This document shows positions 1 to 64,000 of a stretch of DNA of 64,000 bases, one piece after another. Under the pieces are notes generated by a model. That model did no database searches. It saw nothing but the letters and a program-made list of their open reading frames with translations, and had not been told where the DNA came from. Numbering within the stretch: the first letter of the stretch is position 1; the number at the start of each line of letters is the position of its first letter. The stretch is from Chaetoceros tenuissimus (lineage: Eukaryota > Bacillariophyta > Thalassiosirophyceae > Chaetocerotales > Chaetocerotaceae), in NCBI GenBank assembly GCA_021927905.1, contig BLLK01000047.1:1178001-1242000 (forward strand). The letters run 5' to 3'. A program made the position numbers and the translations under genes.

Positions 1-1
1 A

Positions 2-208
2 GAGAGTGAAAATAAGGAGAAGCTCCCTAGCAACTCGGAGAAGAAACTAGTGGTTGGAGCACGTGTGAGAGTGCAAACCAAAGCCAAGTACGGGAAGCAC
101 GGAGACTTCGCTATAGTGACACATATCGGGAAAGTGTTCGTGTCTATAAAACTGGAGTCAAGTGGAAGGACGACAACCAGGCTACCAGAGAATTTAAAGC
201 TAGTGTAA
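2..208 (+). CDS. C-terminal end of an ORF cut by the window edge, KOW/SH3-like tail
   Basis: An open frame runs from base 2 to a TAA at 206-208 and ends only 7 bases before the ATG of the copia polyprotein, in a different frame. The peptide has a basic, Gly/Val-rich stretch (GARVRVQTKAKYGKHGDFA) followed by beta-like segments and ends RLPENLKLV, which resembles a small KOW/SH3-type barrel. It may be an upstream ORF of the copia element or the tail of the gene the element sits in. The start lies outside the window. Function is unknown and the domain call is weak. Confidence 0.4.
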   Translation, partial: ESENKEKLPSNSEKKLVVGARVRVQTKAKYGKHGDFAIVTHIGKVFVSIKLESSGRTTTRLPENLKLV

Positions 209-215
209 AAGCAAG

Positions 216-3200
216 ATGAGTGAAAGTGGAAATCAGCAGCAGCAGCAGCAACCGACTGCAGAGAATCAGCAGCAACAAGACCAGTCTGGGAACGTGAATG
301 GCCCAGGTATCGATGGTAGACAGAGAAACAACAACAGATTTGGCGGAGGCAATGCATTCAGGAACTTCAAAGGACAGATCCAAGAGTTACCGGTCATGGG
401 AACAAAGGCAGAGAGCAGCAACCAAAACACGGCAAACTTCATCAAGAAATTTGCTGCGTATATTCTGGTAAACTTCAAGAGCCCAAGCGTGCTATCTAGA
501 GCGGTGTCAGAGCTAGAGGACCCGCTGGTTCTCCTCAGGAATGAGCTGCCAGACATTAGTAAGATTGTAGCTTACTTGCAGATTGTGCAAACTGAACCAG
601 GAGAGAACGAGACCGAAGCCGAGAGGACCCTTAGAGTACAGCAGAACAGCATGGCAATGGCGCCTGCGAATGCTCTATACGCACAGGAGATGAACCAATT
701 TTCTAAGAAGAAGAGCCTGTTGCAAGAGAACATGGCTAAGTTATGGGGCATAATCCTAGGCCAGTGTACCAAAGCCCTCGTCGAGAACTTGAGAGCAGAG
801 CATGATTTTGAGATACAGCAAAACAACTACAACGCTATTTGGCTATTGAAGAGCATCAAAAGAGTTGTGCATGGCGTGACAACATCCTCGAACCCTATTC
901 ACACAGCTTTCACAGCAACCAGAGATTTCTATAAGACCAAGCAGATGGGTAAGCCTCTGGAGGATTACCAAGCAGATTTTGAGAATGCACAGGAATTGGT
1001 GGCTCAAGCAGGTGTTGATATTGTCGACCATGAAGACCTATTGAAGAAAGAGAAAGCTAAGGACCCAACCATCACAGATGAAGATGTAAGACAGAAGTAT
1101 GCGGCGATGGCATTCCTCATGAATGCAGATGTGAAAAGATTTGGAGGACTTTGGGATCATCTACACAATAGTCTATTGCAAGGACAGGACAATTATCCTA
1201 CGACAATGGCTGCAGCAATCCACATGATGACAAATTGGAAGAGTGGAAACAACAACAATGGCGATAGAAGTAATAATCAGCAGAGGAACAGAGGAGCAGG
1301 ACGCAACGGTATGCAATTTGCACAGAGCGGAGGTGCAACGACATGTCAGCCTGTAGCAGGTAGAACAGGACCGCTACGCCCTGACATTACCTGCTACAGG
1401 TGCAACACACGTGGACATTATGCAAATGATTGTCCGAATGAGAATGGCACCACAGGTAATTATATCATTCTCTCACAATTTGGCTACATTTTTGTCCAGT
1501 CGCAACCACGACTCCCTGAGTCGCTTATCATTGTCGATACCGGCTCAACTTTCTCTTCTTTCTTTAACAGGGGGTTGATGGTAGGAGTAGGTGTGTGTTT
1601 GCCAATCCGAGGACATACGAATGGAGGATTCATGGACTATGACAAGAGAGGTCATATTAAGTTGTTACCAGCTTTGACTGCTTACTTCAATAGCAAGTCT
1701 CTGTCTAATATCCTTAGTATGGCTGATCTGGAGCGGTATTACAGAGTTTTCAAAGACTCCCAACATTCCAGCAGCTTCTTTGTTTTTATCTCCGACGATT
1801 ACATCTTGGAATTCAAACAATTAAGCAATGGTCTCTACGGTTTCGATGTCAACAGTAGTAGTAACCTAAACAGGATTCACACATCTACTTCCTTCCATCA
1901 CCTCTTCTTTTCAACTGTTAAAGCTAACAAGAGATTCTTCTCCAACGCTGAAGTGGAAGGAGCGGAGAAGGCGAGAATACTTCAAGGAAGGATGGGTTGG
2001 CCTTCTGATGCAGAATTTAAGCGCATTTTAAGTGGACAAGGCAACAGTATTATTAATGCCCCCGTAACAGCAGAGGACGTTACTAGAGCAAGAGCAATTT
2101 ATGGGGGATCGGCCGAGCAACTCATCGTAGGCAAAACAGTAAGAAAGCGAGCGAACAAAAAGAACAAGATACTCAGAACTGCTTTACCATCAGAATTAGT
2201 ACGCCACCATCCTACAGAGATATTGGACATAGACTTTTTCTATAGTGACTATGCCCCATACCTCATCATAAGGGGCAGAAATATCCTCTTCATCATTGGA
2301 GTCACATTTAACAAACGAAAAATAAGTGCAACAGGAAGAATAACATACTACAGACCAACAGATGAAATAGTGAAGGCATTAAACGACGCAATAGCATTAC
2401 ACAACAATAGAGGCTTCACCGTCGAACTAGTGAATGGAGATAATGAGTTTGAGAGAATTAAAGGGAAGGTGAATGCAACAGTTGAAACTTGTGCTGCAAA
2501 CGAACATAATCCTTTTGCTGAGAGAGAAATCAGATTTGTAAAAGACAGACAGAGATGTTACTGGGACAAGCTACCATATAAACAAGTTCCAAAGATCATG
2601 GTAGACGAAAATATCATCGATGTATTCTACTGGATCAATCAACATCTAAGAGAAGGAAGCATTGCAAAAGACATAAGCCCTGGAGCTGTAATAGAAGGTC
2701 GAGGCCCACATGATGCTGGTAACCTCGAAGTTACTTTCGGAGCATATTGTTTGGTGTACAGAGAGTCGAAGAATAATAGACAACCAAGATCCATACGCGG
2801 AATAGCACTACGACCTTCCAATTCCCAAGGAGGGTACTACTTTATGTCTTTGAACACCAGAAAGAGAATACATGGCCATCAATGGGATGAATTAGCAATC
2901 ACTGATGAGGTAATTGACAGAGTACACGAGCTAGCTGCGAAAGAGAAAGCGGATTTCTTAGATGAGGATGGAATCCCTAAACTTGGCTTGTCACCTGGAC
3001 ACAACATGACTATTGATGATACTGACATAGATGAGGAAGATTCAGATGATGGTAGTGTTTACGTGTATGATGATGTCACAGTATCATCCACTAGCAGTGA
3101 AGAAGAACCAGACGGACCTGATGACAGCTCCTACCATGCTTCGGACGTAGATGATGATGAATCACTATCTGAAGATTCAGAAGTAGATGTTTCGGAGGAA

Positions 3201-5414
3201 GAAGAAAGGAGCGAAGATACTAGTGATGAGCATGAAGGATCAAGGAGCGAGGATGTTGAACCAAGGAGCGAGGATGTTGAACCAAGGAGCGAGGAAGTTG
3301 AACCAAGGAGCGAAGACGATGCGGATGTAGAAGATAATAGCGTAGAGTCAAATGACAAGGATACCGGATCAGAATACGAAGGAGAAGATAGCAATGAAAC
3401 TACAGATAGTAATGGTGCAAAAGAAAGACCGCAGAGATCCCAAAGGGCTAGGAGACCACCGCAAGATCCTTTGAACAACATAGGCAGTACTGATGGAAAA
3501 AGCTACATGCAGACAGAGGAGTTCAACTTCTCAAACTTAGCTGAGAACCTCAACCATACTACTACAAGACAATTGTATTCAAGGGCAGTAGACTACATGT
3601 TCAACCAGATGACAGCAACTGAAGGAATTAAGATATTTCAGGAGCGAGCAGTCGCGGCTTTGATAAAGGAATACAAGCAGCTGAACGACATGTGTGTACT
3701 GGGAGTAATTGACTACGACTCTTTGACTGCGGAACAGAAGGCAAAGGCATTGAGAGCGATAAATTTAATTAAAGAGAAAAGAGATGGAAAAATCAAGGGT
3801 AGGTGTTGCAGTGATGGAAGTGGACAAAGGAAGTTTGTTCCCAGAGAAGAAGCATCATCATCAACCATGTCAGTCGAATCACTGATAGCATTAGTAACCA
3901 TTTTTGCGTTCGAGAAAAGAGATGTGGCGGTATTCGATGTTCCAGGTGCTTACTTACATGCCGACTTACCGGATGACAAGTTTGCACTGTTGAAATTCGA
4001 AGGACAATTTGTAGATATCATGGTGGAAGTTAATCCAGATTTTGCTGAAAGCGTAAGATACGAGAAAGGGAAGAAGGTGTTATACTGTAGGATCTTGAAG
4101 GCTCTCTATGGTATGATTGAGTCGGCATTATTGTGGTATAACATGTTTGCTGATGTGCTGATGCAAGAAGGGTTCAAAATAAACAAGATAGACAAGTGTG
4201 TAGCGAATAAAACTGTAGACGGGAAACAACTCACAATTGGGTGGTATGTGGATGATAACATTGTTGGTGGACAAACTAAGGCAGTCACCGACCTCATCGA
4301 CAAGATCAACAAACGATTCCCAGGACTGACAATACAACGAGGGAAGAAGCTTGAATTCCTGGGCATAGATTTTTACTTTAGAGGAGATGGAAAAGTAGAC
4401 GTCGGTACGGTGCCGTATATCAAGCAAATGATCAAGGATCTTGAGGAGGAATTAGGTATGGTACTAAATAGAAAGTACACGACACCACATGCGAAGTGGT
4501 TATTCAAAGTGAACAAGAAATCACCAAAGCTGAATAGAGAGAAAGCCGACATATTTTTGAAATACATAATGAAAGTAGCGTGGGCTATGAAAAGGAGTAG
4601 AGTAGACTTGGAGTTCACTAACACTTTCTTGATGACTAGGGTGCATGAACCGAATAGGGAAGATTGGCACAAGTTTATGCGAATGATGAGCTGGATAAAG
4701 ACTACTCAAGACGATCTCAGGACCGTAGGGGCTGATGACTTGTTGCACATGCTAACCATGACGGATTCGGCTCATGCTGTCCACAATGATATGAGAGGAC
4801 ATACAGGGCAAATAATCACGATGGGTACAGGTGTACTAGATCAGAAAGCATCCAAACAAAAGATGAATACACGTAGTTTGACTGATTGCGAATTAGTGGG
4901 AACAAGTGAGGGATTGCCGAAGAACATTTATTTCGAAATGTTCATGGAAGAACAAGGATACAAACTTGAGAGTAATGTGTTGGGAAAGGATAATGAGTCA
5001 GAAATTAAGATCTTGAAGAATGGTCGGGATTCGTGTACGTCGAATATGAAGCATGTAGCAATTAAACAATTCTGGTCAACGGATAGAATCAAGAATGGAA
5101 ATATTGAAGTTGTATATTGTCCGACTGACGAAATGATTGCCGATTACAACACGAAGCCACTGATGGGTAAGGGCTTTACGAACTTTAGAAGAGCAATAAT
5201 GGGATGGGACCATATAAGCGTATCATATACAGGGTACACTCACCCGAAGGAGCGCGTTGGAAATAATAAAAGGAAGGCAACCAATGACGGTAGTAGCAAT
5301 CATGCTAAAATTGTAGAACGCCAAAAGAAAACGTACGCGGAGGCAGTAAAGGCTCAGAATGAAGAATGTGTGGAGGAGATGAAGCAGCACGTAACGGCAG
5401 CATCATCTCATTAA
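216..5414 (+). CDS. Ty1/copia-type Gag-Pol polyprotein (1732 aa), uninterrupted
   Basis: One ORF carries the whole retroelement program. The order is a Gln-rich N-terminus, a Gag region, a CCHC zinc knuckle at residues 393-406 (CYRCNTRGHYANDC), an aspartic protease with DTGST at 441-445, a pre-integrase segment, and an integrase core. The integrase DDE set is visible as LDIDFF (Asp 671), NGDNEF and AEREIRFVKDR. A Ser/Asp/Glu-rich linker follows, then reverse transcriptase with FDVPGAYLHADLP and the YVDD box at 1344-1347. RNase H comes last, with TDSAHAVH (Asp 1517) and DCELVG. Protease-integrase-RT-RNase H is the copia order, and the diatom CoDi group is the likely home. No stops or frameshifts are present, so the copy could be recent. 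No clear long terminal repeat is visible after the stop, and the 5' one would lie outside the window. Confidence 0.93.
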   Translation: MSESGNQQQQQQPTAENQQQQDQSGNVNGPGIDGRQRNNNRFGGGNAFRNFKGQIQELPVMGTKAESSNQNTANFIKKFAAYILVNFKSPSVLSRAVSELEDPLVLLRNELPDISKIVAYLQIVQTEPGENETEAERTLRVQQNSMAMAPANALYAQEMNQFSKKKSLLQENMAKLWGIILGQCTKALVENLRAEHDFEIQQNNYNAIWLLKSIKRVVHGVTTSSNPIHTAFTATRDFYKTKQMGKPLEDYQADFENAQELVAQAGVDIVDHEDLLKKEKAKDPTITDEDVRQKYAAMAFLMNADVKRFGGLWDHLHNSLLQGQDNYPTTMAAAIHMMTNWKSGNNNNGDRSNNQQRNRGAGRNGMQFAQSGGATTCQPVAGRTGPLRPDITCYRCNTRGHYANDCPNENGTTGNYIILSQFGYIFVQSQPRLPESLIIVDTGSTFSSFFNRGLMVGVGVCLPIRGHTNGGFMDYDKRGHIKLLPALTAYFNSKSLSNILSMADLERYYRVFKDSQHSSSFFVFISDDYILEFKQLSNGLYGFDVNSSSNLNRIHTSTSFHHLFFSTVKANKRFFSNAEVEGAEKARILQGRMGWPSDAEFKRILSGQGNSIINAPVTAEDVTRARAIYGGSAEQLIVGKTVRKRANKKNKILRTALPSELVRHHPTEILDIDFFYSDYAPYLIIRGRNILFIIGVTFNKRKISATGRITYYRPTDEIVKALNDAIALHNNRGFTVELVNGDNEFERIKGKVNATVETCAANEHNPFAEREIRFVKDRQRCYWDKLPYKQVPKIMVDENIIDVFYWINQHLREGSIAKDISPGAVIEGRGPHDAGNLEVTFGAYCLVYRESKNNRQPRSIRGIALRPSNSQGGYYFMSLNTRKRIHGHQWDELAITDEVIDRVHELAAKEKADFLDEDGIPKLGLSPGHNMTIDDTDIDEEDSDDGSVYVYDDVTVSSTSSEEEPDGPDDSSYHASDVDDDESLSEDSEVDVSEEEERSEDTSDEHEGSRSEDVEPRSEDVEPRSEEVEPRSEDDADVEDNSVESNDKDTGSEYEGEDSNETTDSNGAKERPQRSQRARRPPQDPLNNIGSTDGKSYMQTEEFNFSNLAENLNHTTTRQLYSRAVDYMFNQMTATEGIKIFQERAVAALIKEYKQLNDMCVLGVIDYDSLTAEQKAKALRAINLIKEKRDGKIKGRCCSDGSGQRKFVPREEASSSTMSVESLIALVTIFAFEKRDVAVFDVPGAYLHADLPDDKFALLKFEGQFVDIMVEVNPDFAESVRYEKGKKVLYCRILKALYGMIESALLWYNMFADVLMQEGFKINKIDKCVANKTVDGKQLTIGWYVDDNIVGGQTKAVTDLIDKINKRFPGLTIQRGKKLEFLGIDFYFRGDGKVDVGTVPYIKQMIKDLEEELGMVLNRKYTTPHAKWLFKVNKKSPKLNREKADIFLKYIMKVAWAMKRSRVDLEFTNTFLMTRVHEPNREDWHKFMRMMSWIKTTQDDLRTVGADDLLHMLTMTDSAHAVHNDMRGHTGQIITMGTGVLDQKASKQKMNTRSLTDCELVGTSEGLPKNIYFEMFMEEQGYKLESNVLGKDNESEIKILKNGRDSCTSNMKHVAIKQFWSTDRIKNGNIEVVYCPTDEMIADYNTKPLMGKGFTNFRRAIMGWDHISVSYTGYTHPKERVGNNKRKATNDGSSNHAKIVERQKKTYAEAVKAQNEECVEEMKQHVTAASSH
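3240..3321 (+). repeat. In-frame 21-bp tandem repeat in the acidic linker of the copia polyprotein
   Basis: About four copies of a 21-base unit encode the heptad PRSEDVE with minor changes (PRSEEVE, PRSEDDA). They sit between integrase and reverse transcriptase in a stretch of Ser, Asp and Glu. Copy number changes here would keep the reading frame. Confidence 0.85.
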
Positions 5415-5444
5415 ATAGAAACCATCCGTTTCTGTATCGAGTAA

Positions 5445-5906
5445 ACTAAAACTATAGAAGACCAAGTACTTCATCTAGCTACAGAGTATTATATACTACA
5501 TAGCTTAAGGGCAAGTAGCTACCAAAGGAGAGGTATTTCAACGCTTAGACTAGAAGGAAGGGACGTCGGTGATCCTAGTCCAGCCATATGCGATGAGAAC
5601 GGTTATGTGCTCAGCACAAAAGTATTAGAGAAGGAGTTGCATGGATTGTTGAAGATTCTTCAAGAGAAAGGAGTAGTCCCAGAAGGCCTCAGTGTGGAAA
5701 GCGAATTTCATGTGTATAGATCCTTGAGACGAGGTGCCACAGCAAGAGCTACAAACATGCAACTCAGTCAGGTCGTGATTGATACCAACAACAGATGGAG
5801 ATCGATGCAAACATCCAGAGGAAAGAAGAATCTGCCTATGAGTCAACTTTACCTGGATATTCGCGTCGCATTACCTGCACGTCTAGCCTTTTCTGCTGCA
5901 ATGTAG
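5445..5906 (+). pseudogene. C-terminal fragment of a tyrosine-recombinase/integrase-like protein
   Basis: The frame is open from 5445 (after a TAA at 5442) to the TAG at 5904-5906, with no convincing ATG start. The C-terminal half reads RSLRRGATARATNM, then NNRWRSM, then LPMSQLYLDIRVALPARL. This matches the last part of tyrosine recombinase-type proteins that are abundant in diatom genomes: an Arg box, an NNRWR box and a possible nucleophile Tyr near LYLDI. The N-terminal core-binding and first Arg regions are absent. It begins 30 bases after the copia stop codon, where a copia LTR would be expected. It is probably a remnant of another element or of the invaded gene. Confidence 0.5.
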
Positions 5907-6474
5907 TAGGACCCAGTCTGAGCACAGACGATGGATTCCTATTGTTGAGACCGACATTGAAGCAGAAAGCATTGTGAGGTAGGGAATGATGAGGGGGAGA
6001 GATCAAGGTCTTCCGGAAGACATTGATTTTATTATTGTCTTTCAAGTAGTAAATTCTTGATTTGAAGTTCGAAAGTGCTGGATTGCACGTTAGAGGATGT
6101 TGAGCTTGTGGAGAAGTGACATAGCGCCATCTCCTTTTGCAGCAAGCTCACATCGTGGCGTTGAGGTTCTAGGTTTACTGTGAAACTTCAAACATATATG
6201 AGATTCATTTCGATTGTATGCTCGGAGTGGAGAAACCATAGAATGTTCTCTACCCTCACTCTTATAAGAGTTCAAAGAAAGTATCTACGAAATGTGAAGA
6301 ATTCAAATTTGATTTTACTCCCGTTTATCTGGAACTTGAGGTGAGGTGGGACTGCGTCCCCCCTACCCCCCTTTTTCAAGTATAACTTGAGAGGTCTCAC
6401 TTTGTAAATGGCTAACTATTCTAACTGACTCGTTGATTGCTCTTACCACCTACTTACTAACTTATACGCCTTCC
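5907..6474. other. Non-coding stretch, nothing recognised
   Basis: Only short chance ORFs are present. A homopolymer C-rich patch lies near 6355-6375. I see no RNA gene or clear repeat with the rest of the window. Confidence 0.5.
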
Positions 6475-7800
6475 CTTTAGAGGAGATAGAGAGAGGAAAA
6501 GAATTTTATGATCTTTTTAAAATGACCCGAGGGCCCTTTCCAAGACTGAAGTTCAAGAGTTCATGATTCTCTCAGAGGCTTCTCCCTTCTTGAACCCTGA
6601 TCAGAAGAGGATCTTTCTATTAATGACCTGAACACTTCAACCATTTCTTTTTCCCAAGAGATTACCTTTTTCTCCTCAGAGAATCAGAGTTTTTTTAAAG
6701 ACCCGAGCACTTCAACCATTTATTTTTCCCAAGTTAGAACCCTTCCAGGGAAGGAGAACAAATGGAATTCTCTTAAAAAGAGATAGAAAAGGTCTCCCTG
6801 ACGTCATCTTTGGACTCCAATGCTAGCTAGTCATTGGATTCTCATGAATATGCCATCTGATCCAACTGCTTTGTCCATCCAACTTTTCCGAAGTTCTTAT
6901 TCTCGTATATTGAAAGAGATGCTGACATGCACTGTAGAAATGGTTTTGACAGTGAAGGATCCCATCAACAATCAGACTGTATTACTTGTCCACAGTGGTG
7001 GAAGGCATAAACCTGGCGAAAAGATTGGAGGGATGTCACGTAATGGTTTGTCCTAAATTTCATAGAGACGCAGTTTGGCCATCAAAGATGAATCCATCGA
7101 AACAGCTTTGGGAATATCGACAATACATTGAAAAAAGACGTTTATAACAGAGCGCTTTACAATTGACCTGGAAAACCAAGATTTACAAAATCTCATGTCA
7201 TTGGATCAAGTGAAAGAAAGATATTAACAGCACGACTCTGGAATTAGATTTCAACCTCAAGGTGTTGGCGCCGACATCCCATTCAAGCAGAAGCGATCAT
7301 ATGACATTCCATTGTGATATTGTTGTAACATAGCTCTGTACCATAGCTCTGTATTTCCCCTTCTTCATCTATGTCTGGTCGCGATATTTTCGTTCGCAGA
7401 TTCTCTTAGTAGAAATACATTCCACTATAGTTACTGTTTACGGCTTTTGTAAGCAATTTCTGAAGAAAAGCACTACAGCATCGTTACAACAATCACATCA
7501 CACACCATTGGTCGATACAATCCAAGTCTTTCTACTTCTGCTTGAGTATTGTATTTGTACATCACTTTGACATTCATGACAACTATTCATACAGTTCATA
7601 CAGAGTCCACGCTCCAACAATTTCTCCTAGCAGGTAGACGCAGTCGGATTGATAATCCTGACCAAGGTGTAATACCAAACAACTTGCCTCCTGACTTCTT
7701 ACCAAAAGGGACAGACTAGACAAAATGATACAGGGTGGAACTCGACTCTTCTTGGCTTCTTCCAGAAAGACATCATTCTTTATCAACATTTTTATATCCT
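6475..7800. repeat. Dispersed module M1, copy a
   Basis: This block is nearly identical in order and sequence to 26560-27870 and to 53330-54100 plus 54755-55270. Shared landmarks are the pyrimidine-rich run with 'gacccgagcacttcaacca', a short ORF (6820-7056) with PSDPTALSIQLFRSSY, and the phrase 'gttggcgccgacatcccattcaagcag'. At the end comes 'ctcgactcttcttggcttcttccag'. In copy c a second frame gives a Cys/Trp-rich peptide (ADMYCRNGF, then DCITCPQWWKA). This suggests a decayed coding exon inside the module, but I cannot assign a family. Confidence 0.75.
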
Positions 7801-8110
7801 GAACTTAAGTCTAGACTACCAAACAAGGAGCGGGGCTCTAGATTTATTCTCGAGGAGTCTTTCAAAGCACTAGACGCGAGATCGTCTGGTTTGAATCCCA
7901 ACAGTGAAATTCCAAATGAAAGGATATTTATAGGTACTCATAATCGATTAGTATTTATATATATATACGAAAGAATCATAAAGTAGTTTCTTTCACATTC
8001 ACATTTTATATTTCATTAAAACTAATCCCATCATAAATAGACAATGTTTAGTCAATTGGGCTTTTAGAAAACTTCATAAATCCACTGTCACTGCAAGTTT
8101 CAAAAGGTTG
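7801..8110. other. Non-coding stretch with a recurring 'ctcgagga' motif
   Basis: The stretch 7848-7905 (ttctcgaggag, cactagacgcgagatcgtctgg) recurs, shortened or altered, at 23452-23470, 46905-46960 and 61370-61385. The rest is AT-rich and empty. Confidence 0.4.
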
Positions 8111-8111
8111 A

Positions 8112-9050
8112 TCATCCATGTGATCGATTATTATTCATTGTATTGAATGTATCACATGACCATATGCGATGTACACCGCCAGAAATTTCAAAAAGCTTTG
8201 GTTGGATGACTTTGTCAACAAACAAGATCATTCTCCGCCATTGTACATGTATGGTCAGTGTCGTTTCTTTGCAAAAAATCAAACTTTTGAGAAGTTTCGT
8301 GAGATCTCCCTCCACAGAATCTTTTCATGGCTTGTTAGATTGCTGCTACTAGCCTGCTTGTCTCTTCTCTATGAATGTAGAAAATGGAACTATCTCTCGA
8401 AGCGCCTTTGAGTAATGATTCAATTCTCTTTCTAGGCCATATATGTCCAATGATGATTGGGTGAGAATTTTTTCCCTATCATCCTCAGGAGTTGGTGAGA
8501 TTCCATTTTGAAAATTAGTAGTTCCCCCAAACATTGTCTTACAAGCGCCCTCATTGCCGTTCCTCCAGCTTTTTGAGACATGACAATGAAAATTTGGTCT
8601 TTCTTATCAATGCTTGTTTTGACCTCATTTTCTTTGAAGTACATTTCATTTTCATCCTTGGTTTGATTACGACTGAAAGTGTTTCCAGTATGCTGTTGAA
8701 TATTTGCTAGTTGACTATCCTCGAGACCATAACAAAAAGTTGTTCTGTTAGAAGGACTACTTTTACATTTTGAAACACCATGCTTTTCATATCATGCTCC
8801 CTACTCTCCGTATGATTTCTACTAGAAGAAGAAGTATAGATCCGTTGCTGTGGAAGTAAGTCGAAATGAGCTTCTCTAGAAAATACATGCTGTCGCTGAT
8901 TATATTCTCCTTGTCTGTAGCTTTGATAATGTTGGCATTGGCAATTTTGAGGTCTAAGGCGATGGAAATGTTGAGAATAATTGTTAGGAACAAAAGGAGC
9001 AACATTCCTAATAGGATCAATTCAATTTTCTTCATCTTTCGCTTCTTCAT
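8112..9050 (-). pseudogene. Decayed sulfotransferase-like gene carrying the family A signal-anchor leader
   Basis: On the minus strand an ATG at 9050 opens the leader MKKRKMKKIELILLGMLLLL, the same membrane anchor that starts the long family A genes. The frame is lost after about 45 residues. Further along, separate frames carry IFIVMSQKAGGTAMRALVRQ (8432-8644), a P-loop-like sulfotransferase start, then a helical segment with DDREKILTQSSLDIYGLEREL (8349-8534). Near 8112-8315 there is an altered tail. The three pieces lie in different frames with stops between them, so the gene is broken. The sulfotransferase reading rests on the Lys-Ala-Gly-Gly-Thr box and is moderate. Confidence 0.55.
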
Positions 9051-9090
9051 CTTGCTTTCGCGTCTTCATGTTTGGAATGAATATTGACAT

Positions 9091-9438
9091 TGTTATCATA
9101 CAGTGAAGAAGAAGTATAAAATCCTATTCGAGGGAAAAGTTTGATTTGGCGATTACTCGTACGTATTTTTCCTAAGTACGAGTATTGGAAACTTCAAGAT
9201 TTTGGATACTGTACGAGTATTTACGTACGTAGAAACCAATTCATCATCAAGATTTGGATGGAGGGCAGACCGTTGACAGTTTAACGTTTTATCGGGAGGA
9301 GCTCCAGGAAAAAGAAGAAGTTGAATCTACCGTGTGCACAACTGGGGGGGATAATTTTCACCTAATGGGACTCGCTATTTTTGACACCAAGGGCTTAAGT
9401 AACCATTTAGCTCGCTAGGAGGCCTCAGAAGCCTCTTC
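9091..9438. other. Family A-type upstream region followed by a dispersed repeat
   Basis: Bases 9120-9260 resemble the upstream flank of other family A copies (gattactcgtacgtattttt, then a poly-T/A patch and gtacgag). Bases 9329-9420 contain 'ctaccgtgtgcacaactgggggg' and 'gggcttaagtaa', and match the reverse complement of about 17350-17430. The recombinase element therefore sits between two oppositely oriented, diverged copies of one repeat. Confidence 0.5.
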
Positions 9439-9656
9439 TGACTATAGCCACCACAATTCTAACTTCAATTGTCGATGTTGATCTGGATGTGCAGTACTAA
9501 TCGTAGGCAAGCCTACATGGAATGAAGGAGCCCAAGCTCTACTCCCTAGCTACGAGATAGTAATCTCAACCTTATTACAATGACAAAGACATAACAAACT
9601 TGTCATAACAGGAAGGTGTATTCCTACAAAGAAGGTGAGAATCAAACTCAAACCAG
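9439..9656 (-). repeat. Split direct repeat A, terminal copy (218 bp)
   Basis: It is identical by eye over 218 bases to 9814-10031 and forms the 3' end of the recombinase retrotransposon. The plus-strand edges are 'tgactatagcc' and 'actcaaaccag'. Confidence 0.92.
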
Positions 9657-9671
9657 AGGGCGGAGGGTGGG

Positions 9672-9815
9672 TGAAATCAAGTACAACCACATCATGATCA
9701 ACAAAGCGATTGAACGTCAGCTTTGAAAAACAATGACAAAAGGGAGAGAGAGAAAATCTTGGTTTTCAAAGTCTGCACGGGACTCAAATCGAATTTCATT
9801 ACAGAATCAAAAATG
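9672..9815 (-). repeat. Split direct repeat B, internal copy (144 bp)
   Basis: It is identical by eye to 16542-16685. It abuts repeat A at 9814-10031 with a two-base overlap and is separated from the terminal A by 15 bases. Confidence 0.92.
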
Positions 9816-10031
9816 ACTATAGCCACCACAATTCTAACTTCAATTGTCGATGTTGATCTGGATGTGCAGTACTAATCGTAGGCAAGCCTACATGGAATGA
9901 AGGAGCCCAAGCTCTACTCCCTAGCTACGAGATAGTAATCTCAACCTTATTACAATGACAAAGACATAACAAACTTGTCATAACAGGAAGGTGTATTCCT
10001 ACAAAGAAGGTGAGAATCAAACTCAAACCAG
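9814..10031 (-). repeat. Split direct repeat A, internal copy (218 bp)
   Basis: This is the internal partner of 9439-9656. It lies directly downstream of the recombinase ORF on the minus strand. Confidence 0.92.
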
Positions 10032-10117
10032 GGATGAAGTGAGAGCGGAGAAGAAGGACTCCGAATACACGATATTTGATTGAACCATTTTTGGAGTGTA
10101 TGGATCTTACTTAGATC

Positions 10118-11224
10118 TTAATTATTAATTGAAATTTGAAGAAAATCCAATACGGAGGAGTTAGTGATTTTCTGCAAAGTATCGTCATCAAGTTGAGCAA
10201 TTTGGCGTTTGATGTAAGCCATAAATGCCAGAGAGAGCCAGCGACCATGAAGCTTGATATAAGAGTCACTTTTCCCAGCGAGATGTAACATTAAAGCTAA
10301 AGAGCATCGTAAAGAATGAGTACCAATTGAATTGGGGTCCAAACCAAGGGTTTGTTGACCCATAGTTCTCGCTACAGATTGAAGTCTTTGACCTATTTGT
10401 GGGCTCTTTACATGTTTCAGCTTCCCATCTATCAGATATACATCAACGTGTGTATCCCTGTTTGTATTTGGGTATCCTCTTATTCTTTGTACAATTTTCA
10501 CTGCTGTTAGAACTGGGCAGAGGTCGTTTCCAGTCTTGGAATTTGTGACAGTATCATTCTTAACTCCATTTTTCGCATTGAAAGTGATTGCTACTGCGGA
10601 GGCGTTTCCAATATTCTCATGGTTCCATCCAACTTGAGATCCATCAACGAAAAAGATAAAATCCTTGAGACATAATTTCTTAGTCTTTTTGTCTTGGGAA
10701 TTTGGAGTATCCGAATACTCACATGATCTAGCCATGTAGAAGAAAGCCAAAATTATTAGTTGATAAATCGCTCTGTCATGCTCATTGAGTCCTGCTAGAT
10801 TCCTGACAATGAACCAGAAGAATGCCAAAGGTAGAGCTGGCTGTCTCTTAACTGGCCCATCTTGCTTCTCGTAAAACATCAGTTGTCGCTTAAGTTGGAT
10901 ACACTTTTCACTTGATTGGTCCAATGATGGGTCAGGAAGTCCATTCGCTCTGAATGTCTTACAAATTGTGTCGATGGTAGTTTGAACGGTGTCTCTTTGA
11001 AGTTTATCTTGTGTAGTGAAGCCAAACTCATTATTTCTGATCGCGTACGCGAAAGCACAGAGGATCGCATTTCTTTTCGTTTTGTCTGTTGTAAGGAGGA
11101 AAGTGTCAAGATCGGCTTTGGTTGTAAATTTCTCCCATTTTCCAAACCTAGCTTTATCTTTTTGACAAGTTCCTTTGGTAACTCCATGAGTTGCGTCGCT
11201 TCTAGCACGATCGATTCGATCCAT
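10118..11224 (-). CDS. Tyrosine recombinase of the split-repeat retrotransposon (368 aa)
   Basis: This enzyme would integrate the cDNA circle by site-specific strand exchange. The N-terminal SAM-like part is Lys/Arg-rich (KRNAILCAFAYAIRNNEFGF). The catalytic part shows the first Arg in FFYMARSCEYS and the HxxR box as THSLRCSLA. HGRW follows, and the probable nucleophile Tyr is in FMAYIKRQ about 10 residues later, so the full Arg-His-Arg-His-Tyr set is visible. The ATG at 11224 lies inside the preceding RT ORF, and the two frames overlap for about 345 bases. Expression by frameshifting, re-initiation or a separate transcript are all possible. The length is normal for DIRS-order recombinases. 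Confidence 0.9.
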   Translation of the reverse strand: MDRIDRARSDATHGVTKGTCQKDKARFGKWEKFTTKADLDTFLLTTDKTKRNAILCAFAYAIRNNEFGFTTQDKLQRDTVQTTIDTICKTFRANGLPDPSLDQSSEKCIQLKRQLMFYEKQDGPVKRQPALPLAFFWFIVRNLAGLNEHDRAIYQLIILAFFYMARSCEYSDTPNSQDKKTKKLCLKDFIFFVDGSQVGWNHENIGNASAVAITFNAKNGVKNDTVTNSKTGNDLCPVLTAVKIVQRIRGYPNTNRDTHVDVYLIDGKLKHVKSPQIGQRLQSVARTMGQQTLGLDPNSIGTHSLRCSLALMLHLAGKSDSYIKLHGRWLSLAFMAYIKRQIAQLDDDTLQKITNSSVLDFLQISINN

Positions 11225-13509
11225 AAGATAATCTCCTCCGGTAAGTCCGTCACTATTAGATCCATCTTCCCTTCTTTGACTGGGTTCGGTTTGTTCAACT
11301 GTTTAATTTTTGAAATGACAGCGAGGTTAGATAAATTTTTATTTCTGGAAAGAGCATCTGCAATTTCATTCTCTACCCCAGGAGTATGTTGAGTGTATAT
11401 TGAAACATCATGCGACAGAAGAATCTCAGCAAGTTTTCTAGAAATTTTCTCACGCAGAATAGATTGAACATGCTCCTTTGAGTCATAATACTTTGAAGTC
11501 AACATCCACTTGAGGGCTGTCATGTTGTCAGATTGATCTAAGAATTTCATGCCCTGACCGTTATCGATATCCAAAAGAAGAATTGCATACCAGATGTTCA
11601 CAACACCAGCAAGTTGTTCCCAGGTATTGATATGAATGAAGTCATTACCTTTGATGGCAGTATCAAAAATGTATCTCCAGGCGAAGCCGAGATCATTGAA
11701 GCCTCCTATACCTTCTTCGCTGCTCGCGTCTTGCTTCAGAAAGAGACTTGGGATTGTTGGATTTACATGATTCAGAGATCTACCATCCACCATCAGCTTC
11801 TTGAGAAGAACTGTCCATAATTCAAGATCTAGGATTTCTCCCTTGTGGAGTTTAGCTCTTGTATATTTCTCAGCTCTCGATAAACAATTTCTGATATGAG
11901 CAAGAAAGAATCTTCCTTCATTGCAGATATGAGCTGCTTCATTCAGTTTTCCAATTAAAGATTCCAGCTCCTGTTTTGTAACCCAATCACTGGAGCAGCC
12001 TTTGTCGATAATAGAGGACAGATCATGTAGCCAGCGGCGGCCTTTCTCATCAGGAATATATATCCTAAATAGTCTCGTGTTGAAAAGCCAACCAAGCACA
12101 ATCTTTAATTCTTCCAATCTACCTTCAGCTCGGAGTTTGGTGATCTTGAGAATAGTGTTCCTCTTAATGTATTCATTCTTTGCAAGAGGTCGAAACAAGA
12201 GCTCCAAGGCAATTGCTGCTGCTTCTCTTGCCTTTGCCTCCATTTCTATATCTTTCAACAGAATATTGATCATATCATCAACGAAGACATCCCAATAGGA
12301 TCGTCTTTCTTCAGTCTCATGGAGTAACGGAATTGCAAAGCCGAACTCAATATCCTCTGGTAATACATTAGTTCTTGGAACCGAGTCTGAGAATGAAGAT
12401 TTCAACTTCTTTGGATCGAAGAACTCATTGTTCATTAAATGATTCGCAACATCGGTCACTGTTTCGCTAACCAAGCAAAACTTTCCTGGACCTTGGTTAC
12501 TACCAAAGGGCATCCTCAAGTCTAGATAAGCTGTATCATCCAACACCGAAAGGAACATCGGAGAATATCTTAGAAGAACACTCATTCTTCTGAAAGCAGC
12601 ATCAATGTCGAATTTTGCGAGGAGGATTGGTATCAGAGGATTGTTCAGTCTCATCTGATGAATCTGAAAAGAACATCTCTTCAGGCAAGGGCCATAATAG
12701 ATCTCCTCCAGCTTGTCTTCTTCAACCATTTCGTTCAGAGATTTTCCCGAGCCCCACTGGGATGACAAGTTGTGGGTCGTCCTTCTCTTAATTTGGGGCT
12801 TCCCCATCTCATCAATAGTCCATTGTACTGCGCAGCCAAGGGGTGTAATTCCAGCGTCCTTGAGTTTTGCTGCACACTCGAGAGTGATCGGGATTGCTCT
12901 TCCATGATCCACCTCTTTAAATTGATTTTCTTTCACAGATTTCTTCGCTTCAGGGTCTTTCATCGTACTGCTGTTTCCTTTATCGAAGGCTTCTTGAAAG
13001 TCTGAGAGTTTTTCTTGTTCAGTTCTTTCATCAGAAACTCCAAGATCCACTCCTTCGTCCATGATTTTCTTCAGTTTCTCCCAATCCTTGTGTACACTTA
13101 GAAGGCATTCCACTTCCTCAGAACTCCGAAACTCTGCTCCAGGATGGACTGCGGAATAAAGATGGGCATCGAAAAGACGATCCAAGTCATAATCAAATTC
13201 TTCAATCAATTTTGAGTTGAAAATTTTGGCTCTCTCTGTATTCTCAAACATGAATGGAGGAGGGGGAAGTTCTAAGGATGGAGAATTCAAGATCCTTGCA
13301 ATATTTGAGACAAAGTCTCTTTTCATCACCTCGATTGTTGGGGGAGATTTGGAAGGAGGAGAGGGAGCACGAGTGGTTCCGTCAAGCAAAGGAGCTGAGT
13401 CTGACGTATCTTCAGTATCCATCACAACTTCATCAAACAAGGGAGTCGAATTTGAGATCTCATCAACCATTGTAAGTGACTTACATTCAGGTGCGTCGAT
13501 AATTGTCAT
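10879..13509 (-). CDS. Reverse transcriptase-RNase H of the split-repeat retrotransposon
   Basis: The ATG at 13509 is chosen because the frame opens upstream only with a TTG. An acidic N-terminal third is followed by the RT fingers and palm: KFDIDAAFRRMSV carries the first catalytic Asp, LRMPFGSNQGPGKF follows, and FVDDM is the polymerase box (about 12265-12285). RNase H follows with FLKQDASSEEGIGGF, then a Glu in NTWEQLAGVV, then DQSDNMTALKW, and TPGVENEIADALSRN near its end. The divergent RT with FVDD and the linked RNase H match the DIRS order, not LTR elements with a DDE integrase. The last 115 residues overlap the recombinase gene in another frame. Confidence 0.92.
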   Translation of the reverse strand: MTIIDAPECKSLTMVDEISNSTPLFDEVVMDTEDTSDSAPLLDGTTRAPSPPSKSPPTIEVMKRDFVSNIARILNSPSLELPPPPFMFENTERAKIFNSKLIEEFDYDLDRLFDAHLYSAVHPGAEFRSSEEVECLLSVHKDWEKLKKIMDEGVDLGVSDERTEQEKLSDFQEAFDKGNSSTMKDPEAKKSVKENQFKEVDHGRAIPITLECAAKLKDAGITPLGCAVQWTIDEMGKPQIKRRTTHNLSSQWGSGKSLNEMVEEDKLEEIYYGPCLKRCSFQIHQMRLNNPLIPILLAKFDIDAAFRRMSVLLRYSPMFLSVLDDTAYLDLRMPFGSNQGPGKFCLVSETVTDVANHLMNNEFFDPKKLKSSFSDSVPRTNVLPEDIEFGFAIPLLHETEERRSYWDVFVDDMINILLKDIEMEAKAREAAAIALELLFRPLAKNEYIKRNTILKITKLRAEGRLEELKIVLGWLFNTRLFRIYIPDEKGRRWLHDLSSIIDKGCSSDWVTKQELESLIGKLNEAAHICNEGRFFLAHIRNCLSRAEKYTRAKLHKGEILDLELWTVLLKKLMVDGRSLNHVNPTIPSLFLKQDASSEEGIGGFNDLGFAWRYIFDTAIKGNDFIHINTWEQLAGVVNIWYAILLLDIDNGQGMKFLDQSDNMTALKWMLTSKYYDSKEHVQSILREKISRKLAEILLSHDVSIYTQHTPGVENEIADALSRNKNLSNLAVISKIKQLNKPNPVKEGKMDLIVTDLPEEIILWIESIVLEATQLMELPKELVKKIKLGLENGRNLQPKPILTLSSLQQTKRKEMRSSVLSRTRSEIMSLASLHKINFKETPFKLPSTQFVRHSERMDFLTHHWTNQVKSVSNLSDN

Positions 13510-13596
13510 GTTCAAAGCTAAAACAATAATAATGAGTAAACAATAAAAGAGGATTTATTGTTATTCTGAATCAAAGTTCTGTGACTTGTGAGTCAC

Positions 13597-15768
13597 TCAA
13601 CTACCTAGAAGCTCTGCTCTGTATTTTGCGATCTTGGCTTTCTCAGCTGGTGTAAGATTCACAAAGTGAGCACGGGTGTTGCAGTTCGATTTGTTGCAGC
13701 TTCCACTGAAGTAAAATCTGCAGCACATCTCTTTACTGCGAATGACAGGGGTAGAGATACCTTTGGATTCTTCCAGAGTCTTGCGGACGTTGACGTTTGC
13801 CTTCTCGCCCCAGTTCTCAATTGCGAGGTCTGGACAGTCACAAACTCTTTCCACTTTCTGTTTCTTCTTTGGCTTCTTGGTGGGTTTCGAATCCAAGTCT
13901 TGACTGGTCTGAGTTGGAACTGATAGAGCTGCAGACTCAATCTTCCATCTATTCATGAAGGTCCCACTTGCAATATCATCCATTAGCTCCTCAAAGTTCA
14001 AGAGGCTTGGCTTTGGAGAAAGATCCCAACAGGAATTGACAAACTTAGCAATCTTGGAGTTCACACCATTGAGGAATGTAATTAGAAGATCCTTCCCTTG
14101 AATCCTAAAGAAACTGTTGAAATTCGCCTTGTTCTTGGTAAAGGCTGTCATTAGCTCTGAATATTTGGAGCAAAGTAGACTGCCCGGGATCAGAGATTCT
14201 AAAATCTCACCATATCCAAGAAGTACAAGTTCCAAGTCCGTCAATGTCTTTGGGGCTGTTACCTTCGAGTGGAGAAGGTCTTGGAAGTTGTGACCTTTCA
14301 TGAGGTCTGGGAGCAAGGCCGGAGCTACACTATCAGCTGTACCCATGATATCCGCAATCTCAACACTCTCATCCTTGGCCTTGCACATGAAGATGGAGAG
14401 ACCATTTGGTTGCTGATTGTACAAAGTGTTTGTCTCTAGGCTACTTCTCAAGGATGACATGACAGCAGGTTGGACAGAGACTTGTCTAGAAACCGAGTTT
14501 AGAAATCTAGCCATTGCAGCACCATCTTTCTGCTTGTAGAGAGCCTGCACACCATCGGGAACATCGACTACGGTGGAGATGCCATCTGATCCTAGGAGAC
14601 ACCAGGCTTTGGACAATCTCTCATTACCTATAGTGTCGAAGAAGGTAGTGCTGGACTTCTTCTTCAAACCACCAACTGCTTCAATTAGACCTACTAAAAG
14701 ATCATTGGCAACATTCTGTTGCTGAGGTATCTGAGTCTGCTGTGCTTGCACTACCTGTGGTCTAGATAAACAATCCGCCGCCTGTGTACTCTGTCCTACT
14801 ACGTGTTCTACTTGAAAAGGAGGAGGCTGTTCAGTATCTACCTGCACTGGAGGGTCTTCCACATTCTGTTCACCTCCTTCTTCCTCAACTGCTTCCTGAG
14901 TCCATTGAAGAACTAAATTCTGACTCTTTGAGTAGAGCTCACCAGCCGGAAGAGGTTCAAACATCGAACAGGCTGCATTCTTCAGATCATCAGGAACCAC
15001 ACAGCCTAGTACTAGAAAAGATAGCAAGTCACGAAGAGGGGCACTCAAAGGTCTTCTTGTTTTCTTGTTATTTGAAGCGGTGAAGGCTGAAAGATTCTGC
15101 TGGTCTAACCAACTGAGAGTAGCTAAAAGACAGTCCGTTGGGGTACTAGCATTTTGCGAGAGTAGAAACTTGAATAGAGCAGGAGGAACAGCTGCACAAT
15201 TTTGCACAGGTAGACTATCATCCTTCGAAGTAGCGGATACTTGCATCTTGGGTAGGTTCCTGATCACCTCTTCATCCTCTCGCTTTGTGAGCAACTTGAT
15301 ATCAAATCCATCAAGATAAAGCTGAGCGGGTGGAGCTGCATAGAAGGAGAGGAGTATTGCCTTGTCCGACTTTGGACTAGTGACTGCCACCAGATACTGT
15401 TCTTCACCGACGAGACTTGTTTCATCTGGAATGAATCTCAGATGAGCAAAGGAGTACATGACCGAAAGTTGACCTTCCACCAAACACAAGGAGAGGACTG
15501 GAGCATCACCTACTGGAAACAAGGGGCTCCGAGCTAGGTCAACAAAGAGTTCAGCAGAAGGCTTTGCTCTCAAAATAGCACCGTCGGAGTTGATGTCTAG
15601 CAAGCCGGTGGAGATAATGGTCTCTCTCTTGAATCTTATGAGCTCTCTCTTGAACGGGAAAGGTACAGATAGACCTTCCGATGAGGAGAAGTTATCTAGA
15701 GACGACATGGTAGACTGCGAATGGATGGAAACTATAGATATGGAATGTTGTGAAGGGGAGACTTGCAT
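13597..15768 (-). CDS. Gag-like structural protein of the split-repeat retrotransposon (723 aa)
   Basis: The first ORF of the element starts at the ATG at 15768 and ends 87 bases before the RT start. Most of it is unrecognised alpha-helical sequence with a Gln-rich linker near its middle (QAQQTQIPQQQ). The C-terminus has a Lys/Pro basic patch (KPTKKPKKKQKVERVC) and a compact Cys-rich finger (CCRFYFSGSCNKSNCNTRAH), which resembles a CCCH or zinc-knuckle nucleic-acid binder. Position, length and finger make a Gag role likely. A second Met, in MSSLDNF, is an alternative start. Confidence 0.78.
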   Translation of the reverse strand: MQVSPSQHSISIVSIHSQSTMSSLDNFSSSEGLSVPFPFKRELIRFKRETIISTGLLDINSDGAILRAKPSAELFVDLARSPLFPVGDAPVLSLCLVEGQLSVMYSFAHLRFIPDETSLVGEEQYLVAVTSPKSDKAILLSFYAAPPAQLYLDGFDIKLLTKREDEEVIRNLPKMQVSATSKDDSLPVQNCAAVPPALFKFLLSQNASTPTDCLLATLSWLDQQNLSAFTASNNKKTRRPLSAPLRDLLSFLVLGCVVPDDLKNAACSMFEPLPAGELYSKSQNLVLQWTQEAVEEEGGEQNVEDPPVQVDTEQPPPFQVEHVVGQSTQAADCLSRPQVVQAQQTQIPQQQNVANDLLVGLIEAVGGLKKKSSTTFFDTIGNERLSKAWCLLGSDGISTVVDVPDGVQALYKQKDGAAMARFLNSVSRQVSVQPAVMSSLRSSLETNTLYNQQPNGLSIFMCKAKDESVEIADIMGTADSVAPALLPDLMKGHNFQDLLHSKVTAPKTLTDLELVLLGYGEILESLIPGSLLCSKYSELMTAFTKNKANFNSFFRIQGKDLLITFLNGVNSKIAKFVNSCWDLSPKPSLLNFEELMDDIASGTFMNRWKIESAALSVPTQTSQDLDSKPTKKPKKKQKVERVCDCPDLAIENWGEKANVNVRKTLEESKGISTPVIRSKEMCCRFYFSGSCNKSNCNTRAHFVNLTPAEKAKIAKYRAELLGS

Positions 15769-16139
15769 TCAATCTTCCACTTTTGAGAATTATGAGAGGA
15801 GTTGTTGGCAGTCAGCTTCACGGAGTTCTATTCCACTCCATTTTCCACCTCCAGAATTCAGGCGATTTAGCTTGGCGGGCTTAGTCGTGTGAAGCAACCA
15901 ACTGTTCTGCCATCTGCTTTTCTGACGGAAACTGTTCTGCGACTTTCCATGAAATGCAAAGCAAAAATGTCCCACGAAACTCGAGAGATTTAGTTTCCTT
16001 CAAATTTCAGTGAAATTGGGATTTGAAATTCTTGACACCTTTTTTAGTGAGAGGTGCAACCTTCAAGGTTTGAGCTTTGATTACGGAGTATCGAATCTCA
16101 TCTCCGGTTTTAATGTACACGTCGAGTGCAGAGTTTACT

Positions 16140-16410
16140 TCTCTGGCGTTAAGGAGTTTGCTACTCCTGCTTTATTTCAGAATTGGCGTCTCTGGATTTT
16201 CAAGAGTTGGTCTCTCATTGCTTTATTACAGAGTTGGCGTCTCTGGATTTCAAAAATTGGTCTCTTATTCGGGCTTTTGAGAGCAGAGTTTCGCATCTCC
16301 GGCTTTGGGTGAACAGAGTTTTTCCTCTCTGGATTTCAAAAGTTGATCTCTTTTTCGGGCTTTGAGGGCAGAGTTTCGCATCTCTGGTTTGGTACTGAAG
16401 AGTTTTCTCT
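16140..16410 (-). repeat. Degenerate tandem repeat in the element leader
   Basis: Four to five imperfect units of about 55-65 bases recur: 'cagagttggcgtctctggattt', 'aagttggtctctcattcgggctttgag', 'gcagagtttcgcatctc'. They lie between repeat B and the gag ORF, so in the 5' leader of the transcript. They could be structural or packaging signals, but nothing shows that directly. Confidence 0.6.
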
Positions 16411-16541
16411 CTTTTGAAATTCAATCGATTCGACTTGTCGTTTCTTGTTTTTCTTACCTTTACTGCTTCGTCCGTTGCCTAATACTATACTAGAGAGTAA
16501 TGTAATGATTGATTCATTGAGTTTAATCGATTTTAGAGTAT

Positions 16542-16685
16542 TGAAATCAAGTACAACCACATCATGATCAACAAAGCGATTGAACGTCAGCTTTGAAAAA
16601 CAATGACAAAAGGGAGAGAGAGAAAATCTTGGTTTTCAAAGTCTGCACGGGACTCAAATCGAATTTCATTACAGAATCAAAAATG
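16542..16685 (-). repeat. Split direct repeat B, 5' terminal copy (144 bp)
   Basis: It is the 5' end of the recombinase retrotransposon on the minus strand and matches 9672-9815 over 144 bases by eye. Confidence 0.92.
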
Positions 16686-17614
16686 CACCATTATTGCTGC
16701 TGCTTTTCAACGAGCTCCCCGCGATGAACACACTAACAAACACAACAAATTCAATCAAAATACACTGCTACACTCCATTTCTTCAGTAACTTACGGAGAG
16801 TTTGATTCAAATCAACTATATAGACACTCCTGGAACAGATAGCGAAGGAGTCTCCGTAAGTTATGGAGAAGATATAGAGAAATTGAGTTGTTCATTCGTC
16901 TCTTGACTACAAATTTGATCATGACCACATCTTCACACGTCGACTGGTGAATCGATTCAATCTATCAAGGGAATTCAATCATACTATCTATTACTATTAT
17001 TACTAAAGAATAGGTTCTAGTCTATATTATACCATTATGTAGTTTGAAAATGTGTAGAATGGAGGTATTGTTGGCGGAGAGATGTGTCGTTGAATCGTTT
17101 GATTGAAACCTACCTCTCTATTGCGGCCGGAATTTTTCATGGTTACTGGAGACTCCTTCGCATTATGTTCAAGGAGTATCTATAGATTCAATTACTGCAA
17201 TAGTCTCTAGTAACTAGTGAAGAAATGATGCTACAGGCTAGGTATTTCAATTGAATTAGGTGTTAGTTTGTTGTTTGTTAGTGCTCTTATCGGGTGGAGG
17301 TCACCTTTCTTTTGGCGCGAGGTGAGCACTTCTGGAAAAGTGGAAATGTCTGAGCTAAATAATTTACTTAAGCCCGCCGTTAAATATTTTAACCGTCAAA
17401 AGGGGGGAGCAGTTGTGCACACGGTAGAATCATCAAAATGGAGAATAGGATCGCCGAATATTTTGTTGAAAAGGATGGTGAACTTTGGAAGTTCCAAAAA
17501 TGGAAGGGTTTAGAAATTTCCTACGACTGATCAGTTGAGATAAGTCTTCTTAGATCTTTTTAGTCTAATGACCCGAACACTTCAACAAGATTCTAAGTTG
17601 GAGGCTTCCAAAGA
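16686..17614. other. Non-coding flank with a dispersed repeat in inverted orientation
   Basis: No credible ORF is present. Bases 17350-17430 match 9329-9420 in reverse complement. Bases 17440-17580 (aaaggatggtgaactttggaagttcc, cctacgactgatcagttgag) match 34730-34870 and 49180-49300 in reverse complement, so this is one copy of a repeat with at least three copies here. Confidence 0.6.
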
Positions 17615-17750
17615 GAAAGTTCTTTTGAAGACTGTTCTTTTGGAGACTGATCTTTTGAAGACTGTTCTTTTGAAGACCGTTCTTTTGAAGACTGTTCAAT
17701 TAAAGACTGTTCAATTAAAGACTGTTCAATTTAATTAAGACCGATCTTTA
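17615..17750. repeat. 17-18-bp tandem repeat (ttttgaagactgttc)
   Basis: About seven or eight units of 'cttttgaagactgtt', drifting to 'caattaaagactgtt', stand in a row about 330 bases before the next gene. The rest of the stretch up to 18078 holds a TC-rich region and a possible promoter with no firm motif. Confidence 0.75.
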
Positions 17751-18078
17751 GGAGCTTATATCCTTTTTCTGGCTATTTTAACAATCCTCTTCTTTGTACA
17801 TAAGGAGGCCGGCCTTCTCCCTCTAATTTCCTCTCCCCCTTTTCTTTCTTTAAATCGACGTCGTACATTTCTCTACTTTGAATGTATGTACTTTCACGTT
17901 ACCTTCTTCGTATGTTTCTTTAGGTGGAATATAAAACTTGAGTCTAAAAGTGGGAAAACGACTTCAAATTCTGTACATCAGGCATCGGGCATACGACCCA
18001 GCAGTCTAGTCCAAAGCACCCAGTTCATTTTGAATCATCAAAGAACAGTTACTATTTGAGATCAAAATTTGACATAAC

Positions 18079-19440
18079 ATGAGAGGAAGAAGAATATCTT
18101 TTTATTGTCTTGTCACACCACTAAAGAAAGAAGCATGGTTTCTGTCCTTAATGTTGTTCTTGATCCATGTTTTTTCCTTTTGGATGAAGCTTTCATCTTT
18201 TAATTCCCCAGATACTGTGCTGTTTTTGGAAACAAGTGGAAATACTCGAAATGCAACTGAAGTACAAAATGATAGATTAACCCCCTCTGACAGCATTCCT
18301 GTTTTCTACAACGTCTACACTAGAGACTTGAATGCAACATCTATTGAGACCTCAAAATCAATTGTTGATGAACAAATGGATCACATGAAACCTTTTCATC
18401 AAGTACATGTGCGCTTTATCGGTACCTCATTTGCTATTAATAACACAAAGACAATTGAGTATGACAAAGAAGGAGATGAATTTGGAACACTCGAACTCCT
18501 ACATAATTATTGTAAAGAGAACCCGACAGATACTGCGGTATATCTGCACAACAAAGGATCATTTCATCCCAAACCTGAAAATGATTCATTACGTAGATTC
18601 TTGACGAGAGGGGCCCTGTCACAAGAATGTGCAAACATGCCAGAGGATACATGCAACGTCTGTAGCTCACGAATGTCTCCACTACCCCATCCTCATACGT
18701 CTGGAAATATATGGGTAGCCAAGTGTGAATACATTGCAAAGTTACAAAACCCTTTCAAATTTCAAAAGCAAATAGACTCATTGTATCCCAATCCCTTTCC
18801 TCGTGAATCTTGTACAGGTTCTGGCCGCTATGCTTCTGAACATTGGGTTCAGTCCCACCCAAGTATTATGCCTTGCGATCTTTCAACTGATAAAAATTTC
18901 ACATGGGGCTATGCCAATGTTCCTGAAGCAGACTTTGAAATAGACCTGAGACCCGCACCAAGGTTTGATTACGAAATCTATGAGAAACTTCGCACTTGTC
19001 CTTCGCATACACTCCACCATCGTTTGAATGAATATCAGTTTTTATACAAAGAAAATCCTAGTTTATCCTGGTGGGGATGGAAATTCTATGAAAACACAAC
19101 AAAAATTGAAGGTTCTTTTCTGGTGAATACTGAAACTTTTCACAATTTATACTGGGTAGAACTTCCCTCTAGCATCAAACGAGCTGGTACAATGATTGGA
19201 TTCACACAACGCATGTGGGATGAAAAGAAGGAATGGCCACTGCTATTTGGAAAATTTTGGAAAGATATTAGTGAACATGAATTAAATTTGCTCAATTTTC
19301 TTGGATATTCAGAGGCAAATTGGAAAGTCAAACTAAGTCTTTCGCATACAGCACAAGATGAAACTGATATTATACCACCTTCCTTGCAAAAAAGTCGAGC
19401 AGGTGAAAATATTTCGAATGATTCAACCAAGACAAGTTGA
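18079..19440 (+). CDS. Putative type II membrane glycosyltransferase-like protein (453 aa)
   Basis: This is a single exon with an ATG after an AT-rich leader. Residues about 18-38 form one hydrophobic signal anchor (WFLSLMLFLIHVFSFWM), so a Golgi lumenal domain is expected. The body has VYLHNKGSFHP, then the Cys cluster CNVCSSRMSPLPHPHTSGNI leading to WVAKCEYIAKL. I recognise this pattern from diatom proteins annotated as glycosyltransferase-like, though the reaction is not known to me. The C-terminus carries the spaced Trp/Leu module seen elsewhere in diatom secreted proteins (TQRMWDEKKEWPLLFGKFW, then ELNLLNFLGYSEANW), as in the genes at 45462 and 51748. Several Asn-X-Ser/Thr sites support a secretory route. 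Confidence 0.72.
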   Translation: MRGRRISFYCLVTPLKKEAWFLSLMLFLIHVFSFWMKLSSFNSPDTVLFLETSGNTRNATEVQNDRLTPSDSIPVFYNVYTRDLNATSIETSKSIVDEQMDHMKPFHQVHVRFIGTSFAINNTKTIEYDKEGDEFGTLELLHNYCKENPTDTAVYLHNKGSFHPKPENDSLRRFLTRGALSQECANMPEDTCNVCSSRMSPLPHPHTSGNIWVAKCEYIAKLQNPFKFQKQIDSLYPNPFPRESCTGSGRYASEHWVQSHPSIMPCDLSTDKNFTWGYANVPEADFEIDLRPAPRFDYEIYEKLRTCPSHTLHHRLNEYQFLYKENPSLSWWGWKFYENTTKIEGSFLVNTETFHNLYWVELPSSIKRAGTMIGFTQRMWDEKKEWPLLFGKFWKDISEHELNLLNFLGYSEANWKVKLSLSHTAQDETDIIPPSLQKSRAGENISNDSTKTS

Positions 19441-19454
19441 AATTACGTATCATT

Positions 19455-20165
19455 ATGATAGGAATATGCGTGTCTCCAACAAGAAAAAGAATGCTTGCTC
19501 GAGTAGCCATACGTCACCTCCAGCTTTTGCTACTCATGATATGGACCATCATCAACAACTACAGCAGCAGGAATATCCGAGAGCTTCATCAAACTCCAAT
19601 AATCATCCTTTTGCATTCAATCAATCCTGAGACATCCGTACCAAATGACCATGATACTGCTCGACATAATGGTGAAGATAGGAATATGCGTGTCTCCAAC
19701 AAGAAAAGGAATGCTTCTTCAAGTAGTTATAAACTTTTCTCTCTTCCTTTCTTTCTCATGATAGTGCTCCGTCTTCGCTTAAAATGAAGAATGGTCCTAT
19801 GGTAATTTTCATCAACTTCAATTCATCCTGATCGTGTTGACGATGACGACCCTTCAATGAAAAAATTATCAAGGGTTGAAACATTCTATCCTACACTCCA
19901 GACTCTCTACAACAAGTATGGTGCAGAAATGTCGTCTTTCCGCCAAAAGATGGTTATTTAGTGTCAAAGATCAAATTCTTGCAAATTTACTGATTATGAA
20001 GTTGAGATGCTTTACATACTTATCAGAGAAAGCAAACCTCAACATGTTTTCGAAATGGAACCGAATAGAGGATTTAGCTCCCATTGGATTCTTAGTGTCC
20101 TTCATAAAACCGACAAAACTTCAAGACTGCATTCTTATGATATTAATACTAGTGTCCTGTTGAGC
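19455..20165 (+). pseudogene. Broken SAM-dependent methyltransferase-like gene with duplicated leader
   Basis: A 35-45-bp phrase encoding NMRVSNKKRNASSSS occurs twice (19461-19510 and 19682-19735). The second copy runs into a hydrophobic anchor (LFSLPFFLMIVL) and then a stop. Downstream, one frame carries LSRVETFYPTLQTLYNKYGA up to a stop near 19960. A further open stretch (19985-20165) reads FTDYEVEMLYILIRESKP, then HVFEMEPNRGFSSHWILSVL and LHSYDI. The last part looks like motif I of class I methyltransferases of the diatom 'YEISPxxGxST' type. Internal stops and the missing C-terminal half mark it as dead. Confidence 0.5.
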
Positions 20166-20350
20166 AGAATATAAACTTGCAATGACAAAGCATCTTTTCT
20201 GCAATTTATTCCTCTTCTTGCAATTATTTGCTCTTGTAACTATAGGTTAATCTAGCAACGCCTTTCATGACTCTAATTAGCGATAATAAAAATAACAATA
20301 TACTACTATAAGATAAAAGAAGCTCATAGATGAACACTTTCAAAATACAT

Positions 20351-21547
20351 TTACTTTATTTCAAAGACCTTTTTCCAATCGATTTGTTTGCATATTTTTA
20401 TTGCATTCGACTCATTTGTGAAAGTCAAGGGGTGCTTCCGACTTTGACAAAACTTATGGAAACATGGAACATTCGATCCATCCGGTAGCTTTACATTTGC
20501 AGAGCGCTGAAAGGGTATCTTACTTTGTCCAAGTTTGGTGACAGTTATGTTTCTTTCGTCCACTATCCATTTCAGTAACATTTCACTGTTGCATCCACGC
20601 TTTCCAACTTTTGTCAAATCATCTGGCAGTAGTTTCATGCAAGCCTTGACATCTCTCTTCGATAGTTCTGAATAATAATTTCCAAATACGTCTGCAGTGT
20701 CACGTCGCGAAACTAGGATATGGTCATTTATTTCACTTGGTTGTAGAGGAGGATCCCTTGCATCACATGCAGGGATGAAAATGTCTCCACCTTTAGCTAT
20801 AAGATTGCGTATGTCAAACTCTTTCAACCAGAGAGAGTCGTCACGAAGGAACATGACATAATCGTATTTAAAACCTTCTTCGTTTTCCCAATTGGTGGCA
20901 GTCTTCCACAAACTCTGTATAGCGAGATGCAACCTCAAAAGATTCCTATTTGCATTTGCAGTCCTTTGCGATATAGCAGCGTTTCTATTGTCAATGATAG
21001 GAAATCTTGAGTCTGGATCTTCGTCTGGGTTCTCTTCTAGGGCTCTTTCTCTTCTAGCGATAAGCATTGGCTCAGAATCGATATCAACAGATTTCTGCAA
21101 ATTCACGGCACCTACAGACGAGGACAAACTGGCAATTTTGGTTCGTATATATTCCTCTATGTCAACAAAATCTTCAACAGAAGAAGAAGGTAGTGTGGGA
21201 TCTGGCTGAAGGCGGTCTGTGTATCCTGAGTCTGACCTGTAAGCTTTCATTCGAGCGGTGCTTAGTGACACATAATAGTCAACGGATGCTCTTTTTTTCA
21301 TAGGTTTTATCAAATTTTTCAGAGCAGAATCAAAAATGAACCTATTCAAAGTACCCGCTACAATCACAGCAACTCTCGGCTTTGTTGACGTTGTGGTGGT
21401 CGTTGGTGTAGTCTCGTTGTCCTTGATCATTTCCTCATCAATATGCGTGTTGGAACTTGCTACACATCGAGCAAAGCTCCTATAGTACCAATGGCAGCTT
21501 CTCTTTGCAATGTGTAACATAGGTCTTTGATTTTCATTAATATATAT
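20351..21547 (-). pseudogene. Family A, C-terminal half only, fused to unrelated upstream sequence
   Basis: About 395 residues match the last part of the 848-aa gene at 23610-26156 with few changes, from the IYINENQRPMLHIAK region to the end. The leader, membrane anchor and first domain are gone. At 21547 the homology switches abruptly to the segment that also occurs at 59498, inside a short 'ttacaggtcg' overlap, and a chance ATG at 21610 provides an open frame. This is a recombination chimera. Whether it is expressed is unknown; a soluble product without a signal would not reach the Golgi. Confidence 0.75.
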
Positions 21548-21689
21548 TACAGGTCGTGATGGTGTGATTCCAGTGAAAATCATCATTGATCTAAGTGCTG
21601 TTCCTACCAAAAACGAGTGGAGAATGACTGGTGATCCGCACCGTCATCTATGGCTGTTCAAGTAGATTCCTCCAGACTTCATCTCCTGC

Positions 21690-21832
21690 TCCTTCTCCTA
21701 ATTTAGAAAAAACTCTTTTGAGTGAAGTTACAGAATGCACCGATACCGTCTATGATGGTGCTGTCAAAGCCAATTGTGCTGGCAGTTGTGGGGTCTTTCC
21801 AATCTAAACACGTCTTATTAGAGTTGTTAAGA
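21690..21832 (+). pseudogene. C-terminal exon remnant of an unrecognised gene
   Basis: A reading frame gives KTLLSEVTECTDTVYDGAVK followed by a Cys-rich end (ANCAGSCGVFPI) and a stop. The same end is found at 59655-59762 and, shorter, at 54350-54428. The three copies vary mainly in the Cys-rich last residues. The preceding bases contain 'ctaatttag', which could be a splice acceptor. The family is unknown. Confidence 0.45.
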
Positions 21833-22433
21833 CGCATGATCCGTGACTTTATGTTTGCATTTTTAAGTGCATCTTTTCAACAAGTTTACATGTTATTTTC
21901 TGCATTCTTTCATAGCTGTGTGAGGTTGAGGAACCGTATCCTTCCCATACGTAGATGCTTGAGTTCTCCCGCAGTTTTACATATTTTGAATACTATTTCC
22001 TTGCTTGTCAAATATCTTTGTCTGTACCGTAAGCAATTAGTGATTCATTTCTTTCTTTCTGGTGAAGGTCCAGTAGCCAAAAATAATATATCTTTATACT
22101 CTAACTTGAACTTTCTCTCTGTACAATCATGTTCATGTGATAGGTATGATGTATTCTATTGAACGAGCTCCGTGTCATTAAGCCTTCATCGTTAAAACGT
22201 ATTTTTCAAAATAAAAATTGACATCAAGAATGAGCATAAAAAACTGCCATAGTTCTCATTTTTTCACAATCTGGTTGTGCTGAGCAGCAGGCACTTTTTT
22301 CGTTCCTTTTTCAACTCTCACATGGACTGATGTCAAACCCAACGCTACATACCTTCTTAGAAGAGCCGTATTTCATAGACATAACCACAAACATCTTACA
22401 TTCGCACTTTTCTATTTTCCTCATTCAAGCAAG

Positions 22434-23090
22434 ATGGGGGTTGGCTTTCATGACGATGTAGATCTTATTCCAGATAAGCGGACAGTCAGTTCGAGGATTG
22501 ACTCTGAATCCAAAGATAGCTCTCGTAGGGCAAAGATGTTGCAACAAAGATGTATGGATAGTGTGGCTAAAATGAGAGAGACTTTCAAGAACAGCAGACC
22601 AATATTACAACATCGTATCAGTCAGCTCGAAATTGGTGAGACTTTGGGTCGTGGAGGTTTCGGAGAAGTGCATTCACTTAGATCGATATCTTCTGAAGAT
22701 GGTGAACACGAAACTTTTACGTCAATGGCATTGAAACAAATCAGAGGCAGCCTTTACGGTGCTCAAAGATTACAAGCTCAAGCAGACTTGGCCAAAGAAG
22801 CAGAGTTCTTAAGAGCTCTCTCGACACATCCCAACATTATCACTCTTCATTCAACTGGAATCATTGGAAGTCCAGACTTCTTTCTTGTGATGGATAAACT
22901 TGAAAAGACTTTTGAGGATATGATCTATAAAGAATGGAAGCCTCTATATGAGCAGCGAGATGTCAATATTAGCGAGATAAAGTTGTCGAAGCGTGAAATT
23001 AAGAAAGAGAACACGAGAAACCTCATGATTTCACAAATTAAACTCTTGATTGAAGTTTGCTCATTCTTTATCAACATAGATTGTAGGTAG
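22434..23090 (+). pseudogene. Truncated protein kinase, N-lobe only (218 aa), copy 1
   Basis: The kinase fold starts normally: glycine loop LGRGGFGEV at residues 71-79, catalytic Lys 101 in MALKQI, the C-helix Glu around 122-124, hinge VMDKL at 152-156. The frame then ends SFFINIDCR and stops before any HRD or DFG motif, so there is no catalytic loop and the piece cannot phosphorylate. The last nine codons are sequence shared with repeat module M1 (cattctttatcaacatagattgtaggtagg), so a repeat insertion or recombination cut the gene. About 55 Ser/Arg-rich residues precede the domain. Confidence 0.8.
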
Positions 23091-23609
23091 GAAGTAAAAA
23101 ACTTTTGCACAAAACTACTACTAGAGAAGAATTCCAGGGACTAGCAGGCCTGGAATTTTCTATCAAAATAAAACTGGACAGAGGATTACCATCTCTTCCC
23201 GGTTTCATCTATTCACACCACTTTCAAATGAATCCAAACAAGATCAAAGACGTTGCAACCGAAACAAAAACAGCTTGACTCTTACTACTTAGATCAGCTA
23301 GAGTAGTAACCATGCACGTTCCGATTGATGTATTCTCCCAACAATGATATTCTCGATCCGGTCAGAAGAACTTAATCTTCATAGCAAGTACAAAATCCTC
23401 TTCTTTACTAGTCTAGGAGGCTACCGAAAAGGAACGGGACACTAGTTCTCTTCTCGAGGAGGTTCTAATAATAACTGGAGAAGTTTATCTAGCAACGACT
23501 TTCATGACTCTTATTGGCTATCGATAATAAACATTACAGTACGTACTACTACATAGTCTATATAGATTGTGAATTGAAGCAGCACAAACATTTAAACTTT
23601 CAAATACAT

Positions 23610-26156
23610 TTACTTTATTTCAAAGACCTTTTTCCAATCGATTTGTTTGCATATTTTTATTGCATTCGACTCATTTGTGAAAGTCAAGGGGTGCTTCCGA
23701 CTTTGACAAAACTTATGGAAACATGGAACATTCGATCCATCCGGTAGCTTTACATTTGCAGAGCGCTGAAAGGGTAGCTTACTTTGTCCAAGTTTGGTGA
23801 CAGTTCTGTTTCTTTCGTCCACTATCCATTTCAGTAACATTTCACTGTTGCACCCACGCTTTCCACCTTTTGTCAGATCATCTGGCAGTAGTTTCATGCA
23901 ACCCTTGACATCTTTCTTCGATAGTTCTGAATAATAATTTCCAAATACGTCTGCAGTGTCACGTCGCGAAACTAGGATATGGTCATTTATTTCACTTGGT
24001 TGTAGAGGAGGATCCCTTGCATCACATGCAGGGATGAAAATGTCTCCACCTTTAGCTATAAGGTTGCGTATGTCAAACTCTTTCAACCAGAGAGAGTCGT
24101 CACGAAGGAACATGACATAATCGTATTTAAAACCTTCTTCGTTTTCCCAATTGGTGGCAGTCTTCCACAAACTCTGTATAGCGAGATGCAACCTCAAAAG
24201 ATTCCTATTTGCATTTGCAGTCCTTTGCGATATAGCAGCGTTTCTATTGTCAATGATAGGAAATCTTGAGTCTGGATCTTCGTCTGGGTGTTCTTGTAGG
24301 GCTCTTTCTCTTCTAGCGATAAGCATTGGCTCAGAATCTATATCAATAGATTCCTGCAAATACACGGCACCTACAGACGAGGACAAACTGGCAATTTTGG
24401 TTCGTATATATTCCTCTATGTCAACAAAATCTTCGACAGAAGAAGAAGGTAGTGTGGGATCTGGCTGAAGGCGGTCTGTGTATCCTGAGTCTGACCTGTA
24501 AGCTTTCATTCGAGCGGTGCTTAGTGACACATAATAGTCAACGGATGCTCTTTTTTTCATAGGTTTTATCAAATTTTTCAGAGCAGAATCAAAAATGAAC
24601 CTATTCAAAGTACCCGCTACAATCACAGCAACTCTCGGCTTTGTTGATGTTGTGGTGGTCGTTGGTGGAGTCTCGTTGTCCTTGATCATTTCCTCATCAA
24701 TATGTGTGTTGGAACTTGCTACACATCGAGAAAAGCTCCTATAGTACCAATGGCAGCCTCTCTTTGCAATGTGTAACATAGGTCTTTGCTTTTCATTAAT
24801 ATATATGCGGTCGCGATATTCTTGACCAGTAACTTGCATATGAGGAGAAAGCCTCAACCCTGAGCTTGCTAGTACATGTGGAAATGAAATCTGATCTCGG
24901 TCGGAGAAACAGTGTATTTCATTGAGCCATGAACACCCAAAATCTCCATTAAATTTTCGGCAGGTTGAATCACGCATATCATAAACGATGAAGGCAGTAT
25001 CAACAAGTGGATGCCGATTGTAAAATACCTGACTCGACTGTAGTGCTTCATTACTATGCATTTCCTCGTAGTGTTGACACTGGAGTCGTAGAGTTTCGAG
25101 ATCATCAGATACAGTAGGTCTCTTTTCAGCAGAAGCAATAATAGCATCGCAATGAGCTTTAAAACTGACTGTCGAGGAGTCTCCAACAGAAGCTTTATCA
25201 GGAGGCAATCCCATGTAGCTCGAGCAAACACCATAGCGACCAACGGTACGATCGAAGTGTAGTAAGTAATCGCTTGGTAAACCTTTGGGCGAAGGCATAT
25301 TGCCATGATTCGATTGAAGAAGTTTAGCATCCTGCCAAATCACTCTATCAGCCCAAGGGAAGAGTAGACCAGGATTCAGCTTCAAGATTTTTGTATTCCG
25401 ACGGTTGTTCTTGTATGGCATTCTAGATGGGTCAATCACAATGAGCCGCTGGGAACCATCTGATGATAGAAGGTCTCCCGTATGATCGACATCAGTCACA
25501 AATTGGAAAAAGCAAGTTCCATGACGTCGAACCACTTTGATACTGTGGTCACCAAGAAAATTTGATGATCGCATCCATTGCTCATATTTGCTTCCAAGAG
25601 CAGCTCCGTAAACTACTAATTCTTTGCACTTGCTTGCAAACTTCTTTGCAATATCTTCTTGTAATTCTCTCAAATATTCTGCACCATTTCCGCAAAGCCC
25701 ACAAGTGCGCTTATAGGAAGCAGAACTGAAAATAGAGCGATGTGGATCCTTCATACATGTACCATCTAATATCCAGGGAACGTTCTTCTCTGGTGAATGG
25801 CATTGTATTCTCGGTTCCAATCCTACTGCTTGTCTCAAGAGTGTTTGTTTAGATACATTTCGAGACACCATGCTTTTCATATCATGCTCCTTACTCTCTG
25901 TATGATTGCTACTGGAAGAAGAGTAATCATACAAACGTTGCTGTTGAAGTAAGTCGAAATGAGTTTCTCTACTGGAAAATACATGCTGTCGCTGATTCTT
26001 CATCGACATATTGTCCTTGTCTGGAGCTTTGATAATGTTGGCACTGACAATGTTTAGGTCTAAGGCGATAGAAATGTTGAGAATAATTGTTAGGAACAAA
26101 AGGAGTAACATTCCCAATAGGATCAATTCAATTTTTTTCATCTTTCGCTTCTTCAT
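23610..26156 (-). CDS. Family A: two-domain type II transferase-like protein (848 aa), intact copy
   Basis: The ATG at 26156 opens a basic N-terminus and one anchor (residues about 9-32, IELILLGMLLLLFLTIILNI), giving a Golgi-type membrane protein. The first domain (about 150-470) resembles the DUF616/TOD1-MUCI70 glycosyltransferase-like family. The visible marks are VIDPSRMPYKNNRRNTKILK, FPWADRVIWQDAKLL, a Cys/His-rich middle, and RDQISFPHVLASSGL near its end. The second domain (about 510-848) begins PRVAVIVAGTLNRFIFDSAL and has YVMFLRDDSLWLKEF near residue 685, like the acidic metal-binding motif of GT-A enzymes. Fusion of two transferase-like domains would suit stepwise glycan assembly. The substrate is unknown. 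It lies tail-to-tail with the truncated kinase. Confidence 0.75.
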   Translation of the reverse strand: MKKRKMKKIELILLGMLLLLFLTIILNISIALDLNIVSANIIKAPDKDNMSMKNQRQHVFSSRETHFDLLQQQRLYDYSSSSSNHTESKEHDMKSMVSRNVSKQTLLRQAVGLEPRIQCHSPEKNVPWILDGTCMKDPHRSIFSSASYKRTCGLCGNGAEYLRELQEDIAKKFASKCKELVVYGAALGSKYEQWMRSSNFLGDHSIKVVRRHGTCFFQFVTDVDHTGDLLSSDGSQRLIVIDPSRMPYKNNRRNTKILKLNPGLLFPWADRVIWQDAKLLQSNHGNMPSPKGLPSDYLLHFDRTVGRYGVCSSYMGLPPDKASVGDSSTVSFKAHCDAIIASAEKRPTVSDDLETLRLQCQHYEEMHSNEALQSSQVFYNRHPLVDTAFIVYDMRDSTCRKFNGDFGCSWLNEIHCFSDRDQISFPHVLASSGLRLSPHMQVTGQEYRDRIYINEKQRPMLHIAKRGCHWYYRSFSRCVASSNTHIDEEMIKDNETPPTTTTTSTKPRVAVIVAGTLNRFIFDSALKNLIKPMKKRASVDYYVSLSTARMKAYRSDSGYTDRLQPDPTLPSSSVEDFVDIEEYIRTKIASLSSSVGAVYLQESIDIDSEPMLIARRERALQEHPDEDPDSRFPIIDNRNAAISQRTANANRNLLRLHLAIQSLWKTATNWENEEGFKYDYVMFLRDDSLWLKEFDIRNLIAKGGDIFIPACDARDPPLQPSEINDHILVSRRDTADVFGNYYSELSKKDVKGCMKLLPDDLTKGGKRGCNSEMLLKWIVDERNRTVTKLGQSKLPFQRSANVKLPDGSNVPCFHKFCQSRKHPLTFTNESNAIKICKQIDWKKVFEIK

Positions 26157-26400
26157 CTTGCTTTCGTATCTTCATTTTGATTTGGAATGAGAGGAGGCAT
26201 TGTTGTGCGTCATAGAGAAGAAGAAATAAAATCCTTTTCGAGGGAGAAGTATGATTTGGCGATTACTCGTACGTATTTTTTACTATTAGAAAATGCCAAG
26301 ATCTTGGAACATACGAGCAAATATTTACGTGATTTGTTGGGATGGAGCAGAAGACACTAGCTTGGGTAGGAGGCGTTTTCTTTCTCATAAGGGGGGTATC
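26157..26400 (-). promoter_or_regulatory. Candidate promoter region shared by family A copies
   Basis: This upstream flank is conserved next to other family A starts or leader fragments (9091-9260, 34880-35070 in opposite orientation, 58403-58560). The shared words are 'tacgtacgagtaat' and 'ccaagatcttg' on the coding strand. Conservation outside the CDS may mean a promoter or simply co-duplication. I see no firm TATA or initiator. Confidence 0.4.
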
Positions 26401-26446
26401 GATAAGAGCTTGAATCAAATTGTCCAAAGATCTAGATCATAATCGC

Positions 26447-28030
26447 TGAATTTTGAATGGGCTGGGGGAATTGTCACTTTTTGGAAAATGGAGAAATATC
26501 TCGGTTTCACCCGACTGCCTTAGAAGAGGGAGAACTTTTCATGATGACCCGAACAGGCCCTTTAGAAGAGAGAGAGGGAAAGAATTTAGAGATCTTTTTA
26601 AAATGACCCGAGGGCCCTTTCCAAGACTGAAGTTCAAGAGTTCATGATTCTCTTAGAGGCTTCTCCCTTCTTGAACCGCAGAAGAGGATCTTTCTATTAA
26701 TGACCTGAACACTTCAACCATTTCTTTTTCCCAAGAGATTACCTTTTTCTCCTCAGAGAATCAGAGTTTTTTTAAAGACCCGAGCACTTCAACCATTTAT
26801 TTTTCCCAAGTTAGAACCCTTCCAGGGAAGGAGAACGAATGCAATTCTCTGAAAAAGAGATAGAAAAGGTCTCCCTGACGTCATCTTTGGACTCCAATAC
26901 TAGCTCGTCATTGCATTCTTATGAATATGCCATCTGATCCAACTGTTTGTCCATCCAACTTTTCCGAAGTTCTTACCTATATATTGAAAGAGATGCTGAC
27001 ATGCACTGTAGAAATGGTTTTGACAGTGAAGGATCCCATCAACAATCAGACTGTACTACTTGTCCACAGTAGTGGAAGCCACAAACCTGGCGGAAAGATT
27101 GTAGGAATGTCACGTAATGGTTTGTCCTACATTTCATAGAGACGCAGTTTGGCCATCACAGATGAATCCATCAAAACAGCTTTGGGAATATCTACAATAC
27201 ATTGAAAAAAGACGTCTATAACAGTGCGCTTTACAATTGACCTGGAAAACCAAGATTTACAAAATCTCATGTCATTGGATCAAGTGAAAGAAAGATATTA
27301 ACAGCACGACTCTTGAATTAGATTTCAACCTCAAGGTGTTGGCGCCGACATCCCATTCAAGCAGAAGCGATCATATGACATTCCATTGTGATATTGTTGT
27401 AACATAGCTCTGTACCATAGCTCTATATTTCCCCTTCTTCATTCTATGTCTGGTCGCGATATTTTTTTTTCGACAGATTCTCTTAGCAGAAATGCATTCC
27501 AATATAGTTGCTGTTTACGGCTTTTGTAAACAATTTCTGAAGAAAAGTACTACAGCATCGTTACAACAATCACATTACATAGCACTAGTCGATACAATCC
27601 AAGTCTTTCTATATCTGCTTGAGTATTGTATTTGTACATCACTTTGACATTCATGACAACTATTCATACAGTTCATACAAGAGCCCACACTCCAACAATT
27701 TCTCCTAGCAGGTAGGCGCAGTTGGATTGATAATCCTGAACAAGGTGTAATACCAATCCATTCGCTTCCTGACTTCTTACCAACAGGGACAGACTAGGCA
27801 AAATGATAGAAGGTGGAACTCGACTCTTCTTGGCTTCTTCCAGAAAGACATCATTCTTTATCACCATAGATTATAGGTAGGAAGTAAAAGACTTTTGCAC
27901 AAAACTACTACTAGAGAAGAATTCAAGGGACTAGCAGGCCTGGAATTTTCTATCAAAATAGAACTGGAGAGAGGATTACAATCTCTTCCCGGTTCCATCT
28001 ATTCACACCACTTTCAAATGAATCCAAACA
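26447..28030. repeat. Dispersed module M1, copy b, with kinase-tail sequence
   Basis: Bases 26447-26640 (gggctgggggaattgtcactttttgg, cccgactgcctta, gatgacccgaacagg) recur at 53034-53400. Bases 26640-27860 match 6560-7790. Bases 27860-28030 match the end of the truncated kinase and its 3' flank (23060-23230). No intact gene is present. Confidence 0.75.
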
Positions 28031-28486
28031 AGATGTGGCAACCGATCTTTTCTCTTATTAGGAGTCACTTGTAGTAGTCTTCTTGTTGCCTTTGTAACCG
28101 GTCATCTCTAGTAATAAAATTCATCATTTCTTGTTTTACCATCTATGTAGCTACCTCATTGTTTACATTACATTCTTGCTTACATTATTTGCGTCTATTT
28201 TCATTTTTTGTTTGCTTGTTGTGGTGTCCTCCTTCCTCCTTCTCAATCCAGTAGGCAAGTCCTCAACTCCATTCCTGTCTTCTTCCTTTGCATCATGTCT
28301 TCGTGTACCTACCTAATTGGTTCTATCTTGGAAATTCGCGATCAGTACTCATATGATCGGCTTGGTTATATTTACAGCTGATACCAGCATTTCCTCTACG
28401 ATGTATCCCATTTCAACAATCCTTACATATCTGATAAAAGGTTCCTTCGTTGTCATCAGCTAAGCAAAAGCGACACTGTTATTTTT
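28031..28486. other. 3' flank of the GT61 gene, no gene seen
   Basis: This is T-rich non-coding sequence between module M1b and the stop codon of the GT61 gene. Only short chance frames are present. Confidence 0.4.
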
Positions 28487-31400
28487 TCAATTTTTTGTAG
28501 TGGTAGTGATACTCTCTTCTCTGTGTCTTTTCCTCCAGTTTTTAACAAGCAACTTGACCCCTTCGACGATTTTGGGCACAGAAAGGCAAAGATTTCTACG
28601 TCTCGCAATACCTCGGCGCCCAAGATTTGCGGTCCAATAAGCTGTCTCTTCCGCAAGATTCCCATTCGTCTCGTAGATATATGCATGTTCCAGCCCAATT
28701 GGAGCAGTTAGACTTCCAAAGTAATCCTGAATCACGTATCCTAACGGGAAGATCTCAAGTATTGCACCATTTTCTGGCATGAATATGATTCCCGTGAGCT
28801 GCTCTCAACACAAAGATGTAAAGATGTAAGAAAGCAGTGTGGATACAATTATGTGAGAATAGAGGAATGTAACGTACCTGAGCCCCGTGGGGGGATATCA
28901 CAATATCATGCTCGGAAAAGAATTTTACCTGATCAACAAATGACGAATTTTCAAATCCTACAACTGCCACAGAATCTGTCATGTTGAGCTCCTCTTTAAT
29001 TGACTTTGCAATTTCATCAACGTTAAGCAAACTTCTTGTATTCTTCCTGTTCAGAATTGCAATTTTAGGCATCTCTTTATCAATAAGCTGAGAAGCTGTG
29101 CTACTTTCACCAACGGCACCACGATCGTTACTAGGAGCAAAAAGATCCAGTGCTACCATGAACTGTCTGCGAAACTCTTTGGCATGCACAGGAGAAGCCA
29201 CGAAGAAACCAAATGAATTTCCTACACTCACAGAAGATGAATTATTCCCCTGTCCAAAGTAAGGTCTCATCATGCTATATGTTTCTATTTGGATGCCCAG
29301 CTTCAAAAGAACATCATTTATACCCGTTTGAAATGAGCTCTTGCCATGATACTTTGCATCAGGAACAATTATTATATTGGTCTCCTTTGCTTGCATTTGG
29401 AAGAATGACCAGCACCTGAGAATAAATTGCATATAATGCGGAAAATGCTCATACATCTTGTTTTCTTCAATCCGACAGAGAGCTGTGTTGTTTCTTGGAT
29501 TCTTGGCTGGAGTATTTACCATTTTTGTATTATTGTTTTGTGCCGAGGAAATGTTGACGATCAATACATCACCCGTAATTGTCTCATTGTTATTGCATAC
29601 TGGCGCAGTGATCCTCTCGTTTGCCTTCGTCTTCGTCGTTGTACCATTGCTTTCATTATGGCTAACAGCTCGAGAAGGAGGATGGTATGACAATTTCTTG
29701 ACATTGTTGGTATTGTCATCCGAGGAGCGCAATGCATTCTCTTCTCTGTGTCTTTTCCTCCAGTTTTTAACAAGCAACTTGACCCCTTCGACGATTTTGG
29801 GCACAGAAAGGCAAAGATTTCTACGTCTCGCAATACCTCGGCGCCCAAGATTTGCGGTCCAATAAGCTGTCTCTTCCGCAAGATTCCCATTCGTCTCGTA
29901 GATATATGCATGTTCCAGCCCAATTGGAGCAGTTAGACTTCCAAAGTAATCCTGAATCACGTATCCTAACGGGAAGATCTCAAGTATTGCACCATTTTCT
30001 GGCATGAATATGATTCCCGTGAGCTGCTCTCAACACAAAGATGTAAAGATGTAAGAAAGCAGTGTGGATACAATTATGTGAGAATAGAGGAATGTAACGT
30101 ACCTGAGCCCCGTGGGGGGATATCACAATATCATGCTCGGAAAAGAATTTTACCTGATCAACAAATGACGAATTTTCAAATCCTACAACTGCCACAGAAT
30201 CTGTCATGTTGAGCTCCTCTTTAATTGACTTTGCAATTTCATCAACGTTAAGCAAACTTCTTGTATTCTTCCTGTTCAGAATTGCAATTTTAGGCATCTC
30301 TTTATCAATAAGCTGAGAAGCTGTGCTACTTTCACCAACGGCACCACGATCGTTACTAGGAGCAAAAAGATCCAGTGCTACCATGAACTGTCTGCGAAAC
30401 TCTTTGGCATGCACAGGAGAAGCCACGAAGAAACCAAATGAATTTCCTACACTCACAGAAGATGAATTATTCCCCTGTCCAAAGTAAGGTCTCATCATGC
30501 TATATGTTTCTATTTGGATGCCCAGCTTCAAAAGAACATCATTTATACCCGTTTGAAATGAGCTCTTGCCATGATACTTTGCATCAGGAACAATTATTAT
30601 ATTGGTCTCCTTTGCTTGCATTTGGAAGAATGACCAGCACCTGAGAATAAATTGCATATAATGCGGAAAATGCTCATACATCTTGTTTTCTTCAATCCGA
30701 CAGAGAGCTGTGTTGTTTCTTGGATTCTTGGCTGGAGTATTTACCATTTTTGTATTATTGTTTTGTGCCGAGGAAATGTTGACGATCAATACATCACCCG
30801 TAATTGTCTCATTGTTATTGCATACTGGCGCAGTGATCCTCTCGTTTGCCTTCGTCTTCGTCGTTGTACCATTGCTTTCATTATGGCTAACAGCTCGAGA
30901 AGGAGGATGGTATGACAATTTCTTGACATTGTTGGTATTGTCATCCGAGGAGCGCAATGCATTCTCTTCTCTGTGTCTTTTCCTCCAGTTTTTAACAAGC
31001 AACTTGACCCCTTCGACGATTTTGGGCACAGAAAGGCAAAGATTTCTACGTCTCGCAATACCTCGGCGCCCAAGATTTGCGGTCCAATAAGCTGTCTCTT
31101 CCGCAAGATTCCCATTCGTCTCGTAGATATATGCATGTTCCAGCCCAATTGGAGCAGTTAGACTTCCAAAGTAATCCTGAATCACGTATCCTAACGGGAA
31201 GATCTCAAGTATTGCACCATTTTCTGGCATGAATATGATTCCTGTGAGCTGCTCTCAACACAAAGATGTAAAGATGTAAGAAAGCAGTGTGGATACAATT
31301 ATGTGAGAATAGAGGAATGTAACGTACCTGAGCCCCGTGGGGGGATATCACAATATCATGCTCGGAAAAGAATTTTACCTGATCAACAAATGACGAATTT

Positions 31401-32180
31401 TCAAATCCTACAACTGCCACAGAATCTGTCATGTTGAGCTCCTCTTTAATTGACTTTGCAATTTCATCAACGTTAAGCAAACTTCTTGTATTCTTCCTGT
31501 TCAGAATTGCAATTTTAGGCATCTCTTTATCAATAAGCTGAGAAGCTATGCTACTTTCACCAACGACACCACGATCGTTACTAGGAGCAAAAAGATCCAG
31601 TGCTACCATGAACTGTCTGCGAAACTCTTTGGCATGCACAGGAGAAGCCACGAAGAAACCAAATGAATTTCCTACACTCACAGAAGATGAATTATTCCCC
31701 TGTCCAAAGTAAGGTCTCATCATGCTATATGTTTCTATTTGGATGCCCAGCTTCAAAAGAACATCATTTATACCCGTTTGAAATGAGCTCTTGCCATGAT
31801 ACTTTGCATCAGGAACAATTATTATATTGGTCTCCTTTGCTTGCATTTGGAAGAATGACCAGCACCTGAGAATAAATTGCATATAATGCGGAAAATGCTC
31901 ATATATCTTGTTTTCTTCAATCCGACAGAGAGCTGTGTTGTTTCTTGGATTCTTGGCTGGAGTATTTACCATTTTTGTATTATTGTTTTGTGCCGAGGAA
32001 ATGTTGACGATCAATACATCACCCGTAATTGTCTCATTGTTATTGCATACTGGCGCAGTGATCCTCTCGTTTGCCTTCGTCTTCGTCGTTGTACCATTGC
32101 TTTCATTATGGCTAACAGCTCGAGAAGGAGGATGGTATGACAATTTCTTGACATTGTTGGTATTGTCATCCGAGGAGCGC
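28487..32180 (-). repeat. 1225-bp tandem triplication within the GT61 gene
   Basis: The period is exactly 1225 bases (for example intron donors at 28877, 30102 and 31327). Each unit holds most of exon 1, the intron and exon 2. At the unit joints 'gaggagcgcaat' of exon 1 is fused to 'ctcttctctgtg' of the exon 2 end through 'gcatt', giving the in-frame peptide RKRHREENALRSSDDN. Confidence 0.93.
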
Positions 32181-32371
32181 AATACATCTTTGACGTTTGA
32201 AAAATTTGTAGGCATTGACAAGGAAGTGAGTAATAGTAGCGCCAAGATTGCATACATCTTCCAAGAAGAATGTAGAGAGGCTGTAGAGTGATTACGAAAA
32301 TTTAACCATCCTCGATCGTCCCTTCTACTTTGTTTGCGGTGCCTATTGTTTTTGTTATTGCGATTAGTCAT
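28487..32371 (-). CDS. GT61-family glycosyltransferase with three tandem catalytic units (about 1215 aa, 4 exons)
   Basis: The ATG at 32371 sits in a perfect 'gccaccATG'. Exons are 32371-31328, 31248-30103, 30023-28878 and 28798-28487; the three introns are the same 79-base sequence, all phase 0. Exon 1 has a signal anchor (about residues 38-53, MYAILALLLLTSLSM) and then a GT61-like domain: EHFPHYMQFILRCWSFF, ILNRKNTRSLLNVDEI, and the GT61 signature DIVISPHGAQ. Splicing joins it to LTGIIFMPENGAILEIFP. Exon 2 then runs, without a stop, straight into a second copy of the domain, and exon 3 into a third. Single-domain GT61 enzymes add xylose, arabinose or GlcNAc in the secretory pathway. Copies 2 and 3 look identical and copy 1 differs slightly. 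An assembly artefact is possible. Confidence 0.82.
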
Positions 32372-33137
32372 GGTGGCAGTGCTGGAGAAGATTAGCAATT
32401 ACCCTGACGATAATAGTAATAATACCTCTTGGAAATGGAAATTGGAAACAACTTTTTTTTGGAAATGGAATGGAACCAATCTCTGTAGGAAGAGAATGAT
32501 GGGATTCGGAAGGAATCTCTAGACGACAAGAGTGAATTAGTCAGGGCTTGATGATGAAATGGAATCTGATTCAAACAGTTCCTTTCTAGATGATTGGAAC
32601 AACTCCTTATAGGTTTTATCCATAGAGTGAGAGGAAAACTTCTTTTTTTTTTCAAGAGAAAAGGGATCCATGCGTCGAAGAAGAGGGAAGAAACTCTCTT
32701 CCTCGTCTTCTTGGGAAGAAAAATGTAATAATGACCGAACTCTGTTCCATACAATGTTAAAAGTTCTTCCCTAAAACAGTGACTTTTAGAATGACCGCTA
32801 CGTATAAACAATACCGGAAACAACTATAGACACAATGACATAGCATACAAATCATACCACAAAAATCTTTTATCATGTCAACCTATAACGTTGTTATGGA
32901 CTTCACGATCGATTCCCCCCAGCTACAATTACATCTTAAGTATATATTTTTTTTAAATGAAAAACTGTAAATTACGAATTGAAGAAATCGTGTGTTTGAT
33001 TTGGATTTTAACGCGGATATAATAATATTAAAAAGAGCGATGGCTGTATGTCTTATTTAAGAAAGTTCACATTCAAAAATATTTTTGAAGAGTTCAACCG
33101 TGCCACGTTTAAAAATGAAAAGCAGAAATCAAATGTT
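32372..33137. other. Intergenic region between GT61 start and transporter end
   Basis: This should hold the GT61 promoter and the transporter 3' end. It is AT-rich with homopolymer runs near 32640 and 32948. I see no ORF of note and no firm promoter motif. Confidence 0.4.
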
Positions 33138-34229
33138 CTATTCGTCATCCTTCGAAATGTTGGCAAGTAGACTTTGGCTCTCTTCATCTTCTGAGCTGAC
33201 TTCGCTATCATATTCCTTCTTTGATGTCAAAGAATTGGACAACTGTGGTGGAATTGACTGTGATTGTGGAGTTGCATCGAACGAGTAATTGAAAATTGAA
33301 GTAATAACAATGCAGCCAGAAAGAACCATCTTTGTGTCCAAAGGTCCATTCAAAAATATATGGTCAAGAACACTAGAAAGAATAATTGCACCAGTAGTTG
33401 CCAGTGTTTTCAATACTGCGTCACCATACTTGATGGAAAGAGCTACGAGTAGACCACCTGCAGCACCAAGAATACCCAAAGCAAGAGTCACCATACTCCA
33501 ACCTCTACCAAGGCCAGCTTCTCCACCTCCATCAGCAACCATAAAAGCAAGATAAACTGGAAAACTTCCCAGTGCTAGTTGGAAGTTTCGTTCCCATATG
33601 TTGAGTTGCTGACTCGTATCTGTCTTGATCACTTTTTCAAAATATATTGATGCGAATCCACTCAGCGCAACTTCAGTCAATACAGCTGCTGTCCCAAGCA
33701 ACACATTACCATCTTTATTTGAGGCCATTGATTCACTTGTATTCCAAATAGGTTCTGAGAATAGCAGGACCCCAATGATGAGAGTAAAGAGTGCTCTCTT
33801 CTTTGTGAAAGAATATCGTTTGTTCAACATGAGAGTAGAGAAACTTGCCGTAGTCAAAATTTTCAATTGTGCACAAATGGTAAAAATACCAGCTGAAATA
33901 TTTCTCAAAGCGACATATGAAAGTATGTTCATGAGTCCATAAATCAAAGATAGTGCATACATTTTCTGCGCAGTGAAGGCAAGTTTAGTGATGTGTTCCG
34001 TGAAAGAGCTAGCATCATTGTGTTTTTGTGTAGAGATAACATGTGCACTGAAAATCATTTTGAACACTTCTCCAAACAATAAGACTTCATGTTTTGAGTA
34101 TTTTTCCTTTAATACACCCTGAGAATATCGTCGAAGAAGTGTGAAACAGGAATTTTGAAGGCATAATATACACAAAACTCCTAATTTTATAATTCGCACG
34201 GTATATGTATTTGTTGTTTCAGTGCTCAT
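33138..34229 (-). CDS. Golgi nucleotide-sugar transporter, SLC35A-like (363 aa)
   Basis: The product is polytopic with about ten hydrophobic segments from residue 13 to about 315. It has the pattern of the nucleotide-sugar transporter family (UDP-galactose, UDP-GlcNAc or CMP-sialic acid carriers). Family-typical pieces are a central AQLKILTTASFSTLMLNKRY and, later, SGFASIYFEKVIKT followed by WERNFQLALGSFPVYL. Near the end, TTGAIILSSVLDHIFLNGPL matches the conserved last helices. The C-terminal 45 residues are a Ser/Glu-rich cytosolic tail. It would exchange nucleotide sugar for nucleoside monophosphate across the Golgi membrane. The sugar cannot be told from sequence, but the UDP-xylose synthase next door and the GT61 gene on the other side make a UDP-sugar attractive. 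No introns are seen. Confidence 0.88.
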   Translation of the reverse strand: MSTETTNTYTVRIIKLGVLCILCLQNSCFTLLRRYSQGVLKEKYSKHEVLLFGEVFKMIFSAHVISTQKHNDASSFTEHITKLAFTAQKMYALSLIYGLMNILSYVALRNISAGIFTICAQLKILTTASFSTLMLNKRYSFTKKRALFTLIIGVLLFSEPIWNTSESMASNKDGNVLLGTAAVLTEVALSGFASIYFEKVIKTDTSQQLNIWERNFQLALGSFPVYLAFMVADGGGEAGLGRGWSMVTLALGILGAAGGLLVALSIKYGDAVLKTLATTGAIILSSVLDHIFLNGPLDTKMVLSGCIVITSIFNYSFDATPQSQSIPPQLSNSLTSKKEYDSEVSSEDEESQSLLANISKDDE

Positions 34230-34470
34230 GGTTTTTTAAAATCAAGTTATTTTGAATCGGATTCGTTCTTGGCTGGTAGCACTTATTTGCATTAAGATTT
34301 ACAACTATTTGGAGTATGAAAGAAATGTAAGGATGTGAATCTGTTGTCTTTGTTTTACCTAACGATTCTAACAACGTTGAAGTCGAAGTTGTGTGACTTC
34401 AAGGACTCTACCGAAATTTTCTGGAATTCCCAAGTTTTTGTAATAAGGGTTCCGGACTTTTTCCCCTGTC
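34230..34470. other. 5' flank of the transporter, nothing recognised
   Basis: This short non-coding stretch probably includes the transporter promoter. No motif is clear. Confidence 0.35.
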
Positions 34471-34479
34471 TTGGGAAGA

Positions 34480-34870
34480 GGTTGAAAAGTGTGTCCGGTC
34501 TTTTCCCCCCTGTCTTGGGAAGAGGTTGAAAAGTGTGTCCGGTCTTTTCTCCCCTGTCTTTAATTTTTTTCTCCCCTGTCTTTAATTTTTTTCTCCCCTG
34601 TCTTTAATTTTTTCTCCCCTGTCTTTAATTTTTTCTCCCCTGTCTTTAATTTTTTCCCTGTCTTGGGAAGAGGTTGAAATGTGCCGGTCTTTAAATTTCC
34701 CTTTCTCTAGGAAGTTCGGGTCATTAGACTAAAAAGGTCTCACGAAGAACAGGTTGAATGGTTCTCAACTGATCAGTCGTAGGAAATTTTCCAAACCCTT
34801 CCATTTTTCGGAACTTCCCAAATTCGCCATCCTTTCAACAAAATATTCGCGATTCTATTCTAGCTAGATC
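34480..34870. repeat. Tandem 'ctcccctgtctttaattttt' array in a dispersed repeat
   Basis: Two units of about 60 bases (cttgggaagaggttgaaaagtgtgtccgg) are followed by five to six units of about 22 bases (ctcccctgtctttaattttt). The unique part follows, 'aagttcgggtcattagactaaaaagg'. The same unit order is found at 49010-49310, and the last part in reverse at 17440-17580. Confidence 0.85.
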
Positions 34871-35080
34871 TGGACATTTTGATTTTAACTTCTTCTTCTT
34901 GGTGCCCTCCATCCCAAAAACAACTTTCTATTATGTTCCAAGATCTTGACATATCCCAATAGGAAAAATACGTACGAGTAATCCCAAATCACAACTGAGA
35001 ATTTCATACTGCATCATCTTCTACTCTATGACAACAAGCAATGCCTCTATTCATTCCAAACATGAAGAAGCGAAAGCAAG

Positions 35081-35240
35081 ATGAAGAAAAATGAATTGAT
35101 TCTATTGGGAATGTTGCTCCTTTCGTTCCTTACAATTATTCTCAACATTTCTATCGCATTAAACCTAAAAATTGTCAGTACCAACATTATCAAAGCCCCA
35201 GACAAGGAGAATATAATCAGCGACAGCAAGCATTTTCCAT
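35081..35240 (+). pseudogene. Orphan family A signal-anchor leader
   Basis: An ATG opens MKKNELILLGMLLLSFLTII and continues through a leader matching residues about 6-55 of family A, then stops matching at about 35230. From there the sequence is the 3' flank of the UDP-xylose synthase gene, transcribed from the other strand. The upstream 200 bases also match family A flanks. Only promoter and leader were moved here. Confidence 0.7.
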
Positions 35241-35304
35241 TTCCTATAGATTTTATTTTTACAAAACTCGTCATTCTTATTTTCATTATAACATTCAAAA
35301 TCGC

Positions 35305-36798
35305 TTATTCCTCCACAGTCTTTACTCCTCCTCCAGAAACTTGCCCAACTTGACCACCCTTTGGCTTTGCAGCTCCTGGACCAGTAGGAATAATCTCACC
35401 ATCTGCATCCAAAACACGTTTGAAATATTTAATTGCATGCTTCAATCCTTCATCGACATGAACCTTTGGCTCCCAACCAATCTTTTCCTTTGCAGTTTCA
35501 ATCGCCGGTCTTCTCTGTGTAGGATCATCCTGACTCTTTTCCAAAAATAGAACTTCACTTTCGGAATTGGTCATGGTCTTGATCTTTTGTGCAAAATCTC
35601 CAACGGTGAATTCATCAGGATTACCAAGATTCACAGGCATGTCATAATCGCCATTCATGAGTGCATGCAATCCATCTACCAAATCACTCACATACTGGAA
35701 TGATCTAGTATTCTTTCCATCACCATAAATGGTCATTGGTTTGTTTTGCAAAGATTGAATGATGAAATTACTCACAACTCTTCCATCATTTGGATGCATT
35801 CTAGGTCCAAATGTGTTGAAAATACGTGCTACACGTACATCTACATTGTTTTGATTACGATAGGAATACATCATGGTTTCCGCTACACGCTTTCCTTCAT
35901 CGTAACAGGAACGGGGTCCGACAGTGTTTACATTTCCCCAATAGGATTCTTTCTGGGGATGTTCTTTTGGATCTCCGTAAATTTCAGAAGTGGAAGTGAG
36001 GAGCATACGTGCCTTGACACGTTTTGCAAGTCCAAGCATGTTGATGGTTCCCATGGTAGATGTCTTGATGGTCTTTACTGGATTGTATTGATAATGCGGT
36101 GGAGAAGCAGGGCATGCAAGGTGATAAATCTGATCTAATTCGAGGGTGATTGGCTCCGTCACATCGTGCACAATGAGACTATGAAACACGTGAGATAAAT
36201 TATATTAAATAAATATAAAAATCATATATTCTTCAAGAACTTACCTAAAGTTAGGATGCTGCATCCAGTGCATGATATTCTTCTTTTGTCCAGTGAAAAA
36301 GTTATCAAGAACAATTACTTCATGACCTTCTTGCATCAACTTATCCACTAAATGACTTCCAACGAATCCAGCACCTCCAGTAATGAGAATCTTTTTCCTA
36401 TGGCTGTCTGGTAGTTTAGGTGTTTTCATAACGTATGGAGTGGTAGGAGTAGGGATAGACTGAGAAGACAAGAGTGAAAACTGTTCCATGACTCTATTTT
36501 GTGCATCTGTGGAATCAGTCGCGTTTTCATCTTGAAGACTACGACGGAGAGATGGAACCGCATTTTCTTCTTGTACTGCTGCTATTGGAGTTACTGGTGC
36601 CTTTGCTTTTTCTTGAGTACTGATCCACTCGTTAATGTCTGGGGTATTGTTCTGTTTCAACATTGTAGAAGGGAGAAAGACACCAATCATACATCCTACT
36701 AGAAGCATCGTTAGAGATGGAAGACTCACATAACGGCTCTTCTCCTTGTTGCGAACACGAAGGCCTCTTCCATTACATTGGAAACGTGGTCTCTCCAT
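35305..36798 (-). CDS. UXS: UDP-glucuronate decarboxylase / UDP-xylose synthase, membrane type (475 aa, 2 exons)
   Basis: Exon 1 is 36798-36245 and exon 2 is 36178-35305, with a 66-base GT-AG intron in phase 2; the splice gives [15 protein letters not shown], as in known enzymes. Residues about 28-46 are a signal anchor, so the catalytic domain faces the Golgi lumen, as in type II UXS proteins. The extended SDR fold shows the NAD-binding loop [10 protein letters not shown] (141-150), [18 protein letters not shown] (247-250), catalytic Tyr 277 and Lys 281 in YDEGKR, and [20 protein letters not shown]. The last 20 residues are a Gly-rich tail. It converts UDP-glucuronate to UDP-xylose, the likely donor for a GT61 xylosyltransferase such as the neighbour at 28487-32371. 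Confidence 0.95.
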
Positions 36799-37077
36799 TT
36801 TTTTATTGTTTATTTAATATGAAGGGAGATAGATAAGCAACACCTATGTGTGTCCATCTCTACTGTCATTGGCAGACTGCTTTCCTCTACTTCCATTGGT
36901 ATCTAGTAATTCTCAATCCTTCCACAGATTTAGTCGAACCCGAATACGTAATCCCCTTCAACTTAGAATAAGGGAAGAAAATCATTGGCAAAAAGTTAAA
37001 CCAAGAAGATCCTGGAAAAAGTCTTGAAGGGTTGAACTGTTCGGGTCATCAAAAGTGTTCGGGTCTTTAATTTTGGT
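36799..37077. other. 5' flank of UXS, ends at a repeat motif
   Basis: It probably holds the UXS promoter. Bases 37038-37075 contain two copies of 'tgttcgggtc', part of a motif scattered through the window. Confidence 0.4.
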
Positions 37078-37280
37078 TTCGGGTGCATCTACGAGAAGAG
37101 CTCGCGAGATAGGGAAAGGAAAGAGAAGGGGAGAGAAAGGAGACGAGCCACGAGATCTTCTTCGCCCTTCGGTAAAGATACACAGTGCAAGGTAACAAAC
37201 GATACAGCATTCAATAGATCTCATTCTTTTGTTTGTTGCAAGCTTTCACTCCTATGGGAGTTTCAGCCGTTTTGTTTTGA
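37078..37280 (+). repeat. Split direct repeat X, 5' terminal copy (203 bp)
   Basis: The edges are 'ttcgggtgcatc' and 'gttttgttttga'. It is identical by eye to 43363-43565. Confidence 0.92.
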
Positions 37281-37420
37281 TAGACAACGACCGCCCGTAA
37301 TGGTCTGGGCAGCATCAAAAGGATCACTCTCTCCGTGGAAGTCCTTTCCAGTTCAAGCCACCAATAAATCGGGACAAGCCTCCAGCTTGACTCCTTGAGC
37401 ACACAAGGCTCTAAATACAT

Positions 37421-37900
37421 CTGTGGTTCCTTCGGGTTCAAGCCATCATTACATCAAGAAGTGGAAGTTCCTTCGGGTTCAAGCCACCATTACATCAAGA
37501 AGTGGAAGTTCCTTCGGGTTCAAGCCACCATTACATCAAGAAGTGGAAGTTCCTTCGGGTTCAAGCCACCAAGAATAACAAGAACATTGTGGTTCCTTCG
37601 GGTTCAAGCCACCAAGAATAACAAGAACATTGTGGTTCCTTCGGGTTCAAGCCACCAAGAATAACAAGAACATTGTGGTTCCTTCGGGTCCAAGCCACCA
37701 AGAATAACAAGAACATGTGGTTCCTTCGGGTTCAAGCCACCAAGAATAACAAGAACATTGTGGTTCCTTCGGGTTCAAGCCACCAAGAATAACAAGAACA
37801 TTGTGGTTCCTTCGGGTCCAAGCCACAAATAACTTGGGACAAGTCTCCAGCTTGACTCCTTGAGTACACATGGCTCTAAATAAATCTGTGGTTCCTTCGG
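37421..37900. repeat. 42-43-bp tandem array (ggttccttcgggttcaagcc)
   Basis: About ten units in a row share the core 'gttccttcgggttcaagccacca'. The first ones carry 'ttacatcaagaagtggaa' and the later ones 'agaataacaagaacattgtg' as the variable half. The core gives the apparent peptide VPSGSSHH, but this is repeat translation and not a gene. Confidence 0.92.
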
Positions 37901-38079
37901 GTTCAAGCTACCAACATCTCCGAGCAAGACTCCACTGAGCAACTAAATCACCTCATGGAAAGGAAATCAACTTTCTTCCATTCAGCAACGCACAACTCAC
38001 GAGCACAGGCACGTTCCTTCTCAACCAAGAGCCATAGCGCTCACCTCCGAGGCACAGACCTCCTCACAGTATAGTCAAT

Positions 38080-39900
38080 AATCAAGATTAACATTCTCAG
38101 ATTTAGCCAAAACTTACTCTAAAATCATCAATTCACCTCTCATGAAAAGCTTCTTTACAAGGACATCATTCTCGATAGTAACATTCATAGCTTCGGCTAA
38201 AACTTACTCTAAAATCATCAATTCACCTCTCATGAAAAGCTTCGGCTACAGTCATTACACTGACATCATTCTCGATAGTAACATTCATAGCTCCGGCTAA
38301 AACTTACTCTAAAATCATCACTTCACCTCTCATGAAAAGCTTCGGCTACAGTCTTTACACTGACATCATTCTCGATAGTAACATTCATAGCTTCGGCTAC
38401 AGTTTGTTCAGAAAATCATCACTTCACCTCTCATGAAAAGCTTCGGCTACAGTCTTTACACTGACATCATTCTCGATAGTAACATTCATAGCTTCGGCTA
38501 CAGTTTGTTCAGAAAATATCACTTCACCTCTCATGAAAAGCTTCGGCTACAGTCTTTACAAGGACATCATTCTCGATAGTAACATTCATAGCTTCGGCTA
38601 AAACTTACTCTAAAATCATCAATTCACCTCTCATGAAAAGCTTCGGCTACAGTCTTTACACTGACATCATTCTCGATAGCAACATTCATAGCTCCGGCTA
38701 AAACTTACTCTAAAATCATCAATTCACCTCTCATGAAAAGCTTCGGCTTCGGTCTTACACTGACATCATTCTCGATAGTAACATTCATAGCTCCGGCTAA
38801 AACTTACTCTAAAATCATCACTTCACCTCTCATGAAAAGCTTCGGCTACAGTCTTTACACTGACATCATTCTCGATAGCAACATTCATAGCTTCGGCTAA
38901 AACTTACTCTAAAATCATCAATTCACCTCTCATGAAAAGCTTCGGCTACAGTCTTTACAAGGACATCATTCTCGATAGTAACATTCATAGCTTCGGCTAA
39001 AACTTACTTTAAAATCATCACTTCACCTCTCATTCAAAGCTTCGGCTACAGTCTTTACAAGGACATCATTCTCGATAGTAACATTCATAGCTTCGGCTAA
39101 AACTTACTCTAAAATCATCAATTCACCTCTCATGAAATGCTTCGGCTACAGTCTTTACACTGACATCATTCTCGATAGTAACATTCATAGCTTCGGCTAC
39201 AGTTTGTTCAGAAAATCATCACTTCACCTCTCATGAAAAGCTTCGGCTACAGTCTTTACAAGGACATCATTCTCGATAGTAACATTCATAGCTTCGGCTA
39301 CAGTTTGTTCAGAAAATATCACTTCACCTCTCATGAAAAGCTTCGGCTACAGTCTTTACAAGGACATCACTCTTGATAGTAACATTCATAGCTTCGGCTA
39401 CAGTTCGTTCAGAAAATATCACTTCACCTCTCATGAAAAGCTTCGGCTAAAGTCCTCACAATGAGTTCTTTCTTGATAGTAACATTCATATCTTCGGCTA
39501 AAACTTACTTTAAAATTATCACTTTGTCATTGAAAGCTTCGGCTTCGGTCTTACACTGACATCATTCTCGATAGCAACATTCATAGCTTCGGCTACAGTT
39601 TGTTCAGAAAACATCACCTCCCTCATCCAAAGCTTTGGCTTTGGTCTTACACTGAGTTCACTCTTGATAGCAACATCCATAGCTTCGCCTACAGCTTGTT
39701 CAGAAAACATCACCTCCCTCATCCAAAGCTTCGGCTTCGGTCTTACACTGACCTCATTCTCGATAGCAACATTCATAGCTTCGGCTACAATTTGTTCAGA
39801 AAATATCACTTCACTCTCATTCAAAGCTTCGGCTACAGTCTTTACACAGACCTATTCTCGACATCAACTTCCATAGCTTCGGCTAGAATTAAACTCTGGA
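38080..39900. repeat. 100-bp satellite array with internal 'agcttcggcta' half-repeats
   Basis: About 18 units of 100 bases contain 'gacatcattctcgatagtaacattcat', then 'agcttcggctaaaacttactct', then 'tcacctctcatgaaaagcttcggctac'. Each unit has two 'agcttcggct' words, so it probably grew from a roughly 50-base ancestor. Units near 38261 and 38361 start exactly 100 bases apart. Confidence 0.93.
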
Positions 39901-41750
39901 TTTAAATCTACATACGTATCCACACAGTTCAGCCACATCTCAACTCGAGACTCAACCTACACATTCAAAGCCTCAGGTGCACTCACAGACTGTGGAATTT
40001 ATCAATTACTCACACACAGCTTCGGCTACAGTCTCTTACACGGACTTCATTCTCGGCAATAATATTCACAAAATCCTACTCGAAATATTATTCCTTTCAA
40101 TCAAAGCTTTGGCCACAGTCTCTTACACTGACTTCATTCTCGACATTAACATTCACGGCTTAGGCAAAAATCCCACTCGAAATACAGAAATATTAACTCT
40201 TTCTTCAATCAAAGCTTCAGCTACAGTCTCTTACGCTGACTTCATCCTCGATATAAATATTCACAGCTTCGGCTTAAACTTACTTGAAATATTATCTCTT
40301 TCCTCAATTAAAGCTTCGGCTGAAGTCTCTTACACTGACGACTTCATTCGAGATATTAACACTCAGAACTTCAAAAAAAAAAAAAAAAAACTATCTCTGG
40401 ATCTCAACCCATGCACGTATCCACATAGCTTTTCGACTATATTTCAGTTTTTGATTAAAATTACACGTTCACGGCCTTGGCCACACCCCAATATCAATAC
40501 TCACATCCTCAGCGAGAGTCCCAACCTATTCACGCAAGTTGCACAACTTCGCCTGCATTTCAACTCGAGACTAAACCCACATTTTCAAAGCTTCGACAAG
40601 AGACTTACAACCCTTCAAGAATTTTTAATCACTCGTACAAAGCTTTGGTTGCAGTTTCGCACTGAGTTCATTCTCAACATTTTAACATTCACAACTTCAG
40701 CTAGAATCAAGTACAAAAATTTTCATATTACACACTTTCAAGTGACTTTGATTGCATTCTATCTCGAGACTCCCAACACACTCATTCATAGCTTCAGCTG
40801 AAACTTACCTTATAAAAGCTATCACTTTTCTCATTTAAAGCTTTGGCTACATTTTAACACGGATCTAACTCTCGACATTCTAAAATTCACGGCTTCGGCA
40901 AACTTTATCAAATTCAACCTCATCCTCAAGGGAACATTCAAAGCTTCGGCTGCAGTTCCGCATTGAAATTCTTTCCCTTTACTGATAATCACAGTTTCGT
41001 TTAGAATCAACTTCTGTACCCCTAAACACAAAGCTTCGGCTGTATTTCATTTCAAGATCCCCAATCTATGTATTCACAGTCTCGGTCAAAGTACACCCCA
41101 AACATCAATCATTATGCTGATTCACAGCTTTAGCTACAGTTTCACTACCAAGCTTACTGTCAAGACAAACATCGCTCACAGTGATTGTTAGAATTGAATC
41201 AACTTCGGTACTCTCAATTTACATATTCACAGCCTCGGCAAAAACATACTAGAACATCGATAACCCCACTCGTCAGAGCTTCGGCTACAGCTCCACACAG
41301 AACCCATTCTCAATGTTAACGTTCAGGGTTTCGGCTAGAATCAACTTCTGAATTATCAACCGACATACACATTACTAGTAATTCTCAACCAACACAGTCA
41401 CTACTTCGACTTACTCTGTATCTATCATTTAATCACCAAAGCTTCGACTGCAATTTCAAATCGAGTTCAACTCAATTATCAACATCAACAGCTCCGGCTA
41501 GGACCAACCTCTGGATTTCCCAGCAACAGCAGTGGCCCACCAGATCTTCAATCTACAGCTTCAGCAAGAACTTACCATTTGACTACCACTTCATCACCCA
41601 CAGCTCTGGCTTAAAGCCAACCTAAAATTACCATCTTACCCATTCAGATCTTCGTTCACATCTCCGCTATAAATTCAAAGGCTATCAAGCAAACGTCAAA
41701 GTCACATCGAGTAGACAATGAAACATCAACTGCAATCCTCTCTAAAAGCT
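39901..41750. repeat. Decayed part of the satellite array
   Basis: The 'agcttcggct' word and 'attctcgacatt' word keep recurring every 60-130 bases with rising divergence. A 17-base poly-A run lies at about 40375-40390. The 274-codon frame at 39977-40801 is repeat translation. Confidence 0.75.
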
Positions 41751-42942
41751 AATTCCTAAGTCACAGCTACCCATACACGGACACAACGAAAAAATTGGAA
41801 ACCAATTATTAAGAAAAGAAAACGCTTCGGCTGACGTAAATAAGCCACACGAAAGCTACAGTCATATCACATAGCACCTCAGCAGATCACCAATCGTAAT
41901 ATTACACTTCACGACTATACATGCACATGTCTGCTCGAAAAAGCCTAACGAAAAACAATGAACTCACTAAATCATAACAGCGTCAGAATCGAGAAAATAT
42001 TAACGAACAGATAAGAAAGACTTCATGATAACAGTCAACACTGACCCAATGCGAATCAAGTAACAAAAACTCTTACCACATACCCATACAGTTAACCTCT
42101 TACACTTGAAACAAATAATCTAAGCAATATCAGCAACATCACGATCAAGCAAAATCCATACAACACGATCCTTCAGCAACATTTGACTGTCAGGACGAAG
42201 GTACCTCAAATTTCACTCCAACCATCAGAAACTTATATAAATCATAACTGTAACAACAAGCTGACGTCGACCACGGTTTTCGAGGAGGGATAAATCCTTC
42301 ACAAAAAACAAGCAGCCGACGGCGAACGATTTGCAATTAAAGACATTTCAGCGAATCATCACGAAAAACAAATCAAGATTGACTGCAACTACAAAAGAAT
42401 TCTTCACCCACTAGAGCAAATTATTCGTACCATACAGACAACTTCAAATCAAGGACATCACCAAAAATCCTGAGAAAACACCCAGATATAATCCCATTAA
42501 CAGCACATTATATGAGCTTTCACGTTTACTATCAAGCTCCCCAAGCTCTCTAGCTATAGCAGCTCCGCGAAGCACTACAATTCGAAACAAATACATAAAA
42601 TCAAGTATAGTCAAATCAAATGAAGAACAAACAGTATCCCATCACACCAAACATTACCAGAGTTTCACTCGCTACGCTTCACGCGCAAAGAAACCAACAC
42701 TACAACCAATTCCTCTGAAGACGGAAAAACGAAGCGCGCTTCGCTACACCAGACAAACCAGAACTCTTTTGAGGGAAACAGTTTAATTCGGAGCTGAAAT
42801 AATGACATTCATTCAAAATACAATCCTTAAATTGGGTTTTAGCTTTGCTAAGTCCAATGACTATCAATACGAATCACCACATCAAGAAAACAAGGCTAAT
42901 TCACATTCACAATCATTGAACCACGGATTGCATCCTTCATTT
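41751..42942. other. AT-rich internal region of the element, no gene seen
   Basis: There is no ORF of note. The sequence is unique in the window, with 'tcgctacgcttc' and 'gcgcttcgctac' near 42670-42745. A short 'attgggttttagctttgctaagtcc' at 42833 resembles the start of repeat Y. Confidence 0.5.
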
Positions 42943-43364
42943 GGGTTTTAGCAAAGCTTGTCCATTTCGTTGATTGATTTTGGTCACAGCATTGCCTCCT
43001 TGGCAATGAGTCACGACCTGTGAGACTACATAGCATTAATATCCTAGACAAACTCTACAATAGCCAAAGACATTGGCAATGGATACAATGGCAATAGAGA
43101 CATTGGCAATGGAGAAGTTGGCAATTGAGTTTGGGGATAGCAATGCTAGGTAGTTCTAGCTACCTATTGCAAGATATAGAATAGATAGCTAGAGTTAGAT
43201 GAATAGTTTGGAACTATTCAGATGGCGTCATTGGAAATGACGATTTGCTAGAGAGGGGATCCAATTCCCTCTCAAGAGGGGGCGTCGGCTACGCCCAAAC
43301 ATTAGGAAACTAACATAGAGTAGAAAGCGAGCAATAAGTAGATGCGTTTAATTATAACATAATT
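42943..43364 (+). repeat. Split direct repeat Y, internal copy (422 bp)
   Basis: The edges are 'gggttttagcaaagc' and 'ttataacataatt'. It is identical by eye to 43631-44052. Inside it 'cattggcaatgg' recurs three or four times. Confidence 0.92.
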
Positions 43365-43565
43365 CGGGTGCATCTACGAGAAGAGCTCGCGAGATAGGGA
43401 AAGGAAAGAGAAGGGGAGAGAAAGGAGACGAGCCACGAGATCTTCTTCGCCCTTCGGTAAAGATACACAGTGCAAGGTAACAAACGATACAGCATTCAAT
43501 AGATCTCATTCTTTTGTTTGTTGCAAGCTTTCACTCCTATGGGAGTTTCAGCCGTTTTGTTTTGA
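43363..43565 (+). repeat. Split direct repeat X, internal copy (203 bp)
   Basis: This is the internal partner of 37078-37280, directly joined to Y at 'aattcggg'. Confidence 0.92.
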
Positions 43566-43630
43566 CCAGCCCACCACACCCAACTCTCAACAAAATAGAC
43601 TGCGCTACAGCAATACTTCTGTATCTGCAG

Positions 43631-44052
43631 GGGTTTTAGCAAAGCTTGTCCATTTCGTTGATTGATTTTGGTCACAGCATTGCCTCCTTGGCAATGAGTC
43701 ACGACCTGTGAGACTACATAGCATTAATATCCTAGACAAACTCTACAATAGCCAAAGACATTGGCAATGGATACAATGGCAATAGAGACATTGGCAATGG
43801 AGAAGTTGGCAATTGAGTTTGGGGATAGCAATGCTAGGTAGTTCTAGCTACCTATTGCAAGATATAGAATAGATAGCTAGAGTTAGATGAATAGTTTGGA
43901 ACTATTCAGATGGCGTCATTGGAAATGACGATTTGCTAGAGAGGGGATCCAATTCCCTCTCAAGAGGGGGCGTCGGCTACGCCCAAACATTAGGAAACTA
44001 ACATAGAGTAGAAAGCGAGCAATAAGTAGATGCGTTTAATTATAACATAATT
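43631..44052 (+). repeat. Split direct repeat Y, 3' terminal copy (422 bp)
   Basis: This is the terminal partner of 42943-43364. Just outside it lies 'ggttgaagtgttcgggtcttt', a dispersed motif that the insertion appears to have entered. Confidence 0.92.
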
Positions 44053-44177
44053 GGTTGAAGTGTTCGGGTCTTTAGACTAGAAGTCTTTCATCATAATCCC
44101 TTCCATTGAAGAGTTTTTCTTTCAAAGAAGGAGAGAAAGAGGGATTATTCCTCACCACGAAGAGATAAATCACAATC

Positions 44178-45362
44178 ATGGGAAAAGGAAGTAACAGAGG
44201 TAACAAACAAACCCAACGCAAAAATCTCACTAGAACCTTCCTTTTCTTGTTTTTTCTTTTGACTAGATTCTATCTTCAACATCTTCTGAGATTCCAGAGT
44301 GAGCCAGAGATTTAAGAGCAATCGAAAAAGGAAAGATTTCTTCTTGTCAAAGATCCTATGAGAGGGGGGTTGAACAATCAATTGATGGCGTTTACTGCAT
44401 ATGGTAAAATTGCTGCAGAAACAAATAGAACCCTCGTATTGCCAAAATTCACAGGAGGATTTCCCAAAGAAAAGATTTCTACACTAATTGAATTTGAAGA
44501 TGTCTTTCAGCTGGACTCTGAACAGAACAACCATGTCACGTTGCCATCCAAACGATTCCCTTCTACTCTTATCCGCCATAGTGATACTTCTATCCCCCCT
44601 AATATCCGTGGTTTCTATCTTGATAAAAAAAAATTATCCAGTTTCATAGCATCAAGAAGCAATGATACTGTTGTGGCGGTCAGTGTACCTGATCAACCAA
44701 TGAATGAAAGGCTATTATCCAAGATTTATGCCTCATTTAAACCAACCACATTCCTAATGAATGCAATTATCAATGTCATGGCAAAGTATTTAAGTCCCAT
44801 GGAACTAGAACAAAATAGATGGGAATCTGCCATGGTAATTCATCTACGCATTGAAACAGACTGGTTAGCTTATTCGCTGAGAAAAAAATGTCCTGGACAA
44901 TATTACATATCTCTTTCTAAAATCCAAGAACGTCTTGAACGGTTCACTCCCAAAATCAAAGATCAACCCATAAAGACAATCATTCTCTCATTCGCTTCTG
45001 AGGCATTGCCACAAGGTGCCAAGAATTTAAGGACTGGATGGCCGCATGGATACAATATTATTACAACAAATGACATATTGAATGAACTCAACAAAAACAC
45101 GAGTAAGAAACCTATTAATTACTTGATGCAAAGTCTAGCACTTGGGCATATTGCATACAGATCTAATATATTCATCGGAAATTGGTACTCCTCTTTTTCA
45201 CGGCAACTCATTTTATCTCGAGAAGAGTCAGAACAAGGCAAGTCCTTTATATACAACAATGATGAAATAGAAGATATGACTGAACATGGTCACAAGAAAA
45301 GTTATGAACCTGCACTAAACAAAGCTTTCTGTGACATTGAAGGTGTTGCAGACACATATTAG
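44178..45362 (+). pseudogene. Protein O-fucosyltransferase-like gene with one in-frame stop
   Basis: An ATG at 44178 starts MGKGSNRGNKQTQRKNLTRT, then a signal anchor (FLFLFFLLTRFYL). The frame hits TAA at 44313-44315. The same frame then continues, open to 45362, with ERFLLVKDPMRGGLNNQLMA, the usual start of O-fucosyltransferase catalytic domains (GGLNNQ). Further marks are VIHLRIETDWLAYS, like the HLRxExD box of that family, and IFIGNWYSSFSRQLIL near the end. The catalytic part is complete, so only the membrane leader is separated from it. An ATG at 44358 could start a leaderless protein. The stop may be a recent nonsense mutation, lie in an unrecognised intron, or be a sequence error. Confidence 0.72.
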
Positions 45363-45461
45363 TTTGTATAATTCAGTAATAATTGTTTGCGTTCTAATTC
45401 ACTCGGATAAACCAGTAATCATATTTTCTCTTTCTTTTTCTTCTTACACTATTTTACAAAG

Positions 45462-45780
45462 TGACGAAACACAGTCTAGATATTCGAAAATGATAAGGAG
45501 AAAGAGCTTACTTAGTGAAGAAAGAAGTATGCCGAAGGGGCCTGCGTACACTTCCCATTGGAAAGACTTTTCGAAATATGAACGAGAAGCGGCAAAAGCA
45601 TTGGGTTTTACAAAGAAAATGTGGGATAAAGGTGCATGGCCTGGAGGATTGGACTCAAAGTATTGGAATATGCTGGAGACAGGGGAACAGGCTGCTCTTG
45701 AAAGGTTAGGATACTTGCAAAGTAAGTGGGATATTACAATAACTAATGATGGAATGAACAAAAGAATTTTCCAAGAATAG
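45462..45780 (+). pseudogene. Orphan C-terminal exon with the Trp/Leu-Gly module
   Basis: After an acceptor-like 'ttacaaag' the frame reads SDETQSRYSKMIRRKSLLSE, then HWKDFSKYEREAAKALGFTK, WDKGAWPGGLDSKYWNMLE, and ends ERLGYLQSKWD before a short tail. It is almost the same as the last exon of the gene at 49510-52072, including part of the preceding intron. No donor in the right phase is visible at the end of the fucosyltransferase-like ORF, so it may be a captured exon without a gene. A splice I cannot see remains possible. Confidence 0.6.
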
Positions 45781-45873
45781 TCATAGTCAAAGTTATAGCT
45801 TTAAGTTTCTTTTCTTCTTGACAAGTAAGCAAGCAATAACATCCCCATGTATGTTATAAGAGTTCATTTTTCT

Positions 45874-46655
45874 CTAAGAAAAATCAATGCTCTTCACAAG
45901 ATCTTCCGTATCTAATTTGAGAAAATTTGCAATTTTATTCTTAGCAATGAGAGAGAGCTGTAGTGCGCATTCCTCACCAGTGTACTGCTGAAAGGAGCAA
46001 GAAACAATCTTATGTCCAGACGATTTCTTATTATACATCATGGTATCATCAATGCAAAAGGCAGAAAAAATACTCATGCCTTTGGTTTGTTGGATATCAT
46101 CATAAATGGCGCAGCCCCACATTTCTTCATATAAGATCTTGTCTAGGGGCTTAGACTCTTTGGGAAGGTGGATTTTTGGATCGTATTTACCACTATCTTT
46201 TGGTGTACCTTTGGGGAGAATATGAGTATGGTCAGTGGAAGTGATGGGACCATGATTCACAATGATATATGCTTTTGTTTTCAATGTTCTCTTCATGGCA
46301 TCCTCCAACATCGTGGAGTTGAAGTGGCATGTATGTCCATGCCAGTTCTCATAGAATCGGTGGTAATCAGATGGCATTTCATTTGCTGCAGACATCTCAT
46401 CGTCATATGCTGGTCCGTGGAAACTTGAAAAAGATCTAGATAATCCTGCAGCCTTGACCCACATCTCTTTTGCCAATTCACAATTGGGGATATGCTCCAA
46501 AACATGCCAATAGGTGTTTCCTCTAATTGTGCGCTCGCTCATCATCTTCAATGCCTCGAGACTGAGGATAAGAATATCTGCCTTTTCACATTCAATACCC
46601 ACTTGAACCTCAGATATTACGATTTCTGTACTTGGATTTACGTTTGCACTTGGAC
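45874..46655 (-). CDS. Unrecognised protein, 3' exon or partial gene (about 260 aa)
   Basis: The minus-strand frame is open from about 46655 to the TGA at 45874, and no ATG with good context is seen at its start. An upstream exon is therefore likely missing or unseen. Recognisable text includes WHVLEHIPNCELAKEMWVKA, SFSSFHGPAYDDEM, RFYENWHGHTCHFNSTMLED, IIVNHGPITSTDHTHILPKG and ILYEEMWGCAIYDDIQQTKG. I do not recognise the family. His/Cys/Asp residues are frequent, which could suit a metal or hydrolase site, but that is a guess. Truncated copies of its C-terminus lie at 47040-47275 and 52500-52860, so it belongs to a small, shuffled family. Confidence 0.5.
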
Positions 46656-46660
46656 ATCAT

Positions 46661-47039
46661 GAGATATTGGAGTGAATTGAAGTGTTCCCTTTCCCCATCG
46701 GCGAGAGCAGATAGCTAACCTTCTTTCTAACAGACTATGATATCTCGAGTAAACTTGGCGGCACGCTAAAGTATTTTTCCAAGTTATGATGCAAATGAAA
46801 CTCAAGCTTCCGTACCATGGATGACACCGTACGAAATAATGATGCTCAGAGTTTTCTTGTTCAGTAGCCTAATCTACCGAAAGAAAGGGGCTATAGCCAC
46901 TTTCTCGAGGAGGTTCTAGGCACTAGACGCCAGATTGTCAGGTCTGAAACAGAGAAGGTTTATTTTTAAACATTACTAAATATTTATTAACATTGTTCAA
47001 AACATTCCAATGAGGACAATTGTCATGATAATCTGTTCA
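46661..47039. other. Non-coding stretch with a recurring 'ctcgaggaggttcta' motif
   Basis: Bases 46905-46960 share 'tctcgaggaggttctaggcactagacgccagattgtcagg' in pieces with 7848-7905, 23452-23470 and 61370-61385. Nothing else is recognised. Confidence 0.4.
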
Positions 47040-47275
47040 ATCCATTATAGAAAGAGGATTCATATTTCTCCAAGGAAAGTCAATGCTCTTCACAAGATCT
47101 TCCGTATCTAATTTGAGAAAATCTGCAATAGTATTCTTAGCAACGAGAAAGAGAGCTGTAGTGCGCATTCCTCACCAGTGTACTGCTGAAAAAATCTTAT
47201 GTTCAGACGATTTCTTATCGTAAATAATGGTATCATGAATGCAAAGGGCAGAAAAATACTCATGCCTTTGATTCG
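47040..47275 (-). pseudogene. C-terminal fragment of the unrecognised 45874 family, copy 2
   Basis: It matches about 45870-46085 with small deletions, such as the loss of bases near 47190, and a 'taa' in place of a 'cat' codon. It lies directly behind the PC-esterase gene and has no start. Confidence 0.65.
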
Positions 47276-47305
47276 TAGGCTTGAGGTGTAGTTATCACAT
47301 TCTTC

Positions 47306-48697
47306 CTATGTGTCACTGTAGTAAAGCCTATGGTATAGCATACGGCTCCAGTATTCGAGGGGGCCAGGTAGGCAAAAGTGACACCCGTCAAAGGTTGAAT
47401 CCCCTCTTGCTAACATCATTGGTGAGGTGTCTAGAATGTGGAATCGGCGAGTTGAGTTATTTTGAAGGAATACCTCGAATGCGATAAGATTCTGTATCGG
47501 TTGTTCAGGTCTTGATCCACCAAATTTTGACCACTTTTCTCGCATTGAAGGTTCAACTCTTCCAGCCTTGGATGATTCCGTATCCCAGTCGCCGGCACCT
47601 CGAATATAATGTCGAACGCTTGTCGTTCGAAAGAATTTGTTGCTATCAGCAATATTGCCGAAAGAAAATGTCAACACCTTCTCCAATTTTTTTCTGTAAA
47701 GTGCAGTCCAATTCGAACCTATCTTGAATCCGACATGATGTCCAATATTGAAAACGACGACGTCTCGCTCTTCCGTTTGATCAAATGCTTTGTCTCTAAT
47801 GTCTTCAACACCATTGTGCACCTGAAGATATCTAACTTTTTCACTGGCGTCCTCCGGTGACATTCCGAGTACGTGGATAAGTTCACATCGCATGGATTGA
47901 CTCCACTGTCTAGTAAGACTGTCTCCAACGAGGTAAATCTTCCTATTATGAAGAGCTTCTCCAACCTGTTTTGCGTACAAATTGCGATCTTTAAATAGTA
48001 AGACACGATATTGCGGCAGTTTTGATTGCCACATCCAAGGATCGTCACCGGAAAGAATTCCGGGGCTGTTTGAAATTGCCTTTGCGGCCATCGAGTTGTA
48101 TCTGCTCAGTTTTGCTGTGTCATTGGAATTTTTCCATGCATCTGGATCATGACAATTTCCCTGACGTTCTTGATCAAGACAATGTAAATGTTCCTTTGAA
48201 GGGCTATTAGCTCGAGCGTCGGGTCTGTAAATCCACTCTCCAGCTTTTTCGGCAGGGAATTCTGAATTGTGGATGGTGGTGTAAAATTCCAATTCACTGA
48301 TTTTTTCAGAATTAGTGTCTTCATCTACCAAAATCGGATCTATCTTTTCCAACTTGAGGTGAATTTTGAGGGGTGCTTTGTTTACTTCCTTCTTTAGTTC
48401 AGGTTGTATTTTTCGATCTAGTTCTGGTAGGTCTGCGCTTTTCTCTGCATCATCACGATTACTATTTGAAGTTGTACTTGTATTTCCCTCCCTTTGTATT
48501 TCTTGATGATCTATCTTCATCTTAAATCTCCCCTGGCCACCAACGTTGAAAACAAATATGAGCGCGGCTACAACAAGGAAGATACTTCTTCCTTTCGATC
48601 GACCTGCAACACTTGTTCTTGCTGAACTTTGAATCTTGTTGTTGGCTTGTCTCTCATGTTGAGGATTGATAAAAATGTGTCTATTAGTTAATATCAT
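47306..48697 (-). CDS. PC-esterase / trichome-birefringence-like (SGNH) protein, 463 aa
   Basis: The ATG at 48697 is chosen; the frame upstream only offers a GTG. A basic N-terminus and an anchor (SIFLVVAALIFVF) indicate a Golgi type II protein, followed by a Glu/Lys-rich stem. The SGNH fold is shown by IYLVGDSLTRQW with the nucleophile Ser in GDS, by VVVFNIGHHVGF with an Asn/Gly/His block, and by FRTTSVRHYIRGAGDWDT. The Asp-x-x-His box is DGCHFCLPGPLEYWSRML near the C-terminus. This set is that of the PC-esterase family, which includes plant TBL polysaccharide O-acetyltransferases and Cas1-type sialic acid acetyltransferases. An O-acetyltransferase acting on a glycan is therefore likely. There is no intron. 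It is head-to-head with the gene at 49510. Confidence 0.85.
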   Translation of the reverse strand: MILTNRHIFINPQHERQANNKIQSSARTSVAGRSKGRSIFLVVAALIFVFNVGGQGRFKMKIDHQEIQREGNTSTTSNSNRDDAEKSADLPELDRKIQPELKKEVNKAPLKIHLKLEKIDPILVDEDTNSEKISELEFYTTIHNSEFPAEKAGEWIYRPDARANSPSKEHLHCLDQERQGNCHDPDAWKNSNDTAKLSRYNSMAAKAISNSPGILSGDDPWMWQSKLPQYRVLLFKDRNLYAKQVGEALHNRKIYLVGDSLTRQWSQSMRCELIHVLGMSPEDASEKVRYLQVHNGVEDIRDKAFDQTEERDVVVFNIGHHVGFKIGSNWTALYRKKLEKVLTFSFGNIADSNKFFRTTSVRHYIRGAGDWDTESSKAGRVEPSMREKWSKFGGSRPEQPIQNLIAFEVFLQNNSTRRFHILDTSPMMLARGDSTFDGCHFCLPGPLEYWSRMLYHRLYYSDT

Positions 48698-48989
48698 CCT
48701 AGTTCTATCCTTCCTTGGCACTGATTCCAGGGAGAAACAAAAGGGGAAAAAGCTAACTCTATTTTTCTTTTCTAGGAAAAGACTAGGATTTTTAGGAAAA
48801 ACCTGGTTTAATGTGAGTGGAGAGGAAGGGGGGAATGGCTCTTCTTTCCTTTCTTAGAACTCAAGAACTCAATCTCTCCATATCCGATCAGGAGAAGGGG
48901 AGAGGAAGGAAGGAAGGAAGGATTGGGATTCTAAGCAGTCGTGGAGAGAAAAAGAGCTGAAGAAGTCTCTCTGAACGGGAAAAGGAAAT

Positions 48990-49310
48990 GTTCGGGTCTG
49001 TAAAAAACTCTCTCAGGTTGAAGTTTTCCGGTCTTTAATTTTTTTCCCCTGTCTTTAATTTCCCCCCTGTCTTTAATTTTTCCCCCTGACTTTAATTTCC
49101 CCCCTCTGTCTTGGAAGAGGTTGAAGTGTTCCGGTCTTTAAATTTCGCTCTAGGAAGTTCGGGTCATTAGACTAAAAAGGTCTCACGAAGAACTGAAGTG
49201 TTAACAACTGATCAGTCGTAGGAAATTTCTAGACCCTTCCATTTTTCGGAACTTCCCAAAATTCACCATCCTTTTCAACAAAATATTCAGCAATCCCCCG
49301 AGGGAACCGA
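48990..49310. repeat. Dispersed repeat with 'ccctgtctttaatttt' tandem units, second copy
   Basis: It shows the same unit order as 34480-34870: motif 'gttgaagttttccggtcttt', four to five short 'cccctgtctttaattt' units, 'cttggaagaggttgaagtgttccgg', then 'gttcgggtcattagactaaaaagg' and 'ctgatcagtcgtaggaaatt'. It lies in the shared upstream region of two divergent genes. Confidence 0.85.
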
Positions 49311-49509
49311 GGGTGTTCGGTGGTAATTTTGATTCCGAAAGACATTTTCTGGGAGAATCTCTATTCAACAGAGACTAAACAACTAGGCAGGAGAATGATT
49401 AACTCCTAACTTCTGACTGTGAAATTTCTGGTGCCACGAAAAGAAAGGGCTGTAATCTAAAAACATGTTTCCTGAAGTCCTCAAATAAAGCCTATATCTT
49501 ACTTTCATC

Positions 49510-52072
49510 ATGACCAACTGTCTATCTAGACTAATTATAACCACTCTTCTCTATTGCATCAGCGTCCTTTCCTTTTTTCACAACAAAATCACTCAAGAAG
49601 AGTATGATACGAGGAAAGCGATCATGAGCCAACTGAAGAAAAGCTTTAAGTCTAGCTACTATGTAAAAGAGAATAATCGCACCAATTCAAAAGTCGTGAT
49701 CGAATCAGTCAAGTCATATCAGACTACTCGAAAATTAAACCAAGATGGAATGGAAGCAGATGATGAGCTTGCAAAATCCCAAAAGATCATCGGGAGCGCA
49801 GTAAAAAAATACATTCCAAACAATTTCAAAGACACAGATCAAAACAAAGATGGTACGGATATTGACTCTCTCTGTGCATTACTATTCTTTGGTCTGGGAA
49901 GGAGTTTCAAAGAGAAAGCCTTTCCAAGTATAATTAAGTATTTGCTGCATGTAAACCCTTCCTGTAAAGTTTTTGTGCATACATATGATGTAGCGAACGA
50001 AAAGGGGACCCATATCAATGAAAGGGAGCTTTCACTCCTAACTAATGACGCTTCAAGCATCATCTTCGAAACTGAGGAAGAATTTCGTTCCCAACATAAT
50101 TTGACTCTTTTCCACAAATACTTCCCAACAAATGTCAATAGTAATAATTGGAAATTTCCAACAAGTATAGACAACATGATACGCCAATGGCACTCGATTG
50201 AAAAGGCTTGGAAGTTGATGTTAAATTTCGAGAATAAGCGTCAGCTAAAGTTTCTTCGTGTTGGCTTCTTCCGCCCTGATGTCATCTATACACATCCCAT
50301 TTCAATTGTAGATCAAAGTGAACCTGCAGTAATTCCGTCTATGATGTATTTCTCTCAACAGAATGGATGGAATGGACTTAATGATCGGATGTTTTATGGA
50401 ACTCGCAAATACGGTGAAGTTTGGGCAACACAGCGTTTTTGTAACATTGACAATTACATTCAATGGCAGCAAAGCGAAATAAGCCATATCCGACATGATT
50501 TGAGAGGTCTGCATTCAGAGGATTTCATGAAATATGTTTTGACAACGAAAGGACGTCTTCCATTAGAGATAAAAAATATCTGTTTTAAACGCGTTCGTTC
50601 CAATGGCGATGTACTTCATTGTGACTGCAGATATTTGGAAACAAATAATGGTAATGAATATGGCAAGACAGAGGTAGATCTTCGATTGAATACTGCCCCC
50701 AGAGTAATTGTTCTTGGAATGCAAAGATCTGGAACATCCCTACTTGCAGGTTTGCTATCTCATACCTTTTCATGGAATGTACCAGGACAAGTATATCATA
50801 GTAGCAAATGCAACAATGTCAGATGTCGAAGTTCTTATCAGAATTTTCATGTTGTACAGCAGAACGAAGAATGGTTGAATTCTCAAAATGTTAGCTGGGA
50901 TAATATTAAGAGTGACAATGACCAGCTTGTAGCGCGGACTTTTGACGCGAATCTAGCTACAAAAATCGGTATACATGGTCAGAAGGCATTGGATTTGTAC
51001 AATAATGGTGCATACACCCCATGGCTAATGAATGATCCACGACTGTGCTTCACTCTTGGTGCATGGATACCCTTACTCGAGTCAGAGTTCTACCCACCGC
51101 CCGTTATATTCATGTATCGCAACCCTCTTGAAATAGGATTGATTCGTCAAGCAGAAGCACAGCACACCATATCATTGCTGGAAAGCTTCTATTTGTGGAT
51201 ACTTTACAACAGAGAAGCAATCAGGCTTACTCAAGACATTGATATTTGTCGAATAGCAACAAGGTTAGAAATTTCTATTCCAGTCAATTCTATTTTTTTT
51301 TATGCATTTCATTTTTCACTTCATCTGTAAAGTCATGATATTCTTTTTAGGAAACCAGAGCAAGAGCTATTTAGACTTCAAGATGAGTTGATGAGATGTG
51401 GGTTGCATCCTCGTAGTTTTAAGCTGGATGAGATTACGAAGGAGCTTTTAGACAGGTCCTCTTCTGAACAATGGAATGTTTCACACAATTCGAGAGAAGA
51501 AGTAAATGGAGATGAAACATGTGACTTTATTCCGTTTCAAAATACAGGTGCTGCATCGAGTAACGCATCCATTGCAGCAATGGAGTCAAAAATGTATGAT
51601 ATAAGTATGAAAATATACTGCGACTTGAAGTCAAGCAAAGCATTCGAAAGAAGCTATTTGTGGCCAGATATGCCCCAAGTAATAAGGTATGAATTACTTC
51701 TTATAGCTTGATGTTAACCTATCGCCCTTCTTACACTGTTTACAAAGTGACGAAACACAGTATAGATATTCGAAAATGATAAGGAGAGAGAACTTAGTTA
51801 GTGCAGAAAGAAGTATGCAGAAGGGGCCTGCGTACAGTTCCCATTGGAAAGACTTATCGAAGTATGAACGAGAAGCTGCAAAAGCATTGGGTTTTACAAA
51901 GAAAATGTGGGATAAAGGTGCATGGCCTGGAGGATTGGACTCAAAATATTGGAATATGCTGGAGACGGGGGAACAGGCTGCTCTTGAAAGGTTAGGATAC
52001 TTGCAAAGTACATGGGATATTGCAATAACTAATGATGGAATGAACAAAAGAATTTTCCAAAAAGATTCATAG
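49510..52072 (+). CDS. Glycosyltransferase-like / sulfotransferase fusion (804 aa, 3 exons)
   Basis: Exons are 49510-51263, 51351-51686 and 51748-52072. The introns are 87 and 61 bases, GT-AG, both phase 2; the second join gives PDMPQVISDETQ. Residues about 5-23 form a signal anchor. The first domain (about 110-390) has DSLCALLFFGLGRSFKE, KFLRVGFFRPDVIYTHPI and NGLNDRMFYGTRKYGEVWAT. It looks like a diatom-type glycosyltransferase domain, although I cannot name the family. The second starts VIVLGMQRSGTSLLAGLL, the PAPS-binding P-loop of sulfotransferases (403-410), and runs through PPPVIFMYRNPLEIGLIR, the 3'-phosphate-binding strand. The last exon is the Trp/Leu-Gly module (HWKDLSKYEREAAKALGF). 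One protein would add a sugar and then sulfate in the Golgi. Confidence 0.8.
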
Positions 52073-52499
52073 TCAAAGTTATAGCTTTAAGTTTCTTTTC
52101 TTCTTGACAAGTAAGCAAGCAATAACATCCCCATTCATGATACAAGTATTAATTGGTACATGACTCTTCAGAAGTCTAATAAATAATAATCAACTATCAT
52201 CACCTAACAGTCCTAAAAATATCGTGGATAATTATGAAATGATATTCTTTGGTCTGGGCAAAAGTTTCAAGGCTACAAAGTATTTGCTCAGGCATTTATA
52301 TATTTCTTCCTGGTATACTGCAAACGAAAATGGTCAACAGAAAAGGAAGCTATTCCTTTCCCTGTCACGATATAGAGAGCATCTAACACTGCTAGAAAAC
52401 AAACAGAGAATACGTATTTTTAACCATTACTAAATATTTGTTAACATTGTTCAAAATCTTCAATTGTCATGATAATCTGTTCGATCTATTAGAAAGCCC
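52073..52499 (+). pseudogene. Remnant of the glycosyltransferase-like domain of the 49510 family
   Basis: Around 52224-52330 a frame reads EMIFFGLGKSFKATKYLLRH, matching the first domain of the neighbour upstream (LFFGLGRSFKEKAFPSIIKYLL). A shifted frame then gives YTANENGQQKRKLFLSLSRY. Large parts are deleted. Confidence 0.6.
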
Positions 52500-52860
52500 T
52501 TTCATTTTTCTCTAAGAAAATGCTCTTTACAAGATCTCCCGTATCTAATTTGAGAAAATCTGCAATAGTATTCTTACTATGAGAGAGAGCTGTAGTGCGC
52601 ATTTCTCACCAGTGTACTGCTGAAAGGAGCAAGAAACAATCTTATGTCCAGACGATTTCTTATCATACATCATGGTATCATGAATGCAAAAGGCAGAAAA
52701 AATGCTCATGCCTTTGGTTTGTTGGATATCATCATAAATGGCACAGCCCCACATTTCTTCATAAGATCTTGTCTAGCGGCTTAGACTCTTTGGGAGGTGG
52801 AGTTTTGGATCATATTTGCCACTATCTTTTGGTGTACCTTTGGGGCGAATATGGGTATGC
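52500..52860 (-). pseudogene. C-terminal fragment of the unrecognised 45874 family, copy 3
   Basis: The minus strand reads MWGCAIYDDIQQTKGMSIFS (52545-52754) with a shifted and deleted tail, like 45880-46210. The order of module exon followed by this fragment repeats the order at 45462-46210, so both were probably copied as one block. Confidence 0.7.
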
Positions 52861-53400
52861 GAACACTTTCTCTTTCCCATCGGAGAAGTATTTTTCTTAG
52901 GCATTCTTAAACTCTCTTTCTCTACATTGATTCATTTAGAATCCCAATCCTTCCCTTCTTCCTCCTCCCCCTTTCTCCTTATAGAATTTTCATGATGACC
53001 GAACAGCCCCCCTTTAGACTACAACAAAATCGCCGAGTTTGGGATGGACTGGGGGAGCGAATTGTCACTTTTTGGAAAATGGAGAATGACTAGCTAAGAA
53101 GAGAGAACTTTTCATGATGACCCGAACAGGCCTTAGAGGAGAGAGAGAGGGAAAGAAATTTACATCTTTTTAAAATGACCTGAGGGCCCTTTCCAAGACT
53201 GAAGTTCAAAAGTGATCAGTTTTGGATGGGCTGGCGGAATTGTCACTTTTTGGAAAATGGAGAAATGTCTCGGTTTCACCCGACTGCCTTAGAAGAGAGA
53301 GAACTTTTCATGATGACCCGAACAGGCCTTAGAGGAGAGAGAGGGAAAGAATTTTGAGATCTTTTTATTAAAATGACCCGAGGGCCCTTTCCAAGACTGG
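52861..53400. repeat. Twice-repeated 'gggctgggggaattgtcac' block
   Basis: Bases 53034-53195 and 53215-53400 are two imperfect copies of a block of about 170 bases that also occurs at 26447-26640. Each ends 'gatgacccgaacaggccttag' and 'cccgagggccctttccaagac'. No gene is seen. Confidence 0.75.
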
Positions 53401-55388
53401 AGTTCAAAAGTTCATGAAGATCTTTCTATTAATGACCTGAACACTTCAACCATTTCTTTTTCCCAAGAGATAACCTTTTTCTCCTCAGAGCATCAGAGTT
53501 TTTCTAAAGACCCGAGCACTTCAACCATTTATTTTTCCCAAGATAGAACCCTTCCAGGGAAGGAGAACGAATGGAATTCTCTGAAAAAGAGATAGAAAAG
53601 GTCTCCCTGACGTCATCTTTGGACTCCAATGCTAGCTTGTCATTGGATTCTTATGAATATGCCATCTGGTCCAACTGTTTTGTCCATCCAACTTTTCCGA
53701 AGTTCTTATTATGTTGAAAGAGATGCTGACATGTACTGTAGAAATGGTTTTGACAGTGAAGGATCCCATCAACAATCAGACTGTATTACTTGTCCACAGT
53801 GGTGGAAGGCACAAACCTGGCGGAAAGATTGTAGGAATGTCACGTAATGGTTTGTCCTACATTTCATAGAGACGCAGTTTGGCCATCACAGATGAATCCA
53901 TCGAAATAGCTTTGGGAATATCTATAATACATTGAAAAAAGACGTCTTTAACAGAGCGCTTTACAATTAACCTGGAAAACCAAGATTTACAAAATCTCAT
54001 GTCATTGGATCAAGTGAAAGAAAGATATTAACAGCACGACTCTGGAATTAGATTTCAACCTCAAGGTGTTGGCGCCGACATCCCATTCAAGCAGAAGCGA
54101 CCGAGTAAATGGTACTGATAAGTTCAAATAACTGGGTGTTGTCACTTGCTACGTAGATGGATCAATAATTTTCATCCGAGTGCTTTGAAAAGAAAGTCTC
54201 TCACTTCATTAGATACCAGACACAGTGGATTTACGCAGCCCAGCAAGATTCATTCGTCATAAACGATATTATAAAATCCATGCTATTAGACGATCTGAAA
54301 TTTTCTGTTGACTCGGATCCTCTGCTAAATCAATAATTATGAATTGCGATATATTGCACCGATACCGTTCATGATGGTGCTGTCAAAGCCAATTGTGCTG
54401 ACAGTTTTGGGCTCTGTCCAATCTAAAAAAGATACTGTGAGAGTTGTTAAATTGCTCCAACAAGTTTATATATGTTCTTCATTCTTTCATAGCTGTGTGA
54501 GGTTGAGGAACCGTATCCTTTCATGGATGCTTGAGTTCTCCCCGTAGCTTACATATTTTCAATACTATTTCCTTGGTTGTCAGGCTTCTTTGTCAATAAG
54601 CAAGTACTGATTCATTTATTTCTGTATGTGCTTTGACTGGTGAAAATCCAGTAGCCAAACATTACTATTAATAATAATATATGTTTTACTCTTTTCTATT
54701 TTGGCAACATTAGTTCGTTATCATGAAATGTACAATCATGTTACATTCTATTGTGATCTTGTTGTAATATAGCTCTGTGTTTATTTACTTCCCCCTTCTT
54801 CATCTATGTCTGGTCGCGATATTTTCGTTAGACAGATTCTATTAACATTGCGATATTTTCGTCCGTGGATTCTCTTAGTAGAAATGCATTCCAATATAGT
54901 TGTTCACGGCTTTTGCAACCACTTTCTGAAGAAAGTAGTACTTCAGCATCTTTAAAACAATCTCATTACATAGCATTGGTTGAAACAATCCAAGTCATTC
55001 TCTATCTGCTTGAGTATTGTATTTGTGCATTACTTTGACATTCATGACAACTATTCATACAGTTCATACAAGAGCCCACACTCCAACAATTTCTCCTAGC
55101 AGGTAGGCGCAGTTGGATTGATAATCCTGAACAAGGTGTAATACCAATCCATTCGCCTCCTGACTAGACTTCTTACCAAAAGGGACAGACTAGACAAAAT
55201 GATACAGGGTGGAACTCGACTCTTCTTGGCTTCTTCCAGAGAGACATCATTCTTTATCAACATAGATTGTAGGGAGGAAGTAAAAGACTTTTGCACAAAA
55301 CTACCACTAGAGAAGAATTCAAGGAACTGGGAACCTGGCATATTCTATAAAATAGAACTGGACACATGATGTACACTTTCAAATACAT
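53400..55388. repeat. Dispersed module M1, copy c, split by another repeat
   Basis: Bases 53400-54100 match 6590-7290, and 54755-55350 match 7300-7790 plus the kinase tail. The part between them (54106-54754) has a different origin. It contains 'ttgcaccgataccgttcatgatggtgctg', which matches 21735-21770 and 59685-59720, so a piece of the other segment entered or recombined into M1 here. Confidence 0.7.
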
Positions 55389-58300
55389 TTATTTTACCTC
55401 AAAAACCTTTTTCCAATCGATATGTTTGCATATTTTTATTGCATTCGACTCATTTGTGAAAGTCAAGGGGTGCTTTCGACTTTGACAAAACTTATGGAAA
55501 CATGGAACATTCGATCCATCCGGTAGCTTTACATTTGCAGAGCGCTGAAAGGGTAGCTTACTTTGTCCAAGTTTGGTGACAGTTATGTTTCTTTCGTCCA
55601 CTATCCATTTCAGTAACATTTCACTGTTGCACCCACGCTTTCCACCTTTTGTCAGATCATCTGGCAGTAGTTTCATGCAACCCTTGACATCTTTCTTCGA
55701 TAGTTCTGAATAATAATTTCCAAATACGTCTGCAGTGTCACGTCGCGAAACTAGGATATGGTCATTTATTTCACTTGGTTGTAGAGGAGGATCCCTTGCA
55801 TCACATGCAGGGATGAAAATGTCTCCACCTTTAGCTATAAGGTTGCGTATGTCAAACTCTTTCAACCAGAGAGAGTCGTCACGAAGGAGCATGACATAAT
55901 CGTATTTAAAACCTTCTTCCTTTTCCCAATTGGTGGCAGTCTTCCACAAACTCTGTATAGCGAGATGCAACCTCAAAAGATTCCTATTTGCATTTGCAGT
56001 CCTTTGCGATATAGCAGCGTTTCTATTGTCAATGATAGGAAATCTTGAGTCTGGATCTTCGTCTGGGTGTTCTTCTAGGGCTCTTTCTCTTCTAGCGATA
56101 AGCATTGGCTCAGAATCTATATCAATAGATTCCTGCAAATACACGGCACCTACAGACGAGGCCAGACTGGCAATTTTGGTTCGTATATATTCCTCTATGT
56201 CAACAAAATCTTTGACAGAAGAAGAAGGTAGTGTGGGATCTGGCTGAAGGCGGTCTGTGTATCCTGAGTCTGACCTGTAAGCTTTCATTCGAGCGGTGCT
56301 TAGTGACACATAATAGTCAACGGATGCTCTTTTTTTCATAGGTTTTATCAAATTTTTCAGAGCAGAATCAAAAATGAACCTATTCAAAGTACCCGCTACA
56401 ATCACAGCAACTCTCGGCTTTGTTGACGTTGTGGTGGTCGTTGGTGGAGTCTCGTTGTCCTTGATCATTTCCTCATCAATATGTGTGTTGGAACTTGCTA
56501 CACATCGAGAAAAGCTCCTATAGTACCAATGGCAGCCTCTCTTTGCAATGTGTAACATAGGTCTTTGCTTTTCATTAATATATATGCGGTCGCGATATTC
56601 TTGACCAGAAACTTGCATATGAGGAGAAAGCCTCAACCCTGAGCTTGCTAGTACATGTGGAAATGAAATCTGATCTCGGTCAGAGAAACAGTGTATTTCA
56701 CTGAGCCATGAACACCCAAAATCTCCATTAAATTTGCGGCAGGTTGAATTACGCATATCATAAACGATGAAGGCAGTATCAACAAGTGGATGCTGATTGT
56801 AAAATAACTGACTCGACTGTAGTGCTTCATTACTATGCATTTCCTCGTAGTGTTGACACTGGAGTCGTAGAGTTTCGAGATCATCAGATACAGTAGGTCT
56901 CTTCTCAGCAGCAGCAATAATAGCATCGCAATGCGCTTTAAAACTGACTGTCGAGGAGTCTCCAACAGAAGCTTTATCAGGAGGCAATCCCATGTAGCTC
57001 GAGCAAACACCATAGCGACCAACGGGAAGTGTAGTAAGTAATCGCTTGGTAAACCACGGGGCGAAGGCATATTACCATGATTCGATTGAAGAAGTTTAGC
57101 ATCCTGCCAAATCACTCTATCAGCCCAAGGGAAGAGTAGACCAGGATTCAGCTTCAAGATTTTTGTATTCCGACGGTTGTTCTTGTATGGCATTCTAGAT
57201 GGGTCAATCACAACGAGCCGCTGAGAACCATCTGCTGATAGAAGGTCTCCCGTATGATCAACATCAGTCACAAATTGGAAAAAGCAAGTTCCATAACGTC
57301 GAACCACTTTGATACTATGGTCACCAAGAAAATTTGATGATCGCATCCATTGCTCATATTTGCTTCCAAGAGCAGCTCCATAGACTACTAATTCTTTGCA
57401 CTTCTTTGCAAACTTCTTTGCAATATCTTCTTGCAATTCTCTCAAATATTCTGCATTGTCTCCGCAAAGCCCACAAGTGCGCTTATAGGAAGCAGAACTG
57501 AAAATAGAGCGATGTGGATCCTTCATACATAAGGCAGTGCGGATAGAAATCCGCACGATGCGACGGACAGACGACAAAAATTTTGCCGAGATATTTGACA
57601 AAATAGGAAATCGGCAGGAATCATAAGATTCATCTATTAATGAATCATTTTACAACATAGAAGCTGAATAGAAAGCTAGTATCGTTCAACTAGACCATAG
57701 GTATAGATATTACTAATATTTAGGTAAAAATTTTGTCTTCAATGTCTCAATATAGTAGTATTAGTACCAATGATAAAATTCCAATGACGCCCGGTCATAC
57801 CATATGTTTCCAAAAATTGGTGATGATGCAAACTGAAATTTTTTATTTTTGAGCACCTCATTCGAAAGCTCTCGACGAGAGGGAGCCAAATCTGCCATAA
57901 AACAAAAATCGACCAAAATAGCTATCGTGCGGATTTCTATCCGCACTGCCTTACATGTGCCATCTAATATCCAGGGAACATTCTTCTCTGGTAAATGGCA
58001 TTGTATTCTCGGTTCCAATCCTACTGCTTGTCTCAAGAGCTTTGGTGTTGGTTTAGATACATTTCGAGACACTATGCTTTTCATATCATCCTCCTTACTC
58101 TCCGTATGATTGCTACTACTAGAAGAAGATGTATAGATCCGTTGCTGTTGAAGCAAGTCGAAATGAGCTTCTAAAAATACTTGCTGTAGCTGATTGTTAA
58201 TCGACATATTGTCCTTGTCTGGAGCTTTGATAATGTTTGCACTGACAATTAGGTCTAAGGCGATAGAAATGTTGAGAATGATTGTTATTAACAAAAGGAG

Positions 58301-58402
58301 CAACATTCCCAATAGAATCAGTTCAATTCTCTTCATATTTCGCTTCTTCATCTTTCGCATCTTCATGTTATAGTTTGGAATGAATAGATGCATTGTTGTC
58401 AT
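55389..58402 (-). pseudogene. Family A, copy broken by a MITE and a frameshift
   Basis: All parts of the 848-aa family A protein are present, from the membrane anchor (58370-58270) to the last codons at 55389. The CDS is cut at 57531-57952 by a 422-bp insertion. In addition, seven bases are missing near 57025 ('caacgggaagtg' here against 'caacggtacgatcgaagtg' in the intact copy), which shifts the frame. The C-terminal 534-codon frame remains open, so decay is recent. Confidence 0.88.
57531..57952. mobile_element. 422-bp MITE with 26-bp inverted ends and 4-bp target duplication
   Basis: The left end 'aaggcagtgcggatagaaat' plus 'ccgcac' is repeated in reverse at the right end (gtgcggatttctatccgcac, then 'tgcctt'), a perfect inverted repeat of 26 bases. 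Each end is itself a near-palindrome (gtgcggat/atccgcac). Flanking 'acat' stands at 57527-57530 and 57953-57956. The uninterrupted family A copies at 25745 and 63663 have a single 'acat', so they act as the empty site. There is no transposase ORF. The superfamily is not clear. Confidence 0.93.
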
Positions 58403-58680
58403 AGAGTACGTAGAAGAATAAGTATGAAATTCTGCTTGAGGGAGAAGTTATGATTTGGCAATTACTTGTATTATTTTTTACTATTGGAAAAAGTCAAGAT
58501 TTTGAAATATACGAATATTTACGTGTTTTTGGATGGAGCAAACGATATCTTGGGTAGGAGGTGTTTTCTAGGACCTTTAGAGGAGAGAGAGGAAAAGAAT
58601 CTTTGAGATCTTTCGAAAATGACCCGAGGGCCCTTTACAAGGCAAGAATCCGAAATTATACACAACATCCTTTCTTTAGG
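58403..58680. other. Family A upstream flank and repeat debris
   Basis: Bases 58403-58560 resemble the candidate promoter flank of family A. Bases 58570-58640 match part of the M1-associated 'cccgagggccctt' sequence. Confidence 0.45.
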
Positions 58681-58806
58681 GCGCCGCAGGCACCACAAAG
58701 TGTTAGAGGTTCACAAAGTGTTAGAGGGCGGTAAAGGAGCGCAGCGACTCGCCCTCTAACACTTTGTGACCACCTCTACCACTTTGTGGCGGTGCGCCGC
58801 AGGCAC
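58681..58806. repeat. Long two-part hairpin flanked by 13-bp direct repeats
   Basis: The inner stem is 20 perfect base pairs (58711-58730 with 58750-58769) around a 19-base loop. The outer stem is 18 pairs with one mismatch (58693-58710 with 58772-58789) and uses the same word, 'ccacaaagtgttagaggt'. The whole is bracketed by 'gcgccgcaggcac' at 58681-58693 and 58794-58806, which could be a target duplication. It may be a foldback element or a small-RNA precursor. Confidence 0.85.
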
Positions 58807-58848
58807 TTAGAGATTATATTTTGCAGTAGCACTGTATTTTGCAGTAAT

Positions 58849-58921
58849 AGCCGAATAGCTTAGTCGGTAGAGCGCATGACTCTGAAATCGTGTGGTTGTG
58901 GGTTCGATCCCCACAAAAAAA
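58849..58921 (+). tRNA. tRNA-like sequence, probably a pseudogene or SINE head
   Basis: The A box (tagcttagtcggtagagc) and B box (ggttcgatccc) are near perfect. The D arm, a 5-bp T arm (gtggg/cccac) and the anticodon stem catga/tcgtg can be drawn. The anticodon loop 'ctctgaaa' has eight bases, one more than normal; it would read CUG (Gln) if the extra A is ignored. The acceptor arm does not pair (agccgaa against aaaaaaa) and no T-run terminator follows. It is therefore not a normal working tRNA. Confidence 0.5.
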
Positions 58922-59182
58922 GAAAGGAAGGGGAAGAAATAATCCGAATTGTACAAAGTTGTATAGATTAGGTAGTATGCCTTTACAAGACTAAAGTTTT
59001 CAAAGAGTTCATGATTCTCTTTAAGGCGTCTCCCTTTCTTGAACCCTTTTTAGAATGACCTACCCCCTTGGACCCTTTCTTTTTCCCAAGAAAGATACAT
59101 AACTTTTTCTTTTCAGAGGCTTTTCTCTTCCCTTTTCTCTCACCTTTCTCTCTTCCGAACAGTTCCCTTTTTCTTTTTCCCC
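58922..59182. other. Non-coding pyrimidine-rich stretch
   Basis: It contains TC-rich words like those of module M1 (ctttttcccaag, ctcttttcagagg) but no gene. Confidence 0.4.
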
Positions 59183-59229
59183 TTGGGGATGGGAATAAGA
59201 GGAGGAGTGGAAGCTTTTTCGGAGACTTG

Positions 59230-59762
59230 TGCGCAAGAGCTTGATGATAGATATCATGAGAACACCATCAAGCTCCATCGCTCTCGTCAACACTCAGCAC
59301 GCCTTCAATGTGAAGTGTATGCAAACTTCCGAGGTGAAGGTGCAACATGGACCCTTTATGACTGTCTCGTTTCCAGTTTGGTGGCATCGAAAGCACTCAT
59401 CAGGATGTATTCATGAGCTTTCCAAAAGATCTTGGTCCATCCATTGTTGCCAAAGACGTTGATACTTTACGTTGGAGATACTATGGCACTGACACCATTA
59501 CAGGTCGTGATGGTGTGATTCCAGTGAAAACCATCATTGATCTAAGTGTGTTCCTACCAAGGAAGAGTAGAGAATGACTGGTGATCCGCACCGTCGTCTA
59601 TGGCTGTTTCAAGTAGATTCCTCCACACTTCATCTCCTGCTCCTTCTCCTAATTTAGAAAAAACTCTTTTGAGTGAAGTTACAGAATGCACCGATACCGT
59701 CTATGATGGTGCTGTCAAAGCCAATTGTTTTGACAGGAGTTGTGGGGTCTGTCCAATCTAAA
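59230..59762 (+). pseudogene. Frameshifted remnant of an unrecognised gene
   Basis: One frame reads SSSIALVNTQHAFNVKCMQT and then VQHGPFMTVSFPV. A neighbouring frame continues GGIESTHQDVFMSFPKDLG, VAKDVDTLRWRYYGTDTITG and GVIPVKTIIDLSVFL before a stop. A further piece (59655-59762) gives EVTECTDTVYDGAVK and a Cys-rich end, perhaps the last exon. The smooth hand-over between frames suggests one indel in a once intact gene. I do not recognise the family. The last part also occurs at 21547-21832. Confidence 0.5.
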
Positions 59763-60361
59763 ACCGTCTTGTTAGAGTTGTTAAGACACATAATCCGTGA
59801 CTTTATGTTTGCATTTTTAAGTGCATCTTTTCAACAAGTTTACATGTTATTTTCTGCATTCTTTCATAGCTGTGTGAGGTTGAGGAACCGTATGTATCCT
59901 TCCCATACGTAGATGCTTGAGTTCTCCCGCAGTTTTACATATTTTGAATACTATTTCCTTGCTTGTCAAATATCTTTGTCTGTACCATAAGAAATTAGTG
60001 ATTCATGTCTTTCTTTCTGATGAAAGTCCAGTAGCCAAAAACAATATATCTTTTATACTCTAACTTGAACTTTCTCTCTGTACAATCATGTTCATGTGAT
60101 AGGTATGATGTATTCTATTGAAAACGTATTTTTCAAAATTAAAATTGACATCAAGAATGAGCATAAAAAACTGCCATAGTTCTCATTTTTTCACAATCTG
60201 GTTGTGCTGAGCAGGCACTTTTTTCGTTCCTTTTTTCAACTCCTCACATGGACTGATGTCAAACCCAACGCTACACACACCTTCTTAGAAAAGCAGTGTT
60301 TCATAGACATAACCACAAACATCTTACATTCGCACTTTTCTATTTTCCTCATTCAAGCAAG

Positions 60362-61018
60362 ATGGGGGTTGGCTTTCATGACGATGTAGATCTTATTCCA
60401 GATAAGCGGACAGTCAGTTCGAGGATTGACTCTGAATCCAAAGATAGCTCTCGTAGAGCGAAGATGTTGCAGCAAAGATGTATGGATAGTGTGGCTAAAA
60501 TGAGAGAGACTTTCAAGAACAGCAGACCAATATTACAACATCGTATCAGTCAGCTCGAAATTGGTGAGACTTTGGGTCGTGGAGGTTTCGGAGAAGTGCA
60601 TTCACTTAGATCGATATCTTCTGAAGATGGTGAACACGAAACTTTTACGTCAATGGCATTGAAACAAATCAGAGGCAGCCTTTACGGTGCTCAAAGATTA
60701 CAAGCTCAAGCAGACTTGGCCAAAGAAGCAGAGTTTTTAAGAGCTCTCTCGACACATCCCAATATTATTACTCTTCATTCGACTGGAATTATTGGAAGTC
60801 CAGACTTCTTTCTTGTGATGGATAAACTTGAAAAGACTTTTGAGGATATGATCTATAAAGAATGGAAGCCTCTATATGAGCAGCGAGATGTCAATATTAG
60901 CGAGATGAAGCTATCGAAGCGTGAAATTAAGAAAGAGAACACGAGAAACCTCATGATTTCACAAATTAAACTCTTGATTGAAGTTTGCTCATTCTTTATC
61001 AACATAGATTGTAGGTAG
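60362..61018 (+). pseudogene. Truncated protein kinase, N-lobe only (218 aa), copy 2
   Basis: It is almost identical to the piece at 22434-23090 (for example ISEMKLSKRE here against ISEIKLSKRE there), with the same early end in the SFFINIDCR repeat-derived tail. The frame is open 22 codons upstream of the shared ATG, to 60296. Because both copies share the same break, the truncation came before the duplication. It has no catalytic loop. Confidence 0.8.
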
Positions 61019-61524
61019 GAAGTAAAAGACTTTTGCACAAAACTACTACTAGAGAAGAATTCCAGGGACTAGCAGGCCTGGAATTTTCTATCAAAATAAA
61101 ACTGGACAGAGGATTACCATCTCTTCCCGGTTTCATCTATTCACACCTCCAAACAAGATCAAAGACGTTGCAACCGAAACAAAAACAGCTTGACTCTTAC
61201 TACTTAGATCAGCTAGAGTAGTAACCATGCACGTTCCGATTGATGTATTCTCCCAACAATGATATTCTCGATCCGGTCAGAAGAACTTAATCTTCATAGC
61301 AAGTACAAAATCCTCTTCTTTACTAGTCTAGGAGGCTACCGAAAAGGAACGGGACACTAGTTCTCTTCTCGAGGAGGTTCTAATAATAACTGGAGAAGTT
61401 TATCTACCAACGACTTTCATGACTCTTATTGGCTATCGATAATAAACCTTACAGTACGTACTACTACATAGTCTATATAGATTGTGAATTGAAGCAGCAC
61501 AAACATTTAAACTTTCAAATACAT

Positions 61525-64000
61525 TTACTTTATTTCAAAGACCTTTTTCCAATCGATTTGTTTGCATATTTTTATTGCATTCGACTCATTTGTGAAAGTC
61601 AAGGGGTGCTTTCGACTTTGACAAAACTTATGGAAACATGGAACATTCGATCCATCCGGTAGCTTTACATTTGCAGAGCGCTGAAAGGGTATCTTACTTT
61701 GTCCAAGTTTGGTGACAGTTATGTTTCTTTCGTCCACTATCCATTTCAGTAACATTTCACTATTGCACCCACGCTTTCCACCTTTTGTCAGATCATCTGG
61801 CAGTAGTTTCATGCAACCCTTGACATCTCTCTTCGATAGTTCTGAATAATAATTTCCAAATACGTCTGCAGTGTCACGTCGCGAAACTAGGATATGGTCA
61901 TTTATTTCACTTGGTTGTAGAGGAGGATCCCTTGCATCACATGCAGGGATGAAAATGTCTCCACCTTTAGATAGAAGATTGCGTATGTCAAACTCTTTCA
62001 ACCAGAGAGAGTCGTCACGAAGGAACATGACATAATCGTATTTAAAACCTTCTTCCTTTTCCCAATTGGTGGCAGTCTTCCACAAACTCTGTATAGCGAG
62101 ATGCAACCTCAAAAGATTCCTATTTGCATTTGCAGTCCTTTGCGATATAGCAGCGTTTCTATTGTCAATGATAGGAAATCTTGAGTCTGGATCTTCGTCT
62201 GGGTGTTCTTGTAGGGCTCTTTCTCTTCTAGCGATAAGCATTGGCTCAGAATCTATATCAATAGATTCCTGCAAATACACGGCACCTACAGACGAGGCCA
62301 GACTGGCAATTTTGGTTCGTATATATTCCTCTATGTCAACAAAATCTTCGACAGTAGAAGAAGGTAGTGTGGGATCTGGCTGAAGGCGGTCTGTGTATCC
62401 TGAGTCTGATCTGTAAGCTTTCATTCGAGCGGTGCTTAGTGACACATAATAGTCAACGGATGCTCTTTTTTTCATAGGTTTTATCAAATTTTTCAGAGCA
62501 GAATCAAAAATGAACCTATTCAAAGTACCCGCTACAATCACAGCAACTCTCGGCTTTGTTGACGTTGTGGTGGTCGTTGGTGGAGTCTCGTTGTCCTTGA
62601 TCATTTCCTCATCAATATGCGTGTTGGAACTTGCTACACATCGAGAAAAGCTCCTATAGTACCAATGGCAGCCTCTCTTTGCAATGTGTAACATAGGTCT
62701 TTGCTTTTCATTAATATATATGCGGTCGCGATATTCTTGACCAGAAACTTGCATATGAGGAGAAAGCCTCAACCCTGAGCTTGCTAGTACATGTGGAAAT
62801 GAAATCTGATCTCGGTCGGAGAAACAGTGTATTTCACTGAGCCATGAACACCCAAAATCTCCATTAAATTTGCGGCAGGTTGAATTACGCATATCATAAA
62901 CGATGAAGGCAGTATCAACAAGTGGATGCTGATTGTAAAATAACTGACTCGACTGTAGTGCTTCATTACTATGCAATCCCTCGTAGTGTTGACACTGGAG
63001 TCGTAGAGTTTCGAGATCATCAGATACAGTAGGTCTCTTCTCAGCAGAAGCAATAATAGCATCGCAATGAGCTTTAAAACTGACTGTCGAGGAGTCTCCA
63101 ACAGAAGCTTTATCAGGAGGCAATCCCATGTAGCTCGAGCAAACACCATAGCGACCAACGGTACGATTGAAGTGTAGTAAGTAATCGCTTGGTAAACCAC
63201 GGGGCGAAGGCATATTGCCATGATTCGATTGAAGAAGTTTAGCATCCTGCCAAATCACTCTATCAGCCCAAGGGAAGAGTAGACCAGGATTAAGCTTCAA
63301 GATTTTTGTATTCCGACGGTTGTTCTTGTATGGCATTCTAGATGGGTCAATCACAATGAGCCGCTGGGAACCATCTGCTGATAGAAGGTCTCCCGTATGA
63401 TCAACATCAGTCACAAATTGGAAAAAGCAAGTTCCATGACGTCGAACCACTTTGATACTATGGTCACCAAGAAAATTTGATGATCGCATCCATTGCTCAT
63501 ATTTGCTTCCAAGAGCAGCTCCGTAAACTACTAATTCTTTGCACTTGCTTGCAAACTTCTTTGCAATATCTTCTTGCAATTCTCTCAAATATTCTGCACC
63601 ATTTCCGCAAAGCCCACAAGTGCGCTTATAGGAAGCAGAACTGAAAATAGAGCGATGTGGATCCTTCATACATGTACCATCTAATATCCACGGAACGTTC
63701 TTCTCTGGTGAATGGCATTGTATTTTCGGTGCCAATCCTACTGCTTGTCTCAAGAGCTTTGGTGTTGGTTTAGATACATTTCGAGACACCATGCTTTTCA
63801 TATCATGCTCCTTACTCTCTGTATGATTGCTACTGGAAGAAGAGTAATCATACAAACGTTGCTTTTGAAGTAAGTCGAAATGAGCTCTAGAAAATGCTTG
63901 CTGTCGCTGATTGTTAATCGACATATTGTCCTTGTCTGGAGCTTTGATAATGTTGGTACTGACAATCTTTAAGTCTAAGGCGATAGAAATGTTGAGAATA
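61525..64000 (-). CDS. Family A: two-domain type II transferase-like protein, second intact copy, 5' end outside window
   Basis: The frame is open from the last base of the window to the stop at 61525. It starts within the membrane anchor (ILNISIALDLKIVSTNII), so only the first 20-odd codons are missing. It has the same two domains as the copy at 23610-26156. Small differences include PKLLRQAVGLAPKIQC near the start of the lumenal part and NLLSKGGDIF instead of NLIAKGGDIF near the acidic motif. RDQISFPHVLA and FLRDDSLWLKEF are kept. Both full copies being open suggests selection, or very recent duplication. Confidence 0.78.
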   Translation of the reverse strand, partial: ILNISIALDLKIVSTNIIKAPDKDNMSINNQRQQAFSRAHFDLLQKQRLYDYSSSSSNHTESKEHDMKSMVSRNVSKPTPKLLRQAVGLAPKIQCHSPEKNVPWILDGTCMKDPHRSIFSSASYKRTCGLCGNGAEYLRELQEDIAKKFASKCKELVVYGAALGSKYEQWMRSSNFLGDHSIKVVRRHGTCFFQFVTDVDHTGDLLSADGSQRLIVIDPSRMPYKNNRRNTKILKLNPGLLFPWADRVIWQDAKLLQSNHGNMPSPRGLPSDYLLHFNRTVGRYGVCSSYMGLPPDKASVGDSSTVSFKAHCDAIIASAEKRPTVSDDLETLRLQCQHYEGLHSNEALQSSQLFYNQHPLVDTAFIVYDMRNSTCRKFNGDFGCSWLSEIHCFSDRDQISFPHVLASSGLRLSPHMQVSGQEYRDRIYINEKQRPMLHIAKRGCHWYYRSFSRCVASSNTHIDEEMIKDNETPPTTTTTSTKPRVAVIVAGTLNRFIFDSALKNLIKPMKKRASVDYYVSLSTARMKAYRSDSGYTDRLQPDPTLPSSTVEDFVDIEEYIRTKIASLASSVGAVYLQESIDIDSEPMLIARRERALQEHPDEDPDSRFPIIDNRNAAISQRTANANRNLLRLHLAIQSLWKTATNWEKEEGFKYDYVMFLRDDSLWLKEFDIRNLLSKGGDIFIPACDARDPPLQPSEINDHILVSRRDTADVFGNYYSELSKRDVKGCMKLLPDDLTKGGKRGCNSEMLLKWIVDERNITVTKLGQSKIPFQRSANVKLPDGSNVPCFHKFCQSRKHPLTFTNESNAIKICKQIDWKKVFEIK

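Follow-up and report, generated by a model that had tools for sequence, protein, structure and literature searches.

Three near-identical GT61 glycosyltransferase units in tandem within one predicted gene of the diatom Chaetoceros tenuissimus

Background

Does a diatom possess a single gene for a glycosyltransferase with three catalytic domains, or has such a gene been created by the assembly of its genome? The question is raised by a locus of Chaetoceros tenuissimus (assembly GCA_021927905.1, contig BLLK01000047.1), where an earlier sequence-only reading proposed one gene encoding three GT61 units. All positions given below without a contig or stretch name refer to the window, that is, the whole stretch of 64,000 nucleotides analysed (contig positions 1,178,001 to 1,242,000, G+C content 40.1%). 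The interval proposed for the gene (28487-32371) turned out to be exactly the coding region.

Results

A repeat scan with base-by-base comparison delimits the segment 28513-32187 as 3.0 copies of a 1225-bp unit, arranged head-to-tail at spacings of 1225 and 1225 bp, in agreement with the repeat originally proposed. This three-copy periodicity is far beyond chance. On the minus strand, unit C (30963-32187) comes first in gene order, unit B (29738-30962) lies in the middle and unit A (28513-29737) is the last. The scripted period-1225 match spans 28513-30958 and halts at the last substitution, which is included in the array end at 32187. Units A and B, previously called identical by eye, exhibit no difference over 1225 positions, and either of them differs from unit C at five of the 1225, all transitions (31243, 31548, 31566, 31904 and 32184). 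At each of these sites unit C has A/T and units A and B have G/C; with n = 5, we draw nothing from this pattern. Four of the five differences fall in codons common to all units, corresponding to I/M, V/A and I/T replacements and one silent change. The 0 and 5 differences per 1225 bp support the recent growth of the array suggested earlier. At 0.4%, the divergence between units falls short of the published average heterozygosity (1.56%), implying either a young event or a homogenisation of the copies, whether by the cell or by the assembler.

The gene occupies 28487-32371 of the minus strand and its spliced translation is 1215 aa long, matching the earlier estimate of about 1215 residues. Exon 1 (31328-32371, 1044 nt) encodes the N-terminal tail, the anchor, the stem and the first part of GT61 domain 1. 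It is followed by a 79-bp GT-AG intron of phase 0 (intron 1, 31249-31327), at a site where relatives such as P0002, P0003 and P0004 read HGAQ-L unbroken. Exon 2 (30103-31248, 1146 nt) covers the end of domain 1, the joint, a linker and the start of domain 2; exon 3 (28878-30023, 1146 nt) likewise covers the end of domain 2, the joint, a linker and the start of domain 3. Introns 2 (30024-30102) and 3 (28799-28877) are also 79 bp long and identical to intron 1. Exon 4 (28487-28798, 312 nt) encodes the end of domain 3 and the native C-terminal tail, with the stop codon ending at 28487. The four exons are thus all multiples of three and the three introns all in phase 0, as had been read by eye. 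The frame is open through both joints, and units B and A are without an anchor-bearing start. The product exhibits a single hydrophobic stretch at residues about 37-55 (Kyte-Doolittle, windows of 15), consistent with the one membrane anchor expected for it; this stretch may be either an anchor or a signal peptide.

The unit begins in the protein at residue 65, in the stem beyond the hydrophobic anchor, and ends at residue 446; 22 of 23 relatives align within residues 88-445. Its end corresponds approximately to residue 427 of the relative P0002, beyond a nearly invariant tryptophan (W420). The last predicted helix of P0002 spans residues 406-433, and the unit end falls toward the end of this helix, where the model confidence is dropping. 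At both joints, read on the plus strand, the native right end (…CAAT-R-CAT) runs straight into the native left start (TCTCTTC…), the sole departure from the native right end being G/A at 29734/32184. Because the outside bases mismatch (28512 C vs 29737 T; 32188 C vs 29738 T), the join is blunt, with no microhomology. Filler DNA, which had been suggested from the joint sequence (gcgcaat/gcatt/ctcttct), was considered and rejected, as a blunt join and one transition suffice to explain what is found there.

The predicted spliced product matches the Pfam family Glyco_transf_61 (PF04577) in three stretches, with 183.4 bits in all against a curated cut-off of 27, as anticipated from the claim of three catalytic domains in frame. 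The exon-wise GT61 matches of the three units in the genome search score 49.1, 49.1 and 49 bits; NCBIfam gave no match for any of three queries. In an alignment with 12 relatives (12 of the 24 proteins found, P0001 and 11 others being left out), each of the three units retains all 31 conserved positions. In a first check, three of 22 columns (349, 352 and 361) seemed to be lost. Since the unaligned sequences read the same there, this loss was attributed to a misalignment next to the tail of P0001, which reads through an intron.

The GT-B fold of POMGNT2 and EOGT is found in the predicted model of a relative, not of the unit itself, with POMGNT2 as the best match (alignment for structure, 16 of 24 proteins). 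Residues R292 and R296, with their equivalents in units 2 and 3, share columns with the UDP-binding arginine pairs of EOGT and POMGNT2, which were assigned as R372/R377 and R294/R298 by their spacing and a constant numbering offset, not by coordinates. The histidine invariant in 12 of 12 relatives is H162 in unit 1; three residues before it stands a histidine, not an asparagine, in a region that the alignment with EOGT and POMGNT2 did not cover. The motif reads HFPH at residues 159-162, 541-544 and 923-926 of units 1-3, and this preceding histidine is present in all three units and in seven of nine relatives read by eye (not in P0015 and P0022). Animal and plant GT61 enzymes are described, in the passages dealing with the N-R-R constellation, as having an asparagine at that place (PMC13123520). 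Judged from this simple reading, histidine in place of asparagine may be a further variant of the constellation.

An exon-by-exon profile search of the genome detected at least 11 GT61 places, namely the three units and eight others. All eight are single and lie on different contigs or at distances above 500 kb; the single-domain form is the rule in this genome. With the single-unit form as the query, the protein search found 22 relatives. The relative P0001 is 62% identical. The triple form as the query, in a search admitting proteins of about 670-2130 residues and scoring the best 7989 candidates by shared words, returned two relatives, each with one GT61 stretch. No part of unit 1 matched twice in any of 23 relatives, and the four relatives scanned by Pfam (of the 24 found) contained one GT61 stretch each and no second one. 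A query in the permuted frame (the exon end followed by the start of the next exon) retrieved five proteins with a best coverage of 76%, none of them shown to be permuted by the best local alignment considered. A search of viral contigs for relatives gave three pattern matches, of which none was confirmed. No tandem GT61 protein is named among the papers listed on GT61, on two-domain glycosyltransferases, on domain or exon duplication and on tandem duplication in C. tenuissimus, as covered by titles and abstract openings with few subscription journals. The view that GT61 enzymes normally have one domain is supported by the eight other places in the genome, the four relatives scanned by Pfam and the 23 compared with unit 1, and the proposed search for domain repeats among GT61 proteins, carried out over this range, found no protein with two such domains. 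With the eight other GT61 places found in the genome being single and no two-domain protein found, the triple form looks young.

As a background control, 20 stretches of 10 kb (200 kb) spaced along the same contig were subjected to a scripted repeat search. Two tandem arrays of near-identical units turned up in this sample, one with a 1523-bp unit (4.0 copies) and one with a 583-bp unit (two copies). The former (C34:2299270-2305364; L039 1-5364) carries an MFS-type transporter frame in each of its four units and also repeats the end of the frame of a neighbouring BTB gene, the BTB domain itself being outside; its joint shows a 3-bp microhomology, and the array does not extend one protein. In the latter (L043 1518-2736), the 583-bp unit can be read as a 498-nt exon with an 85-bp GT-AG intron, the frame being kept, in a gene with repeated domains; the one unit scanned had no Pfam match. 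Near-identical spaced duplications were observed in two other stretches (L029 and L035), and shorter or less similar ones in two more (L033 and L046). Either this genome or its assembly thus tends toward recent tandem copying at the kilobase scale, at times in frame within genes, and the GT61 array is one of several such cases.

Discussion

The locus probably reflects a real duplication that is recent and kept the frame, and its product would be a "beads on a string" transferase with one active site present three times. The ancestor would be a gene for a single-domain type II GT61 glycosyltransferase, of which 1225 bp were duplicated head-to-tail, presumably via blunt end joining. One breakpoint would lie in the stem, after the hydrophobic anchor, and the other beyond the last conserved domain position, close to the end of the C-terminal helix, so that the unit takes in all of the conserved catalytic region and its single 79-bp intron. 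The frame is kept because removing 79 from 1225 leaves 1146, which is divisible by three. A second step, either unequal exchange or copying between identical units, would then have led to three of them. The product would be one chain, probably lumenal, of three GT-B domains with the same UDP-binding arginines throughout, linked by stretches rich in glycosylation motifs. By analogy with the diatom carbonic anhydrase CDCA1, it is most likely a single Golgi protein, anchored and with three active sites of equal kind, and the likely effect, provided that each domain is active, would be to place about three active sites on each anchored molecule. The ancestral form of 451 residues, or one of 833, could also arise by splicing. 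Against this explanation, one in three duplications of this sort would keep the frame by chance. No selection in favour of the triple form is visible at this age, because three of the four inter-unit codon differences change the amino acid.

The identity of units A and B might also be the work of the assembler. The genome, with a heterozygosity of 1.56%, was assembled with MaSuRCA and HaploMerger2 (PMC8613185), and the near-identical copies in the sample of 20 x 10 kb, two sets in tandem and two spaced, could mean an assembler habit; one or two real units would then have been expanded by the hybrid assembly, or two alleles placed in tandem. We consider such an artefact rather unlikely, given that the joint is blunt between unlike sequences, with no shared overlap to cause a misjoin, that unit C has five differences of its own, and that the divergence between units is below the allele average. 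Misjoins by an assembler that works from overlaps require sequence in common, and at least one joint should therefore exist in the reads. How many units there are is less certain than that a joint exists at all: units A and B do not differ, and each, at 1225 bp, is longer than the 300-bp Illumina reads reported for the assembly of C. tenuissimus NIES-3715 (PMC8613185), so that the count rests on the Nanopore reads and on MaSuRCA/HaploMerger2. Three separate genes merely looking fused would have for them only the repeated units themselves, and are extremely improbable, as units B and A start without an anchor of their own, no stop is found at either joint and the frame is continuous.

If the array is real, it may still be functionally near-neutral, exon 1 being joined to exon 4 or one middle exon being skipped, so that mainly the 451-residue enzyme is made. 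The three introns are identical and the two middle exons, of 1146 nt each, are symmetric and in phase 0; skipping one or both leaves 833 or 451 residues in frame, and the change may thus have done no harm when it first arose. Exon skipping is generally regarded as uncommon in diatoms, which counts against this possibility, and we consider it unlikely. As for the working of the triple form, the sequence-only reading had envisaged a processive or dose-amplified transferase. A processive or polymerising enzyme, its three sites acting in turn on one growing chain, was argued from the presence of three sites on one chain. It appears very improbable, because the sites hardly differ (379 of 382 residues shared by units 1 and 2) and the GT61 enzymes in the sources consulted take their names from the transfer of GlcNAc, xylose or arabinose residues to an acceptor (PMC13123520, PMC12507850). 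The other half of the proposal, a dose effect of the tripled domain, is possible by analogy with the diatom carbonic anhydrase CDCA1. A more speculative and quite unlikely extension of the real, recent duplication that we favour is a length-variable enzyme "ladder", in which strains or splice forms would have one, two, three or more active sites, acting as a dose dial for a Golgi transferase, and more such genes would exist in the genome. As the unit consists of 382 codons and one phase-0 intron, gain or loss of units through unequal exchange, like skipping of middle exons, keeps the frame; the second tandem case of exon plus intron within the 200 kb sampled (L043) can be cited for this reading.

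Each unit resembles the GT61 family (POMGNT2, EOGT, plant core beta-1,2-xylosyltransferase and xylan-modifying enzymes) in its PF04577 match and its pair of UDP-site arginines, and the model of a relative is closest to POMGNT2. In contrast to the one-domain GT61 proteins examined, this gene has three near-identical domains. As in tandem-repeat catalytic proteins of the type of CDCA1 of Thalassiosira weissflogii, the predicted spliced frame is open through more than one complete catalytic domain. CDCA1 is likewise a diatom enzyme built of three repeats that each have an active site, and the full protein is reported to be about three times as active as a single repeat (PMC4413181). It belongs to an unrelated family, however, and its repeats are 80-82% identical in protein, whereas two of the three GT61 units are identical in DNA. 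Dinoflagellate luciferase also has three tandem catalytic domains in one chain, but is an unrelated enzyme, the triplication of which is thought to be ancient (PMC5029497). Human polyserase-1 is membrane-bound through a type II anchor and has three catalytic domains; these are different proteases that are cut apart, the first two being active, according to the account available (PMC1435904). The Dictyostelium protein PgtB is a multi-domain transferase with a GT61-like domain, its mixed domains being similar to GT1, GT2, GT4 and GT61; the part of the source dealing with it does not describe it as a GT61 repeat (PMC13123520). If the triple gene is real and expressed, the birth of a CDCA1-type multi-domain enzyme would have been caught early, with its repeats not yet diverged and with splicing able to fall back on the old single-domain product. 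It would then let one ask how cells tolerate and use a sudden multiplication of domains. If it is an effect of the assembly, the arrays warn against gene and domain counts in this assembly.

Genomic neighbourhood

Outside the array, a nucleotide-sugar transporter gene (Nuc_sug_transp, PF04142, E-value = 8.1e-58) lies at 33138-34235 on the minus strand, and is possibly a functional neighbour of the GT61 gene. Four dispersed copies of a TOD1/MUCI70 glycosyltransferase-like gene are located at 20354-21643, 23613-26171, 55392-57649 and 61528-63999 (minus strand). They are 93-99% alike in the 300-nt pieces compared, with a domain match in both of the two copies scanned; the third copy is split over two frames and the fourth reaches the window end. 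An O-fucosyltransferase-like frame (PF10250, E-value = 2.9e-13) is found at 44316-45359 on the plus strand, and a 422-bp identical direct duplication (42943-43364 and 43631-44052) lies just upstream of it. The transporter, the TOD1/MUCI70-like genes and the O-fucosyltransferase-like gene fit a secretory-pathway role, which their presence does not prove.

The window also contains a dispersed segment of about 1-2 kb in three to four copies (6602-7854, 26684-28034, 53416-55328 and 60909-61172), 61-96% alike in the pieces compared, one of which ends about 480 bp from the GT61 array. Repeats of 100 bp (about 17.5 copies), which follow a higher-order period of about 300 bp, occupy 38152-39885. Elsewhere in the assembly, for which the published account gives telomeric repeats in 3 scaffolds by other criteria (PMC8613185), TTAGGG x4 occurs in 10 contigs, in two of them (C13 and C28) near the very start.
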